Source of the DNA: an uncultured Clostridia bacterium
GTDB lineage: Bacteria > Bacillota > Clostridia > TANB77 > CAG-508
Direction of reading: 5' to 3'
DNA: 64,000 nt
NCBI GenBank assembly: GCA_944388935.1
Contig: CALXKK010000008.1
Coordinates: forward strand, 1-64,000
The position numbers and the translations under genes are program-made. Positions 1 through 64,000 of the stretch are shown piece after piece. Within the stretch, counting starts at the first letter, position 1. Every line of letters starts with the position of its first letter. Under the pieces are notes generated by a model that worked only from the letters and a program-made list of their open reading frames with translations, searched no databases and was not told the origin of the DNA.

Positions 1-35
1 TCAGGAGTTTTTTTATATACTAAAGTTTTTTACCC

Positions 36-61
36 ACCACTGGTAGAACCAGTGGTTTTTT
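36..61 (+). terminator. Intrinsic terminator of a gene left of the window
   Basis: A perfect 9-bp stem (ACCACTGGT / ACCAGTGGT) with a 3-nt AGA loop is followed by six T on the plus strand. It faces rightward, so it should end a plus-strand transcript that begins outside the window and converges on the giant gene at 235. Confidence 0.8.
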
Positions 62-77
62 CAAGCTAAAAGCGCCA

Positions 78-116
78 GTAAAAAGAAGGAAACTATTTTT
101 TATAGTTTCCTTCTTA
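78..116 (-). terminator. Intrinsic terminator of the 6131-aa gene
   Basis: A perfect 14-bp inverted repeat (AAGAAGGAAACTAT at 83-96, its complement at 102-115) is followed on the minus strand by TTTTTACTGG. It lies about 120 bp behind the stop codon of the giant gene. A related but imperfect hairpin lies behind the paralogue at 18915-18952, so the duplication includes the 3' end. Confidence 0.85.
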
Positions 117-234
117 AATAGGTGCATAATTATTTATTTTATCTTTTGTATCTTTATTTTAATTTTCTTTAGTACTTATATATTATGTTTTACTTGTTGA
201 CTTCTTTAGTATTTTTACTCTGTATTATCTTCTG

Positions 235-3200
235 TTATTTCTTATTTGTTTTCTTTTGCACTTTTGTGTTACTTTTCTTTTGTCTTTTTGTTAGAACTAC
301 TGCGTATCTTAAGGTTACGCTTTCTAGGGCTACTAATCCTACTAAAGCTATTAGTAATCCTACTGGAAGCTCACCAGTTTCTACGCTTATTGATACTGTT
401 GCTTGGTCTGTATTATCTTTATCGTTATTATCTTTGAATCCTGGTACATTGTCTGTTTGTATTAATGATACTTCATTAATCTTGTTACCCATATTGTTTC
501 CAGATGTATTCCAGTTTAATAATACTGTGTATTCTTTTGTTTCTCCGGCTCCTATCTCTGGTATTACCTTCGTTATAGTTCCGTTATTTACTTCCCAAGT
601 ACCATCGTTATTTGCTAAGCTCATTCCTTCTGGTATTTTATCTTCTATTATTGCTCTACCTTTTACCTCTCCAGTGTTCATAACTTTTATCTTGTATTCT
701 ACTTGTACACTTGTATTTTCTGTGCTCTTTCTGTAGATATCAACTTTTTCTAGTTTTCCGTTTGTTGCGGATCTTCTATTACCATTTACTATTATTCCAG
801 TTATTTCCTTTTCTACTCCGATGTTAAATGGTTTTGGTTCGTAGTAATAGTAAACATCTATTGTATTGTTAACTACGTCGTTTCCGTTTTCATCCTTGGT
901 TATTTCTACTTTCATAGTTCCATTTGGTTCTTCCGGAATTTCGACTAATTTATAATAATCAAATTCTTTAGCTGTTGTCTTGTATGGGTCGTCTTTTGTT
1001 CCATCTATTACTACTTGTGATGATTGCAATTCTCCGGTTTCTGGATTTATTTCTTCTATTTCTTTTCCAGTTGTCTTATCTACATAGTGTACTATTACTT
1101 TTGCTGGTTGATAATAGTAATATGTTACTACTAATTTGTCTTCTGTCATTGTACCTTGTGCATTTGTTGGTAATACACTGTTTCCATCTTTATCTGTTGT
1201 AGCTACTTGGTAGCTTAAGAAGTCTTTAGATTTAATATCATATGGGTCTCCTACATGTCCTTCATGCATTGTTGGTGGTTCTAATTCTTCACCTGTTTGG
1301 ATATCTATATGATGTTCTTCAACTCCTGCAGATTTCTTTACATAGTAGTATGTTACTACTGTCTTGTTGTTTGTTATATTACCATACTCATCTGTTTCTA
1401 CTGTTAGAGTTCCTTCTGCATTTGATGGTACTTCTACTAAGTCGTAGTTTTCAAATGTCTTTTGTTCTGTTGTGTAACTGTCGCCTTCGTGTTTTGTATC
1501 ATCTATTACCGGATTAGTTAATTTTTCACCTGTTGTTTTATCTATGTAGTGTACTTCTAATACTGCTTTTTTAATGTAATAGTAATTAACTGTTACTAAA
1601 TATTCTCCCATTACTCCGCTTGCGTTGCTTGGAAGCTTGCTTGTTACTAAATCATATCCTTCAAAATTCTTGCTTGGTATGTCGTAACTTTCTCCTACTT
1701 GAACACTATGTTCTTCTGTATATAAGATTTTTCCTGTCTTGTCATCTATGTGGTTTTCTAGCAATCCTGTGTATACTGGCTCGTAGTAGTAAATTAATGT
1801 CTGCTCGTCTTTTGTCATTCTAATTGTTGTCTTTTCTGGGCTTTCTACTAATTTGTATCCTACGAAGTCTTTTGAGTTTGTTACAAATTCATCTCCGACT
1901 AGTCCTTCCTTAGTATAAGGAGCTTCTAAGTCTTTAATTTCTTTGTGTGTTACTGGATCTCTTGCTACATATCTTACTGTTGCTTTTGTGTTTTGTAAGT
2001 AATAATAAGTTACGTTTGTGTCTTCTACTGTCATTGTGCCAGTAGTGTTTCCACTATCGCTTACTAATGTATATGTCTTACCGTTGTAAGAAATTGTATC
2101 TTTCTTATGTTCATCATTTGTATTATATGCATCATCTACATGTCCATCGATTTGCTCATTTGTTGCTAATACTAAGTTGTTTGAATCGTCTGAGTCATCA
2201 TCTTTCTCTAAGTAATGAATTATTACTTTAGCTGGTTTTAATCTGTAATAATATATTACTTCTTGTGGTTTTTCTTCATCATATTTTTCAATTGTTCCAT
2301 CTGCATTTTCTGGTAATTTTTCTTCGACTAACTCATATTTTTCGTTAATGTTATCCGCTGGTTCTGTTGTATATGGGTCTCCTTCTTTACCTTCTATTAC
2401 TTCGTCTGGAACTTCGCTTCCATCAGCATCTGGAACTTTATCTGTTGTAGTTGTTCCATCTGGTTTCATGATGTAATGATGAACTGTTACTTTTCCGTAT
2501 TTATTAGTATTTGTAACTGTCTTGCTTTCGTTTCCAATTGAAGTGTCGTAGTATTTTAAGTCGCCTTCAGTCTTTTCTTCTTCTGTTAATGTGTAAACTA
2601 TTTCATTATTAGAAGAATCATATTTTGGTAAGTCTTTGAATATATCGTTCCATTTATTTGGATTGTTGCTATCCTGCGTTGTCGTGGTGTTAGCAGTTCC
2701 TGGTTTTGCTACTTCCAATGTTCTTACACTACCATCACTTCCGGATAACTTAAATATCACTCTTGTTGGACGTTGTCCTAGTTTATTGTCGCTATCATCC
2801 CAAACTTTGCTTACTGGAATATTTATAACGAATCCTGTTGTAGTTGTCCAATTTGCTGTTACTTCTTCACTTGTTCTTTCAGGTGTTTCGTATTCAATAT
2901 GTCCTTTTACAACGTTCTCGATACTTACTGTATCTTGGCTTATTCCTGTGTATACAACTTTTATTGCTTTACTTATCTGTACTTCTTTTGTTGTTGTCAT
3001 TTGTATATCATTTACTTCTTGTTCCCAAGTAATTGTCTTTCTATCTGCATCGTATGTTCCGCCATCTAATTCAGATTTACCTTCGTCAATTGTATATGGT
3101 AATTGGTCTACCAATACTACCTTTGCATTTCCTTCATAATCTGATATTTGTGCTGTGTAATTTATGTTGTATGATATTTCTTCGTCTAGGCTATCTATTG

Positions 3201-6200
3201 TAGATGTTCCTGTCTTAGATATATCTTGCTCATCTTTTGGCTCTACATATGTATGCTCTGGCTCTTCTGGAACTTTCTTATCTTGCTCTCCATCGTTGAT
3301 GTAGGCTGTATTCTTAATTGTTGTTCCGTCTATTATTTGGTTAACAGTTACTTTGAACTCAACAACTTTTTCTTCGCCAATTCCTAAAGTAACATTTATT
3401 CCGTTTTGTAAATCTGTAGCTGTCTTGTTACTGTCTGCAACATCTCCAACTTTTATTGAACCTTCTACAAATGTTGTTCCTGTTGGCACTGTATCTTTTA
3501 CAAGTACTGTACCTGCTCTTGTTCCATCATTTCTTACTCTAATTCTGTAAGTAATTGTGTCACCTTCTCTAACTTTACTTCCACTTACTGGGTCTGATTC
3601 TTTATGTGCTGTAATATTTGCTTTTGTTACTGTAGTTGTAACTTCGTTTGTTGGCTCGTTATCTATTGTAGCTGTGTTCTTTAATTCTTTTGTATATTCT
3701 CCATCTGGCAATGAGTCTACAATTCCTGCAAATGTTACATCTACACTTCCGAATTCCGGTACTTCTACTTGTATTCCATTCTTTAAGTTTTGTTCTGTGT
3801 AAACTGTTCCTAAGTCTCCTACCATTATTTGTGTGTTACTATCAAAGCTCATACCTTCTGGTAAGGTATCTCTTAGAGTTACTGTTGCGCCTAGGTTACC
3901 ACTATTTGTAATTCTTACTGTATATGTTACTTTTTCTCCTTCTGCAGCTTCTTGCTTATCAACTAATTTTTCTGCGCTTATTATTGCTTTGTATATTGTT
4001 GTATCAAAACTGTTTGTTGTTTCGTCGCTTGTTTTCTCTGGAGTTAGTAACTTAATATGTCCTTTAACATTATTTGTTATCTTTTCTTGGTTCATATCTA
4101 AACCAGTGTAAACAACTTTAATGTTCTTTGTAATATTTACTGAACCTTTACCATTGTAGCTATCTAAGTCTGATACATTTTCTGTCCAAGTTATAGTCTT
4201 GCTTGTAGAATTATATGTTCCACCATCCAAGTTTGACCTTGCCTCGTCTATTGCATATGGCAAAGTATCTACTATTGTTACTTCTGCATCTCCCATGTAG
4301 TCTGTTACATTTGCTGTGTAAGTTACAGTGTAGCTTACTTCTTGGTTTGCAGATGTAATTCTGTCTGTACCTGATTTTGTTACATTATTTGTTACTGTAG
4401 GTGTTTTTAATCTGTAATAGTAGATTACTTCTGTATCATTTTCTGTTATTGTTCCTGAAGCATTTGCTGGTAATTTTTCAGTCACTAATTCATAGTTGGC
4501 CTGAATATTTTCTTCTGGGTTTGTTGTGTATTCTTCTCCTTGAGCTCCTTCTATTGTTTGGTCTGGAATTTCTGTTCCGTCCGTGCTTGGAACTCTAGTT
4601 GTAGTTGTTGTTCCATCTGATTCCATAATGTAATGATGTACTATTACTTTTCCGTATTCACTTACGTTTGTTACAGTCATCGCATCTTGGTCTACAGTTC
4701 CTTTTGAATAGAATTTATTTCCTAAATCTTCCTCATCAACCGTATATTTTATCTCGTTACCGTAATTATCTAATTTTGGTAAGTCATTAAATGTGTATAC
4801 CCAATTGTTTGCGTTTGAAGGGTCTGCGTTTGCTTCAGCTGTTAACACTTGCTCATATGAGCTGTTTACTCCTTCTCCTGTTCCTGTAAGTATCATTGTT
4901 ACAGAACCTGGACGTTTATTTGCCATATTGTCTCTATCGTCCCAAATCTTTGTTACTGTTACAGATGTTTTTTCGTCTGGAACTCCAAATGTATTTGTTA
5001 CAGTCTTACTTGAATCATCTACACTACTTGTATAGAACTTACTATCCATATCTTCTTCGCTTAATGTATAAACAATTTCGTCACCATTTACAGAATTGTA
5101 TTTTGGTAATCCTGTGAATGTGTAAACCCAACGATTGCTATCAGCATTATCCACATTTTCTTCAGCAGTTAATGTGTGTTTATATGGATTTCTTCCATCA
5201 TTTTGGTCATTTCCTGTTAATACTAATGTTACATTATCTGGTCTCTTACCTGCTGCGTTTCCATTATCATTCCATACCTTTACAACAGGTACTGAAATTG
5301 TATCGTTAGGAACTACGAATTTATTTGTAATTGTCTTAGAATTTTGGTCTACCTTACTGTTTACACTTGTGTAGTAAATGTTATCTAATTCTTCACTTAG
5401 TACATAATTTATTTCATCACCATTTGCGTCGTATTTTGGTAAATTATCGAATGTATATCTCCAATTATTGCTATTTGAAGAATCTGCATTTATTTCTGAT
5501 GTTAATTCTTGCTTATATGTTTGTCCATTTCCTTTTAATACTAATGTTACTGAACTTGGACGTTTTCCGGCTAAGTTTTCATTGTCATCCCATACTTTTG
5601 TTACTGGTACAGAAATTCTTTCATCTGGTACTACAAATTTATTTGTAATAGTAAATCCAGAAGTCATATTTCCTTCTATAACCTTGTTTTCTACTGTATA
5701 GAATATGCTTCCTGTTTCTAACTCATCAGCTGTGTAGTTTATTTCTTGTCCTTGTGCGTCATATTTTGGAACACTAAATGTATGACTCCATTTGTTTGTA
5801 TCTCCATCAACGCTATCTGCTTCTGTTACTGCTTCAGAAGCTACTACACTGTCTCCATTCTTAACTTGTAATGTTACACTTGTTGGTCTTTTGTTTGCAC
5901 TATTACCATTATCATCCCAAACCTTTGTAACTGTTACATCTATCTTGTCTCCTGGAACTTGGAATGTATTTGTAACTGTTCTTGTGTCTTGGTCTACGTT
6001 AGATTTAATATAGAAATCATTATTTAAATCTTTCTCGTTTATTGTGTAAACTACCTCGTTACCATAATCATCATATTTTGGTAAATCTGCAAATGTGTAT
6101 TCCCAAGTGTTGTCGTCGCCTTGGACTGCATTCGAAATTGTTACTTCTTGCTCCTTAGAGATATCAACTCCTTGTCCTTTTCCAGTTAAAGTTAACACAG

Positions 6201-9200
6201 CACTCGTTGGACGTCTATTGTTAGCATTGCTATTGTCATCCCAGTATTTCTTAGCTGTAACTTGTGTCTTATCATCCGGTACACTAAATGTATTTGTTAC
6301 TGTCTTGCTTCCTTGGTCTACGCTTGCAACATAGAAATTGCTATTTACATTTTCCTCACTTAATGTGTATGTAATTTCATCACCATTTAAAGAGTTGTAT
6401 TTTGGTAAGTTTGGAAATGTATATGCCCACTTATTACTATCTTGTGAATCTACATTATCTATTGTTAATGTATGTCTGTATAGACCACTTCCATCGTTTC
6501 CATTTAATACGAAGTCTACACTTGCTGGTCTCTTGTTTGCAACATTTCCATTATCTGCCCAAACTTTTACTACTGGTACATCTATTGTATCTGTTGGAAC
6601 TTTAAATGTGTTTGTTATTGTCTTCATATCTTGCTCTACATTGCTATTTTCAGCTGTGTAGTAAATATTGCTTAATTCCTCGCTTAATGTATATACAATT
6701 TCGTTACCATTTGCGTCGTATTTTGGTAAATCTGCAAATGTATATGTCCATTTATTACTATCTTGTGCATCTACATTTTCTGTATTAGTTAATGTATGTT
6801 TATATGGACTATTTGTATCGTTTGCATCACTACTTGTTAATACCATTGTTACTTCAGTTGGACGTTTTCCTGCACTGTTATTGTTATCATCCCATACCTT
6901 TGTTACAGGTACATTTACTAAGAACTCTGTTGGTATATCTTTTGTATCTTCTACTGTATCTGTTTTTTCCGGTGTTTTTAAGTTTATTGTTCCTGTTACT
7001 CTGTTAGATACATTTTGTTGTGTTACATCTAAGTCTTTATATACTAAACTAATATTTTTCGTTATATTTATTTGATTATTTGTATTTGTAAATGTATTTA
7101 TTCCTGTAATACTTTCTGTCCATGTAATAGTTTTAGAATTTGCATCATAGCTTCCACCATCTAGGCTAGAGCTTTCTTCTACAATTTCATATGGAAGATA
7201 ATCTACTATTGTTACCTCTGCATCTCCAATATATATATCTACATTTGCTGAGTATGTAATTGTATATGGCACTGCTTGGTCTTTTTCCGTTACTTTTGCT
7301 AATGTACTATTTTTATCAATCTTACTTTGTTCAATAGTAGGGTCTTTAAGCTTGTAATAGTATGTTACAACTATTTGGTCTATAGTCATTGTACCATTTG
7401 CATTTGCTGGCATTTTTTCTGCTACAACTTCATAGTTTTGTGCTACATTTGAAGATGGGCTTGTATTATATGGATCAGTTGCCTTTCCTTGAATTAATTC
7501 GTCTTCTACCACTCCACCATCTTTAGAAGGTACTTGTGTTTCTGTTCCATCAATATAGTGATGAACTAATACACTTGTGTCTTTTAATCTGTAATAGTAA
7601 ATAACTTCTGTTGTTCCTTCTGTTATTGCTCCACTTGCATTATCTGGTGTACCTATTAATTCACAAACACTACTAACATTATCTGCTTCTTTCGTTGCGT
7701 AGATATCTCCAACATTTCCTGTTTGTACCACATCTTCTGCAACTCCTCCACCTTCTAATGGTACTTTATCTGTTGTTCCTTCGATATAGTAATGTGTAAT
7801 TACTGTTCCTTTTGTTTTTGTATTTGTAATATTTACTGTAACTACATCGTTTGCTTTTGTTACACTAAATTCTGCTGTTGGATTTTCTGGTAAATCGTAA
7901 CCTTCTGGTACTTCTACCTCTGTTGCAATATATTCTCCAGATTCTAAGTTATTTGTAATTTGACCTTTTGAGTCTGTTGTGTATGTTCCAATAATATTAT
8001 TTGGACTTGTCTTTAATGCAATATTAAACTTAACTCCTGCAAGTGGTGTTTTTCCATCTTCGTCGTATTTATTAATTACTACTTGTCTTGAAACTTTCTT
8101 GTAGTAATATGTTACGACTACTTCTGGTGCTGTATATTTTCCAGTTGCATTTGATGGAGTTTCTACTAATTCGTAATTATCGCTTAATAGGCTATCTTCT
8201 ATTGCATTAGTTGTGTACTCTTCGCCTTCTTTTCCACTATCTGTTACATCTTGTGCAACTTCTCCAGATTTTAATGGTACTGGTGTTGTTGTTCCATCTA
8301 TGTAGTGATGTACTATTAGTGGTACTTCTTTTACTTCATAATAATATGTTACTTCTATTGTTTGTGAAGTATATTTTCCTGTTGCATTTGAAGGTATTAC
8401 ATAGTTACCATTTGTATCTTTTTCTAGTTCATACTGCTCTAAATCTAGTTTTGGACTTGTAGTATATGCATCTCCTACTTTTCCTTCTAATGTTTCGTCA
8501 TCTGCAACTGGTGTTGTTGTGTATGCTCCATTACTATCTTTTAAGTAGTGGTGAACTATTACCTTTGCTGCTTTATCATTTTCAATTGTAAATTCATGAT
8601 TTCCATCTGCTCTAAATTCTACTATTGTTGGTTCTGTGTTTAATACATATCCTTCTGGTGCTACTATCTCTGTTATTTGATATCTTCCGAATGGTATCTG
8701 TGTTATTGCTTGTCCTTCACTATTTGTTGTTACTTCTGTATGATATAGCTCTGAACCGTTTAGACTAAGTTTTACACTATTTATTGTAAATTTATCATCT
8801 CCGCTACTTGTTGATGAGTTCTTGTAATATCCAAAGTGTAAGTAATACATTTGTCCACCCTGTAAAACTGTTGTATAATCTTGGGCTTTTTGCTCACCTG
8901 ATATATATATAAATCTTACAGAACTACTATTATTTGTACTATATGATGGTGCACTTGTACTACTTGTTACTGTTGCATATCCATAATCATTGTTTTCACT
9001 TGCTATTTCTGCATTTACTGTTAAATCATATTTTCCTGTATAATTTGTTAAATCAATTGGTATATATGAATTTGCTGTTGTACTGTTTTGTCCTTGGTTA
9101 TTTGATTCATATCCATCTTTACTATTATCTACAAAGTTATATGATGTACTACTTGCTTCATACACTTTTATACTATTTATTACTACTTGGTCATTTCCTG

Positions 9201-12200
9201 TATCTATACTACTATCTTTTCTATATCCTAAGTGTAAGTAATATGTTTGTCCACCTTGTAATACACTTGATGTATAATCTTTTGCTGTTGTTACACTACT
9301 TGATGTTCCTGATATATACATAAATCTTCCTGTACTATTACTATATGTTGGTGCTGTTGTAGTTTGATTTATTGTTGCATATCCATAATCAGCACTTTCA
9401 CTTGATACACTTGCATTTACTACTACTACATATTGTCCAGATTTATTGCTTAAGTTTATTGGTATGTATGAGTTCGCTGTTACATTTTGAATTCCAGCAC
9501 TTCCTCCATTTGCTGTTTGGTATGTTTTACTATTTGTTGGCGTTAATGTTCCATCTTCATTTTGTACAAAGTAATACGTTCCATTATTAGTTAAATCGCC
9601 TAATACTCCTGTTACTTCTCCTTTTTCTTTATTTACACCTATATATTCTGTTCCATTAGCTACTATATCTCCCATTATTTCTTCGTTGTCCGGATTTGTT
9701 CTCTCATCTAGTTGGTCCAACTTAAATGTCGCTCCTGCTATTTTTGTATTATTATCTTCACTGTCTACTTTATTAATTGTTATCTTATTATCCTTTAAAG
9801 CATACGTTACAACCACATGTTTATCTTCTGTCATATTTGTAAATTGTGGCATTGTATATATTCCATCTTCTGATTCTTTAAATTGCCATTCTTCTCCATT
9901 TACCGTTATTCCTATTATTTCATAGTTCTCGTCCGGTGTCATTACTATCTTTTGTATACTATTATCTCCATATTTTACCGTTTCATATGGATCCATATCT
10001 TCCCCAGATATACTTCCACCTTTTATTCCATCTACTTCATTTACATCAGTTGTGATTTTGAATTGTTTTAAATTATTTTCAATAACTAATTCTTGAACTT
10101 CTGGAACTCCTACTTGATTTACAACTTCAAGTATCATGCCATCAGAACTTGCTTGATTTTCTAAAGTATGTCCATCAACTTCTATGGTATCACTTTCAAA
10201 ATATCCTCCTGCTACTACTTTGCCATCATTTGTTTCTGTTACTGATAAAATTTCATCATCACTACTTCCTCCAAATGATTTTGCCCATTCTACTTCGCCT
10301 TCTTCATTGTATTTTATTATTAAAGCGTCATTTTCTCCGTTTCCTTTTAATTCTTGCTTACCTGCCTGAATTCTTACCATACCATTTAAAAGTCCGCCTG
10401 CAATGACACCTCCATCACTTGTTTCTGCTACTGAATAAATATAATCATCATGACTTCCTCCTATATTCTTTGCCCATTCTACTTCGCCACTACTACTGTA
10501 TTTTATTATTAGACCATCACCACTTCCATTACTTGTTAATGTTTCATTTCCTACTTGGATTGTTTTACTATAGAAATCTCCTCCTGCTATATAGCCTCCA
10601 TCTTCTGTTGCTGCTACTGAATTGATATAATCACTACTACTTCCTCCTATATTTTTTGCCCATTCTACTTTACCCGTGCTACTATATTTTATTATTAGAC
10701 AGTCAGTACTTCCATTACTTGTTAATGTTTCATTTTCTACTTGGATTGTACTTTGGAAATCTCCTCCTGCTAGGAAACCTCCATCACTTGTTGAAGCTAC
10801 TGAATTTACTGAGTCACTAATACTTCCTCCAAATGATTCTGCCCATTCTATCTCTCCAAACGCATTATATTTTATTATTATAGCATCAGAATAAGATGTA
10901 GAAGTACTATTATTTGTTATTACTTTATTTCCTACTGTAATTGTACTACTTTGGAAATATCCTCCTGCTATATAGCCTCCATCATTGGTCTGTGCTACAG
11001 AAGTTACTCTATCATTTCTATCTCCTCCAAATGATTTTGCCCATTCTATTTCGCCTGAACTACTATATTTTATTATTAGGCCATCAGAATATGATGTTGA
11101 ACCATTATTTGTTAATGTTATATTTCCTGCTTCGATTGTACTACTTTGGAAATATCCTCCTATTATATAGCCTCCATCACTGGTTTCTGCTACTGAGTTA
11201 ATTTGGTCATCCCAACTTCCTCCTATATTCTTTGCCCATTCTACTTCTCTTCCGGCATTATATTTCACTATTAGACCATCTATAGTTCCATTACTTCTTA
11301 ATGTTTCATTTTCTACTTGGATTGTATCACCGAAATATCCTCCTGTTATATAGCCTCCATCACTTGTTGATACTACTGAAGTAATCTCGGCAGAGGAATA
11401 ATAATTGTTTCCAACTGATTTTACATTTGTAACAACTGGGTTAGGTAATTCTATTTCTTGTTTGCCATATTTAATAATAAATCCATCCGTACCTCCTTTA
11501 TTAGTTAATATTTTATCGCCTGCTTGTATTGTACTACTAGAAGAATACCCACTTACTACATATTCACCATTATCAAGCTGTACTACAGAATTAACTTCTT
11601 CATCCTTACCACCTTTAATTTGTCTAATCCATTCAATTTCTCCATCACCAAATAATTTTATTAAAAATCCATCAGCTTCTGTTGCTGCTAATTCTTCATT
11701 TTCTATTTCAAGATTTCCATTAAAATGTCCTCCTACTATATAGTCTCCATCATTGGTTATTGCTACTGAATTGATATAATCACTACTACTTCCTCCTATG
11801 TTTTTTGCCCATTCTACTTCGCCTGTACTACTATATTTTATTATTAGACCATCATATCCACCATTATTTGTTAATGTTTCATTTCCTACTTGGATACTAT
11901 CAATATTGAAATATCCTCCTGCAATGGCACCTCCATCACTGGTTGAAGCTACTGAAGTAATTTGGTCATAACTACTTCCTCCAAATGATTTTGCCCATTC
12001 TACTTCGCCAGAATTACTATATTTTATTATTAGTCCATCAGGCCATCCACTATTAGAATTTGTTATTGTTACATCTCCTACTTGGATACTATCACTATAG
12101 AAATATCCTCCTACTATATATCCTCCATCACTTGCTTCTGCTACTGATCGTATACTGTCATCACTACTTCCTCCTATATTCTTTGCCCATTCTACATCGC

Positions 12201-15200
12201 CACTACTACTGTATTTTATTATTAGACCATCAGAACCATAACTTCCATTATTTGTTAATGTTTCATTTCCTACTTGGATTGTACTACTGAAATATCCTCC
12301 TACTATATATCCTCCATCACTTGTTGTAGCTACTGAATTTATAGAATCTTGATAACTTCCTCCAAACGATTTTGCCCATTCCACTTCTCCAGAATTACTA
12401 TATTTTATTATTAATCCACTTCCAGTACCATAAATATCTCTAAATGTTTCATTTCCTATTTGAATTGTTCCAGAAAAACTTCCTCCTACAATATAACCTC
12501 CATCACTTGTTGACGCTATTGAACTAACATGATCAGTACCAGTTCCTCCAAATGATTGTATCCATTCAATTTCATTTTCCAAATTATATTTTATTATTAG
12601 ACCATCAGAATATCCATTACTTGTTAATGTTTCACTTCCTACTTGAATTGTTCCAGTGAAATCTCCTCCTACTATATAGCCTCCATCACTTGTTGTAGTT
12701 ACTGAGTTCATATGATCATCTTCACTGTCTCCAATTAATTCAGCATTTGTAACACTAGGAATATTTATTTCTTCATATTTCAAAATCATTGCAGAACTAT
12801 ATCCGTTATTTGTTAATCTTTTATTTCCTACTTGGATACTATCACTATAGAAATATCCTCCTGCTATATAGACTCCATCATTGGTTTCTGCTACTGAATT
12901 GATATAATCAAGAGAATTTCCTCCAAACGAATCAGCCCATTCTACTTCTCCTTCTCTATTGTATTTTATTATTAATCCATCATTATTTCCATTACTTGTT
13001 AATTCTTCATTTCCTACTTGGATACTATCACTATAGAAATATCCTCCTACTATATACCCTCCATCACTCGTTGAAGCTACTGATGTAATTTCATCATCTC
13101 CACTTCCTCCTATATTCTTTGCCCATTCTACTTCTCCTTCTGAACTATATTTTATTATTAGGCCATCATATGGACGATATGAAACAGTACTATTATTAGT
13201 TAATACATAATCTCCTACTTGGATTGTACTACTTGAGAAATATCCTCCTGCTATATAGCCTCCATCACTTGTTTCTACTGCTGATTCGATATAATCAAGA
13301 GAATTTCCTCCAAACGAATCAGCCCATTCTACTTCTCCTTCTCTATTGTATTTTATTATTAATCCATCATTATTTCCATTACTTGTTAATTCTTCATTTC
13401 CTACTTGGATACTATCACTATAGAAATATCCTCCTGCTAGAATTCCTCCATCACTTGTTTCTGCTACTGAATATATATAATCAGAACTACTTCCTCCTAT
13501 ATTCTTTGCCCAGTCTACTTCGCCTGTGCTACTATATTTTATTATTAGGCCATCAAAAGTATATGGATATGTTGTAGTATTAGTATTAGTTAATGTTTCA
13601 TTTCCTACTTGGATACTATCACTTGCGAAATATCCGCCTGCTATATAACCTCCATCAGTTGCCTCTGCTACTGAGTTTATATAATCTCTATCACTTCCTC
13701 CTATTGAAGTTGCCCATTCTACTTCGCCTGTGCTACTGTATTTTATTATTAGGCCATCATATGCATGATATGAAATAACAGTACTATTATTAGTTAATAC
13801 ATAATCTCCTACTTGGATACTATCACTTGCGAAATATCCGCCTGCTATAATACCACCATCACTTGTCCCTGTAACTGAAGTAATTTTATCTTCAAGATTT
13901 CCTCCTATTTGTTTTATCCATTCTACTTTACCTGTTGTTCTATATTTTATTATTAATCCATCATTGTTATCATCAGCTTGGTCAGAAGCTGTCTCTGTAC
14001 ATGTTAGTGTTTCATCTCCTATTTGGATTGTTCCGCCAAAATTTCCACCTACAACTATTGCACCGTCAGAGGTTGTTGTTGTTGTTTTAATTTCAGCATC
14101 ATCATAATAGCTATTTCTTCCCCCAAACGAATCTGCAAATGTTAACTTCATTTCTGTTGGTTTGCTATTTCCTTCTCTAGAAGCTCCTATTCCAAAATAA
14201 TAAACTTCACTTGTGTCATATTTTTCTGGTGCTTCTAGCTCTATTGCTTTGTAAAATCCTTCTGTTAAATCTGCTATTATTTCTCCTTGTGTATTTGTCG
14301 TTAATGTGTAGTATTCTCTTCCATTTATTGTTTCTTTGGTTCCTAATATTTCTCCTTTGCTGTTTGTTGCTGGTACTTCTCCTTCATCTATATTATATAT
14401 TGCAAATTTAACATTAGCTAAAAGCTCTCCTGTTTCCGCATCTTTCTTTATTAATCTAAATGAAGGGCTATCTTCTATTGTTAGTTTTACTGTATTACCA
14501 TCAACTGTATAGTTCTCGCTTGTTCCCTCTGTGTTAATAAATTCTAAACTTCCATTTGTTCCATCTACTTTAAATGTTATATCTTTTACTTTTGCATAAC
14601 CCTCTGGCGCCAATACTTCTTTTAATGTGTAAACTGCTTCTTCATCTCTTCCTTCTATATATTGGTATAAATCATTTATTGTTACTGTTCCATTTGTATT
14701 TGTCGTATATTCTCCTATTACTTCTGTACCCTTATATAGTTTGAATTTTGCTCCTCTTAATGGTGTAACTTCTGAATTTGCAGAATTTGTTGTATCTTGG
14801 CTTGTTGTTGCATCATTACTTACTTCTGTATCTATTGTTTTCTTTATTTTTAATATTTCTAGACTATATCTTGGTATTTTTTCATCTTCTATATTCATTG
14901 TAATTGTTGGTATGCTGTCTTCTTCTGTTGTGCTTTGACTTGCTATTGTTCCTGAAGATGTTTGTATGCTATAATTTCCACTATTATTTCTTATTCTAAA
15001 TCTTACTTGACTTGCCAAATAATACCCTTCTGCTTTTATTTCTTCTAGAGTATAGTATTGATTTATAGTTAATCCAGTTACTGTTACCTCTCCATTTTCA
15101 TCTGTTGTTAATACTTTACCATCTTCTGGTAGATTGTATCCTGTTAATTTATATTTTACATTTTGTAAAACATTTGATGTTCCTTGCTCTGTTTTATGTA

Positions 15201-18200
15201 TTTTTATACTTGCTTTTACTTCATCCTCTACCTTAACAGTTACTTTATAATCTTCTCCTTCATTTTTGATAACTTGCATGTCTTCTTTCGTTGTTCCACT
15301 TGTTTTTTCTATTGTTAAAGTTCCATTTTCGTCGACATGACCAATAAACCTAATAACATCTGAATTTAATTCATAGTTATTTGGTGTCTTTATTTCTTGT
15401 ATTGTATATGCTTTTTCTGCATATAGGTTATTTATTGTAAGTACTCCTTGTTCATTTGTTACAGCTGTTTTGCTTTCTCCTGTTTCTTCATCTGTAAAAC
15501 TGTATGTTGCACCAGGAATTACTTTGTCCTTTCCAGTTTGATATTTTGTTAATTCTAAGTTATATTTTTCTGCTATTCTAAATCCTAATTTGTTTGGTTC
15601 TACTTGTGTTCTATATTTACCTTGATCTGTATCTAAACTAAAGTATATTCCATGATGACTATATGCTACTTTGTTAAACTCTACACCATTTGGTATCTTT
15701 ACTGTGTAGTTAAATACATATTCTGCTCCTGTTGGCATTACATAGTCTCCAAGGTCTATTAAGAATGTTTTTACATTATCCCAATTTGTTACTTGGTCTG
15801 CTGTTTTCCATCCATTTTCTGCCTTGCTTAAATCTCTATTTGGCTTTTCATTTTCTGAATAATATACTGTTACATATTGTTGTAATTCTGCTGGTACTTC
15901 TATTCCAGTATCCTTCATCTTTGTTGTAAACTCTGAAGCTAAATCTCCTCCGCTTAATACATATGTATTTCCTTCGAATGGTATTTTACCTAATATTTGT
16001 ATTTCGCTTATTGTACTTCCATAATTGTTACGCATTTGTACTCCTATTGTTACTTCTCTTTCTTCGTTTTCTACTACTGCATAACTTGGTCTTACATCTG
16101 CAACTTGTGGTGATATTACTTGGCTTCCTTTGTCATCATAATTGCTTCCTACTTGGTTTGTTAATAAGCTATTTGGTGATACCATGCTTAAACTTATAGT
16201 ATCATGGTTTACTTGTTCTGTTGTATTTAAATTATCATTTACATCATATATATCTTCTGCACTGTAATAATAATCGCTTACTTCTTCATTTGATGCATAT
16301 AACTCTATATTTCTACTTATTGTTGCTACTCTTGGATCAGGTGTTATGTCTACATCAACTGTTATGCTATATGTTTGTGGTGTTGTATCATCATTTTTTG
16401 TATTTATTTTTATTAATTTGATACCATCTTGGTCTATTAACTCATAACTTGTAATACTTACATTATTATTGTTTATTTGTACATTATTAATTTGGGCATC
16501 AATTATTTCTTCTGGTAGTTTAACAATAAAACTTCCATCCACCCATCCTACTTGATTATTTGCTTCGTTGTATCTTGCTGTTATTGTTAACTTTTCATTT
16601 CTCTCAGTTGTTTGTGTTGATATTGTATTATTACTTATTCCTATATCTGCTATAGAATATGGTGCTTCATAATGTGCTTGGTGTGTATCTGTATTTACAT
16701 AGTTTCCACCTAAGTATCCTACTAAGTTTGATTGAATATATTGTAAATTATCAAATGCTTCTCTTGTATAGTTTGTTGTTATATATTCGTCATCCAATTC
16801 TTTTATGTTATATACTGTTAAATAACTATTTGCATTTGTCTCGCTTGTTTCTATTCTTATATGTTTTACTGGTAGTTCATATTTATATGGATTGCTTGCT
16901 GTATACTTGTTCCAATCAGATTTTGTAAATGTTACTAATAAATCTCCTGTTTCTTCATCATATACTTTTATCCATCCATCTTCTTTTAATATGCTATCTG
17001 CTCCAGAAAATGCTATTCCTATATTTGTAGTTACATTCTCCATACTTTCTTTATTTGAATCTGTTTTTATAAAGTTGTCTACTACTTGTGCTTTATCATT
17101 TTCTGTCTCTTTCATTACAAGTCCTGTAGATGCTCCATCTGTTCCTGTATATGCATCCCATCTTACTTGGTATGTATCTTCTGTTTCTTCCGCACTTACT
17201 CCATTATATATTCTTAATGGTTTTTGTTTTGATACTATATATCTATAACTTGGATAAGATATATATTTTCCTACTGTTATATCAAATCTTGCTGATTCAC
17301 CTTGCATTTTTCTATAGCTTGCTACTATTGTTGCTGTTGCTGTGTTTGATTTATATGGATTTGTAAATTCTTCATTTGGGTTATTATACCCTTCATAATA
17401 TGTGATTACTGGTATTTTTATTGTTACTGTTTCTTCTCCTAAGCTTTGATATGCTTCTATTGGATATGTTACTCTTACGCTATATGAGTTACTTCTTGAT
17501 AGTCCTGTTGTTACTATTCCATCTTCTCCTACTACTGCTTCTCTATCTATTGTTAGTGTTTTTGTTTCTGCATCATAATTAGAAGTAGCATTACTTCCTG
17601 TGTATACTACCTCTAATGGGTCATATCCATTTAATTGTGGTATTTGTGCTTCTACATGATTGCTCTTTAATATTAATTCATTATCTGTTTCACTTGTTCT
17701 TATAGAGAAATCCAATGTTATTTTTCCATTTTCTTCGTCCAATCTATTCTCTATATCATCATAATCTAAATATGTATTTGTTATTTGTGCTCTTGTTGTT
17801 CCATACCAATCTATATTAAAATTAACTGTTTTTGTTATTTGGACTTCTTGGTTACTCTCGTTTACATATGTTCCTGTTAAAGTTACACTATCTACTTTGC
17901 TGTAGTTATTTATATTATTTCCTATCGCCGCATTTTCGCGTGATGAATAAGAATAGTCGCCACTTCTTACTATTCCTGTTAATAATTTTTGTGTTCCATT
18001 GTTTAAATCATTAAATTCTATCTCTCTTACATTACTTCCAACGTAGTTATCTTTTAACTCATCATCTTTTGGTAGGGCTGTTTGGAAATAGAAGTTTCCA
18101 TCATTTATCGTAATTTTTGCATCTTTAAGATACCCTGCTGTGTCTACATTTAGTTCCATATACAAGGTATCTTCTTGTCCTATTTCCTTACTCGTTCCCC

Positions 18201-18630
18201 TTATGCTCTCTGCATAGCCATCTCCGTTTAAGTCACGCAAAAAGAAGGCGTCGAATTTAACGTTGCCATCTGTTCCTTCAACGATATTTTCCCCGTCTTT
18301 TACTTCGTCATATGTCATTGCTCTTGCTAGCTCTGGATTTGATTTTAGCATATTAGCTTTACGTATGTTATTTACAACCAATAAAGCTATTATTGCGATA
18401 ATTGCAATTATTACAACTATTGCAACCGCACTTGTTACTATTCGATTCTTTGAGCCAACATTTTTGTTTTGGAATTTACTTATTAAACTTGCTATACCTG
18501 TAAATCTATCGCTATTTTTATCTTTTTTTCTGTTCTTTAAAGTATAGTTCTCTTCCTCTCTTAGACTCTCAAGGTTTTCAGACTTCTTTGCATTGTTCAC
18601 ATTCTTGTTTTTCTCGTCTTTTTTCCCCAT
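235..18630 (-). CDS. Giant multidomain surface adhesin with three beta-propellers, Cna-B, MucBP and DUF11 domains (6131 aa)
   Basis: Cell-surface stalk or adhesin; ligand unknown. In order: basic/acidic cytoplasmic tail (1-63); membrane segment (about 64-88); a large beta-rich N-terminal region (100-1020) opening with the EF-hand-like motif RDLNGDGYAE; four SpaA-type Cna-B domains (1025-1500); 21 propeller blades (1500-2835); an InlB-B-like repeat (2850-2945); a Cna-B domain split by two inserted repeats (2948-3350); four MucBP-like domains with a Cna-B between them (3350-3768); seven tandem KVWDDN Cna-B domains (3906-4657); DUF11/isopeptide domains; an eighth Cna-B; seven MucBP-like domains; a DUF11-like domain; VETGE (6083-6087); membrane segment; basic tail. 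Cna-B units keep the Lys of TKVWDD, the Glu of YTLSEE and the Asn of TNTF, as expected for self-made Lys-Asn isopeptide bonds. There is no LPXTG. Start: ATG preceded by GTAGGTG at 7-nt spacing. Its C-terminal third is paralogous to the upstream 5206-aa gene. Domain limits are by eye. Confidence 0.93.
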   Translation of the reverse strand: MGKKDEKNKNVNNAKKSENLESLREEENYTLKNRKKDKNSDRFTGIASLISKFQNKNVGSKNRIVTSAVAIVVIIAIIAIIALLVVNNIRKANMLKSNPELARAMTYDEVKDGENIVEGTDGNVKFDAFFLRDLNGDGYAESIRGTSKEIGQEDTLYMELNVDTAGYLKDAKITINDGNFYFQTALPKDDELKDNYVGSNVREIEFNDLNNGTQKLLTGIVRSGDYSYSSRENAAIGNNINNYSKVDSVTLTGTYVNESNQEVQITKTVNFNIDWYGTTRAQITNTYLDYDDIENRLDEENGKITLDFSIRTSETDNELILKSNHVEAQIPQLNGYDPLEVVYTGSNATSNYDAETKTLTIDREAVVGEDGIVTTGLSRSNSYSVRVTYPIEAYQSLGEETVTIKIPVITYYEGYNNPNEEFTNPYKSNTATATIVASYRKMQGESARFDITVGKYISYPSYRYIVSKQKPLRIYNGVSAEETEDTYQVRWDAYTGTDGASTGLVMKETENDKAQVVDNFIKTDSNKESMENVTTNIGIAFSGADSILKEDGWIKVYDEETGDLLVTFTKSDWNKYTASNPYKYELPVKHIRIETSETNANSYLTVYNIKELDDEYITTNYTREAFDNLQYIQSNLVGYLGGNYVNTDTHQAHYEAPYSIADIGISNNTISTQTTERNEKLTITARYNEANNQVGWVDGSFIVKLPEEIIDAQINNVQINNNNVSITSYELIDQDGIKLIKINTKNDDTTPQTYSITVDVDITPDPRVATISRNIELYASNEEVSDYYYSAEDIYDVNDNLNTTEQVNHDTISLSMVSPNSLLTNQVGSNYDDKGSQVISPQVADVRPSYAVVENEEREVTIGVQMRNNYGSTISEIQILGKIPFEGNTYVLSGGDLASEFTTKMKDTGIEVPAELQQYVTVYYSENEKPNRDLSKAENGWKTADQVTNWDNVKTFLIDLGDYVMPTGAEYVFNYTVKIPNGVEFNKVAYSHHGIYFSLDTDQGKYRTQVEPNKLGFRIAEKYNLELTKYQTGKDKVIPGATYSFTDEETGESKTAVTNEQGVLTINNLYAEKAYTIQEIKTPNNYELNSDVIRFIGHVDENGTLTIEKTSGTTKEDMQVIKNEGEDYKVTVKVEDEVKASIKIHKTEQGTSNVLQNVKYKLTGYNLPEDGKVLTTDENGEVTVTGLTINQYYTLEEIKAEGYYLASQVRFRIRNNSGNYSIQTSSGTIASQSTTEEDSIPTITMNIEDEKIPRYSLEILKIKKTIDTEVSNDATTSQDTTNSANSEVTPLRGAKFKLYKGTEVIGEYTTNTNGTVTINDLYQYIEGRDEEAVYTLKEVLAPEGYAKVKDITFKVDGTNGSLEFINTEGTSENYTVDGNTVKLTIEDSPSFRLIKKDAETGELLANVKFAIYNIDEGEVPATNSKGEILGTKETINGREYYTLTTNTQGEIIADLTEGFYKAIELEAPEKYDTSEVYYFGIGASREGNSKPTEMKLTFADSFGGRNSYYDDAEIKTTTTTSDGAIVVGGNFGGTIQIGDETLTCTETASDQADDNNDGLIIKYRTTGKVEWIKQIGGNLEDKITSVTGTSDGGIIAGGYFASDSIQVGDYVLTNNSTVISYHAYDGLIIKYSSTGEVEWATSIGGSDRDYINSVAEATDGGYIAGGYFASDSIQVGNETLTNTNTTTYPYTFDGLIIKYSSTGEVDWAKNIGGSSSDYIYSVAETSDGGILAGGYFYSDSIQVGNEELTSNGNNDGLIIKYNREGEVEWADSFGGNSLDYIESAVETSDGGYIAGGYFSSSTIQVGDYVLTNNSTVSYRPYDGLIIKYSSEGEVEWAKNIGGSGDDEITSVASTSDGGYIVGGYFYSDSIQVGNEELTSNGNNDGLIIKYNREGEVEWADSFGGNSLDYINSVAETNDGVYIAGGYFYSDSIQVGNKRLTNNGYSSAMILKYEEINIPSVTNAELIGDSEDDHMNSVTTTSDGGYIVGGDFTGTIQVGSETLTSNGYSDGLIIKYNLENEIEWIQSFGGTGTDHVSSIASTSDGGYIVGGSFSGTIQIGNETFRDIYGTGSGLIIKYSNSGEVEWAKSFGGSYQDSINSVATTSDGGYIVGGYFSSTIQVGNETLTNNGSYGSDGLIIKYSSSGDVEWAKNIGGSSDDSIRSVAEASDGGYIVGGYFYSDSIQVGDVTITNSNSGWPDGLIIKYSNSGEVEWAKSFGGSSYDQITSVASTSDGGAIAGGYFNIDSIQVGNETLTNNGGYDGLIIKYSSTGEVEWAKNIGGSSSDYINSVAITNDGDYIVGGHFNGNLEIENEELAATEADGFLIKLFGDGEIEWIRQIKGGKDEEVNSVVQLDNGEYVVSGYSSSSTIQAGDKILTNKGGTDGFIIKYGKQEIELPNPVVTNVKSVGNNYYSSAEITSVVSTSDGGYITGGYFGDTIQVENETLRSNGTIDGLIVKYNAGREVEWAKNIGGSWDDQINSVAETSDGGYIIGGYFQSSTIEAGNITLTNNGSTSYSDGLIIKYSSSGEIEWAKSFGGDRNDRVTSVAQTNDGGYIAGGYFQSSTITVGNKVITNNSTSTSYSDAIIIKYNAFGEIEWAESFGGSISDSVNSVASTSDGGFLAGGDFQSTIQVENETLTSNGSTDCLIIKYSSTGKVEWAKNIGGSSSDYINSVAATEDGGYIAGGDFYSKTIQVGNETLTSNGSGDGLIIKYSSSGEVEWAKNIGGSHDDYIYSVAETSDGGVIAGGLLNGMVRIQAGKQELKGNGENDALIIKYNEEGEVEWAKSFGGSSDDEILSVTETNDGKVVAGGYFESDTIEVDGHTLENQASSDGMILEVVNQVGVPEVQELVIENNLKQFKITTDVNEVDGIKGGSISGEDMDPYETVKYGDNSIQKIVMTPDENYEIIGITVNGEEWQFKESEDGIYTMPQFTNMTEDKHVVVTYALKDNKITINKVDSEDNNTKIAGATFKLDQLDERTNPDNEEIMGDIVANGTEYIGVNKEKGEVTGVLGDLTNNGTYYFVQNEDGTLTPTNSKTYQTANGGSAGIQNVTANSYIPINLSNKSGQYVVVVNASVSSESADYGYATINQTTTAPTYSNSTGRFMYISGTSSSVTTAKDYTSSVLQGGQTYYLHLGYRKDSSIDTGNDQVVINSIKVYEASSTSYNFVDNSKDGYESNNQGQNSTTANSYIPIDLTNYTGKYDLTVNAEIASENNDYGYATVTSSTSAPSYSTNNSSSVRFIYISGEQKAQDYTTVLQGGQMYYLHFGYYKNSSTSSGDDKFTINSVKLSLNGSELYHTEVTTNSEGQAITQIPFGRYQITEIVAPEGYVLNTEPTIVEFRADGNHEFTIENDKAAKVIVHHYLKDSNGAYTTTPVADDETLEGKVGDAYTTSPKLDLEQYELEKDTNGNYVIPSNATGKYTSQTIEVTYYYEVKEVPLIVHHYIDGTTTPVPLKSGEVAQDVTDSGKEGEEYTTNAIEDSLLSDNYELVETPSNATGKYTAPEVVVTYYYKKVSRQVVINKYDEDGKTPLAGVKFNIALKTSPNNIIGTYTTDSKGQITNNLESGEYIATEVEVPEGYDLPENPTAEFSVTKANDVVTVNITNTKTKGTVITHYYIEGTTDKVPLEGGGVAEDVVQTGNVGDIYATKEADNVSSVCELIGTPDNASGAITEGTTEVIYYYRLKDTSVLVHHYIDGTETQVPSKDGGVVEDELIQGKATDPYNTSPSSNVAQNYEVVAEKMPANANGTMTIDQIVVTYYYKLKDPTIEQSKIDKNSTLAKVTEKDQAVPYTITYSANVDIYIGDAEVTIVDYLPYEIVEESSSLDGGSYDANSKTITWTESITGINTFTNTNNQINITKNISLVYKDLDVTQQNVSNRVTGTINLKTPEKTDTVEDTKDIPTEFLVNVPVTKVWDDNNNSAGKRPTEVTMVLTSSDANDTNSPYKHTLTNTENVDAQDSNKWTYTFADLPKYDANGNEIVYTLSEELSNIYYTAENSNVEQDMKTITNTFKVPTDTIDVPVVKVWADNGNVANKRPASVDFVLNGNDGSGLYRHTLTIDNVDSQDSNKWAYTFPNLPKYNSLNGDEITYTLSEENVNSNFYVASVDQGSKTVTNTFSVPDDKTQVTAKKYWDDNSNANNRRPTSAVLTLTGKGQGVDISKEQEVTISNAVQGDDNTWEYTFADLPKYDDYGNEVVYTINEKDLNNDFYIKSNVDQDTRTVTNTFQVPGDKIDVTVTKVWDDNGNSANKRPTSVTLQVKNGDSVVASEAVTEADSVDGDTNKWSHTFSVPKYDAQGQEINYTADELETGSIFYTVENKVIEGNMTSGFTITNKFVVPDERISVPVTKVWDDNENLAGKRPSSVTLVLKGNGQTYKQELTSEINADSSNSNNWRYTFDNLPKYDANGDEINYVLSEELDNIYYTSVNSKVDQNSKTITNKFVVPNDTISVPVVKVWNDNGNAAGKRPDNVTLVLTGNDQNDGRNPYKHTLTAEENVDNADSNRWVYTFTGLPKYNSVNGDEIVYTLSEEDMDSKFYTSSVDDSSKTVTNTFGVPDEKTSVTVTKIWDDRDNMANKRPGSVTMILTGTGEGVNSSYEQVLTAEANADPSNANNWVYTFNDLPKLDNYGNEIKYTVDEEDLGNKFYSKGTVDQDAMTVTNVSEYGKVIVHHYIMESDGTTTTTRVPSTDGTEIPDQTIEGAQGEEYTTNPEENIQANYELVTEKLPANASGTITENDTEVIYYYRLKTPTVTNNVTKSGTDRITSANQEVSYTVTYTANVTDYMGDAEVTIVDTLPYAIDEARSNLDGGTYNSTSKTITWTENVSDLDSYNGKGSVNITKNIKVVYTGLDMNQEKITNNVKGHIKLLTPEKTSDETTNSFDTTIYKAIISAEKLVDKQEAAEGEKVTYTVRITNSGNLGATVTLRDTLPEGMSFDSNTQIMVGDLGTVYTEQNLKNGIQVEVPEFGSVDVTFAGIVDSLPDGEYTKELKNTATIDNEPTNEVTTTVTKANITAHKESDPVSGSKVREGDTITYRIRVRNDGTRAGTVLVKDTVPTGTTFVEGSIKVGDVADSNKTATDLQNGINVTLGIGEEKVVEFKVTVNQIIDGTTIKNTAYINDGEQDKKVPEEPEHTYVEPKDEQDISKTGTSTIDSLDEEISYNINYTAQISDYEGNAKVVLVDQLPYTIDEGKSELDGGTYDADRKTITWEQEVNDIQMTTTKEVQISKAIKVVYTGISQDTVSIENVVKGHIEYETPERTSEEVTANWTTTTGFVINIPVSKVWDDSDNKLGQRPTRVIFKLSGSDGSVRTLEVAKPGTANTTTTQDSNNPNKWNDIFKDLPKYDSSNNEIVYTLTEEEKTEGDLKYYDTSIGNESKTVTNTNKYGKVTVHHYIMKPDGTTTTDKVPDADGSEVPDEVIEGKEGDPYTTEPADNINEKYELVEEKLPENADGTIEKYDEEKPQEVIYYYRLKPAKVIIHYLEKDDDSDDSNNLVLATNEQIDGHVDDAYNTNDEHKKDTISYNGKTYTLVSDSGNTTGTMTVEDTNVTYYYLQNTKATVRYVARDPVTHKEIKDLEAPYTKEGLVGDEFVTNSKDFVGYKLVESPEKTTIRMTKDEQTLIYYYEPVYTGLLENHIDDKTGKILYTEEHSVQVGESYDIPSKNFEGYDLVTSKLPSNASGVMGEYLVTVNYYYIKKAVLEVHYIDKTTGEKLTNPVIDDTKHEGDSYTTEQKTFENYDLVEVPSNAEGTLTVETDEYGNITNNKTVVTYYYVKKSAGVEEHHIDIQTGEELEPPTMHEGHVGDPYDIKSKDFLSYQVATTDKDGNSVLPTNAQGTMTEDKLVVTYYYYQPAKVIVHYVDKTTGKEIEEINPETGELQSSQVVIDGTKDDPYKTTAKEFDYYKLVEIPEEPNGTMKVEITKDENGNDVVNNTIDVYYYYEPKPFNIGVEKEITGIIVNGNRRSATNGKLEKVDIYRKSTENTSVQVEYKIKVMNTGEVKGRAIIEDKIPEGMSLANNDGTWEVNNGTITKVIPEIGAGETKEYTVLLNWNTSGNNMGNKINEVSLIQTDNVPGFKDNNDKDNTDQATVSISVETGELPVGLLIALVGLVALESVTLRYAVVLTKRQKKSNTKVQKKTNKK
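840..2500 (-). repeat. Seven tandem MucBP-like domains near the C-terminus of the 6131-aa protein
   Basis: Seven units of about 70-90 residues run in tandem. Each opens with a V-x-V-H-[HY]-Y/I strand, has a central G[EH]xG[DE]xY[DT] turn, and ends in a V[TN]YYY strand. This is the MucBP/MucBP-like layout found in mucin-binding and LPXTG adhesins of Firmicutes. The same seven-unit block is present in the paralogue at about 19690-21355. Confidence 0.75.
4660..6915 (-). repeat. Seven tandem Cna-B isopeptide domains (KVWDDN type)
   Basis: Seven units of roughly 105-110 residues each start with a version of VTKVWDDNxNxxxKRP and end with [VI]TN[TK]F. The conserved Lys, Glu (YTxSEE or YTxDE) and Asn fit intramolecular Lys-Asn bond formation. 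Neighbouring units alternate between VxMVLTG, LTLTG and LQVKNG subtypes in an order also found in the paralogue, which suggests amplification in multi-domain blocks. Confidence 0.85.
8570..9785 (-). repeat. Cna-B domain interrupted by two tandem beta-sandwich-like repeats
   Basis: The first half of a SpaA/Cna-B domain (KITINKVDSEDN ... GATFKLDQ) and its second half (EGQAITQIPFGRYQITE ... EIVAPEGY) are separated by about 280 residues. The insert holds two related repeats of about 115 residues (about 8760-9510). Each has a TANSYIPI[ND]L opening, a DYGYAT strand, an R-F-[MI]-YISG strand, an L-QGGQ-YYLH[LF]GY strand and a closing INS[IV]K strand. I do not recognise the repeat family; the pattern suggests a carbohydrate-binding or jelly-roll-like fold. 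Confidence 0.65.
10110..14135 (-). repeat. 21 propeller-blade repeats arranged as three sets of seven
   Basis: 21 repeats of about 60-68 residues carry the core [VI]EWAK[NS][IF]GG-SxDxI-SVAxTSDGGY-[IA]GGYF-[ST]IQVG-DGLIIKY. This is the SBBP/delta-60-like blade pattern. The array is divided by two Pro-containing linkers (near 12750 and 11420) where the EWA strand is replaced by VTNAELIG or VTNVKSVG. Counting gives exactly seven blades before, between and after them. The first blade also lacks EWA (ADSFGG), as expected for a propeller start. Confidence 0.85.
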
Positions 18631-18653
18631 AATTTTGCACCTACTTCTCTATA
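18631..18653 (-). promoter_or_regulatory. Ribosome binding site and start of the 6131-aa gene
   Basis: On the minus strand, GAAGTAGGTG stands 7 nt before the ATG at 18630. This supports this start; the predicted membrane segment sits about 63 residues later. Confidence 0.7.
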
Positions 18654-18669
18654 AATAATTATTATATTA

Positions 18670-18698
18670 ATTTTAAATTCTACTCTAAAATAAGTAAA
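18670..18698 (-). promoter_or_regulatory. Candidate sigma-A promoter of the 6131-aa gene
   Basis: Minus strand: TTTACT (18693-18698), 17 nt, TAAAAT (18670-18675), about 40 nt before the start codon. It resembles in sequence and spacing the promoters proposed for the 1267-aa and 1595-aa genes. Confidence 0.55.
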
Positions 18699-18699
18699 T

Positions 18700-18733
18700 A
18701 GAGGGATGTTTCATATTTCTGAAACATTCCTCT
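18700..18733 (-). promoter_or_regulatory. Stem-loop directly upstream of the promoter
   Basis: A 14-bp stem (AGAGGGATGTTTCA / TGAAACATTCCTCT, one G-U pair) with a 6-nt loop abuts the proposed -35 box. It lacks a T run long enough for a good terminator on the minus strand, so an operator or the end of the upstream transcript are both possible. The rest of 18734-18914 is AT-rich with nothing I can assign. Confidence 0.5.
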
Positions 18734-18914
18734 ATCTCTTTACGGATGCTATTTTTCGACAATTTATATATTATTTTTGTTACATATTGTAAAAATCTTA
18801 TTTATCAAAGTTATTGTAATTAAAAATTATATTACAAAAATATTAAAACAGATTATATATTTCCCTTACATCTTATTTTCCGTAGATTTATAAAGTTTAA
18901 GCTCACATAAAGCA

Positions 18915-18957
18915 AGTGAAAAACTATCTTTAATTTTGAATAGTCTTCCACTTTTTA
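18915..18957 (-). terminator. Weak terminator-like hairpin behind the 5206-aa gene
   Basis: AGTGAAAAACTAT (18915-18927) pairs with ATAGTCTTCCACT (18940-18952) through several G-U pairs when read on the minus strand. The U run is better on the plus strand (TTTTT at 18953) than on the minus strand. It is the positional counterpart of the perfect hairpin at 83-115, and the flanking CATAATTATTTATTTT is shared with 124-139. Confidence 0.45.
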
Positions 18958-19011
18958 GGTACATAATTATTTATTTTTTCTTTTGTGCACTTTCCTAAGA
19001 AGATTTATTTG

Positions 19012-22000
19012 TTATTTTTTCTTAGCTTTCTTTTGCACTTTTGTGTTTGTTTTCTTTTGTCTCTTTGTTACAACAACCGCATATCTTAATGTAACACTTT
19101 CTAAGACTACTAGTACTGCTAATGCTATTAGTAATCCTACTGGGAATTCACCGGTTTCTACACCGATTATTACAGTTGTTTTAGAAGTATTATCTTTATC
19201 ATTGCTATCTGCAAAGCCTGGTATACTATCTGCTTCTACTAATGTTACTTCATTAGTCTTTTCTCCCATATTGTCTCCAGATGTGTTCCAGTTTAATAAT
19301 ACTGTGTATTCTTTTGTTTCTCCGGCTGCTACTTCTGGTATTACCTTTCTTAGTACTGTACCACTATTTCCACTGTTTCCAGCTCCGCCATTGCCAGCTC
19401 TATCGTCGCTGCCAACCGCAGGGCTTGCTGTATCTCTTACTTCCCATGTTCCATCATTATTTGCTAATGTCATTCCTTCTGGTAGCTTGTCTTCTATTAT
19501 TGCTGTTCCGTCTACTTCGCTAGAGTTAATTACTTTTACCTTATATTCTATTTGTACACTTGTGTTCTCCGTACTCTTTCTGTAGATATCTAATTTTTCT
19601 AGATTTCCATTTGTTGGTGCTCTCCTTACGCCATTTACAATTATTCCTGTTATTTCGTGTTCTACTCCTATGTTAAATGGCTTAGCTTCGTAATAATAAT
19701 ATAATTCAATTGTATTGTTAACTACGTCTTTTCCGCTTTCGTCCTTTGTTATTTCTACCTTCATTAAGCCATTTGGCTCTTTTGGACTTTCGCTTAATAC
19801 ATAATACTTGAATTCTTTTGCTGTTGTCTCGTATGGGTCGTCTTTTGCTCCTTCTATTACTATTTGGCTATTTTGTAATTCACCAGTTTCCGGATTTGTT
19901 TCTTCTATTTCTTTTCCAGTGTCTTTGTCCACATAATGTACTATTACTTTTGCAGGTTGATAATAATAGTAGTTTACTATTATCTTTTCTTTTTCTTTCA
20001 TTGTTCCTGTTGCGTTTTCTGGAAGTATATTGTTTCCTTCCTTATCCGTTGTTGCTACTGCATATCCTAAGAAGTTCTTTGATGGGATGTTGTATTCGTC
20101 TCCCACATGTCCTTCGTGTAGTGTTGCCTCTTCTAGCTCTTCTCCTGTTGCTATATCAATGTGATGTTCCTCTACTCCGGCAGATTTCTTAGCATAATAG
20201 TATGTTACCACTGTTTTGTTGTTTGTTATATTTCCTTGTGAATCTGTTTCTACTTGCATTGTTCCGCTTGCATTTGTTGGCGCTTCTACTAAGTCATATT
20301 CTGCGAAACTCTTTTGCTCTGTAGTGTAACTATCACCTTCGTGTTTTGTGCTATCAACTACCTTGTCTGTTAATGGATTGCCTGTCGCTCTATCTATGTA
20401 GTTTACTTCTAGAACTGCTTTTTTGATGTAATAATAGTTTACTGTTACTACATCTTCTCCCATTGTACCGCTTGCGTTACTTGGAAGTTTGTTTTCTACT
20501 AAGTCATATCCTGTAAATGTTCTACTTGGTATGCTATAGCTTTGTCCTATTGGTAAATTGTATTGTTCTGTATATATAATTCTTCCTGTCTTTTCGTCTA
20601 TGTGATTTTCTATTAATCCAGTTCTTATGAGTTCGTAATAGTAAATTATTGTTTGTTCTTCTTTTGTCATTTTGATTGTTGTTTGTGTTGGACTTTCTGC
20701 TAATCTGTATTTATCAAAACTCTTTGGATATGTTACAAAGTCGTCTCCGACTAGTCCTTCTTTTGTTGTTGGTGTTTCTAAGTCTTTTACTATATTTCCT
20801 GTTTCTGGATCTCTTTCCACATATCTTACTGTGGCTTTTGTGTTTTGTAGATAATAATATGTTACATTTGTGTCTTGTAATGTCATATTGCCTTGTGTGT
20901 TTCCACTGTCACTTACCAATGTATATGTTTTTCCATCTTTAGAAATTGTTTCTTTGCGATGGTCTGTGTTTGTGTTGTAACTATCATCCACATATCCATT
21001 TATTTGCTCATCAGCACTTAAAACTTGATTGTTGCTGTCGTTTGAGTCATTGTCTTTTTCTACATAATGTATTATTACTTTTGCTGGTTTTAGTCTGTAA
21101 TAATATATTACTTCTTGTGGTTTAGCTTCATTGTATTTTTCTATTGTTCCAGTAGTGCTACCTGCTGTTGCAGATTCGACTAACTCATATTTTTCGTTTA
21201 CATTGCTTGCCTCTTCGGTTGTGTATTGGTCGCCTTCTTTGCCTTCTATTACTGCGTCTGGCACCTCTGCTCCATCAACCCCTGGAACTCTTGAAGTACT
21301 TAGTGTTCCGTCTGTTTGCATTATGTAATAATGTACTGTTACTTTTCCGTATTTATTAGTGTTTGTAACTGTTGTGCCTAAGCTATCTACACTTGCGTCA
21401 TAATACTTCATATCTGCTTTAAGCTCTGTTAATTTGTATTCTATTTCTTTACCGTTTGCATCATATTTTGGTAGGTCTGTGAATATATCGTTCCATTTAT
21501 TTGGATTAGAACTATCCTGTGTTGTTTTGTATCCTGATGTTCCTGGTTTTGCTAGTTCTTTTGTATATTCGCTACCATCGCTTCCGGTTAGCTTAAATGT
21601 TATTTTTGTAGGACGTTGGTTTAATTTGTTGCTATCGTCCTCCCACACTTTGCTTACTGGGATATTTACTGTAAATCCTGTTGTAGTAGTCCAACTTGCT
21701 GTAACTTCGTCACTTGAAATTTTTGGTGTTTCGTATTCTACGTGTCCTGCTACAACATTTTGTATTGCTAGTGTTTCTTGACCTATTCCTTTGTAAACAA
21801 CTTTTATTTGCTTGCTTACTGTAACCTCTTTTGCGTCTGACATTTGTACATTGTCTACTGGTTCTTCCCAAGTTATTGTGTTGGCTGTTTCATCATATAT
21901 TCCGCCATTTAAGTCTGATTTAGTAGTATCTATTGCAAATGGCAATGTATCTACTAATTTGACTTTTGCATTTCCTTCATAGTCTCTTATTTCTGCGTTA

Positions 22001-25000
22001 TAGCTTATGTTGTATGTTATTTCTTGGTCTAAACTATCTATCTTTGTTGTTCCTGTTTTAGAAATATGCTGTTCTGCTTTTGGCTCTATATATGTATGTT
22101 CTGGCTCTTCTGGAACTTTTTCGTTTTGTCCGTTTTTTTCTAGAAAAGCTGTATTTTTAATCTTTGTTCCGTCAGCTAATCTGTTTACAGTTACTTTAAA
22201 CTCTATTGCTCCTTCAACGCCAGTTCCAACTGTTATATTTATTCCTTGGCTTAGGTTGTCTGCTGTCATTTCTGGATAACTTTGTGCTCCAATTTTTATG
22301 CTTCCTGCTACAAATGTTGTTCCATTTGGAATTGTATCTTTTACTATTACTGTTCCGTCTCTTCTTCCTTCATTTCTTAAGTTTATTCTATATGTTATTG
22401 TGTCTCCTGCTCTTACATAACTTCCGCTTGCTGGTTCTGCTTCTTTGTGTGCTGTTATGTTTGCTTTTGTAACGGTTGTTGTTACTTCGTTTGTTGGCTT
22501 GTCGTTTATTGTAGCACTGTTCTTTAATTCTTTAGTGTATTGGCCATTTGGTAAGGTGTTTACTATTCCTGCAAAAATAACTTCTACAGTACCGTTTGCT
22601 GGAACATTTACATCTATTCCGTTGGCTAATTCTTGCTCTGAATATGTTGTACGAATTCTTCCAACTTCTACCTGAGTATTTGTATCGAATGTCATTCCTT
22701 CTGGTAATGTATCTTTTACAACTACTGTGTCTTCTAGGTTTCCGTCATTATTAATTCTTAATGTGTACTGTACTCTTTCTCCTTCTGCGACTTCTGTTTT
22801 GTCTACCAACATTTCGCTACTAACTATAGATTTATAAATCGTAGCTTCTTGGCTTCCTGTAACTTCTTCGCTTGTTTTTTCTGGAGTAAGTAACTTGATA
22901 TCTCCTTTTACAACATTTCTTACCTTTTCTTGGTTCATATCTAAGCCAATGTAAACAAGCTTGATATTCTTTGTTACGTTTGCATAACCGTTTCCAGAAT
23001 AACTGTTTATGTTTGATGCTTGCTCTTTCCATGTGATTGTTCTAGAGTTTGCATCATAACTTCCTCCATTTAAGTCTGACTTGTTTGTATCTATCTCGTA
23101 AGGAAGTGTGTCTACCATTGTTACTTCTGCATTGCCAATATAGTCTGCTATGCTTGCTGTGTAATTTATAGCATAATCCACTTCTTGTTCCGCAGATGTT
23201 ATTCTGTCTGTTCCTGTTTTGCTTATTGTTTGATTTGTTATGCTTGGTGTTTTTAATTTATAATAGTAATTTACTTCTATATCACCTTTTATAAATTGAC
23301 CATTTGCATTTGCTGGAGTTTGGGCTAATTCGTAATTTTGTTGTATGTTTTCTGCTGGGTTTGTAGCATAGTTTTCGCCACGAGCTCCTTCTATTATTTC
23401 GTCTTGTACCTCTGCTCCATCTGTGCTTGGAACCTTAGTATTTGTAAGACTTCCATCACTGCTCATAATGTAGTGATGTACTATTATTCTTCCATATTTG
23501 CTTACATTTGTAACTGTTTTAGCAGATTGGTCCGCATTTCCTTTTTCGTAGAATTTGTTATTTAAATCTGCTTCGTCAACCGTGTAAGCAATTTCGTAAC
23601 CATTGTTGTCGTATTTTGGTAGATTATTAAATGTGTATTCCCAGTTATTTGCGTTTCCATCCACTGCATTTGCAGAAGTTACCATCTGTGTATATTCTTG
23701 TCCATTTCCTAATACTTTTAAAGTTACATTTTCTGAACGTTTGCCTGCACTGTTGTTGTCATCATCCCAGATTTTTGTAACTGTTACAGATGTTCTTTCG
23801 TCTAGAACTGTAAATGTATTTGTAACTGTTTTGCTTGCTTGGTCATAACTTGCTGTATAGAATTTATTGTCTAAATCCTCTTCGCTTAGTGTATAAACAA
23901 TTTCGTCACCATTTACCTGATTGTATTTTGGTAATCCCGTAAATGTGTATAACCATCTATTTGAATCTTTAGGATCAACATTGTCTACAGTTAATGTATG
24001 TGTATATGGATTATGTGTATCGCTTCCATCATCTCCTGTTAAGACTAAGTTTACACTTGCTGGTCTCTTATTTGGTGTATTGTTGTTATCATTCCATACC
24101 TTTGTTACTGGTATATCTACAGTGTCTGTTGGTACTTTGAATGTATTTGTTACAGTCTTATATTCTTGGTCTACTTTACTATTTGTGTTTGTATAGTAAA
24201 TATTGTCTAACTCCTCGCTTAATACATAATTAATTTCGTCACCATTGCTGTCTAATTTTGGTAAGTTATTAAATGTATCTTCCCAACGATTTGTATCTTC
24301 TGTAGCATTTGCCTCTGTTAACTCTTGTTTATATGTTTGTCCATTTCCTGTAAGTACTAATGTTACACTTTCTGGACGTTTGCCTGCACTGTTATTATTG
24401 TCATCCCATACTTTGGCTACTGGTATAGAAATTCTTTCGTCTGGCACTACAAATTTATTTGTAATTGTATAACCTGACTTCATATCTCCTTCTATAACCT
24501 TGTTTTCTGCTGTATAGAATTTGCTTTCTGTGTCCGCTTCGTCTGCAGTGTAATTTATTTCGTTACCATTTTCATCATATTTTGGAACGCTGAATGTACT
24601 ACTCCATCTGCTTGTATCTCCGCCTACTGCATCAGTTTTGGTAACTGCTTCTGAAGCAACTACTTCGTTTCCATCTTTAACTTGTAATGTTACACTTCCT
24701 GGACGTTTGCTTGCAGAATTTTCGTTATCATCCCAAACCTTAGTTACTGTTACATCAACCTTGTCTCCAGGTACTTTAAATGTATTTGTTATTGTTCTTG
24801 TAGCTTGGTCTACATCGGATTTGATGTAGAATTGATTATCTATTTCTTTTTCGTTTACTGTGTAATTTACCTCGTTACCATAATTATCGTATTCTGGTAA
24901 CTCTCCAAATGTATATTCCCAAGTGTTTGCATCTCCGCTTACTGCATTTGCAGATGTAACGTTTTGCTCCTTAGAAATATTAACTCCTTCGCCTGTTCCT

Positions 25001-28000
25001 ACAAGTGTTAATGTTGCTAAGTCTGGACGTTTTCCTGCATGGTTGTTATTGTCATCCCATACTTTTTTAGCTGTTACAGATGTTTTTTCGTCTGGAACAC
25101 TAAATGTATTTGTTACTGTTTTTGCTTCTTGATTTACATTTGTAACATAGAATATGCTATTTACATTTTCTTCGCTTAATGAATATACAATTTCGTCACC
25201 ATTTATTGCGTTATATTTTGGTAATCCTGTAAATGTGTATAACCATTTATTTTGGTCGCTTATATCCACATTATTGTCCGATGTTAGAGTTTCTCTATAT
25301 GAACTAGCTCCATCGTTTCCTGTTAGGACTAAATCTACACTTGTTGGACGTTTTTTAGCAATATCTCCATTATCATCCCAAACTGTTACTACTGGTACAT
25401 TTATTGTATCTGTTGGTACCTTAAATGTATTTGTTACAGTCTTGCTTTCTTGGTCTACCTTACTATTTGTAGCTGTGTAGTAGATATTGTCTAATTCTTC
25501 GCTTAATGTGTATACAATTTCATCACCATTTACTGAGTTATATTTTGGTAAATCTATAAATGTGTAATTCCATCTGTTTCCATCACTTTGGTCAGCATTG
25601 TGTCCACTTAATGTAGTTTTGTGTGGCTCGCTTCCATCGTTTCCTGTTAAGACTAAAACAACATTATCTGGTCTCTTATTTGCAATATTGTTATTGTCAT
25701 TCCATATTTTTACTACTGGAATAGATATTCTAACATCTGGAACTGCAAATGTATTTGTAATAGTCTTTGTTTCTTGCTCTACTTTGCTGTTTTCAGCTGT
25801 GTAGTAAATATTATCTAGCTCTTCGCTTAATGTGTATACTATTTCGTCACCGTTTTCATCGTATTTTGGTAGGTTTGTAAATGTATATTTCCATGTGTTG
25901 CTGTTTGATGTATCATCTTTAACTGCATTTGTTTCGTTTAATTCTTGTTTAAATGTTTGACCATTTCCTGTAAGTACCATTGTTACAGTGCTTGGACGTT
26001 TTCTTGCACTGTTATTGTTGTCATCCCATACTTTTGTTACTGGTACAGAAATTCTTTCGTCCGGTACAACAAATTTGTTTGTAATTATATAACCAGAATT
26101 CATATCTCCACTTATTTGTGTATTTGCTTTTGTATAGAATATGCTTTCTGTATCTGCCTCGTCCACAGTGTAATTTATTGCGTCACCGTTTTCATCATAT
26201 TTTGGAACTACGAATACATACTGCCATTTATTTGTGTCTCCATCTATAACGTTTTTACCTGTAAATGTATCCTCTGCTACTATTTCGTCACCATTTTTAA
26301 CTTGTATTGTAACTGCTTTTGGTCTCTTCTTTGCTTTGTTGCTGTTATCATCCCATACTTTTGCAACTTGTACACTAACTTTGTCTCCTGGAACTTGGAA
26401 AGTGTTTGTTACTGTTCTTGTTTCTTGGTTAACATTAGATTTTATATAGAATTCACTATCTAAATCTTTTTCGTTAACTGTGTACACTATCTCGTCACCA
26501 TAATTATCATATTTTGGTAACTCTGTGAAAGTGCATTCCCAAGTATTGCTGTCTCCTTGGACTGCATTGTTGCTAGTAACTTCTTGCTCTTTAGTAATAT
26601 CTACTCCTTCTCCTGTTCCTGTAACTGTTAATGTTGCAGAAGTTGGACGTTTATTTGCATGGTTGCTATTATCATCCCAATATTTTTTAGCTGTTACAGA
26701 TACTTTTTCGTCCGGTACTGTAAATGTATTTGTAATTTTCTTTGTGCTTTGTTCTACGCTAGCTACATAGAATTTATTGTTTTCTTCTGAGCTTACTTCC
26801 TCACTTACTTGGTAATCTATCTCTGCTCCTTGTGCATCATATTGTTGTAAGTTTGCAAATGTGTATTCCCAAGTGTTTTCGTCTTCTGTTGCATTTTCTG
26901 TAGTTAATGATTGTTTGTGAGTTTCACCATTTCCTGTAAGTACCATTGTTACAGAAGTTGGACGTTTTTTTGCAATATTGTTATTGTCATTCCATACTTT
27001 TGTTACTTTTACATCTTTTAAGAACTCTGTTGGAATATCTTTTGTTGCTTCTGTTATGTCAGTTTTTTCCGGAGTCTTTAAATTTATTGTTCCTGTTACT
27101 TTATTAGAAACATTTGCTTTTGTAACATCTAAATCTTTATATACCAAAGTAATATTTTTAGTTATATTTACTTGTTTTTTACCGTCTGCAAATGTATTTA
27201 TTCCTGTAACATCTTCTCTCCAAGTAATTGTTTTAGCTTCTGCATTATAGCTTCCACCATCTAATACGGAGCTTGATTGCTCTATATCGTATGGAAGTGT
27301 ATCTACAATTGTTACCTCGCTATCTCCAATATATGTATCTACATTTGCTGTATATGTAATATTGTATGGTATTTTTTGGTCTTTGTCTGTTACTTTTGCT
27401 AAAGTACTATTTTTAGCTATGCTGCTATTTTCAATAGTAGGTTGTTTTAATTTATAGTAATATGTTACTTCGATTGGGTCTTCTTGTATTGTTCCTTCTG
27501 CATTTGCTGGTATTTCGGCTACTTCATAATTTGCCTGAACATTTTCTGCAGGTTTTGTAACATAACTTGTTCCTACCTTATCTGTTATTACAGCATCTTC
27601 TGTTCCTGTTCCTTCTGTGTTTGGAACTTGTATTGTAGTCTTTGTTCCATCTTCCTCTTGGATATAATAATGTACAATTACTTGTCCATCAGGAATTACA
27701 AATTTATTTGTGATTGTTTTGTCTGCTTGGTTTACCTCTTCTTTTACATAATATTTACTATTTACATCTCTTTCATCCACTGTGTAATTTATCTCGTTAC
27801 CTAAGCTATCGTATTTTCTAACATTAAATACATATTGCCATCTATTTGTGTCTCCATCTACAGCATCTGCTTCTGTAACTGTTTGTTCTCTAGCTGGATT
27901 TTCTCCATCTTTTACCTGTAATATTACACTTTCTGGACGTTTGCCTGCGCTATTATTGTCATCATCCCATACCTTCGTTACTGGAATGTTTATCTTAACA

Positions 28001-31000
28001 TCCGGTACTTGGAATGTATTTGTTATTGTCTTTGTTTGTTGATTTACATTAGTTTTTACATAGAACTGGTTGCCCGTGTCTTTTTCGTCTATTGTGTATT
28101 GTACCTCGTCACCATATTCATCATATTTTTGTAAATCGCTAAATGTATATTCCCAAGTGCTGCTGTTTTCCTCCATTGAATTTTCTGATGTAATTGTTTG
28201 TTCTTTTGTAAAGTCTACTCCAATTCCTTTTCCTGTAACTGTTAGAGTAATACTTTCTGGACGTTTGCCAGCATAATTATTGTTATCATTCCATTCCTTT
28301 TTAGCTGTTAGGCTTATTTTTTCGTCTGGAACGCTAAATGTATTTGTTATTGTTTTGTTAGTATCGTCCACACTTGATGTATAGAATATACTATTTAAAT
28401 TTTCTTGACTTAATGTGTATACAATCTCATCACCATTTTCTTGATTGTATTTTGGTAAATTTGTAAATGTATATTCCCATTTGTTGTAATCATCATAATC
28501 TTCGTTACTATTTGTTAATGTTTCTCTATGTGGATTACTTCCATCGTTTCCACTTAGAACTACATCTACACTTTTTGGACGTTTAGAAGCGATATCTCCG
28601 TTATCATTCCATACTATATTTATTGGTACGGAAATTGTTTCATCTGGTACAACAAATTTATTTGTAACTATATAACCAGAATTCATATCTCCGCTTATTT
28701 CTGTATTTTCTTTTGTATAAAGAACGCTTCCTGTGTCTGCTTCGTCTACTGTGTAGTTAATTGCATTACCGTTCTCATCATATTTTGGAACGCTAAATAC
28801 ATATTGCCATCTGTTTATATCTCCATCTATAACATTCTTTCCTGTGTATGTTTCTTCTGCAACTACTTCATCACCATTTTTAACCTGCAATGTTACTGCT
28901 TTTGGTCTCTTATGGGCACTATTATTATTGTCATCCCAAACCTTTGTAACTTGTACGTTAACTTTTTCTCCAGGAACTTGGAATTTATTTGTTACTGTTT
29001 TTGTATCTTGGTCCACATTTGATTTTATATAGAATTCACTATCTAGGTCTTTTTCGTTTACAGTGTAAACTACTTCGTCACCATTATTATCATATTTTGG
29101 TAATTCTCCAAATGTGCATTCCCAAGTATTTTGGTCTCCTTCGACTGCATTGTCGAGAGTAACCTCTTGCTCTTTTGTAATTTCTACTCCTTCACCTGTT
29201 CCTGTAACTGTTAATGTTGCAGAATCTGGACGTTTTCCGGCATGATTATTATTGTCATCCCAATATTTTTTAGCTGTTACAGATACTTTTTCGTCAGTTA
29301 CTGTAAATGTATTGGTTACAGTCTTTGTGCTTTGTTCTACACTAGCTACATAGAATTTATTGTTTTCTTCTGCACTTGTTTCCTCACTTACTTGGTAATC
29401 AATTTCTGTGCCTTGTGCATCGTATTTTTTTAAGTTTTTAAATGTATATTCCCAAGTATTGCTGTTTTCTTCTAGCGCATTTTCTACAGTTAACAATTGT
29501 TTGTGAGTTTCACCATTTCCTGTTAGTACCATTGTTACTGCACTTGGACGTTTATTTGCTACATTGTTATTGTCATCCCATACTTTTGTTACTTTCACAT
29601 CTTTTAAGAACTCTGTTGGAATGTCATTTGTTGTTTCTACTGTATCAGATTTTTCTGGTGTTTCTAAGTTTATTGTTCCCGCTACTTTATTTGTAACATT
29701 TGCTTTTGTTACATCTAAATCTTTGTATACTACAGATATTTCTTTTGTTACATTTACTTGTTTTTTGTCATTTGCAAATGTATTTATTCCTGCGATATCT
29801 TCTTTCCATGTTATTGTCTTAGAATTTGCATCATAACTTCCGCCATCCAAGTTGGATTTTTCCTCATCTATTTGATATGGAAGAGTATCTACTATAGTAA
29901 CTTCGCCATCTCCTATATATGTATCTACACTCGCTGTGTAAGTAATACTATATGGTACTGCTTGGTCTTCCTCTGTTACTTTGTCCAAAGTACTATTTTT
30001 AGTTATACTGCTATTTTCTATAATAGGATCTTTTAATTTATAATAATATGTTACTACTGTTGGTTCTTCTGTTATTACACCATTAGCATTTGTTGGTGTT
30101 GCTATTAATTCATAATTCTGTTGTACATTTTCTGCAGGTTTTGTTGTATAACTTGTTCCTACTTTTCCTTCTATTACAACATCTTCTGTTCCCTTACCTT
30201 CTGTGTTTGGAACTTGCATTATAGTTTCTGTTCCATCTTGCTCTTGGATGTAATAATGTACTGTTACTTTTCCATCAGGTTTTATATATTTATTTGTAAT
30301 AGTCCTATCCTCTTGGTTTACCTCTCCTTTTTCATAATATTTACTATTTAAATCTCTCTCATCAACTGTGTAATGTATTTCGTTACCACTACCATCATAT
30401 TTTCTAGCACTAAATACATATTGCCATCTATTTGTATCTCCATCTACTGCATCTGCTGCTGTAACAGTATGCTCCATTGCTGCATTTTCTCCGTCTTTAA
30501 TTTGTAATATTATACTTTCTGGACGTTTACCTGCGCTATTATTGTCATCATCCCAAATCTTTGTTACTGGAATATCCACCTTAATATCTGGTATTTGGTA
30601 TGTATTTGTAATTGTTCTTGTTTGTTGATTTACATTAGTTTTTACATAAAAATCATTGCCACTGCTTTTTTCATCTATTGTATATTTTACGTCATCACCA
30701 TAATCGTCATATTTTGGTAAATCTGTAAAAGTACACTCCCAAGTGCTACTATCTCCTTCCATCGCATTTTCTGATGTTATAGTTTGCTCTTTTGTAAAGT
30801 CTACTCCCATTCCTTTTCCTATAACTAATAAAGTAACACTTTCTGGACGTTTGCCTGCATAATTATTGTTATCATTCCATTCCTTTTTAGCTGTTATACT
30901 AATTTTCTCATCTGGAATTACAAATTTATTTGTTATTGTTTTTTCTTCATTGTTCACGCTTGATGTATAGAATTCACTCTCTAATTTTCCCTGTGTTAAT

Positions 31001-34000
31001 GTGTAAACGATTTCATCACCATTTACTTGATTATATTTAGGCAAATCTTTGAATGTATATACCCATTTATTGTAATCTTCTTCATCTTCATTATAGTAAG
31101 TTAATGTTTGGTTATATGGACCGCTTCCATCACTTCCATTTAAGAATATGTCTGCAGTTTCTGGACGTTTAGCAGCCATATCGCCATCATCGTCCCATAC
31201 TATTGTAATTGGTAATGCTATTGTATCTGTTGGAATTGCAAATTTATTTGTTACAGTTTTGCTTTCTTGGTCTACATTGCTATTTTCGCTTGTATAGTAA
31301 ACACTATCCAATTCTTCACTTAATACATAATTTATTTCATCATTATTTTCATCATATTTTGGTACTTCGAATGTATATACCCAATTATTAGCATTTAATT
31401 GGTCTGCATTTTCTTTTGTTAAAGTTTGTTTGTATACTTGGTTATTTCCTGTAAGTACCATTGTTACAGATGCTGGACGTTTTTCTAAAGCATTGTTATT
31501 GTCGTCCCATACTTTTGTTACTGGTATAGAAACTTTTTCAGTTGAATGTACAAATGTGTTTGTTATTGTTTTAGTGTCTTGCTCAACACTTGATGTATAG
31601 TTTTTGTTGTTTTCTTCGTCATTTACCTCTTCGCTTAATACATAATCTATTTCTTCGCCATTTTCATCAAATCTTGGTAAATTTGTAAATGTGTATTCCC
31701 AAGTATTGCTATCTTCTTCTGTATTATCTGGCACTGCATTTGCCTTTGTTAATTCTTGTTTATATGTTTGCTCGTTTCCTGTAAGTACCATTGTTACAGA
31801 GCTTGGACGTTTATTTGCTCTATTATTATTGTCATCCCATATTTTTGTAACTTTTATTTCTTTTGGTAATTCTTGTGGGATATCTTTTGTTGCTTCTACA
31901 ACATTTGATTTTTCCTGTGTTGTTAATTTTATAGTTCCTGCTATTTTATTTGTAAGAACCTTTTTAGAACCATCGATATCTTTAAATACTACAGATATTG
32001 ATTTTTCTATGTTTATTTGCTTTTTACCTCCGGTATATGTATCTATTCCTATAATGGTTTCTTTCCAAGTTATTGTTTTGTTTTCTGCATCATATATACC
32101 ACCATCTAGGCTAGATTTTGCTTCGTCTATCTCGTATGGAAGTGTATCTACTAATGTTATTTCCACATCACCCATATATAAATCTACATCTGTTGCATAT
32201 GTAATATTGTATGGTATTTCTTGGTCTTTTTCTGTTATTTTGCTTAATGTACTTTCTTTAGCGATATTACTATCTTCTATTATTGCCTCTGGCATTCTGT
32301 AGTAATATGTTACTTCTATTGTGCCTGGAGCGTACTCTCCTGTTGCATTTTCTGGCATACCTACCAAACTATAATCTGCTGGGATGTCCATTGCTGGTGC
32401 AGTTTCGTAGTATGTTCCTATTTCTCCTGTAATTGTTTGGTCTGCTGATAAACTTTCTGTTGTATTTTCTTTATAATGGTGAACTATTACTGTTCCTTTT
32501 CCTATTTTGTTTTCTATTGTTACTACTTTTTGTTCTTGTGTTGTGGTTTGTGATTGTGATTCATCATATGTCATTACATATAAATTATTTTCATATGCAA
32601 ATTTTTCTTTATCTGTTCCACTTACTATATATCCATTTGGAATTTCTTTTAAAATACTATCAACATGTAAATGTAGGCCCAAAGAAGGTTCTACTGCCCA
32701 TTTTACTTTTCCATCTGTTGTATATTTTATTAAAATCGTTTTATTTTCGTTGTTTTGATTCTCAATTCTAATTTCTTCACCAGATTGAGTTTCTTCTTTT
32801 GGTATTATTAAATTTCCTTGTAAATATGCTATACCAACATACCCATCTGATACCTCTATAACTTTATAATATCCGGCAGACCCACTATCTGTTCCTAATT
32901 TCTTTGCCCACTCTACTTTTCCATTTTCATCATATTTTGCTAAAACTCCATCATTGTAATTATCTAATTCTATTTTTTGTCCAGATGTTGTTTCGTCTTC
33001 GTTAAATACAAGATTTCCATCTGAAATATTATTGTTTCCACCTACTAATGTTTCTCCTGTAGTTAATGGTTCTTTACTACCTTCAGAAAATTTAACATAA
33101 ATATACATTGATGAAACAGCATCTACTATGTTTAAATCTGTGTCGAACTTAACTATAATATATTCATCTTTACTTTTAACTGTAATTGGTGCTCTCTGTT
33201 CTGTTGCTTCAGCTGGTATTGTTATGTCCTCTCCATAATAATTGTATGTTAGTACAATATTATTGCTCAATTCTTTTAACTTTACATTAAAGTATGTATA
33301 TCTATTCATTCCTAAATATGATACATCTTTTAATGTTTCTATCTTTCCTTCATTATTGAATTTAAGAATAAATTGTCCATCTTTTCCATTTGAAGATATT
33401 GTAAGCTCTTCATTATTTATTGTATCTTCTGCTGGAATTCTAATTGTTCCATTGTAACTTCCTATAATTACATATTCATCATTATCTGTTGCCAATATAT
33501 TTGTTGCTACACTCCAACTATCCTCATCTGTTTTTATTAATACTAGATTTTCTACTTTTCCTTCTTTATTTACTACCATTCCCATTCCGGTTTCGGTGCC
33601 AGTTAGTTGTAAATTTATTTCCTCACCATTTAACGTATATTCTCCAGAAATTGTTCCATCACTCAATATTCCTGAAACAAAAACATTCTTTCCATCTTTT
33701 GTAATATCTGTACTTTTAGAGGAATCCAAATTAATTCCATTTATAATTTCTTGTAGATATCTATAATTCTTTATAGGTATTACGTCTTTTTGTTCTATTA
33801 TTATTTGATTATTAATTTCTTGTGTGATTTCTATTTCTTGTTTTCTTGCGTTTTCATCCTCTGGTAATTCATATTTACTAGGTGTTTGAACTTCTGTTAA
33901 TATGTATTTTCCAGGTAATAAATTTTCTGTTATTTCTCCATTTTCGTTCGTTGTAACAACTCTTAGTTGTTCTCCGTTTATATCTTCTATTTCTCCTACT

Positions 34001-34632
34001 TGATTTCCAAATCCATCTGTAACTTCTTGACCTAGCTCGTCTGTAATTGTGAATTTAACACCCTCGATAGGTGCTCCTTCTGGGTCTTGCTTTTTAATTT
34101 TTAAAGAAGGAGTATTTAAAATCTTTGCAGTTAAAATGTTTTCGTTTGTTGTTAGGTCATAAAAATTTCCGTTTTGTATGTCTATTTGGAATTTTCCATC
34201 AACACAATGCATAATAAATTGTTTTTCTTCTGAATCTGCTATATATCCGCTTGGGGCTTTGGTTTCGGTTATAGTGTATGTTACTTCATCACTTAAATTT
34301 TCTAATACGACTTTTCCGCTCTCATCTGCAGTGTATTTCTCTGTTGCTTGTTGACCAGCTTGGTCTATGTATGTTAATTCGATTTCAGCATTAGGAAGTA
34401 CTTCTCCTGTGCCTGCGTCAACATTTGTTAGCTCGAAGTTGAAGTAGTTTACTTCGTCTGTTTCTCCGGTGATTTCGTCTGCTATTGCTCTAGCAGAGCC
34501 AAGAAATGCCTTTGAAGAGCTTGTTTCGTTTATGTTAACAAGTACTACTGCAATAAGAATACTTGCAATTATTGCCAATATTCCTGCTATCAATATTAAA
34601 TTAATTTTTGCACCTTCCTGATTCTTGAACAT
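19012..34632 (-). CDS. Giant Cna-B/MucBP/DUF11 surface adhesin (5206 aa)
   Basis: Paralogue of the 6131-aa protein. In order: short N-terminus and membrane segment (about 10-33); two SpaA-type Cna-B domains (60-285); a degenerate propeller-like region (290-715) with GKVEWAKKLG and DGYVG echoes of the blade motif; then three super-modules, each a MucBP-like domain, a DUF11-like isopeptide domain and a Cna-B array of 5, 6 and 11 units (arrays at about 921-1449, 1678-2310, 2541-3710). The shared C-terminal module follows: MucBP, isopeptide domain, two DUF11, isopeptide domain, one Cna-B, seven MucBP, a DUF11-like domain, VETGE (5158-5162), membrane segment, basic tail. Role inferred: long, isopeptide-hardened stalk on the cell surface; ligand unknown. 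No LPXTG. Start: ATG with a GGGGGG ribosome site 9 nt upstream. An odd GC-rich insert lies in the last ectodomain. Confidence 0.93.
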   Translation of the reverse strand: MFKNQEGAKINLILIAGILAIIASILIAVVLVNINETSSSKAFLGSARAIADEITGETDEVNYFNFELTNVDAGTGEVLPNAEIELTYIDQAGQQATEKYTADESGKVVLENLSDEVTYTITETKAPSGYIADSEEKQFIMHCVDGKFQIDIQNGNFYDLTTNENILTAKILNTPSLKIKKQDPEGAPIEGVKFTITDELGQEVTDGFGNQVGEIEDINGEQLRVVTTNENGEITENLLPGKYILTEVQTPSKYELPEDENARKQEIEITQEINNQIIIEQKDVIPIKNYRYLQEIINGINLDSSKSTDITKDGKNVFVSGILSDGTISGEYTLNGEEINLQLTGTETGMGMVVNKEGKVENLVLIKTDEDSWSVATNILATDNDEYVIIGSYNGTIRIPAEDTINNEELTISSNGKDGQFILKFNNEGKIETLKDVSYLGMNRYTYFNVKLKELSNNIVLTYNYYGEDITIPAEATEQRAPITVKSKDEYIIVKFDTDLNIVDAVSSMYIYVKFSEGSKEPLTTGETLVGGNNNISDGNLVFNEDETTSGQKIELDNYNDGVLAKYDENGKVEWAKKLGTDSGSAGYYKVIEVSDGYVGIAYLQGNLIIPKEETQSGEEIRIENQNNENKTILIKYTTDGKVKWAVEPSLGLHLHVDSILKEIPNGYIVSGTDKEKFAYENNLYVMTYDESQSQTTTQEQKVVTIENKIGKGTVIVHHYKENTTESLSADQTITGEIGTYYETAPAMDIPADYSLVGMPENATGEYAPGTIEVTYYYRMPEAIIEDSNIAKESTLSKITEKDQEIPYNITYATDVDLYMGDVEITLVDTLPYEIDEAKSSLDGGIYDAENKTITWKETIIGIDTYTGGKKQINIEKSISVVFKDIDGSKKVLTNKIAGTIKLTTQEKSNVVEATKDIPQELPKEIKVTKIWDDNNNRANKRPSSVTMVLTGNEQTYKQELTKANAVPDNTEEDSNTWEYTFTNLPRFDENGEEIDYVLSEEVNDEENNKNYTSSVEQDTKTITNTFVHSTEKVSIPVTKVWDDNNNALEKRPASVTMVLTGNNQVYKQTLTKENADQLNANNWVYTFEVPKYDENNDEINYVLSEELDSVYYTSENSNVDQESKTVTNKFAIPTDTIALPITIVWDDDGDMAAKRPETADIFLNGSDGSGPYNQTLTYYNEDEEDYNKWVYTFKDLPKYNQVNGDEIVYTLTQGKLESEFYTSSVNNEEKTITNKFVIPDEKISITAKKEWNDNNNYAGKRPESVTLLVIGKGMGVDFTKEQTITSENAMEGDSSTWECTFTDLPKYDDYGDDVKYTIDEKSSGNDFYVKTNVNQQTRTITNTYQIPDIKVDIPVTKIWDDDNNSAGKRPESIILQIKDGENAAMEHTVTAADAVDGDTNRWQYVFSARKYDGSGNEIHYTVDERDLNSKYYEKGEVNQEDRTITNKYIKPDGKVTVHYYIQEQDGTETIMQVPNTEGKGTEDVVIEGKVGTSYTTKPAENVQQNYELIATPTNANGVITEEPTVVTYYYKLKDPIIENSSITKNSTLDKVTEEDQAVPYSITYTASVDTYIGDGEVTIVDTLPYQIDEEKSNLDGGSYDANSKTITWKEDIAGINTFANDKKQVNVTKEISVVYKDLDVTKANVTNKVAGTINLETPEKSDTVETTNDIPTEFLKDVKVTKVWDDNNNVANKRPSAVTMVLTGNGETHKQLLTVENALEENSNTWEYTFKNLKKYDAQGTEIDYQVSEETSAEENNKFYVASVEQSTKTVTNTFTVTDEKVSVTAKKYWDDNNNHAGKRPDSATLTVTGTGEGVEITKEQEVTLDNAVEGDQNTWECTFGELPKYDNNGDEVVYTVNEKDLDSEFYIKSNVDQDTKTVTNKFQVPGEKVNVQVTKVWDDNNNSAHKRPKAVTLQVKNGDEVVAEETYTGKNVIDGDINRWQYVFSVPKYDENGNAINYTVDEADTGSVLYTKENTEISGDMNSGYIVTNKFVVPDETISVPINIVWNDNGDIASKRPKSVDVVLSGNDGSNPHRETLTNSNEDYDDYNKWEYTFTNLPKYNQENGDEIVYTLSQENLNSIFYTSSVDDTNKTITNTFSVPDEKISLTAKKEWNDNNNYAGKRPESITLTVTGKGIGVDFTKEQTITSENSMEENSSTWEYTFSDLQKYDEYGDEVQYTIDEKDTGNQFYVKTNVNQQTKTITNTFQVPDVKINIPVTKVWDDDNNSAGKRPESVILQVKDGENPAREQTVTEADAVDGDTNRWQYVFNVRKYDSLGNEINYTVDERDVNSKYYVKEEVNQADKTITNKFVIPDGQVIVHYYIQEEDGTKTTIQVPNTEGTGTEDAVITDKVGTSYVTKPAENVQANYEVAEIPANAEGTIQEDPIEVTYYYKLKQPTIENSSIAKNSTLAKVTDKDQKIPYNITYTANVDTYIGDSEVTIVDTLPYDIEQSSSVLDGGSYNAEAKTITWREDVTGINTFADGKKQVNITKNITLVYKDLDVTKANVSNKVTGTINLKTPEKTDITEATKDIPTEFLKDVKVTKVWNDNNNIAKKRPTSVTMVLTGNGETHKQSLTTENATEDENTWEYTFANLQQYDAQGAEIDYQVSEEVSSEENNKFYVASVEQSTKKITNTFTVPDEKVSVTAKKYWDDNSNHANKRPTSATLTVTGTGEGVDITKEQEVTSNNAVQGDSNTWECTFTELPKYDNYGDEIVYTVNEKDLDSEFYIKSNVNQETRTVTNTFQVPGDKVSVQVAKVWDDNSNKAKKRPKAVTIQVKNGDEIVAEDTFTGKNVIDGDTNKWQYVFVVPKYDENGDAINYTVDEADTESIFYTKANTQISGDMNSGYIITNKFVVPDERISVPVTKVWDDNNNSARKRPSTVTMVLTGNGQTFKQELNETNAVKDDTSNSNTWKYTFTNLPKYDENGDEIVYTLSEELDNIYYTAENSKVEQETKTITNTFAVPDVRISIPVVKIWNDNNNIANKRPDNVVLVLTGNDGSEPHKTTLSGHNADQSDGNRWNYTFIDLPKYNSVNGDEIVYTLSEELDNIYYTATNSKVDQESKTVTNTFKVPTDTINVPVVTVWDDNGDIAKKRPTSVDLVLTGNDGASSYRETLTSDNNVDISDQNKWLYTFTGLPKYNAINGDEIVYSLSEENVNSIFYVTNVNQEAKTVTNTFSVPDEKTSVTAKKVWDDNNNHAGKRPDLATLTLVGTGEGVNISKEQNVTSANAVSGDANTWEYTFGELPEYDNYGNEVNYTVNEKEIDNQFYIKSDVDQATRTITNTFKVPGDKVDVTVTKVWDDNENSASKRPGSVTLQVKDGNEVVASEAVTKTDAVGGDTSRWSSTFSVPKYDENGNEINYTADEADTESKFYTAENKVIEGDMKSGYTITNKFVVPDERISIPVAKVWDDNNNSAGKRPESVTLVLTGNGQTYKQELTEANATEDTNRWEDTFNNLPKLDSNGDEINYVLSEELDNIYYTNTNSKVDQEYKTVTNTFKVPTDTVDIPVTKVWNDNNNTPNKRPASVNLVLTGDDGSDTHNPYTHTLTVDNVDPKDSNRWLYTFTGLPKYNQVNGDEIVYTLSEEDLDNKFYTASYDQASKTVTNTFTVLDERTSVTVTKIWDDDNNSAGKRSENVTLKVLGNGQEYTQMVTSANAVDGNANNWEYTFNNLPKYDNNGYEIAYTVDEADLNNKFYEKGNADQSAKTVTNVSKYGRIIVHHYIMSSDGSLTNTKVPSTDGAEVQDEIIEGARGENYATNPAENIQQNYELAQTPANANGQFIKGDIEVNYYYKLKTPSITNQTISKTGTDRITSAEQEVDYAINYTASIADYIGNAEVTMVDTLPYEIDTNKSDLNGGSYDANSRTITWKEQASNINSYSGNGYANVTKNIKLVYIGLDMNQEKVRNVVKGDIKLLTPEKTSEEVTGSQEATIYKSIVSSEMLVDKTEVAEGERVQYTLRINNDGNLEDTVVVKDTLPEGMTFDTNTQVEVGRIRTTYSEQELANGIDVNVPANGTVEVIFAGIVNTLPNGQYTKELKNSATINDKPTNEVTTTVTKANITAHKEAEPASGSYVRAGDTITYRINLRNEGRRDGTVIVKDTIPNGTTFVAGSIKIGAQSYPEMTADNLSQGINITVGTGVEGAIEFKVTVNRLADGTKIKNTAFLEKNGQNEKVPEEPEHTYIEPKAEQHISKTGTTKIDSLDQEITYNISYNAEIRDYEGNAKVKLVDTLPFAIDTTKSDLNGGIYDETANTITWEEPVDNVQMSDAKEVTVSKQIKVVYKGIGQETLAIQNVVAGHVEYETPKISSDEVTASWTTTTGFTVNIPVSKVWEDDSNKLNQRPTKITFKLTGSDGSEYTKELAKPGTSGYKTTQDSSNPNKWNDIFTDLPKYDANGKEIEYKLTELKADMKYYDASVDSLGTTVTNTNKYGKVTVHYYIMQTDGTLSTSRVPGVDGAEVPDAVIEGKEGDQYTTEEASNVNEKYELVESATAGSTTGTIEKYNEAKPQEVIYYYRLKPAKVIIHYVEKDNDSNDSNNQVLSADEQINGYVDDSYNTNTDHRKETISKDGKTYTLVSDSGNTQGNMTLQDTNVTYYYLQNTKATVRYVERDPETGNIVKDLETPTTKEGLVGDDFVTYPKSFDKYRLAESPTQTTIKMTKEEQTIIYYYELIRTGLIENHIDEKTGRIIYTEQYNLPIGQSYSIPSRTFTGYDLVENKLPSNASGTMGEDVVTVNYYYIKKAVLEVNYIDRATGNPLTDKVVDSTKHEGDSYTTEQKSFAEYDLVEAPTNASGTMQVETDSQGNITNNKTVVTYYYAKKSAGVEEHHIDIATGEELEEATLHEGHVGDEYNIPSKNFLGYAVATTDKEGNNILPENATGTMKEKEKIIVNYYYYQPAKVIVHYVDKDTGKEIEETNPETGELQNSQIVIEGAKDDPYETTAKEFKYYVLSESPKEPNGLMKVEITKDESGKDVVNNTIELYYYYEAKPFNIGVEHEITGIIVNGVRRAPTNGNLEKLDIYRKSTENTSVQIEYKVKVINSSEVDGTAIIEDKLPEGMTLANNDGTWEVRDTASPAVGSDDRAGNGGAGNSGNSGTVLRKVIPEVAAGETKEYTVLLNWNTSGDNMGEKTNEVTLVEADSIPGFADSNDKDNTSKTTVIIGVETGEFPVGLLIALAVLVVLESVTLRYAVVVTKRQKKTNTKVQKKAKKK
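19690..21355 (-). repeat. Seven tandem MucBP-like domains of the 5206-aa protein
   Basis: Counterpart of the block at 840-2500: same number, order and length of units, with V-x-V-H-Y openings and YYY closings. Identity between the two blocks is visibly high in protein and moderate in DNA, so they derive from one duplication followed by divergence. Confidence 0.75.
23500..27010 (-). repeat. Cna-B array C, eleven units
   Basis: Eleven KVW[DN]DN Cna-B units in tandem, the longest such array here. Each keeps the Lys, Glu and Asn expected for an isopeptide bond. One unit has KRSEN in place of KRPxx. Confidence 0.85.
27690..29600 (-). repeat. Cna-B array B, six units
   Basis: Six tandem Cna-B units preceded on the protein by a MucBP-like and a DUF11-like domain. 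The order of subtypes (MVLTG, LTVTG, LQVKNG, VVLSG, LTVTG, LQVKDG) repeats that of the other arrays, so the super-module was copied as a whole. Confidence 0.85.
30290..31870 (-). repeat. Cna-B array A, five units
   Basis: Five tandem Cna-B units closest to the N-terminus of the 5206-aa protein. The third unit (PITIVWDDDGDMAAKRPE) lacks the usual Lys immediately before VW, so that one may not form the standard bond. All others look complete. Confidence 0.8.
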
Positions 34633-34673
34633 GCTGAAAATCCCCCCGAATGTTCTCCTTTAATATCTCGTTT

Positions 34674-34702
34674 ATTGTACCAACTTTTTTCCTTATATTA
34701 AA
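34674..34702 (-). promoter_or_regulatory. Candidate extended -10 promoter of the 5206-aa gene
   Basis: Minus strand: TGGTACAAT (extended -10, TACAAT at 34674-34679) with a weak TTTAAT at 34697-34702, 17 nt upstream. The start codon is about 40 nt downstream. Confidence 0.4.
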
Positions 34703-34761
34703 TAGCTGAAATTTCCATGTATTCGGGATGGGGCAAATCTTGTCTACGCAAGCTATTGCTG

Positions 34762-34803
34762 TGTATTTTTTGCACTAATATTACATTTTCATGTATTTTT
34801 TGC
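34762..34803. repeat. Two 12-bp direct repeats 30 bp apart upstream of the 5206-aa gene
   Basis: TGTATTTTTTGC occurs at 34762-34773 and again at 34792-34803, a start-to-start distance of 30 bp (about three helical turns). They lie 60-130 bp upstream of the proposed promoter and could be an operator. The remainder of the gap 34633-35000 is AT-rich with no gene I can support. Confidence 0.5.
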
Positions 34804-34990
34804 TATATTTTGATATTTTAGCCCTAAAAATATTGTTTAGTTTAGATTTCCGTAGGATTTTTGTGCGTTTAAAAATAAATTTAAAAAAGTGTTGAAATTT
34901 AAATTTTGTTATAATTGCGATTAGATATAACTTTTACCGATTAAATTTATAAGATATAATAATAGTATAAAGTTTCTAAATTCGACATAC

Positions 34991-35040
34991 AAAATAAAAA
35001 GAAAAAACAGAGAATATTTTAAATTAATATCCTCTGTTTT
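34991..35040 (-). terminator. Intrinsic terminator of the 1267-aa adhesin gene
   Basis: AAAACAGAG plus ATATT (35004-35018) pairs with AATAT plus CTCTGTTTT (35026-35040), with a single mismatch. On the minus strand it is followed by TTTTTTCTTTTTATTTT. It starts 16 bp behind the stop codon. Confidence 0.9.
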
Positions 35041-35055
35041 AAACTTTTAAGTTCA

Positions 35056-38000
35056 TTAGATTACATATTTCTTTATTATGAATATTCCTCCACCTAATGC
35101 TACTGCTACTAATGCTGTTATTCCTATGTATAGTTTTGCGTCTCCTAGTGCTACTGTTAGCATTACTGGTGCGTCGTCTATGTCGTCTTCTCCTTCTTCG
35201 AAGTTGTCTGGAGTTGAGTCTATATCTGGTGTGTTGCTGTCATTGTAATCTTGGCTTATTTCTGCTATGTTTGTTTTTAATCCCATGTTGTCTTGTCCGT
35301 TTATCCATGTTAATAGTATTGAGATTGTTGCGCTTTCTCCTGGTTGTAATAATGTGTTTTCTAGTTGTTTTGTTGCAACTCTTTCTCTTTCATTTAATGG
35401 TTCTCTTGTGTACCAGTCTGGGTTGTCTTCTTGTACAAATCTTAATCCTTCTGGTATGTAATCTGTTACTTCTTTAGCATATCCAGCAATTTCTCCTTCG
35501 TTTGTTACTTTTATTTGGAATTCGAATTTTACTGTTACTTTGTCTATGTCTCTTCTTCCTAAGTCTACTTTTGCTGGCTCTTCTGGGTCTTCGTCTCCTG
35601 TGTGTCCTGTTTCTTGTACTGTTTGTGTTCCGTCTTCATCTATTATTATTGCTTTGCTTACCCATTTCTTTAATGCCAAATCGAAATATTTTACTTTTAC
35701 AAATTCTTTATCTAAATCGTCTTCTGTGTTCCATTCGTTGTTGTTGTCTGGAGTAGAATCTATATCGTCTATTGGGTCTCCAGAGCTATCGCTATCATCT
35801 TTTATTTCTGCTGTGTTTACTAGTATTCTGTCCGATGTGTTTGGTTCTGTTACTTGGAATGCAATTTTTACATCCCTATAATCTGGATTTCCATCTGTTA
35901 TTCCTAATTCTGGATTATATGCTTTTATTAGATTGTCTCCATCGTTTTCTTCTTGTGCTTTAGATAAGTAATCTGTTACTACAGATTGACCATCTTCTGA
36001 TTCTTGCCATCTATATTCCTTGTTTATAGGGTTGTCTGGTAAGAATTTTAGTCCGTCTGGAATATCGTCTTTAACTTCTGTTGCATATCCATCTATTAAT
36101 CCTTCGTTGAATATTCTTATTGTGTATGTTACTATATTTCCGTTTTCAACTTCTACTGGGTCTTTTGTGTGTTCATAATGAATATTTCCATCTTCGCCAA
36201 TGCTTAGTTGTGGAATTCTATTTGTTACTTCTTGGTCGTCTACTGCTGTTATGAATTTTCTTAGTGCTAAGTCGAAGTAAACTACTCTTACTTTTTCGAA
36301 GTCATCATCGTCTTCTTGTCCTGGTATATATTCGTTATTTATTTCGTCATCTTTGTAATTTGGTAACTCTTCGTCTGTTGGTACTTGTACATTGTTTGTT
36401 TCTGAATCCCTATCTATTACATCATTTCCTTCTGAATCTTTAGATTCTGTTATCTCTGCTAAGTTTGTTAATTTTTTACCAAACTCTGCATCATCTTTTA
36501 TTCTACATGCTATTTGTACATCTTTATATGATAATGTTGTTCCATCAAAAGCTTTTATTAGGTTTTGTCTTGATTCTGTTTCTTTTTCTTTTGATAGATA
36601 ATCTGTTGTTACTGTTCTTCCATCTTCTGATACTTGCCACTCGTATTCTTTGTTTATTTCGTTGTCTGGTAAGAATTCTAATTCTGCTGGTAATTTATCT
36701 ACTATTTTGTTTGCATATCCATCTATTGAACCTTCGTTATATACTCTTATTGTATATATTACAACGTCTCCTCTGTTCATATCTATAGGTTTCTTTGGAT
36801 GATTATATGTTGCTGTTGTAGATGTTCCATTTGCTAAATTTGTTACATCAACAGATGGTTCTCTTCCTATTACTGAAGTATTATTTTTACCAGATATGAA
36901 TTTTCTTAATGCTAAATCGAATTCTTGTATAATAACTTTTTCGAAGTCATCATCATCTTCTTGTCCTGGTATGTATTCTCTATTTGAATTTATCTCGTCA
37001 TCTTTATAATTTGGTAAATCTGTATCTGTTGGTAATGTGAAGTTTCCATTTGGTGTAGAGTCTCTATCTGTTACAGCTCCACCTTTGCTGTCTGTTTCTT
37101 GTGTGATTTGTGCTAAGTTTGTAATTTTCTTTAGGCTTTCTGTGCTATTTTTTACTCTACATTTTACTTTTACTTCTTTATAACTTAATGTTGTTCCATT
37201 GTATGCAGGAATTAAGTTATTTGAATTTTGGTCTCTGTCTGCTGCCTGTGATGAGTATGCAAGTTTATTTGTTGTTATTATTCTGTTATTGCTTGGATTT
37301 ATCTTCCAACCGTATCCAGCATTAAAGTCTGTTTCTTCTGCATAATTTGCTGTATCATTTATGAATTCTAGTTCTGCTGGTAGATAATCTGTAATTTCTC
37401 CTACATATCCATCAATTTCGCCTTCGTTATATACTCTTATTGTATATGTTACTATATCTCCAGGCTTTACAGCTACTGGGTTCTTTGGATGATTATATGT
37501 TGCTGTTGTTACCTTTGTTCCATCAATTACTTTGTTTAAGTTTGATGTATCAACTGTTGGCTCTCTATCTATTGATTTTCCATTTACTTCAGAAATAAAT
37601 TTTCTTAAAGATAAATCGAATTCTCTTTTTGCAACACTAACCTCTTTTTCACCACTTATTGGTGTTTCTTGTTTTACTACTGCTACTAATGGTTGTACAG
37701 TATCTGGATTTTGTGTACTTGTCCAATATCCTTTTGATGATGTTCTATATACTCCAGAATAACTAAATTTTATTTTTGATATATCATCTATGTTAGAAGA
37801 TGGTATAGAAATGTAGAAACTTTGTCCTACTAAATCTTTTATTGTTGTTCCACCTGATACTGCTTGTTTGCTTGAATTTAATAATGTGTATTTACCATTT
37901 AAATCTGTTCCGTTTTGGTCTGTGAATTTTGCTTCTAATTCATATGGTAAATCGTTATTTTTGTTTATTTTATATGGTCCTACAATATAATTACTTCCAT

Positions 38001-38859
38001 CTAATTCTACTGTTGGGTTTACTGTATCGTCCATTGTTATAGGTTCTTGGATTTGTCCATTGTGAGTTTTGTAATAATTTATATTGCTTGGGTCTTTTGC
38101 TGTTTTTACAAGGTATTGATATAATTTTTCCATTGCATCATATCTTGTTTGGTTAACATCTTCCATAGTTGTATAAGAACCTACTGTTTTATCTGCTATA
38201 GATATTGATTGGAATGATGGTTCTCCATCAAAATCTACATGATAAATTCCAGAATTCTCGTCAGATTTTGTATTTGTAAAGTACCAAAGTGCCATTTGTT
38301 GTACAACATCTATGTCATCGTCTGTTAATTCTTTCTTTAAAGAATCAGACATTCCTGTTGCGTTAAGTAAATCTTCCCTATCTTTTGCTGCTTGCTCTGT
38401 TTTCTTGTTTTGATATTCTACAGAATCACTTGTTTGTTTATAGTATGGTATATATGAGTGATCTAATATCCAAGTTGCAGCATAGTAATAGTCATCATTT
38501 TCGAAGATTGAAGGTACTAAACTAGCTTTATCTGAGAAATTTAACATTCTATCATATGTTTGCTTAAAATTGCCTGGTGTTGCTGTATAGAATCCTCTTT
38601 CTGCTTTTAAACAATATATTGTATTGTCGAAGTTCATTGTTGTTCCATCATTTTCGTATACAATAACTTTCCAAACTCTTTTATTTCCGCTGTTTATTTT
38701 ATATCCATATTGTTTTCCGTTTGTTTCTCTCCTATATTCACTTAATCCAAATGTTACTGGGCTTGTAGCTGCAAATACTGATGTTGACATCATAACTGAC
38801 AAAAGCATTATTATAGCTATTGCACTAAATATTGCAGCGATTCTCTTAAAAACTTTCAT
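35056..38859 (-). CDS. Thioester-domain (TQXA-type) surface adhesin with four FDLALRKF repeats (1267 aa)
   Basis: Secreted, membrane-tethered adhesin. Signal peptide 1-30 (cleavage near VFA-AT). Thioester domain about 35-400: Cys83 in the motif IYCLKAERGFY and Gln188 in VQQMALWYF are the expected thioester pair (family signature ΦQxAΦW). Such domains bond covalently to host amines in streptococcal adhesins; host use here is inferred. Four repeats of about 200 residues follow, each starting FDL[SA]LRKF or FDLALKKW, with a DUF11-like isopeptide fold (TYTIRVYNEG ... GY ... LPxxLEF). Acidic linkers PGQEDDDDFEKV and DSTPDN separate them. A hydrophobic C-terminus (last 25 residues, ending KKYVI) has no LPXTG. 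Start: ATG, with GGATGG upstream and a signal peptide that begins immediately. It differs from the upstream 1595-aa paralogue mainly by lacking three SpaA domains. Confidence 0.93.
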   Translation of the reverse strand: MKVFKRIAAIFSAIAIIMLLSVMMSTSVFAATSPVTFGLSEYRRETNGKQYGYKINSGNKRVWKVIVYENDGTTMNFDNTIYCLKAERGFYTATPGNFKQTYDRMLNFSDKASLVPSIFENDDYYYAATWILDHSYIPYYKQTSDSVEYQNKKTEQAAKDREDLLNATGMSDSLKKELTDDDIDVVQQMALWYFTNTKSDENSGIYHVDFDGEPSFQSISIADKTVGSYTTMEDVNQTRYDAMEKLYQYLVKTAKDPSNINYYKTHNGQIQEPITMDDTVNPTVELDGSNYIVGPYKINKNNDLPYELEAKFTDQNGTDLNGKYTLLNSSKQAVSGGTTIKDLVGQSFYISIPSSNIDDISKIKFSYSGVYRTSSKGYWTSTQNPDTVQPLVAVVKQETPISGEKEVSVAKREFDLSLRKFISEVNGKSIDREPTVDTSNLNKVIDGTKVTTATYNHPKNPVAVKPGDIVTYTIRVYNEGEIDGYVGEITDYLPAELEFINDTANYAEETDFNAGYGWKINPSNNRIITTNKLAYSSQAADRDQNSNNLIPAYNGTTLSYKEVKVKCRVKNSTESLKKITNLAQITQETDSKGGAVTDRDSTPNGNFTLPTDTDLPNYKDDEINSNREYIPGQEDDDDFEKVIIQEFDLALRKFISGKNNTSVIGREPSVDVTNLANGTSTTATYNHPKKPIDMNRGDVVIYTIRVYNEGSIDGYANKIVDKLPAELEFLPDNEINKEYEWQVSEDGRTVTTDYLSKEKETESRQNLIKAFDGTTLSYKDVQIACRIKDDAEFGKKLTNLAEITESKDSEGNDVIDRDSETNNVQVPTDEELPNYKDDEINNEYIPGQEDDDDFEKVRVVYFDLALRKFITAVDDQEVTNRIPQLSIGEDGNIHYEHTKDPVEVENGNIVTYTIRIFNEGLIDGYATEVKDDIPDGLKFLPDNPINKEYRWQESEDGQSVVTDYLSKAQEENDGDNLIKAYNPELGITDGNPDYRDVKIAFQVTEPNTSDRILVNTAEIKDDSDSSGDPIDDIDSTPDNNNEWNTEDDLDKEFVKVKYFDLALKKWVSKAIIIDEDGTQTVQETGHTGDEDPEEPAKVDLGRRDIDKVTVKFEFQIKVTNEGEIAGYAKEVTDYIPEGLRFVQEDNPDWYTREPLNERERVATKQLENTLLQPGESATISILLTWINGQDNMGLKTNIAEISQDYNDSNTPDIDSTPDNFEEGEDDIDDAPVMLTVALGDAKLYIGITALVAVALGGGIFIIKKYVI

Positions 38860-38899
38860 ATTCTACCATCCTTTTTCTCCATAATATACTACTATGTGT

Positions 38900-38927
38900 A
38901 TTTTACTATATTCTAAAGATAAGTCAA
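38900..38927 (-). promoter_or_regulatory. Sigma-A promoter of the 1267-aa adhesin gene
   Basis: Minus strand: TTGACT (38922-38927), 16 nt, TAAAAT (38900-38905). The predicted 5' leader is about 35 nt. Confidence 0.7.
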
Positions 38928-38980
38928 TAGCAAAAAATAGCAGTTTTTTAGTAGTTTTTTATACTTCTCTTCATGCCTTC

Positions 38981-39017
38981 TTAGATACTTACGGAAGCGA
39001 TGTTTCCGAATATCTAA
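38981..39017. other. 37-bp palindrome upstream of the 1267-aa gene
   Basis: TTAGATA and TATCTAA form the outer arms and CGGAA/TTCCG the inner arms around a short loop. It lies between the REP-like element and the promoter. It could be an operator or an RNA hairpin ending the 1595-aa transcript; there is no clear T run on the minus strand. Confidence 0.5.
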
Positions 39018-39069
39018 ATTTTAAGCACTATACATTACAATTATATTACATTTTTATTAAATTTTCAAC

Positions 39070-39180
39070 AGGGATTTGGGGACAGTCCTTTTTTTCCCTG
39101 TTGCGAACACGAGGGACGGTCCTTAAAAGTTCACAACGCGCAAAAAGAAAAGGGATTTGGAGGACCGTCCCCAAATCCCT
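39070..39180. repeat. 111-bp REP-like palindrome with GGACGGTCC cores
   Basis: AGGGATTTGGGGAC[AG]GTCC at 39070-39088 is repeated in inverted orientation at 39162-39180 with one mismatch. Between them are a second inner inverted pair (GTTGCGAAC / GTTCACAAC) and a third core GGGACGGTCC (39113-39122). The element ends 15 bp behind the stop codon of the 1595-aa gene. Two partial relatives lie at 55392-55415 and 56278-56311. It looks like a REP/MITE-type intergenic repeat that can fold in RNA. Confidence 0.75.
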
Positions 39181-39195
39181 AAATCCTATTTTATT

Positions 39196-42100
39196 TTATA
39201 ATACATATCTCTTGATTGCCCATATTCCGCCTGTTAACATTGCTACTACTACAAATCCTAATCCTATATAAACTGGTGTGTCACCAAGTTTTACTGTTAA
39301 CATTACTGGTGCATCATCTATATCGTCTTCTCCTGGTACATCATTATCAGGTGTTGAGTCTATATCTGGTGTATGGCTATCGTTATAGTCTTCGCTTATT
39401 TCTGCTACGTTTGTTTTTAATCCCATATTATCCTGTCCATTTATCCATGTTAGGACAATTGATACTGTTGCGCTTTCTCCTGGTTGTAATAATGTGTTTT
39501 CTAATAATCTTGTTCCTACTCTTTCTTGTCCGTTTAATGGATCTCTTGGGTACCAGTCTGGGTTATCTTCTTGTACGAATCTTAATCCTGCTGGGATGTA
39601 ATCTGTTACTTCCTTAGCGTATCCAGCTATTTCACCTTCGTTTGTTACTTTTATTTGGAATTCGAATTTTACTGTTACTTTGTTTATGTCTTGTCTTCCT
39701 AAATCTACTTTTGCTGGTGGTTCTGGGTTTTCGTCTCCTGTATGTCCTGTTTCTTGTACTGTTACTGAACCGTCTTGGTTTGTTACTATTGCTTTACTTA
39801 CCCATTTCTTTAATGCTAAATCGAAGTATTTTACTTTTACGAATTCTTTATCCAAGTCATCCTCTTTGTTCCACTCATTATTGTTATCTGGAGTAGAATC
39901 TATATCATCTACTGGATTATTATCTTCGTCTCTATCATCTGCTATTTCTGCTGTGTTTACTAAGATTCTGTCTGATGTATTAGGTTCTGTTACTCTAAAT
40001 GCTATTTTTAAATCTCTATAGTCTGGGTTTGTATCTGTTATTCCTAAGTCTGGGTCAAATGCCTTTATTAGGTTTGCTCCTTCTGTTTGTTCTTGTTCTT
40101 TAGATAAGTAGTCTGTTTCTATTGTTTTTCCATCTTCAGAAAGTACCCATCTATATTCTTGGTTAATTTCATTATCTGGTAAGAATTCCAATCCATCTGG
40201 TACATCATCTTTAATTAAGCTTGCATATCCATTCATTAATCCTTCGTTAAAGATTCTTAATGTATATGTTACGATGTTTCCATTTTCTACTTCTACTGGG
40301 TCCTTTGTATGGTCATAATGAATATTTCCATCTTCACCCATGCTTAGTTGTGGAATTCTTGTATCTACAACTTGGTCATCTACTGCTGTTATGAATTTTC
40401 TTAATGCTAAGTCGAAGTATACTACTCTTACTTTTTCGAAGTCGTCATCGTCTTCTTGTCCTGGTACATAGTCTTTGTCTGATTCATCATCTTTGTAATT
40501 TGGTAAATCTTCATCACTTGGTACCTTTACATTATCAGGTGTAGAATCTCTATCGTTTACATCGTCTCCGTTAGAATCTTTATCCTCTGTTATTTCTGCT
40601 AAGTTTGTTAATTTCTTATTGAATTCTGCAGAGTCTTTTATTCTAACTGCTATTTTTACATCTTTGTAATCCAATGTTTTTCCATCAAAAGCTTTTAATA
40701 AGTTTTGTCTTGATGATGTTTCTTTTTCTTTTGATAGATAATCTGTTGTTACTGTTCTTCCATCACTTGAAACTTTCCATTCATATTCTTTGTTTATTTC
40801 ATTATCTGGTAAGAATTCTAATTCTTCTGGTAATTTATCTGTTACTTCGTTTGCATAACCATCCATAGAACCTTCGTTATATACTCTTATTGTATATATT
40901 ACGACATCTCCTCTTTGCATATCTATAGGAGTTTTTGGATGATTATATGTAGCTGTTGTTGATGTTCCATCAACTAAGTGAGATACATCAACTTGTGGCT
41001 CTCTATTTGTTATTTCTGTGTCATTTCTTCCTGTAATGAATTTTCTTAATGATAAATCAAAATATCCAACTATTAATTTTTCGAAGTCATCATCATCTTG
41101 TTGACCTTTATAATAATAATTGCTGTCGTCTAATTCTTCTTTATTGTTATTTCCTGTGTAGTCTTCCATGTTGTCTTTGTTTACATTAGGTTTTGTTGAT
41201 GGTTCAGAATCTCTATCTGCATTTTGTTGATTTGTAATTGTTACATTTGATTCTGCATCATATTCTTCTGAAATATATGCTACGTTTGTTAATACTTGTT
41301 CCTTATATATTGGAACTGCTGTTACTGTACATTCTATTTCGATTGTTTCTGAGTCTAAAGTATTTCCATTGTATGCATCTAGATTATCTGTGTTTGAAGC
41401 AACTCTCTTTAATTTTAATAAATTATCTGATTCACTATATGAATCTAATTCGAAGTTTCCAGATACTACTTTGTTAAATCTTAATCCTGTTGGTAATTGG
41501 TCTTCTACTTTAGTTGCTCTTCCGGCTTTTTCACCTTCATTATATATTGTAATGTTATAAGTTACTTTATCTCCTGTTGTAACTCTTACTGGATCTTTTC
41601 TGTGTTTATATGTTGCTGTTGTTCCACTTGTTATAGTACTTGTATCTATGTTTGGAACTCTTGTATTTTCAACTGCAACATCATTTACTTTTGTTATATA
41701 TTTTCTTAATGCTAAATCAAAATATTTTGCCTTGTTTTCTACTGTTACAGTAATTGTATTTCCAGAAAGCTGTAAACTTGCTCCTGTTTGTGGATTTGTT
41801 ATTTGTGCATTAGACATTTTATATGTGTTATTTTCGAATACTTTTGTTACTTGTATTGTTATTGGGTTTGCTATTATTTTTTCGTATCCTGCTGGAGCTT
41901 TTGTTTCTTCTATTGTTATTGTATCTGTTCCAGTAGCATTTACTGCTATAGGTCCTACATTTATTTCTCCATTTGAATTTGTTGTTTGTGTTGTTGTTCC
42001 ATTTGGAGAACTTATTTTGAATTCTGCACCTTGTAATCTATTGTCTGTATTTCCTTGTTGTACCTTTATAAGTTTTAAATTATATTCTGTTGGAATTGGT

Positions 42101-43983
42101 ATCAATTTATTTTCTACTGTTACTGTTATTGTATTTCCAGATAAACTTAAACTTGCTCCTGTTTGTGCGTTTGTTATTTTTGCATCTGACATTGAATATG
42201 TATTATTTTGGAATACTTTTGTTACTTGTACAGTTATTGGTGCTGTTATAATTTTGTCGTATCCATCTGGAGCTTTTGTTTCTTCTATTGTTATTGTATC
42301 TGTTCCAGTAGCATTTACTGCAATTGGTCCAATATTTATTTCTCCACTTGCATTTGTTGTTTGTGTTATTTCTCCATTTGGTGAGTTTATTTTAAATTCT
42401 GCACCTTGCAATTTCTTACTTGTATTTCCTTGTTCAACTTTTACCAGTTTTAAATTATATTCACTGTTTTTCGGTATTAATTTGTTCTGTACCGTTACAT
42501 TTATCGTTGTTCCAGATAAGCTTAAACTTGCTCCTGTTTGTTGGTTTGTTATTTGAGCATTTGTTAATGTGTACTGACTACCTGATAAAGCTGTAGTAGC
42601 TCTTATTGTTATAGGAGAAGTAATTATCTTATCATATCCATCCGGTGCTTTTGTTTCTTCTATTGTTATTGTGTCTGTTCCTGCACTTCTTATAGGAATT
42701 GGTCCAACATTAATTTCTCCACTTGAGTTTGTTGTTTGTGTTGATGTTCCTAAAGGTGATGTTATTTTGAATTGTGCACCTTGTAATTTTTTGCTTGCAT
42801 CTGCAGAATCTACTTTTATTAATTTTAAGTTGTATGAACCTGGTGTTGGGAATGTTACAGTTTGAGAAGCATCAAAATTATTTGGTGTTCTTGATACTTC
42901 TACTATTGGTTGTACTGTGTTATTACCAGTTTTTGCCCAATATGTTGCTTTTGTTGTTGTAAAGCTTCCATTCATTGCAATTTTTATACTTGTTATATTA
43001 TCTGAATTTACAGTGTCTATTGGTATTCTTAAATAGAAATTGCTTCCTATTAATTGTTCCAATGTTTTGCTTGTAGCAGATTTGTTACTATCTAATAATG
43101 TGTATTTTCCATCTATGTTTGTTCCACTTTGGTTTGTTACAGTAAATGATACTGTGTATGGTGTATCATTGTTTTTATTTACTTTAAATGGTCCTACTAT
43201 ATAATTATTTCCGCTTACTTCTAATGATGGTTTTTGGTTATCCATAGAAAGTGGAACTCCTGTACTATTTCCGCTTTCTGTTGCATTTTTTGAACTACTT
43301 ACAAGATATACAAATAACTTAGACATTTGGTCATATCTTGTTTGGTTACTATCTTCTATTGCTTTATATTCGCTTGTTACACCTCCAGATTCCTTTTTAG
43401 ATTCCAATACTGTTTGGAATGAAGGTTCACCAGCATAGTCTTGATGATATGTAGAATTATCATAATTTGTATAATACCAAATTGCTAATTGTTGTACTAC
43501 ATCTATATCATCATCTGTTAATTCTATATTTCCGCTTATTCCTGCATCACTTAATAATTTTGCTCTATCAGTACTTGCTGTTGAAGCACTTGGTATGTAT
43601 GCATGGTTTAAAATCCATACAATTGAATTATAGTATTGTGATGGTACTGGTAAAGTACTCATACTACTTTTATTCATAAAATCGTATGATAAATCATATG
43701 TTTCTTTAAATACTCCTGGTCTTGCTGTATAGAAACCTTGTTCTGCTTTTAGACAGTATAGTGTTTTATCATAATTTATTGCACTTCCTGAATAAGTTAC
43801 TATTTTCCATACATATTTATCGCTTACTTTATATCCGTATTGAGCTCCATCACTTCTGGTTTTTCTATATTCTTGTAAACCAAATTCTTGTGATGCCGCT
43901 TGAACACTGCCCGTAAGCAATGCAATTAACATAAATGTTATTGCGACTATTAAAAACATCATTTTCTTTTTTAATATTTTCAT
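39196..43983 (-). CDS. Thioester-domain surface adhesin with three SpaA and four FDLALRKF repeats (1595 aa)
   Basis: Secreted, membrane-tethered adhesin, paralogue of the 1267-aa protein. Signal peptide 1-30 (GSVQAA). Thioester domain about 33-380: Cys77 in LYCLKAEQGFY and Gln165 in VQQLAIWYY are the expected thioester residues. Three near-identical SpaA/Cna-B domains of about 124 residues follow (about 381-749), each starting YNLKL[IV]KV, with a TNSSGEINVGPI loop and an EETKAPDGYDKI strand. Then four FDL[AS]LRK[FY]/FDLALKKW isopeptide/DUF11-like repeats with acidic linkers. The C-terminus is a hydrophobic helix ending KRYVL; no LPXTG. Start: ATG; AAAGGA lies 11 nt upstream, rather far, but the signal peptide fits. 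Its own TTGACT/TATAAT promoter lies 60 nt upstream. Function inferred: covalent adhesin tip presented on a rigid stalk. Confidence 0.93.
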   Translation of the reverse strand: MKILKKKMMFLIVAITFMLIALLTGSVQAASQEFGLQEYRKTRSDGAQYGYKVSDKYVWKIVTYSGSAINYDKTLYCLKAEQGFYTARPGVFKETYDLSYDFMNKSSMSTLPVPSQYYNSIVWILNHAYIPSASTASTDRAKLLSDAGISGNIELTDDDIDVVQQLAIWYYTNYDNSTYHQDYAGEPSFQTVLESKKESGGVTSEYKAIEDSNQTRYDQMSKLFVYLVSSSKNATESGNSTGVPLSMDNQKPSLEVSGNNYIVGPFKVNKNNDTPYTVSFTVTNQSGTNIDGKYTLLDSNKSATSKTLEQLIGSNFYLRIPIDTVNSDNITSIKIAMNGSFTTTKATYWAKTGNNTVQPIVEVSRTPNNFDASQTVTFPTPGSYNLKLIKVDSADASKKLQGAQFKITSPLGTSTQTTNSSGEINVGPIPIRSAGTDTITIEETKAPDGYDKIITSPITIRATTALSGSQYTLTNAQITNQQTGASLSLSGTTINVTVQNKLIPKNSEYNLKLVKVEQGNTSKKLQGAEFKINSPNGEITQTTNASGEINIGPIAVNATGTDTITIEETKAPDGYDKIITAPITVQVTKVFQNNTYSMSDAKITNAQTGASLSLSGNTITVTVENKLIPIPTEYNLKLIKVQQGNTDNRLQGAEFKISSPNGTTTQTTNSNGEINVGPIAVNATGTDTITIEETKAPAGYEKIIANPITIQVTKVFENNTYKMSNAQITNPQTGASLQLSGNTITVTVENKAKYFDLALRKYITKVNDVAVENTRVPNIDTSTITSGTTATYKHRKDPVRVTTGDKVTYNITIYNEGEKAGRATKVEDQLPTGLRFNKVVSGNFELDSYSESDNLLKLKRVASNTDNLDAYNGNTLDSETIEIECTVTAVPIYKEQVLTNVAYISEEYDAESNVTITNQQNADRDSEPSTKPNVNKDNMEDYTGNNNKEELDDSNYYYKGQQDDDDFEKLIVGYFDLSLRKFITGRNDTEITNREPQVDVSHLVDGTSTTATYNHPKTPIDMQRGDVVIYTIRVYNEGSMDGYANEVTDKLPEELEFLPDNEINKEYEWKVSSDGRTVTTDYLSKEKETSSRQNLLKAFDGKTLDYKDVKIAVRIKDSAEFNKKLTNLAEITEDKDSNGDDVNDRDSTPDNVKVPSDEDLPNYKDDESDKDYVPGQEDDDDFEKVRVVYFDLALRKFITAVDDQVVDTRIPQLSMGEDGNIHYDHTKDPVEVENGNIVTYTLRIFNEGLMNGYASLIKDDVPDGLEFLPDNEINQEYRWVLSEDGKTIETDYLSKEQEQTEGANLIKAFDPDLGITDTNPDYRDLKIAFRVTEPNTSDRILVNTAEIADDRDEDNNPVDDIDSTPDNNNEWNKEDDLDKEFVKVKYFDLALKKWVSKAIVTNQDGSVTVQETGHTGDENPEPPAKVDLGRQDINKVTVKFEFQIKVTNEGEIAGYAKEVTDYIPAGLRFVQEDNPDWYPRDPLNGQERVGTRLLENTLLQPGESATVSIVLTWINGQDNMGLKTNVAEISEDYNDSHTPDIDSTPDNDVPGEDDIDDAPVMLTVKLGDTPVYIGLGFVVVAMLTGGIWAIKRYVL
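41735..42845 (-). repeat. Three tandem SpaA-domain repeats, about 372 bp each
   Basis: Three copies beginning near 42838, 42465 and 42093 (minus-strand order), very similar in DNA. The third and second differ mostly at synonymous or conservative sites. Copy number could change by recombination. Confidence 0.8.
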
Positions 43984-44042
43984 ACATCATCAATTCCTTT
44001 TATTTTTTTCGTTTATCTCATTAATAAACACATCTAATATAA

Positions 44043-44072
44043 ATTATACTACTTTTTATATACTAAAGTCAA
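44043..44072 (-). promoter_or_regulatory. Sigma-A promoter of the 1595-aa adhesin gene
   Basis: Minus strand: TTGACT (44067-44072), 18 nt, TATAAT (44043-44048). Predicted leader is about 50 nt. A strong promoter by consensus. Confidence 0.75.
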
Positions 44073-44154
44073 TTATTTTTTACGTAAACTAGCAAATTTT
44101 TACAAATAGCTACAAAAATCCCTTTAAGCATTGATAATCTGCCTTTTTTTAAGT

Positions 44155-44190
44155 ACAAAAAAAGGTAACTAAAATTAGTTACCTTTTTGC
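44155..44190 (-). terminator. Intrinsic terminator behind rpoC
   Basis: GGTAACTAA (44164-44172) pairs with TTAGTTACC (44175-44183), extended by A-T pairs (about 44159-44188). On the minus strand the stem is followed by TTTTTTT. It separates the rpoBC transcript from the adhesin promoter at 44043. Confidence 0.85.
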
Positions 44191-44233
44191 TTGTTTTTAT
44201 TTATAAATGTTATATATCTGGAAGCTCAGATTT

Positions 44234-47200
44234 CTATGCGTTTTGTTCTTCTGCTTTTTCTTCCTCTTCTTCGCCTTCTACACGAATTTTTAGATTCTTG
44301 TATCTATCCATTCCTGTTCCAGCTGGTATTAATTTACCAATCATAACATTTTCTTTTAATCCCATAAGTTCGTCTGTCTTTCCTTTTATTGCTGCATCTG
44401 TTAATACTCTTGTTGTCTCTTGGAAAGATGCTGCAGATAAGAAGCTTTCTGTAGCAAGTGATGCTTTTGTTATACCAAGTAATACACGTTTTGCTGTTGC
44501 TGGTCTCTTTCCTTCTGCTATTGCTTTTTCATTTTCTTCTTCGAAGTCATAAATATTTACTAAAGAACCTGGGAATAAATCTGTATCTCCGTTATCTTCT
44601 ATTCTAACTTTCTTAATCATTTGTCTTCCGATAACTTCGATGTGTTTATCGTTTATATCAACACCTTGGTTTCTATAAACTTTTTGTACTTCTTGTACTA
44701 AGTAAGTGTAAACGCCTTCTACACCTTTTACTTTTAGGATATCATTTGGATTTAATGAACCTGTTGTTATTGGGTCTCCGGCTTCTATTTCGTCGCCATC
44801 CATAACTTTTAGTTTTGCTCCAAATGGTATTGTATATGTCTTAGAATTGTCTTTAGAAGTAATAACAACTTCTTTCTTCTTTTTGTCTTCTACGATTTTT
44901 ACTTTACCAGAGATTTCTGCCATAATAGCTTGACCCTTTGGTTTTCTAGCTTCGAATAACTCTTCAACTCTAGGAAGACCTTGTGTGATATCTGCAACAC
45001 CTGCAACACCACCAGAGTGGATAGTTCTCATAGTAAGCTGTGTACCAGGCTCACCAATTGATTGTGCTGCTATAACGCCAACAGCTTCACCGATGTTTAC
45101 TAAGTCTTTTCTTGCTAGTCCCATTCCGTAACATTTACGACATACACCTTGTTTACATTTACATGCTAGAACAGAACGTACTTTTACTTTTTCTATTCCT
45201 GCTGCGACAATCTTATCTGCTATATCTTCTGTTATCATAGTATTTGTATCTACTAAGATTTCTCCTGTTTTTGGATCTTTTAAGTCATCTATAACAAATC
45301 TACCAATTAATCTTTCTCTTAATGTTTCAATTATTTGATTTCCTTCTTTGATGTCGCATAATACTATTCCGTCGTGGCTTCCGCAGTCTTCTTCTCTTAC
45401 GATGATATCTTGAGAAACATCAACTAATCTTCTTGTTAAGTATCCAGAGTCTGCTGTTCTTAAAGCTGTATCAGAAAGTCCCTTTCTAGCACCATGTGCA
45501 GAAATGAAGTATTCCAATGCATCTAGACCTTCGGCAAATGAAGATTTGATTGGTATTTCTACTGCTCTACCTGTAGTACTTGCCATAAGACCTCTCATAC
45601 CTGCGATTTGTCTTAATTGGTTCATGTTACCACGGGCTCCAGATTGAACCATCATATATATTGGGTTTAAGTCATCAAAGTTTTTCTTCATTGCTTCTGT
45701 AACTTCATCTGTTGCTTTTTCCCAAACATTAATTACTGCGTTATATCTTTCTTCGTCTGTTATTAAACCACGTTTAAATTGTTTTCTTATTTGTTCTACT
45801 TTTTCTTCTGCTTTTGCTAATATTTCTTTCTTTTCTGGTGGTACTTTAACATCTGCAACAGAGAAAGTAACACCTGCTAAAGTAGAATATTTAAATCCTA
45901 TTGCTTTAATGTAGTCTAATACTTCTGCAGATACAGATAATCCATGTACATTTATACATCTATTAACAATATCTCCTAAGTTTTTCTTTATAACTGGGAA
46001 GTTTATCTCTAAATCGAATTCGTGTTCTGGATCTGTTCTATCTACATATCCTAAATCTTGTGGAATTCCTTCGTTATAAATAATTCTTCCTACTGTTGTT
46101 TGAACTTTCTTTCTCTTTATTTGTCCATCTACTTCTTTACTAAATCTTACATATATTTTTGCGTGTATTCCAACATCATGGTTTTCGTAAGCCATTATAG
46201 CTTCATCTTTATCTTTGAAGTACATACCTTCACCTTTTTCGCCATCTAAGGCCATTGTTAGGTAATAACTTCCAAGAACCATATCTAGTGTTGGTACTGT
46301 AACTGGTTTACCATCTTGTGGTTTTAATAGGTTGTTTACAGAAAGCATTAAAAATCTTGCTTCTGCTTGTGCTTCTGGTGATAATGGTAAGTGAATAGCC
46401 ATTTGGTCACCATCGAAGTCTGCGTTGAATGGTGTACAAACTAATGGATGTAGTTTTATAGCTCTACCTTCTACTAGTACTGGCTCGAATGCTTGTATAC
46501 CAAGTCTGTGAAGTGTTGGAGCACGGTTTAACATTACTGGATGATCTTTTATAACATCTTCTAGTATTTCCCATACTTCTGGGCTTAGTCTTTCTACCAT
46601 TCTCTTAGCATTTTTAATATTATGTGCAATATTTCTAGCAACTAGCTCTTTCATAACAAATGGTTTGAATAATTCTACAGCCATTTCTTTTGGAAGACCA
46701 CATTGATATATTTTTAGTTCTGGTCCTACAACGATAACTGAACGACCAGAGTAGTCAACTCTTTTTCCTAATAAGTTTTGACGGAATCTACCTTGTTTTC
46801 CTTTTAGTAAGTCTGATAATGATTTTAATGGTCTGTTTCCAGCACCTGTTACTGGTCTACCACGTCTTCCATTATCTATTAATGCATCTACAGATTCTTG
46901 TAACATTCTTTTTTCGTTTCTTACAATTATTTCTGGAGCACCCAATTCTAGTAATCTCTTTAATCTGTTATTTCTGTTTATAACTCTTCTATATAAATCG
47001 TTTAAGTCTGATGTTGCAAATCTACCACCATCTAATTGTACCATTGGTCTTAAATCTGGTGGGATAACAGGAATAACATTCATAACCATCCATTCTGGTC
47101 TATTTCCAGATAATCTGAATGCTTCTACTGTATCTAATCTTTTTACTAGTTTTACTTTCTTTTGCTCACTTGCTTTAGAGATTTCTTTCTTTAACTCTGC

Positions 47201-47767
47201 TGATAATTTTTCTAGGTCTATTTTCTCTAATAATTTTCTTAGAGCTCCTGCACCCATTTCTGCTTTAAATGAATCTTTTCCGTATTTTTCTACTGCTTCT
47301 TGATATTCTCTTTCATTTAAAACTTGTGCTTCCATTAAGCCTGATGTTCCTTTATCTGTTACAACATATGATGCAAAATATATAACTCTTTCTAGGTTTC
47401 TTGGAGAAATATCTAGCATTAAAGCTATTCTGCTAGGTATTCCTTTGAAAAACCAAATATGTGCGATTGGTGCTGCAAGTTCGATATGTCCCATTCTTTC
47501 ACGTCTAACCTTTGATTTTGTAACTTCTACACCACATCTATCGCAAACTATTCCTTTATATCTAACCCTTTTATATTTACCACAATGACATTCCCAGTCT
47601 TTTACTGGTCCAAATATTCTTTCACAGAACAAACCATCTTTTTCTGGTTTTAATGTTCTGTAGTTTATAGTTTCTGGTTTTTTAACTTCACCTTTTGACC
47701 ATTCTCTTATTTTTTCATCAGAAGCTAAACCAATTTTTATTTTATCAAAGACTTCTAACTCGTCCAT
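44234..47767 (-). CDS. rpoC: DNA-directed RNA polymerase subunit beta' (1177 aa)
   Basis: Largest subunit of RNA polymerase; forms the active-site half of the DNA cleft with RpoB. Zinc-binding Cys60, Cys62, Cys75 and Cys78 near the N-terminus; the catalytic Mg-binding motif [10 protein letters not shown] starts at residue 448 (Asp450, Asp452, Asp454). The second Cys cluster ([14 protein letters not shown]) and the C-terminal [11 protein letters not shown] motif are intact. Length is normal for Clostridia, with no large insertion. Start: ATG with GGGGG at 5-nt spacing. It follows rpoB after 37 bp, so the two are cotranscribed. The C-terminus ends in a Glu-rich tail ([14 protein letters not shown]). 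Confidence 0.99.
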
Positions 47768-47804
47768 TTCTTGCCCCCTTGACTTTATTTTTTAGTTTTT
47801 TAAA

Positions 47805-50800
47805 CTATTCATTATCTTCATCATTATTTTCATCAAGATTGTCTTTCGCTAAGTCATTACCATATAGGCCTTCATCATCTAAAAGTTCGTCATTTTTAAA
47901 TAGTTCATCACTATCTTCTTCTTTATTTACGTCTATTTCTTCATTATCTGCTTCTATATAAGAATCTTCTATTTCATGTTCATTTAGAACTAAATCTTCT
48001 TTCTTCTTTGCTTCGTTATAGTCGATACCTTCGTCTATATCTTCTTTTAGTTCTACCTCTTTATTATCTTTTGTATATAGTCTAATGTCTAAGCCTAATG
48101 ATTGAAGTTCTTTTATTAATACTTTGAATGTTTCAGGTACTCCTGGTTCTGGAATATTTTCTCCTTTTACAATTGCTTCATAAGTTTTAACTCTTCCTAC
48201 TACATCATCAGATTTAACAGTTAACATTTCTTGTAATGTATGTGCTGCACCATATGCTTCTAGTGCCCAAACTTCCATTTCTCCGAAACGTTGTCCACCA
48301 AATTGAGCTTTACCTCCTAGTGGTTGTTGTGTAACTAATGAATATGGTCCAGTTGAACGAGCATGTATCTTATCATCTACTAAGTGATGTAGTTTAAGCA
48401 TATACATAACACCTACTGTAATTGGTTCAGCAAATGGATCACCTGTTCTACCATCGTAAAGAATTGTTTTACCATCTGGTGTATTTCCAGATTTAATTAA
48501 TAAATCTTCTATTTCTTCTGCTGTTGCACCATCGAAAACTGGTGTTGCAACATTCCATCCCAATTCTTTTGCAGCTAATCCTAAATGTACCTCTAAAACT
48601 TGACCTAAGTTCATACGAGAAGGAACACCTAATGGGTTTAATAGGATGTCTACTGGTGTACCATCTGGCATAAATGGCATATCTTCTTCTGGTAATATTC
48701 TAGAAATTGTACCTTTATTACCATGACGTCCAGCCATTTTATCTCCAACTGATATTTTTCTTTTTGTTGCAATATAACATCTTATTATTTGGTTAACTCC
48801 AGGTCCTAATTCATCTGAATTATCCCTTGTAAATATTTTTACATCTACTATTGTTCCTGCTTCTCCGTGTGGTACTTTAAGAGATGTATCTCTTACTTCT
48901 CTTGCTTTTTCTCCGAATATTGCACGAAGTAATCTTTCTTCTGCAGTTAATTCTGTTTCTCCCTTAGGAGTAACTTTACCAACTAAGATATCTCCTGGTC
49001 TTACTTCTGCACCAATTCTTATAATTCCATTTTCGTCTAGGTCTTTTAAGCTTTCTTCACCAACATTTGGTATATCTCTTGTTATTTCTTCTGGTCCTAA
49101 TTTAGTATCACGACATTCGCAATCATATTCTTCTATATGAATTGATGTAAATACATCTTCTTTTACTAATCTTTCATTTAAAAGTATAGCATCTTCGTAG
49201 TTGTAACCTTCCCATGTAGAGAATGCTACTAATACGTTTCTTCCTAATGCCATTTCACCATTTTTAGTTGCTGGTCCATCGGCGATTGCATCACCTTTTT
49301 TAACTTTTTCACCTTTTACAACTATTGGTCTTTGGTTGATACATGTACCACCATTTGTTCTTTTAAATTTATTTAATTTATGTGTTTTTGTTGTTCCATT
49401 ATTATATTTAACAGTAATAGCGTCTCCTGTAACCTTTTGGATTACACCGTCATCTTCTGCTAAAATTAATATTCCTGAATCTTTTGCTGCTCTATATTCC
49501 ATACCTGTTCCAACTATTGGAGCTTCTGGCATAATTAATGGAACAGCTTGACGTTGCATGTTTGCACCCATAAGTGCACGTTTTGCATCATCATGCTCTA
49601 AGAATGGTATCATGGCTGCACCAATTGAAACTAATTGTTTTGGTGAAACATCCATTCCTGTTACCATTTCTTTATCTACTTCTATAATATCATTTCTATA
49701 TCTAACTTTAACTCTGTTATTTACGAAGCTTCCATCTTCGTTTAATGGTTCTTCTGCTTCTGCAATATAGTTTCCATCTTCTACGTCTGCACTCATGTAT
49801 TCTACTTTGTCTGTAACTTTATGTGTTTCTGGATCTACTAGTCTGTATGGTGTTTCTATAAATCCATATTCATTTATTTGTGCAAATGATGAAAGTGCAG
49901 ATATAAGTCCAATGTTTGGTCCTTCTGGAGATTCTATTGGGCATAGTCTACCATAGTGTGTATAGTGAATATCACGAACCTCGAAACCTGCTCTTTCTCT
50001 AGAAAGTCCACCAGGTCCTAATGCAGAAATTCTTCTTTTATGTGTTAATTCTGATAGTGGGTTTGTTTGGTCCATAAATTGTGATAATTGTGAACTACCA
50101 AAGAATTCTCTTATTGCTGAAGTTATTGGTTTTGTATTAATTAATGTTTGTGGTGTTACTACATCTAAGTCTTGAATTGTCATTCTTTCACGAACAACTC
50201 TTTCTAGTCTTGTTAAACCAATTCTAAATTGATTTTGTAATAACTCACCAACACAACGGATACGTCTATTTCCTAAATGGTCTATATCATCTATTTCGCC
50301 TATGTTGTGGTCTAAGTTTAATAGATAGTTAACAGATGCTAGTATATCTTCTGTTGTAACATGTTTTGGAACTAATTCATCATATCTATTTTTAATAGCA
50401 TCATGTAAATCTTTTTCCTCTGTGTTGTCTAAGATATTTTTTAATACTTCGTAATTTACCATTTCTTTAAAATGTAAATCTGAGATATCTACATTTGTTA
50501 CGAAATCATGAATATTAACAGTTCCATTTCCTATTATTTTTATTGGAGCGTCATCTACTCTTATTTCTACAACATTTATACCAGAATTTTGTATTTCATC
50601 TGCAACATCTTTTGATATAACTTCTCCTGCTTCTACGAAAACTTCTCCTGTCTCTGGATTTACTATATCTTTGTCTGCAATTTTTCCTGCAATTCTTGTT
50701 GCTAAACATAATTTTTTATTGTATTTGTGTCTTCCTACTTTTGCTAAATCATATCTTCTAGCATCGAAGAATAATCCATTAAATAAGCTTTTAGCAGCAT

Positions 50801-51542
50801 CAACTGTTGGAAGTTCTCCTGGTCTTAATTTTTTGTAAATCTCGATTAAAGCTTCGTCCTGTGTTTTTATTGGATCTTTTTCTAATGTTACTTTTAATTT
50901 TTCTTCATTTCCAAAGAAATCAAGTATTTGTTCATCTGTTGCTAAGCCTAATGCTCTTAATAATGTTGTTACTGGAATTTTTCTAGTTCTATCTACACGA
51001 GCATAGAAAACATCATTGCTGTCTGTTTCGTATTCTATCCATGCACCTCTTATTGGCATTACTGTTGATGTAAATAATTTTTTACCTGTTTTGTCGTAGG
51101 TAAAATCATAGTAACATCCTGGTGAACGAACTAATTGGCTTACTACAACTCTTTCTGCACCATTAATAATAAATGTTCCACTGTCTGTCATTAATGGGAA
51201 ATCTCCTAAATAGATTTCTTGTTCCTTAATTTCGCCAGTTTCACGATTTATTAATCTTACTTTTACATGTAAACGTGTAGAATATGTAGCGTCTCTTTCT
51301 TTAGCTTCTTCTAAAGAATATTTTGTTTTGTCTTCCATGTAGTAATCGAAAAACTCTAGAACTAAATTTCCTGAATAGTCGATAATTGGAGAAATATCTT
51401 TTAAAACTTCACCCAATCCTTCTTCGACAAACCACTCATAAGAATCTCTTTGAACTTTGATTAAGTTTGGCATTTCTATATAATCCCCAACTTTTGCAAA
51501 GTCTTTTCTTGAGCTTTTTTCGTGCTTAATTTCTTTTAACAA
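47805..51542 (-). CDS. rpoB: DNA-directed RNA polymerase subunit beta (1245 aa), TTG start
   Basis: Second-largest RNA polymerase subunit. The rifampicin-binding region [16 protein letters not shown] followed by [13 protein letters not shown] is wild-type at the three main resistance positions (Asp491, His501, Ser506, equal to E. coli 516, 526, 531). The usual conserved end ([19 protein letters not shown]) is followed by about 70 very acidic residues. The start codon is TTG at 51540-51542: AGAGGTGA stands 5 nt upstream and the residues after it ([14 protein letters not shown]) match the usual RpoB N-terminus; no ATG is nearby. A leader of about 445 nt precedes it, and rplJ/rplL, which usually stand upstream in Firmicutes, are absent. 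RpoC follows 37 bp later. Confidence 0.99.
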
Positions 51543-51719
51543 CTAAATCACCTCTAAAACAAAATATAAGCAGTTTGAAAAAAATTATATATGAACATTG
51601 AAAAGTCCCTCTTGCAACTAAAACTCCATAGTAATTTCAGAATTCCTGCTTTATAAATCCTTCCGTTAGTATTTCGCTTTAGCTCAATTCCTCTTTCCAA
51701 TTAATATAACCGATATTAT

Positions 51720-51748
51720 TTGACCAATATTATTTGATTGACCAATAT
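51720..51748. repeat. Two TTGACCAATAT direct repeats in the rpoB leader
   Basis: TTGACCAATAT occurs at 51720-51730 and 51738-51748, 18 bp apart. The core ATTGGTCAA (read on the minus strand) is the same as the core of the 23-bp array at 53465-53608 on the plus strand. The two sets therefore bracket the ATPase gene in opposite orientation. Confidence 0.55.
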
Positions 51749-51763
51749 CATAATAAAATCTAA

Positions 51764-51796
51764 CATCGAAAACTATCGGAATCTTAATTTTCGATG
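51764..51796 (-). promoter_or_regulatory. Hairpin in the rpoB leader
   Basis: A perfect 9-bp stem CATCGAAAA / TTTTCGATG with a 15-nt loop, midway in the leader. Its role is not known; it could be a regulatory RNA element. The rest of the leader (51543-51719) contains the ribosome site at 51548-51555 and nothing else I can name. Confidence 0.5.
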
Positions 51797-51833
51797 GCTT
51801 TATTTACTAATTAATAACTGGATAAAACCAATT

Positions 51834-51915
51834 ATTGCCCAGCGTTTTTAGGCAACAAAAAGGTATGCTGGCAATTACGGATAATTACACATATTTATCT
51901 TTTGCCAACCTACCT
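51834..51915 (-). promoter_or_regulatory. Candidate transcription attenuator in the rpoB leader
   Basis: Read on the minus strand. Arm A (AGGTAGGTTGGCAA, 51902-51915) pairs with arm B (TTGCCAGCATACCT, 51861-51874) over 14 positions with one mismatch and one G-U pair; TTTTGTT follows at once (terminator shape). Arm B can instead pair with arm C (GCTGGGCAAT, 51834-51843) over 9 bp with one bulge. The two hairpins exclude each other, which is the classic terminator/antiterminator layout. Seen in the sequence; regulation is inferred. Confidence 0.6.
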
Positions 51916-51994
51916 TGTTTTTAAAAAATTACTTCTTATTTAAATTTAATATATAAATTATTTTTATCACCTTAGCGCTTAAAATATCTTAAGT

Positions 51995-52024
51995 ATAATA
52001 ACATAATTTACCACGTTTTGTCAA
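51995..52024 (-). promoter_or_regulatory. Sigma-A promoter of the rpoBC operon
   Basis: Minus strand: TTGACA (52019-52024, perfect consensus), 18 nt, TATTAT (51995-52000). It is the best promoter match between the ATPase stop codon and rpoB and would give a leader of about 445 nt. Confidence 0.7.
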
Positions 52025-52110
52025 CGCTTTATCAACGAAAATTTAAAAATTTCTTTTCGGAAATCCGGATTTCGTGAATTTCTTTTTTGCAACAGCTTCC
52101 CTAAAGTTTA

Positions 52111-53379
52111 TTAATATTTTAATGAAGTTATTGGTATTACATATACCCCATCAGGTCTTTTTATAATCGCTTCATTTAAGCCACTAATTACACATAAGAA
52201 CTTAGGCTTTTTTTGTGCTAAGTCATAAAACCTCAGCAAATTGTTAGCGGCTTCTTCTATTTTATTTGTTCCAAGTTTTATTTCGATTGCTCCATATTCT
52301 CCATCTGGCATTTCAACAATTGCATCAATCTCTAGTCCTGTTGAATTATCTCTAAAATGAAATAAATTACCACCATAATTTTCTATATAAATTTTTAAAT
52401 CTCTTTCGCAAAGTGCTTCAAATAAAAATCCGAGGAAATTAACATCATTCATAAGTTTTTCTGTATTTAAATCTAGAATTGCACATGCTAATGATGGATC
52501 GGTAAAATGTCTTTTTGAAGTTTTTCCTACCCTACTACTGGAGCGCAAATTTACACTAAATGGATTTTGGTCTTCAATTAGATATAATTTTTCTAGAACA
52601 TCTATATAATCTAAAACCGTATTTTTACTGGCTACATCATCAAATTCATTTACATCTCTCATTATAGTTGAATTGCTAACTATTGTGCTTTCATTTCTTG
52701 CTAAAGAACGTAATATCATACGCATCTTGTTGATGTCTCGTTTTACGTCATCAATATTTGAAATATCAAAATTTAAAATATCATTAATGTAACTTTGTGT
52801 TAATATTAAAGACTCTTTTTCTGACATTCCAATACTTTCTGGCCATCCTCCTCTAATAATTAAATATATTAAAAATTTTAAATCAATTTTTTGAGTCATA
52901 ACATCTTTTACATTATTATTAAACAAATCTTTTAATGATACTTCGCCCGTAGAATCTCCAGATTCGTATAGCGACATAGTATGCATTTTCATTCTGCAAA
53001 TTCTTCCTGCACCTGAATGATGTATATCCTTAGTTACAGGTGTTGCAGAACCAGTTAAAATATATTTTCCTTTAACATTATCTTCATCACATTTAAATCT
53101 AATTCCATCCCAAATAGCAGGTACTTCTTGCCATTCATCTATTAGTTCTGGATACTCTTTGTTTAGAATTAAATCAACATTCATTTCTGCTAATTTTCTT
53201 TCGTTGAAATTATTGCTGACATTATTTAAATACACCACTGAATTTGCGTGATTTAATGCTGTCCATGTTTTTCCGCACCATTTTGGCCCTTCTATGCTTA
53301 TAGCACCAAAGATTCTTAGATTTTCTTCTATTTGCTTATCTATTATTCTTTGTTTATATCCTTTTTTTGTAAGAGACAT
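52111..53379 (-). CDS. ATP-binding protein, AAA_14/DUF4143 family (422 aa)
   Basis: Belongs to the common family of ATPases with an N-terminal AAA domain and a C-terminal DUF4143 region. Walker A is GPKWCGKTW (31-39; Lys37); a sensor-like LTGS motif lies near residue 110. The C-terminal part carries EIDAIV ... GAIEIKLG (about 350-375), the D-x(n)-ExK pattern of a PD-(D/E)XK nuclease-like fold. The cellular role of the family is not settled; many are multicopy and mobile in genomes. Start: ATG with AAGGAGG at good spacing. It stands alone between rpoB and the divergent glucosaminidase gene, downstream of a 23-bp repeat array, which may belong to it. It interrupts the position where ribosomal-protein genes are usually found next to rpoB. 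Confidence 0.9.
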   Translation of the reverse strand: MSLTKKGYKQRIIDKQIEENLRIFGAISIEGPKWCGKTWTALNHANSVVYLNNVSNNFNERKLAEMNVDLILNKEYPELIDEWQEVPAIWDGIRFKCDEDNVKGKYILTGSATPVTKDIHHSGAGRICRMKMHTMSLYESGDSTGEVSLKDLFNNNVKDVMTQKIDLKFLIYLIIRGGWPESIGMSEKESLILTQSYINDILNFDISNIDDVKRDINKMRMILRSLARNESTIVSNSTIMRDVNEFDDVASKNTVLDYIDVLEKLYLIEDQNPFSVNLRSSSRVGKTSKRHFTDPSLACAILDLNTEKLMNDVNFLGFLFEALCERDLKIYIENYGGNLFHFRDNSTGLEIDAIVEMPDGEYGAIEIKLGTNKIEEAANNLLRFYDLAQKKPKFLCVISGLNEAIIKRPDGVYVIPITSLKY

Positions 53380-53464
53380 TTTTAATTTCCTCCTTAAATT
53401 ATGTTTATTTAACTATAATACTGTCCAATTATTTCCTTATTATAACATAATTATAACATTTTTA

Positions 53465-53608
53465 TTGGTCAAATTTCAAGAGTTTTGTTGGTCGATTTTC
53501 AAGAAATCTATTGGTCAATTTTCTAGAAATTTATTGGTCGTTTTTCAAAAGCTTTGCTGGTCAATTTTCAGGAGTTTTATTGGTCAATTTTCAAAAATTT
53601 TGATGCTC
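53465..53608 (+). repeat. 23-bp tandem repeat array, six full units and one decayed unit
   Basis: TTGGTC (or CTGGTC) starts at 53465, 53488, 53511, 53534, 53557 and 53580, exactly 23 bp apart, with a decayed ATGCTC at 53603. Consensus of a unit: TTGGTCAATTTTCAAGAA then TTTTA. No spacers occur between units, so it is not CRISPR. It lies in the divergent gap between the ATPase and glucosaminidase genes and looks like an iteron or operator array. The rest of the gap 53380-53464 holds the ATPase promoter region; 53609-53662 shows nothing further. Confidence 0.8.
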
Positions 53609-53662
53609 ATTTTTTAATATTTTTTTCATTTACTTTATTCGACATTTTGGAAATAATTTTAT

Positions 53663-53691
53663 TTGTATTTTTACTTCCCGTATGTTATACT
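53663..53691 (+). promoter_or_regulatory. Promoter of the glucosaminidase gene
   Basis: TTGTAT (53663-53668), 17 nt, TATACT (53686-53691), preceded by TGT (extended -10). The start codon is 34 nt downstream; AAGGTGG is the ribosome site. Confidence 0.65.
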
Positions 53692-53724
53692 TATCAAAAA
53701 TGTAATATTTTAAGGTGGTAAAAA

Positions 53725-55377
53725 ATGCAAGATAACAATACAAAAGATAATAACCAAAATAATGAAAGAAATTTATCTGAAGTTTTTGAAGAACTAAAAA
53801 GAGCTAGGGATTCTAGTGTTCAAAACAGAAATACTCAACCTAGAGGTTCGAGCAAATCCAACTCTATTCCTAGTGGCAAAAAAGTAACAAAAACTAAGCA
53901 TATAAAAATTGAAAAGGTTAAACCTAAAAAGCAAAAAGCACAAGTTCAAAGAACTACTGAACCAAAAGTGCTAAAACAAAGCACCCCAAGGCAACAAGAT
54001 ACAGTACAAAACGCCCAAAGGGAACAAGCACCAATGCAAAAAGTTCAAAAACAAAAGGTAGCAAAGCAAAAAATCAAGCAACAAAAGCCATTAAAACAAA
54101 AAGTTCCAAAGCAAAAAACACCTAAGGCGAAAAAAGTAAGAAACCATGCGTTTAGCGGTGCTTTAAGATATAGGTTTGATACTTTAAGAAGCAATAAGAA
54201 AAAATTCAGGCAATTTATTATTTTATCCATTGTATATATAGTAATAATAGTTGCTTTAATTATTTTTATCGTTTCTTATATATCTAATAAAAATAAATAC
54301 GTAAATCCATATGGTGATTTTACTACATACGAGAAAAATACTAATCCATTTAATATTAGTCAAATTCTTATAGATAATACAAATACTACTAAGACAAAGG
54401 AAAAAACATATAGGGATAGAGAAATTCCTTATTCTACAAAATATGTAGAAAATAATTCTTTGCCTAAAGACGAAAAAGTAGTTAAGCAACCAGGTGTTGC
54501 TGGATTAGAAAGAGTTAATATTATTAGAACATACGAAGGTGAAGATTTAATAGATGAATCTACCTCTAGTATAGATATCTTATCTGCTCCCGTAGAAGAA
54601 ATTGTTGAAGTTGGTACTTCTGACTTCTTAACAAATTATAATGTACATTTGGGCGATACAATGTATGTTTTATCTACAGTTTCTTTGATGGATGCAATTA
54701 ATAATGGTACGGAAATATGCAAAATAACAAGATACATGGATGTTGTTTTACTTGAAGTTGTAGGTGATTGGTGTAGAGTTTCATTCGATGGTCAAGAAGG
54801 TTATGTTCCAGCATCTTCATTAACATCACAATCTACAACACCAGGTATAGTTTCACAAAACAAGGTACAAAGAATTGTATCTAAGTTGAACTTTAATATG
54901 GCATTAAATGTTAAGAGCGGTCTAACATTGGATGATTACAAACGTATATTATCTAACGAACCTAAAGATGTAAATAAAGTTTTACAAGACAACGCAGAGG
55001 CATTCTATAATGCAGAACAAAAATATAATGTAAATGGATTATTGTTAGTTGCGATGGCAATTCACGAAAGTGGTTGGGGAACTTCTGCAATATCAATTGA
55101 TAAGAAAAACCTATTTGGTTATGGTGCTTACGATAGCGATGCATATAATTCAGCTTATACATTCAATACATACGCAGAAGGTATAGATTTAGTAGCTAAA
55201 GTATTAGCAAAAGCATATTTAAATCCTGCAGGAATGACAATGGCAGATGGTGATACAACAACAGGTAGATATTACTCTAGCCCAACACTTACAGGAATTA
55301 ATACAAGATATTCTACAGACCCTAACTGGTGTACTAAAGTATTCTCTTACATGACATATTTCTACGATAAATTGTAA
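53725..55377 (+). CDS. Membrane-anchored G5/SH3/glucosaminidase cell-wall hydrolase (550 aa)
   Basis: Peptidoglycan hydrolase, likely endo-beta-N-acetylglucosaminidase (GH73/LytG-like). A cytoplasmic N-terminus of about 160 residues has a Lys/Gln-rich stretch (about 100-140, KQK repeated every few residues). Then a membrane helix (about 163-187), a G5-like domain (about 225-285, IPYSTKYVEN ... GVAGLERV), a bacterial SH3 domain (about 308-375, GDWCRVSFDGQEGYVPASSL) and the glucosaminidase domain (about 390-550) with the catalytic Glu448 in AIHESGWGTS and the NLFGYGAYD and YxTYAEGI motifs of the family. Start: ATG after AAGGTGG. It is followed by REP-like DNA and a second membrane-anchored protein gene 55 bp downstream, possibly in one transcript. 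It acts outside the membrane in wall growth or daughter-cell separation (inferred). Confidence 0.92.
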   Translation: MQDNNTKDNNQNNERNLSEVFEELKRARDSSVQNRNTQPRGSSKSNSIPSGKKVTKTKHIKIEKVKPKKQKAQVQRTTEPKVLKQSTPRQQDTVQNAQREQAPMQKVQKQKVAKQKIKQQKPLKQKVPKQKTPKAKKVRNHAFSGALRYRFDTLRSNKKKFRQFIILSIVYIVIIVALIIFIVSYISNKNKYVNPYGDFTTYEKNTNPFNISQILIDNTNTTKTKEKTYRDREIPYSTKYVENNSLPKDEKVVKQPGVAGLERVNIIRTYEGEDLIDESTSSIDILSAPVEEIVEVGTSDFLTNYNVHLGDTMYVLSTVSLMDAINNGTEICKITRYMDVVLLEVVGDWCRVSFDGQEGYVPASSLTSQSTTPGIVSQNKVQRIVSKLNFNMALNVKSGLTLDDYKRILSNEPKDVNKVLQDNAEAFYNAEQKYNVNGLLLVAMAIHESGWGTSAISIDKKNLFGYGAYDSDAYNSAYTFNTYAEGIDLVAKVLAKAYLNPAGMTMADGDTTTGRYYSSPTLTGINTRYSTDPNWCTKVFSYMTYFYDKL

Positions 55378-55391
55378 CTAAAACAGGTATT

Positions 55392-55415
55392 GGGGGTCCG
55401 TCCCTAAAGTTCAAA
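55392..55415. repeat. REP-like fragment (GGTCCGTCCC core)
   Basis: GGGGTCCGTCCCTAAAGTTCAAA resembles the cores in the 39070-39180 palindrome, including the trailing GTTCA box. It lies between the glucosaminidase stop codon and the ribosome site of the next gene. Confidence 0.55.
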
Positions 55416-55432
55416 TTATAAAGGAGACTCAA

Positions 55433-56263
55433 ATGAAAAAAGTTTTAAAAAGGAAAGATTTAATTATTTTATTAGTTTTAATTATTATATTGGTAAGTTT
55501 ACTCCCTTTCTATGTTTTGAAAATTAGGGAAATTGTACTTAGTAATAAATTTGCGAACTATGTTTCCGATACATATTCAAATTATACTAATCCAATTTTT
55601 TCGATAGATAAAATTGTGTATTATAGTAGTGCTTTTGTAACAGATAATAGTTCTGACAGTAATTTTCAAAATATTAATATAGGAGAATATACAGATATTG
55701 CAATATATGTTAATAACACAAATACTACTGATGAATTAACTGATGAAAATACTATTTCTGAGTTATATATAGATAATATTAAAGTTTCTAGTAAAACCAA
55801 CAAAGGTCAACCTACTCTTTGTTATAAAAACCCATATTACTTTGCAACATACAGAGGTTTGGAAGAGCCTGCTAATGGTAGAATCGATTTTAATATTATT
55901 TCTAATAATAAGGATAATAAAGAAAGCGCATACAATAGCCCATCATTCTACCAAGATTGTTCTAACCCAATCTCTTTAGGATATATTAATAAAGATATGG
56001 TAACTAATTTTGAAGTTGCAAATACAGATACTCTTGCTTTGAATGGTACTATTTTTCAAAAAGCTAATTTAACTATAGATGATCTTGCTTTTACTATGAG
56101 TTTTAAGATTCATATTAAAAATAATAAAGGAGAAGAATTTATTTGCAATGTTAATAGATCTGTTTTAAATGGTGACTTTGCTTCTGGAATATATGAGGGA
56201 TATGTTGCAACACAATTTACACCGGATGAAGGAACATATCAATTCATAAAAGTTTCAGACTAA
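55433..56263 (+). CDS. Membrane-anchored protein of unknown function (276 aa)
   Basis: I do not recognise this protein. It has a basic N-terminus and one membrane helix (about 8-30), then an extracytoplasmic region rich in Asn, Thr and Tyr with a beta-strand look (IGEYTDIAIYVNN, FTMSFKIHIKN, NGDFASGIYEGYVAT). Three Cys (in LCYKN, QDCSN and FICNVN) could form a disulfide. Start: ATG with AAGGAGA upstream. It is 55 bp behind the glucosaminidase and 86 bp before the flippase, with REP-like fragments on both sides, so a wall-related role in the same transcript is possible but not shown. Confidence 0.85.
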   Translation: MKKVLKRKDLIILLVLIIILVSLLPFYVLKIREIVLSNKFANYVSDTYSNYTNPIFSIDKIVYYSSAFVTDNSSDSNFQNINIGEYTDIAIYVNNTNTTDELTDENTISELYIDNIKVSSKTNKGQPTLCYKNPYYFATYRGLEEPANGRIDFNIISNNKDNKESAYNSPSFYQDCSNPISLGYINKDMVTNFEVANTDTLALNGTIFQKANLTIDDLAFTMSFKIHIKNNKGEEFICNVNRSVLNGDFASGIYEGYVATQFTPDEGTYQFIKVSD

Positions 56264-56277
56264 ACTACAAACGAAAA

Positions 56278-56311
56278 AGGGATTTTTAGGACCGTCCCCT
56301 ATGTTCATAAA
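56278..56311. repeat. REP-like fragment (GGACCGTCCCC core)
   Basis: AGGGATTTTTAGGACCGTCCCC matches 39151-39172 with two differences and is followed by GTTCATAA, again the GTTC box of the family. It lies between the unknown protein gene and the flippase gene. Confidence 0.65.
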
Positions 56312-56349
56312 TTCCACTTATTCATAATATAAATGAATAGGTGGTTTTT

Positions 56350-57873
56350 TTGAGGCGATTAAAATTATTTATTATAAATGGTCTGGCGCTAACTATTATA
56401 TCTATTTTTCTGCAATTAATAGGCGTATCTTTTGGTGTTTATATTTCTAACAAGATTGGAAATGAAGCTGTTGGTTTATACCAACTTTTAATGTCTACCT
56501 ATTCGTTTGGAATTACGCTTGCGCTTTCTGGAATTAATTTGGCTTGTGTTAGAATAGTTTCCGAAGAACTTGCCAAAAATTCTTTAAGCAATATTAAGCT
56601 AGTAATGAGGAAATGTTTATTATATAGCTTGTCCTTTGGTATGGTCACTTTTTTCTTGTTCACATTCTTGGCAAGCTTAATTTCTACCAATATCTTGCAT
56701 AGCAAAATTGCACCTTCTACCATTTGCATAATGGCAATATCCTTCCCGTTTGCGTCTATTTGCTCCTGCTTAAATGGTTATTTTTCTGCGGTTAGACATG
56801 TCATTAAAAGTGCAGTTATACAAATTTTAGAACAATTATTTAAAATGGTTTTAGTAAGTTATCTATTAAGCATACTTTTCGACTCTTCTATTAATTCTGC
56901 TTGTTCTTTAATTGTATTAGGAAGCTCTATTGCAGAAGGATTTTCTTGCCTTTTAATGTTTTTAGCATATGTGCAAGATAGAAGAAAAATATGCAAACAA
57001 GATAATTTTGTGTTTAATAGGAGTATGCAAAATAGTACAACAAAAAGAATTTTTAAGATTTCACTTCCAATATCATCTGCCACATATATAAAATCTGGAC
57101 TTGCAACATTAAAACAAGTAGTAATTCCAATAAAATTAGAAGCTTCTGGTTTAAGCTGTAGCGAAGCCTTGTCAAAATACGGTATGATTAACGGAATGGT
57201 CTTCCCCATTATCCTATTCCCTAGCACTTTTCTAAATTCGTTTAGTGGATTACTTATTCCGGAATTTTCTTCTTTTAATGTAAAAGGAGAAAATAGAACA
57301 ATTAAAGAATCTATAAATAAAATATTAAAATACACATTACTTTTTTCGTTTTTCATTGTTGGAATTTTTTGTTGTTTTTCTAAAGAATTAAGTATATTGA
57401 TTTATAACAATACCGAAATTTCTAAATATATAAAAATACTTGCACCGATAATCGTTTTCATGTATTTAGATAGTATTGTTGACGGAATCTTAAAAGGTCT
57501 TGATAAACAAGTTAGTGTTATGATTATAAATATTATAGATTTAATAAGTAGTATTTTACTTATATCTTTCCTACTCCCTCTTTATGGAGTTTTTGGTTAC
57601 TTAATTGTTATTTTTATAAGTGAAATCTTAAATTGTATTTTAAGCATTGGGGTTTTAATTAACACATCTAAAATAAAATTCAATTTAAAACTGTGGATAT
57701 TAAAACCCAGCATTATTTTACTTATAAGTGTTGTAATTACTAATATTATAAAGATTAATGCTCCTGCTCTTTTTCCTTTGATTGTTAATATTTTAATTTA
57801 TAGTATTATTTTTGTTTTTCTTAGTTTTACATTTAAAATTATTTCTAAAAAAGAAATTAAAACTTTTCTATAA
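56350..57873 (+). CDS. SpoVB/MATE-like lipid-linked polysaccharide flippase (507 aa), TTG start
   Basis: Integral membrane protein of the MOP superfamily, polysaccharide-transport/SpoVB branch, with a dozen or more hydrophobic helices. The N-terminal pattern (RRLKLFIINGLALTIISIF ... GVYISNKIGNEAVGLYQLLMS) matches SpoVB proteins, which move lipid-linked cell-wall or cortex precursors across the membrane. The start is chosen as TTG at 56350, because AGGTGG (56339-56344) stands 5 nt before it; the GTG at 56341 lies inside this ribosome site. The 3' end overlaps the converging gene at 57857 by 17 bp, and no terminator is seen there. It is not certain that it acts in sporulation; O-unit or teichoic-acid precursor export is also possible. 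Confidence 0.87.
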   Translation: MRRLKLFIINGLALTIISIFLQLIGVSFGVYISNKIGNEAVGLYQLLMSTYSFGITLALSGINLACVRIVSEELAKNSLSNIKLVMRKCLLYSLSFGMVTFFLFTFLASLISTNILHSKIAPSTICIMAISFPFASICSCLNGYFSAVRHVIKSAVIQILEQLFKMVLVSYLLSILFDSSINSACSLIVLGSSIAEGFSCLLMFLAYVQDRRKICKQDNFVFNRSMQNSTTKRIFKISLPISSATYIKSGLATLKQVVIPIKLEASGLSCSEALSKYGMINGMVFPIILFPSTFLNSFSGLLIPEFSSFNVKGENRTIKESINKILKYTLLFSFFIVGIFCCFSKELSILIYNNTEISKYIKILAPIIVFMYLDSIVDGILKGLDKQVSVMIINIIDLISSILLISFLLPLYGVFGYLIVIFISEILNCILSIGVLINTSKIKFNLKLWILKPSIILLISVVITNIIKINAPALFPLIVNILIYSIIFVFLSFTFKIISKKEIKTFL

Positions 57874-58294
57874 AGACTAATAATTCATCTTGATTTATTA
57901 GTTCTTTTTTTGTTAATTGATTATTAAAAATATAATGTATTTTTATACTTATATTTTTTTCTTGATTATTCATTTCCATAATATCATGATGTTCTTCTTC
58001 GCTATAGGCTTTCATATCTATTTTGTCCAATAAACTTATGCCTGCATTTTCTTGGCAAAAATATGCCCAATACTTATATGCCACATCATTTGCATTGTTT
58101 TTATTGCAAATAGTAACTACTATTTGCTTTTCGTTTGTAGAAAGCAATATACCCTCGAAAAATTTATTATTTTCTATTTCTTTAAGAAATGTTAAACTTT
58201 CTATATTACTTTTTATTACTCTATTTATTAAATTAATTGTTTCTTTTGTGTTGTTTTCTATATAATTTTTTAGAAATTGTAATTTTGTATTCAC
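57857..58294 (-). CDS. Small cytoplasmic protein of unknown function (145 aa), GTG start
   Basis: Not recognised. An alpha-rich N-terminal half (ENNTKETINLINRVIKSN) is followed by a beta-rich middle (FFEGILLSTNEKQIVVTIC) and a C-terminal IHYIFNN strand. No signal peptide or membrane helix. The start is GTG (58292-58294) with AAAGGAGA about 11 nt upstream, a rather long gap, so the exact start is uncertain. It converges on and overlaps the flippase gene by 17 bp. It lies 116 bp downstream of the HtrA stop codon on the same strand, so it may be a distal gene of that transcript. Confidence 0.7.
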   Translation of the reverse strand: MNTKLQFLKNYIENNTKETINLINRVIKSNIESLTFLKEIENNKFFEGILLSTNEKQIVVTICNKNNANDVAYKYWAYFCQENAGISLLDKIDMKAYSEEEHHDIMEMNNQEKNISIKIHYIFNNQLTKKELINQDELLVFIEKF

Positions 58295-58410
58295 AATTAA
58301 ATAATTCTCCTTTCCATAGAGTTTTTATGTTACATATTAAAACATATTTAATGAATTTTTACAAGAATAATTTATTGATATTATTCGTTATCTTTCGACA
58401 TTTTTTTCTA

Positions 58411-59544
58411 TTACCTTTTACCTAGTGTTAAATTTACTACATAGGGAATATTACCTCTTCTATACTCTACTTTTATAACATCCCCTGGATTTTTGGTATA
58501 AATGTATTCTTTTATATCATTCATAGTATTAATAGCTTTATCATCTATTTTTAAAATTATATCACCACTTTTTAATCCACTATTTTCCGCAGGACTTTGG
58601 GCTGTTACATTTTCTATATATATACCACTATCTAATTTTAATGTTTTATCTATATATGGGATTATATCTTTGTCATATCCAGAAATTCCAATTGTAGGCT
58701 CATCAAAATTGCCAGTTGTACTGTACTTTTCTATTATTGGCTTAACTACATTTACAGGTACTGCAAATCCTATTCCTTCTGCAGTATCTATTTTTAAAGT
58801 ATTTATTCCAATAACTTCCCCATTTGTATTTATTAATGGTCCACCACTATTACCCGGATTTATTGTTGCATCAGTTTGAATTAAATCTGTCATTAACACA
58901 TCCGTACCATTTTCATTAAATTTTAATGTTCGAGCTTTTGCACTTATTATTCCAGAAGTTACTGTCCTTTCAAATTCATAACCTATTGGATTTCCAACTG
59001 CATATACAGTTTGTCCTGCCTTTACACTGTTAGAATCTCCTAATTTAACTGCTTGCAATCCTCCCAAATTTATTTTTACTATACTTAAATCTAAAGTTGC
59101 ATCCGCCCAGACAACAGTAGCATCGTAGGTGTTACCATTTTCTAAAGTTACATAGCAACTACTATATTTATCGCCAGAAACATGCTTGTTTGTTATTATA
59201 TATCCATTAGAAGACGCAATAATTCCCGTACCCAAGCCTAATTTTTCTATTCCATCTTTTGCAAATATTGAGCTACCAATATTTTGTATCTTAGAAATTC
59301 CTACAACACTATAATTAACTTCTTCTATTACATCTTCTATTGCTCTGTCAGATTTTTCTGTTGCTTGTACAGTTTGACTTGTTTTTTCTACCTTTAAATC
59401 TTCATTTATTTTGTTTACATCAGTCCTAATATATAACCTAATTAATGAAGCAATTAAAACTATACTTAATATTATTATAAATATTGTAAAAACTTTTTTA
59501 GAAGTGCTTTTTTTCTTCCCTCTTACTCTTGTATATTTATGCAT
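58411..59544 (-). CDS. HtrA/DegP-type membrane-anchored serine protease (377 aa)
   Basis: Trypsin-like envelope protease that degrades misfolded exported proteins. A short basic N-terminus and signal anchor (about 18-40) precede the protease domain. The catalytic triad is complete: His121 (TNKHV), Asp152 (ATLDLSIVK), Ser233 (NPGNSGGPL). One PDZ domain lies at about 290-375 (SPAENSGLKSGDIILKI), the usual Firmicute layout. Start: ATG with GAGGAGG at 6-nt spacing, a strong ribosome site. It is divergent from the NRPS gene across a 150-bp gap. The abundant exported proteins of this genome would be natural clients, but no direct link is shown. Confidence 0.95.
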   Translation of the reverse strand: MHKYTRVRGKKKSTSKKVFTIFIIILSIVLIASLIRLYIRTDVNKINEDLKVEKTSQTVQATEKSDRAIEDVIEEVNYSVVGISKIQNIGSSIFAKDGIEKLGLGTGIIASSNGYIITNKHVSGDKYSSCYVTLENGNTYDATVVWADATLDLSIVKINLGGLQAVKLGDSNSVKAGQTVYAVGNPIGYEFERTVTSGIISAKARTLKFNENGTDVLMTDLIQTDATINPGNSGGPLINTNGEVIGINTLKIDTAEGIGFAVPVNVVKPIIEKYSTTGNFDEPTIGISGYDKDIIPYIDKTLKLDSGIYIENVTAQSPAENSGLKSGDIILKIDDKAINTMNDIKEYIYTKNPGDVIKVEYRRGNIPYVVNLTLGKR

Positions 59545-59624
59545 AAAAAACCTCCTCTGGAAAAACTTGTTATTTATATATTTTCCAAAAGCAAATTTTT
59601 AATACAATTTTTAACATATTTCTA

Positions 59625-59654
59625 TTGAAATTTCTTGAGTTATAAATATATAAT
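59625..59654 (+). promoter_or_regulatory. Promoter of the NRPS operon
   Basis: TTGAAA (59625-59630), 18 nt, TATAAT (59649-59654); the start codon lies about 40 nt downstream. The gap 59545-59694 is shared with the divergent HtrA gene. Confidence 0.6.
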
Positions 59655-59694
59655 AGTTTTAAATTTATTTCTTTTAAAAAAGGGATGTGATTTT

Positions 59695-62600
59695 ATGAAG
59701 GAATATCCACTAACATTTCCACAATTAGCACTTTGGAGCGTGGAACAATTTTATAAGGGAACAAGTATTAATGTAATAACCGGATATATAAAAATAAACG
59801 AAAAAGTGGATTTTAATTTACTAGAAAAATCCATAAAAACATTAATACAAAACACCGACATTTTTGGTATGCATATATCATACAAAAATGACCATTTAAC
59901 ACAAATTTTAACAAAACCAAAAGAAGAAATAATTCGCAAAGTAGATTTAAAAAACTCAGAAGATTTCGAAAATCTACAAAATACAGTTGCAACGACTCCT
60001 TTTGATATCTTTAACGATGATTTGTTCGAATTTACATTATTTAAATTTCCAGATGGTACTGGTGGTGCTATAGGTCGTTTTCACCATATAATTTGTGATG
60101 CCTGGGCTATGAGTCTTATTATCACAAGAATAATGTCTATTTATGAAAATTTAGTAAATAATTTACCAGCTACACAGGGAATTGATTTTGAATCTTATAC
60201 TAATTATATTACTTCTGAAGAAGCATATGTAAATAGTCCAAAATTTGAAAAGTCAAAAGAATTTTGGCTTAATACTTTTACCAACGACTTTTCGTATAGC
60301 TATTTATCTTCTAACATTTCAAATTCTTGCATAGCTAACAGAAAAATTTACTCAATTCCACAAAAACTAGTAGGAACTTTGAATGATTTTTGCCAAGCAA
60401 ATTCTATATCTTTGCCTTTATTACTAATGTCTACTATTGGAATTTATTTAGCAAAAATTAATAATAATTCATGTTCTACAATTGGTCTTCCAATATTAAA
60501 TAGAACTAATTTTAAAGAAAAAAATAGCATTGGTACATTTATTAGTACTATTCCATTTAAAATGAATATCACTCCTTCCGAGACTTATATAAACTTTATA
60601 AATAAATTAAAAAAGACTTATTTCGAAGTTCTTAGAAACCAAAGATATCCATATAATAAAATGCTAGAAGATATAAGAAAAAAGACAAATGTTTCTAAAA
60701 ATCTTTATGACATAGCTTTTTCTTATCAAAATGCAAGAGATAACAAACCTACATCTTCTATAGATTATGTATGTAATTGGGTATTTAATGGATGCGTTTC
60801 TAATAATATGGATATTCATATATATGATATGGATAGTACTGGAGATTTATCTATAATTTTCGACTATAGAAAAGATTTATTTAAAGAATCCGATGTAGAA
60901 GAAATCTACCATAATTTAATGAATATTTTAAAACAAATTCTTAATAATCCTAACATATTGCTAAAAGATATATCTGCAATAGATAAGGAAGTAGAAGATT
61001 TTATACTACATGATTACAATAATACAACTGCTGATTTCCCAGGTGATACACCTATTATTAAACTATTCGAAAAACAAGCTAAATTAACTCCGGAAAAATT
61101 AGCAATTGTAGAAGGAAATAAGGAAATAACATATGCAGAACTTTTAAATTGCATAAACAATTTGGCATATACTCTTTCTAATAACGGAATTAAATATAAG
61201 GATAATGTATGTTTATTCTATGATAATTCAATAGAATTAGTAGCTATGATACTTGCTTGCCTAAAGCTAGGGGCTTGCTACATTCCATTAAATACTTCCT
61301 TCCCTATAGAAAGAATTAAGTATATTATGAAAGATAGCAATTCTTCTGCAATTATAACTAATTCAAAAAACATAAAAAAAATACCTGGATTTAATAATTC
61401 TATAATTATAAATTATGAAGATTTAAACTTTAAACCGGAAAAAACATATGATGAGAAGCGCTTAAACTCAGATGATTTAGCATATATCATTTATACTTCT
61501 GGATCTACCGGAAATCCTAAAGGAGTACAAATAGCTAACAAGAGTTTAGTAAATTATATTTATTGGTGTACTAAACAATATGTAGCTGGAGAAACCGCAA
61601 ACTTTCCTTTGTATTCTTCAATTGCATTTGACTTAACAGTAACCTCTGTTTATACCCCATTAATTTCTGGAAACAGCATTTATGTTTATAACAATCCAAA
61701 CCCAGAATTATTAATTAAAGAAATTGTAGAAGACAAAAAAATACAAGTACTAAAATTAACACCTGCACATCTTACTTTATTATTAGATGTTGCGACACCG
61801 GACACTTGCATAAAAAAACTAATTCTAGGTGGAGATATTTTAACTGCAGAAATATGTAAAGCAATCACTAATAAATTACATAACGGAATTAAAATATATA
61901 ACGAATATGGACCAACAGAAGCAACAGTTGGTTGTATGATATACGAATATAGCCTTTTAGATGATTATGTTTCTGTTCCAATTGGAAAACCAATTAATAA
62001 TGTACAAATATATTTATTTAATTCTTCTATGAATTTAATGCCATATAACACAATTGGCGAAATGTATATTGGTGGAGACTGCTTATCTAAAGGATATCTA
62101 AATTTGCCAGATGTAAACAAAAAAAGTTTTGTTAAAAATCCGTTTAACGAAAACGAAGTATTATACAAAACCGGAGATTTAGCAGTAATGCATCCAAACG
62201 GAGTTATGGAATATATAGGAAGGTCAGATTTCCAAATAAAAATTAACGGATACAGAATAGAAACTGGCGAAGTTCAAGCACAAATTCTAAAATATCCAGC
62301 AATAAAAGATTGTTATGTAATAGATATGAAAATAAAAAATAACAAAGAACTTTGTGCATATTATATAGAATCTGAACATGTGGATATAGATGATTTAATT
62401 TCTACATTGGACAAAAAATTACCAAATTACATGATTCCTAAATATTTTATTAAAATGGATTCATTGCCAATGACTGTTAACGGAAAAATAAATAGAAAAG
62501 AATTACCAATGCCAGTTATTAAAAGAAAAACTAATTTGGTTCCACCAGAAAATGATGTAGAAAAATTACTTTGCAAAATATTCTGTGATGTACTAGAAGT

Positions 62601-63972
62601 TAAGAAAATTGGTACAAATGAAAATATTTTTGATTATTATATAGATTCATTAAACTTAATAAAAATTCAAACTAAATTATATGCAGAAGGATATAACTTA
62701 GATACACAAGACTTTTATAATAACAAAACTATTAAAAATTTAGCAGATTATATAATTGGTGGATGTAAAAAAGATACTGATACCGAAGAAGAAGACCTAA
62801 CGGATGTAGAATTTTCTATAGCTGATATTCAAAAAGATATTAAAAAGCCTGCAAAAGCACAAAACATTTTATTATTCGGTGCAACTGGATTCCTAGGTGT
62901 TCATCTATTATATGAATTGTTAACTACAACCGATTACAATATATATTGCTTAATAAGAAGAAAAAATAATTCTAATCCATGTGATAGACTAAAAGAAAAA
63001 CTAAAATTCTATTTTCCAAATGAAAATTTTGAAAAATATAAAAATAGAATTATCATATTAGAAGGAAATTTATTAGACGAACATTTTGGTCTAAAGCCTG
63101 AAGTTTATAACAACCTTGTTAAAAAGATTGATATTTGTATACATTCTGCTGCACTTGTAAAACATTACGGAGATTATAATTTATTCCATCAAACAAATGT
63201 GGTATCTACAGAAAAGATAATTAAATTCTGCAATGAAGGACACAGCATACTAGAATATATTTCTACAATATCTGTTTCTGGTTATGGTTTAGTTAGTACA
63301 CCTTCCGCAGAATTTACAGAAAACAATTTATATATCGGACAAAATTATAAGGATAATGTATATGTACATAGCAAATTCGAAGCAGAACATCTAATTTTGG
63401 AAGCATGCAAAAATACAGATTTAGTTGCTAGCATTTATAGAATTGGAAATTTATCTAACAGATATAGCGATGGAGTATTCCAAGAAAATGCTTACGAAAA
63501 TTCTTCTTTAAATAGAATAATTGCTTGTATAAACTTAAATTGTTTCCCTCAAGAATTAGAAAACTTTAATTTGGAATTTTCACCTGTAGATATTTGTGCA
63601 CACAATATTCTTAAGTTAATGGATGTTCAAGATAAAAACTTAAAAGTATACCATCTTTATAACGACAAAGTTACAAACTTTTTAAACATAAATAAAGTAT
63701 TAGCAAAAAATAATATAAATTTAAAACCAGTTTCTGCAGAGAAATTTAAACAAATTTTATTAAAGGACTCAAATAACTATTTTGGTTTTGCAAATCTTAT
63801 AAATAATAAAATTACTAATAATTTAAAAATAACAAATAAAAATACAAATGAAATTTTATTAAAGTTAAATTTAAGTTGGCCAGATATTGACGATACTTAC
63901 ATTCAAAAACTTATTAACTATTTAATAAAAAATAAATTTATACAAGGAGAAAAAGATGAAGAAAAAAAATAA
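59695..63972 (+). CDS. Single-module NRPS, C-A(Asn)-T-R (1425 aa)
   Basis: Non-ribosomal peptide synthetase with one module and reductive release. Condensation domain (about 1-440) with HHxxxD (His130, His131, Asp135); adenylation domain (about 453-937) with YTSGSTGNPKG, NEYGPTE, YKTGDLA and NGKINRKEL; carrier domain (about 950-1022) with the phosphopantetheine site Ser985 in YYIDSLNLI; thioester reductase (about 1055-1400) with the NADPH motif GATGFLG and Tyr1223-x3-Lys1227. Reading the pocket against GrsA gives D-L-T-K-I-G-E-V-G, a known Asn-type code. Predicted product: an N-acyl-asparagine aldehyde or alcohol; the acyl donor is unknown. There is no upstream module, so the C domain probably takes an acyl starter. 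Start: the ATG at 59695 is chosen because AGGGATGTG stands upstream; an in-frame TTG at 59635 has no ribosome site. The downstream gene overlaps its end. Confidence 0.95.
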   Translation: MKEYPLTFPQLALWSVEQFYKGTSINVITGYIKINEKVDFNLLEKSIKTLIQNTDIFGMHISYKNDHLTQILTKPKEEIIRKVDLKNSEDFENLQNTVATTPFDIFNDDLFEFTLFKFPDGTGGAIGRFHHIICDAWAMSLIITRIMSIYENLVNNLPATQGIDFESYTNYITSEEAYVNSPKFEKSKEFWLNTFTNDFSYSYLSSNISNSCIANRKIYSIPQKLVGTLNDFCQANSISLPLLLMSTIGIYLAKINNNSCSTIGLPILNRTNFKEKNSIGTFISTIPFKMNITPSETYINFINKLKKTYFEVLRNQRYPYNKMLEDIRKKTNVSKNLYDIAFSYQNARDNKPTSSIDYVCNWVFNGCVSNNMDIHIYDMDSTGDLSIIFDYRKDLFKESDVEEIYHNLMNILKQILNNPNILLKDISAIDKEVEDFILHDYNNTTADFPGDTPIIKLFEKQAKLTPEKLAIVEGNKEITYAELLNCINNLAYTLSNNGIKYKDNVCLFYDNSIELVAMILACLKLGACYIPLNTSFPIERIKYIMKDSNSSAIITNSKNIKKIPGFNNSIIINYEDLNFKPEKTYDEKRLNSDDLAYIIYTSGSTGNPKGVQIANKSLVNYIYWCTKQYVAGETANFPLYSSIAFDLTVTSVYTPLISGNSIYVYNNPNPELLIKEIVEDKKIQVLKLTPAHLTLLLDVATPDTCIKKLILGGDILTAEICKAITNKLHNGIKIYNEYGPTEATVGCMIYEYSLLDDYVSVPIGKPINNVQIYLFNSSMNLMPYNTIGEMYIGGDCLSKGYLNLPDVNKKSFVKNPFNENEVLYKTGDLAVMHPNGVMEYIGRSDFQIKINGYRIETGEVQAQILKYPAIKDCYVIDMKIKNNKELCAYYIESEHVDIDDLISTLDKKLPNYMIPKYFIKMDSLPMTVNGKINRKELPMPVIKRKTNLVPPENDVEKLLCKIFCDVLEVKKIGTNENIFDYYIDSLNLIKIQTKLYAEGYNLDTQDFYNNKTIKNLADYIIGGCKKDTDTEEEDLTDVEFSIADIQKDIKKPAKAQNILLFGATGFLGVHLLYELLTTTDYNIYCLIRRKNNSNPCDRLKEKLKFYFPNENFEKYKNRIIILEGNLLDEHFGLKPEVYNNLVKKIDICIHSAALVKHYGDYNLFHQTNVVSTEKIIKFCNEGHSILEYISTISVSGYGLVSTPSAEFTENNLYIGQNYKDNVYVHSKFEAEHLILEACKNTDLVASIYRIGNLSNRYSDGVFQENAYENSSLNRIIACINLNCFPQELENFNLEFSPVDICAHNILKLMDVQDKNLKVYHLYNDKVTNFLNINKVLAKNNINLKPVSAEKFKQILLKDSNNYFGFANLINNKITNNLKITNKNTNEILLKLNLSWPDIDDTYIQKLINYLIKNKFIQGEKDEEKK

Positions 63973-64000
63973 AAACACTGCAACAAACAATTTTTCAAGA
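63956..64000 (+). CDS. Start of the next gene in the NRPS operon (partial, 15 aa)
   Basis: An ATG at 63956 is preceded by AAGGAGA and opens a frame to the window end (MKKKNKNTATNNFSR). It overlaps the last 17 bp of the NRPS gene in another frame, so translation is probably coupled. Too short to identify; the Lys/Asn-rich start could precede a membrane helix. Its identity would help to define the pathway. Confidence 0.6.
   Translation, partial: MKKKNKNTATNNFSR

Follow-up and report, generated by a model that had tools for sequence, protein, structure and literature searches.

Residues ~1514–2834 of a 6131-aa giant surface protein, encoded by one unbroken ORF (235..18630, −) in the 64,000-nt stretch of DNA from an uncultured gut Clostridia bacterium analyzed here (the window), almost certainly form three consecutive, independently closed seven-bladed β-propellers. 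The whole explanation that we favor, with a probability of roughly 0.75, is that these closed rings with their Velcro strands act as a multivalent binding module on a stalk. Long blade arrays often leave ring number and ring borders open; here the borders are encoded in the chain and conserved.

A blade model built from the 10110–14135 region was used to scan the ORF for repeats and found exactly 21 blades, spaced 60–70 residues apart. One blade comprises strands A (INSVAETS), B (GYIVGGYF), C (DGLIIKYS), and D (GEVEWAKSFGG), with a small hairpin (TIQVGNETLT) between strands B and C. Of the 20 inter-blade segments, 18 hold the Trp-bearing outer strand D; it is missing only after blade 7 (EINIPSVTNAELIGDSEDDHM) and blade 14 (GKQEIELPNPVVTNVKSVGNNYYSSAE), where there is instead a linker carrying a new strand, VTNAELIG or VTNVKSVG, respectively. 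Blade 1 is itself preceded by a D-like strand that lacks Trp, TEMKLTFADSF (core KLTFADSF; called as a strand at residues 4–14 of the model). A first-pass annotation of this DNA had claimed 21 blades divided 7+7+7, and the exact count and the position of the two breaks agree with it; it had also located correctly the replacement of the EWA strand, but the new strand belongs to the following ring, which it opens, and blades 7 and 14 simply stop after their third strand. Two randomly placed breaks among 20 junctions would fall exactly at 7 and 14 with P = 1/190, and a chance reading of the break position is removed because tens of homologues also break after blade 7.

Each group of seven follows the formula D-(ABCD)x6-ABC, so that the last blade can be made whole by the D strand at the N-terminus; judged from the sequence, this is the usual one-plus-three Velcro closure, presumably made three times over. 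The break is thus more than an altered strand and marks the end of one ring and the start of the next. Ring 1 (blades 1–7; 12763..14157, −; blade scan and residues 4–468 of an AlphaFold2 model) has its own N-terminal Velcro strand, TEMKLTFADSF. It is followed by linker 1, EEINIPSVTNAELIG (12727..12771, −; inter-blade segments and model), which contains, in order, the end residues of ring 1, a short linker, and the first strand of ring 2, and which has counterparts at the same position in homologues (e.g., ELPNPVVTNAKVIGG). Ring 2 (blades 8–14; 11467..12753, −; blade scan and models) opens with VTNAELIG, and linker 2, GKQEIELPNPVVTNVKSVGN (11407..11466, −; inter-blade segments and rings 2+3 model), leads to ring 3 (blades 15–21; 10108..11433, −; blade scan and rings 2+3 model), which opens with VTNVKSVG. 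Pfam matches to the EMC1 propeller, WD40, DUF2690, aspartyl protease, and other families in the ring region were rejected as identities, as they include no individually significant stretch, and were taken for generic repeat cross-matches.

The predicted fold agrees with this grammar. AlphaFold2, which may be biased by repeat alignments, was supplied with an alignment of 17 two-ring homologues and returned high-confidence propellers with seven four-stranded blades per ring for both rings 1+2 (mean pLDDT 89.6, pTM 0.75) and rings 2+3 (mean pLDDT 90.6, pTM 0.62); ring-to-ring orientation is not fixed at these pTM values. The N-terminal and linker segments are called as strands in both models. In Foldseek searches of the PDB, CylK structures were the top matches for both models (E about 1e-22), in one case with a fit over 441 columns at 3.5 Å rmsd, and by sequence CylK was also the top PDB match (phmmer, 6e-16), with an alignment that spans ring 2 and covers only the propeller part of CylK. 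The solved structure of CylK's C-terminal domain is a propeller of seven blades that has Ca2+ sites at their junctions (PMC8916777). From the secondary structure, the Foldseek fits, and the blade grammar we infer that each ring closes, in line with the first-pass annotation, which had proposed closed rings rather than an open solenoid and had named the fold and the blade counts of homologues beforehand as tests that could refute it. The loop that corresponds, by inspection, to the Ca2+ site at each CylK blade junction is often acidic (62% D and 15% E in 967 blades), and calcium may be bound at the blade junctions of these rings as well.

Homologous arrays were matched in 61 of 390 genomes sampled from the window's family, and 40 further, non-overlapping loci from a second set of genomes (GTDB, mostly uncultured Clostridia) follow the same rule. 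Most full-length relatives carry 14 blades, split 7+7 by a linker that follows blade 7, and in nearly all full-length proteins the array starts at about residue 1450–1600. In an automatic tally of arrays that were anchored on the N-terminal side and closed by a linker, counted without inferred blades, the first ring has seven blades in 33 of 42, a count of arrays that share kinship and are not independent events; inspection by eye attributed several of the remainder to errors of the rule and a few to real six-bladed rings. Among the arrays that the automatic linker rule miscounted, L086 and L091 (read as 14) and L109 and L104 (read as 6+1+7) have by eye a linker after blade 7, and the 13-blade reading of L044 and L045 was rejected, each hiding a double blade and being 7+7. 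Two further apparent 13-blade arrays, L038 and L089, were re-read as 6+7; L080 is a single array of eight blades, and L071, L072, L082, and L095 are single rings of seven. A protein from another family of the same class (L188:1-7272, −) has five groups of seven (35 blades, two HMM matches that each span two blades being counted by eye), joined by mostly proline-rich linkers of the PTPTP type, and its C-terminal side is cut by the contig end. Blade numbers of 7, 14 (7+7), and 35 (5x7) thus dominate, as expected for closed rings, and the exceptions, 6+7 and 8, are themselves made of normal closed-ring sizes.

Among the arrays seen in the window's family, 7+7+7 occurs only in the window's protein, and the others of this ring type have at most two rings. 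Wider samples show related propellers to be rare (at class level in 7 genomes out of 391, at phylum level in 17 out of 398), and a search of a phage collection gave two weak relatives only. Elsewhere in the phylum, a single-contig genome encodes a 1497-aa protein (L198:2871-7361, +) with ~21 short related blades by hand count, without clear linkers.

The ends of the giant protein and its stalk fit a sortase-anchored wall adhesin, which would be secreted and attached by sortase. Near its start lies a hydrophobic segment (18370..18444, −), followed ~16 residues later by ELARAM, an A-x-A-like motif; of 73 homologous giant ORFs, most have PELARAM, ELAKAM, or EIARSM after the hydrophobic segment, and the pair could possibly be an atypical signal peptide and signal peptidase site. 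The pre-ring region (14149..18369, −) carries SpaA (prealbumin-like) stretches at its end (Pfam SpaA, 1.6e-35, four stretches), and its N-terminal ~1000 aa matched no Pfam family. On the anchor side of the rings, a tandem stalk (388..10080, −; Pfam and motif scan) consists of Cna_B (eight stretches, 2.6e-114), MucBP (11 stretches, 1.1e-64), SpaA (two), and DUF11 (three) domains, the Cna-B/MucBP context described by the first-pass annotation. In the motif scan, several Cna_B domains have Lys, Glu, and Asn at the positions expected for isopeptide bonds, which these domains would be predicted to form. The putative C-terminal signal (238..387, −) consists of SVETGELP, a hydrophobic stretch, and a Lys/Arg-rich tail, and is an x-TG rather than a canonical LPxTG signal of sortase type; relatives end in x-TG, SPQTGD, LPTTGG, or similar, some of them LPxTG-like. 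Eight matches to sortases were found in the genome, of which one is interrupted by an internal stop. The rings are preceded by about 1490 residues and followed, on the anchor side, by ~3290. The three rings are a module inside the distal half of the protein, for which the earlier term "head" is inexact, and the binding region proposed along with it would be a predicted function.

Other features of the neighborhood were observed alongside this gene. The next giant gene (ORF 19012-34632, 5206 aa) contains a related but strongly degenerate propeller of ~6–7 blades (32515..33771, −), separate from the three rings and barely detected by the blade model. In L097, L081, L168, and L070 it has phmmer matches (1e-119 to 4e-54) to domains that follow the ring array; the degenerate type lies ~600–950 aa downstream of the array in L097 and L070 and is present in two copies in L081 and L168. 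Two adjoining surface proteins (35056-38859 and 39196-43983, −) have an N-terminal thioester domain (Pfam TED, 2.7e-9 and 1e-9, respectively) and DUF11/SpaA repeats, and four large surface protein genes stand in a row beside rpoC/rpoB. Further along, 59635-63972 (+) encodes a single-module NRPS-like protein with condensation, adenylation, carrier, and terminal reductase domains.

In the mechanism that we propose, the coding unit of each ring would start with a single N-terminal outer strand and continue with seven blades, the seventh without an outer strand of its own; the N-terminal strand would zip onto the last blade (1+3 Velcro) and close the ring on itself. Short linkers would tie the closed rings to one another, and the wall-anchored stalk protein would present them as rigid discs in a row; there, several rings could provide avidity through multivalent binding of a ligand that repeats, for example a polysaccharide or a glycan of the matrix or of mucus. 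Because of the analogy with the Velcro-closed propeller of Bap1/RbmC (see below), binding of a repeated ligand would be the most likely function of the rings, which we hold at somewhat better than even odds.

Alternative readings of the region differ in how they account for the same observations. Blades are about equally similar across ring borders and within rings (mean identities 52–59%), for which reason similarity alone fails to define rings, and which would suit a continuous open or superhelical solenoid with the linkers as neutral variants; such a solenoid is nevertheless extremely improbable, given that the great majority of complete homologous arrays break with a linker after blade 7, that every ring opens with a dedicated strand, and that the predicted closed rings match CylK. 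That the closest solved relative is an enzyme raises the possibility that the rings are catalytic, with lyase or alkylase-like activity (cf. CylK and virginiamycin B lyase). However, CylK needs Arg105 of its N-terminal Ca2+ domain and Tyr473 at the domain interface (PMC8916777), the alignment to it is confined to the propeller, and the rings are placed among stalk domains, so that an enzymatic role, while possible, is quite improbable. The main rival to a binding module holds that the rings are passive, rigid, and bulky spacers, whose number would set length or shield the cell while the N-terminal ~1000 aa binds. The location of the rings within the stalk, where ~1490 aa extend farther from the cell, would agree with this, as would the variation of ring number by whole units, like that of the stalk repeats of Periscope proteins (PMC9704523). 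Periscope proteins are marked by nearly identical repeat domains whose number varies among strains; here ring number differs between species and the rings have diverged from one another. Rings would be costly spacers next to the Cna_B and MucBP domains already there, and the near-constant start of the array in nearly all full-length relatives suggests a specific role; we regard the spacer reading as unlikely, though less so than the enzymatic one.

A phylogeny of rings places rings 1 and 2 of the window side by side (support 90/80, below the strict threshold) and its ring 3 with the second rings of relatives (98/96), and the simplest reading suggests that the first ring of a 7+7 ancestor was duplicated. 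The assembly is a 41-contig draft, in which repeats could affect the exact ring number, and all other arrays of this type seen in the window's family have at most two rings, both of which would be compatible with a third ring created from a two-ring gene by misassembly. Such an artefact is very improbable, because the rings have diverged (long repeats within the DNA match at best at 87% over 300 nt), linkers 1 and 2 differ in sequence, and a five-ring protein (L188) exists elsewhere. Ring 1 has two blades, 4 and 6, that share 92% identity; together with the cross-ring identities, this points to ongoing exchange at the level of blades. Tentatively, and at somewhat less than even odds, the surface-stalk family may expand by whole closed rings (1, 2, 3, or 5), while blades recombine and homogenize within and between rings. 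If so, duplication or loss of rings, as beads with built-in closing strands, would tune valency or reach.

The blade family is already known, and every curated model scores below its cut-off. LipL53 (NF047494) matches the window at 3e-51 over nine stretches, yet with 174 of the 400 bits required, and is a family of Leptospira lipoproteins unlike the window's protein; of the SBBP/delta-60 repeats to which the blades had been assigned at first pass, delta-60 (TIGR02608) matches at 1e-3 (18.7 of 76.5 bits), and a profile search of the genome for SBBP (PF06739) gave no match. CylK (PDB 7RON, 7FH6-7FH8) resembles the rings in blade sequence, seven-bladed form, and structure, but has one ring in an alkylating enzyme, without a stalk or tandem rings. 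Several propellers per chain are also found in the eukaryotic DDB1, CPSF160, and LRP5/6, whose families and architecture are unrelated to those of the window's protein.

A Velcro-closed propeller is known from adhesins: the eight-bladed propeller of Vibrio cholerae Bap1/RbmC binds biofilm matrix polysaccharide, and adhesion suffers when Bap1 lacks its Velcro strand (PMC10102183). These secreted Gram-negative proteins have one eight-bladed ring, and the comparison concerns the Velcro closure and the proposed binding role rather than sequence. A tandem layout is known from the highly repetitive WD40-like propellers, which have 14–15 or more blades, blade-count peaks at 7 and 14, and a 15-blade array predicted as two rings (PMC9218822). 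They share with the window tandem rings of similar blades, but form a continuum of counts with borders that are sometimes undecidable (as in a 47-blade case), whereas in the window a new first strand marks each border in the sequence. The arrangement had been called new at first pass, which holds for three rings in the window's family and not for tandem propellers as such. The literature searched on propellers in Cna-B or LPXTG adhesins, an incomplete coverage that is no proof of novelty, held nothing on this architecture. As far as that literature shows, what is new is a bacterial stalk family in which a fresh first strand encodes each ring border and the number of rings varies by whole units, three in the window and five in the protein of another family. 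With borders that can be checked across scores of related arrays, it offers a natural system for asking whether propellers duplicate ring-wise or blade-wise and how a chain of like blades finds the correct register on closing, and it points to a group of very large, uncharacterized surface proteins of gut Clostridia with multi-ring modules.
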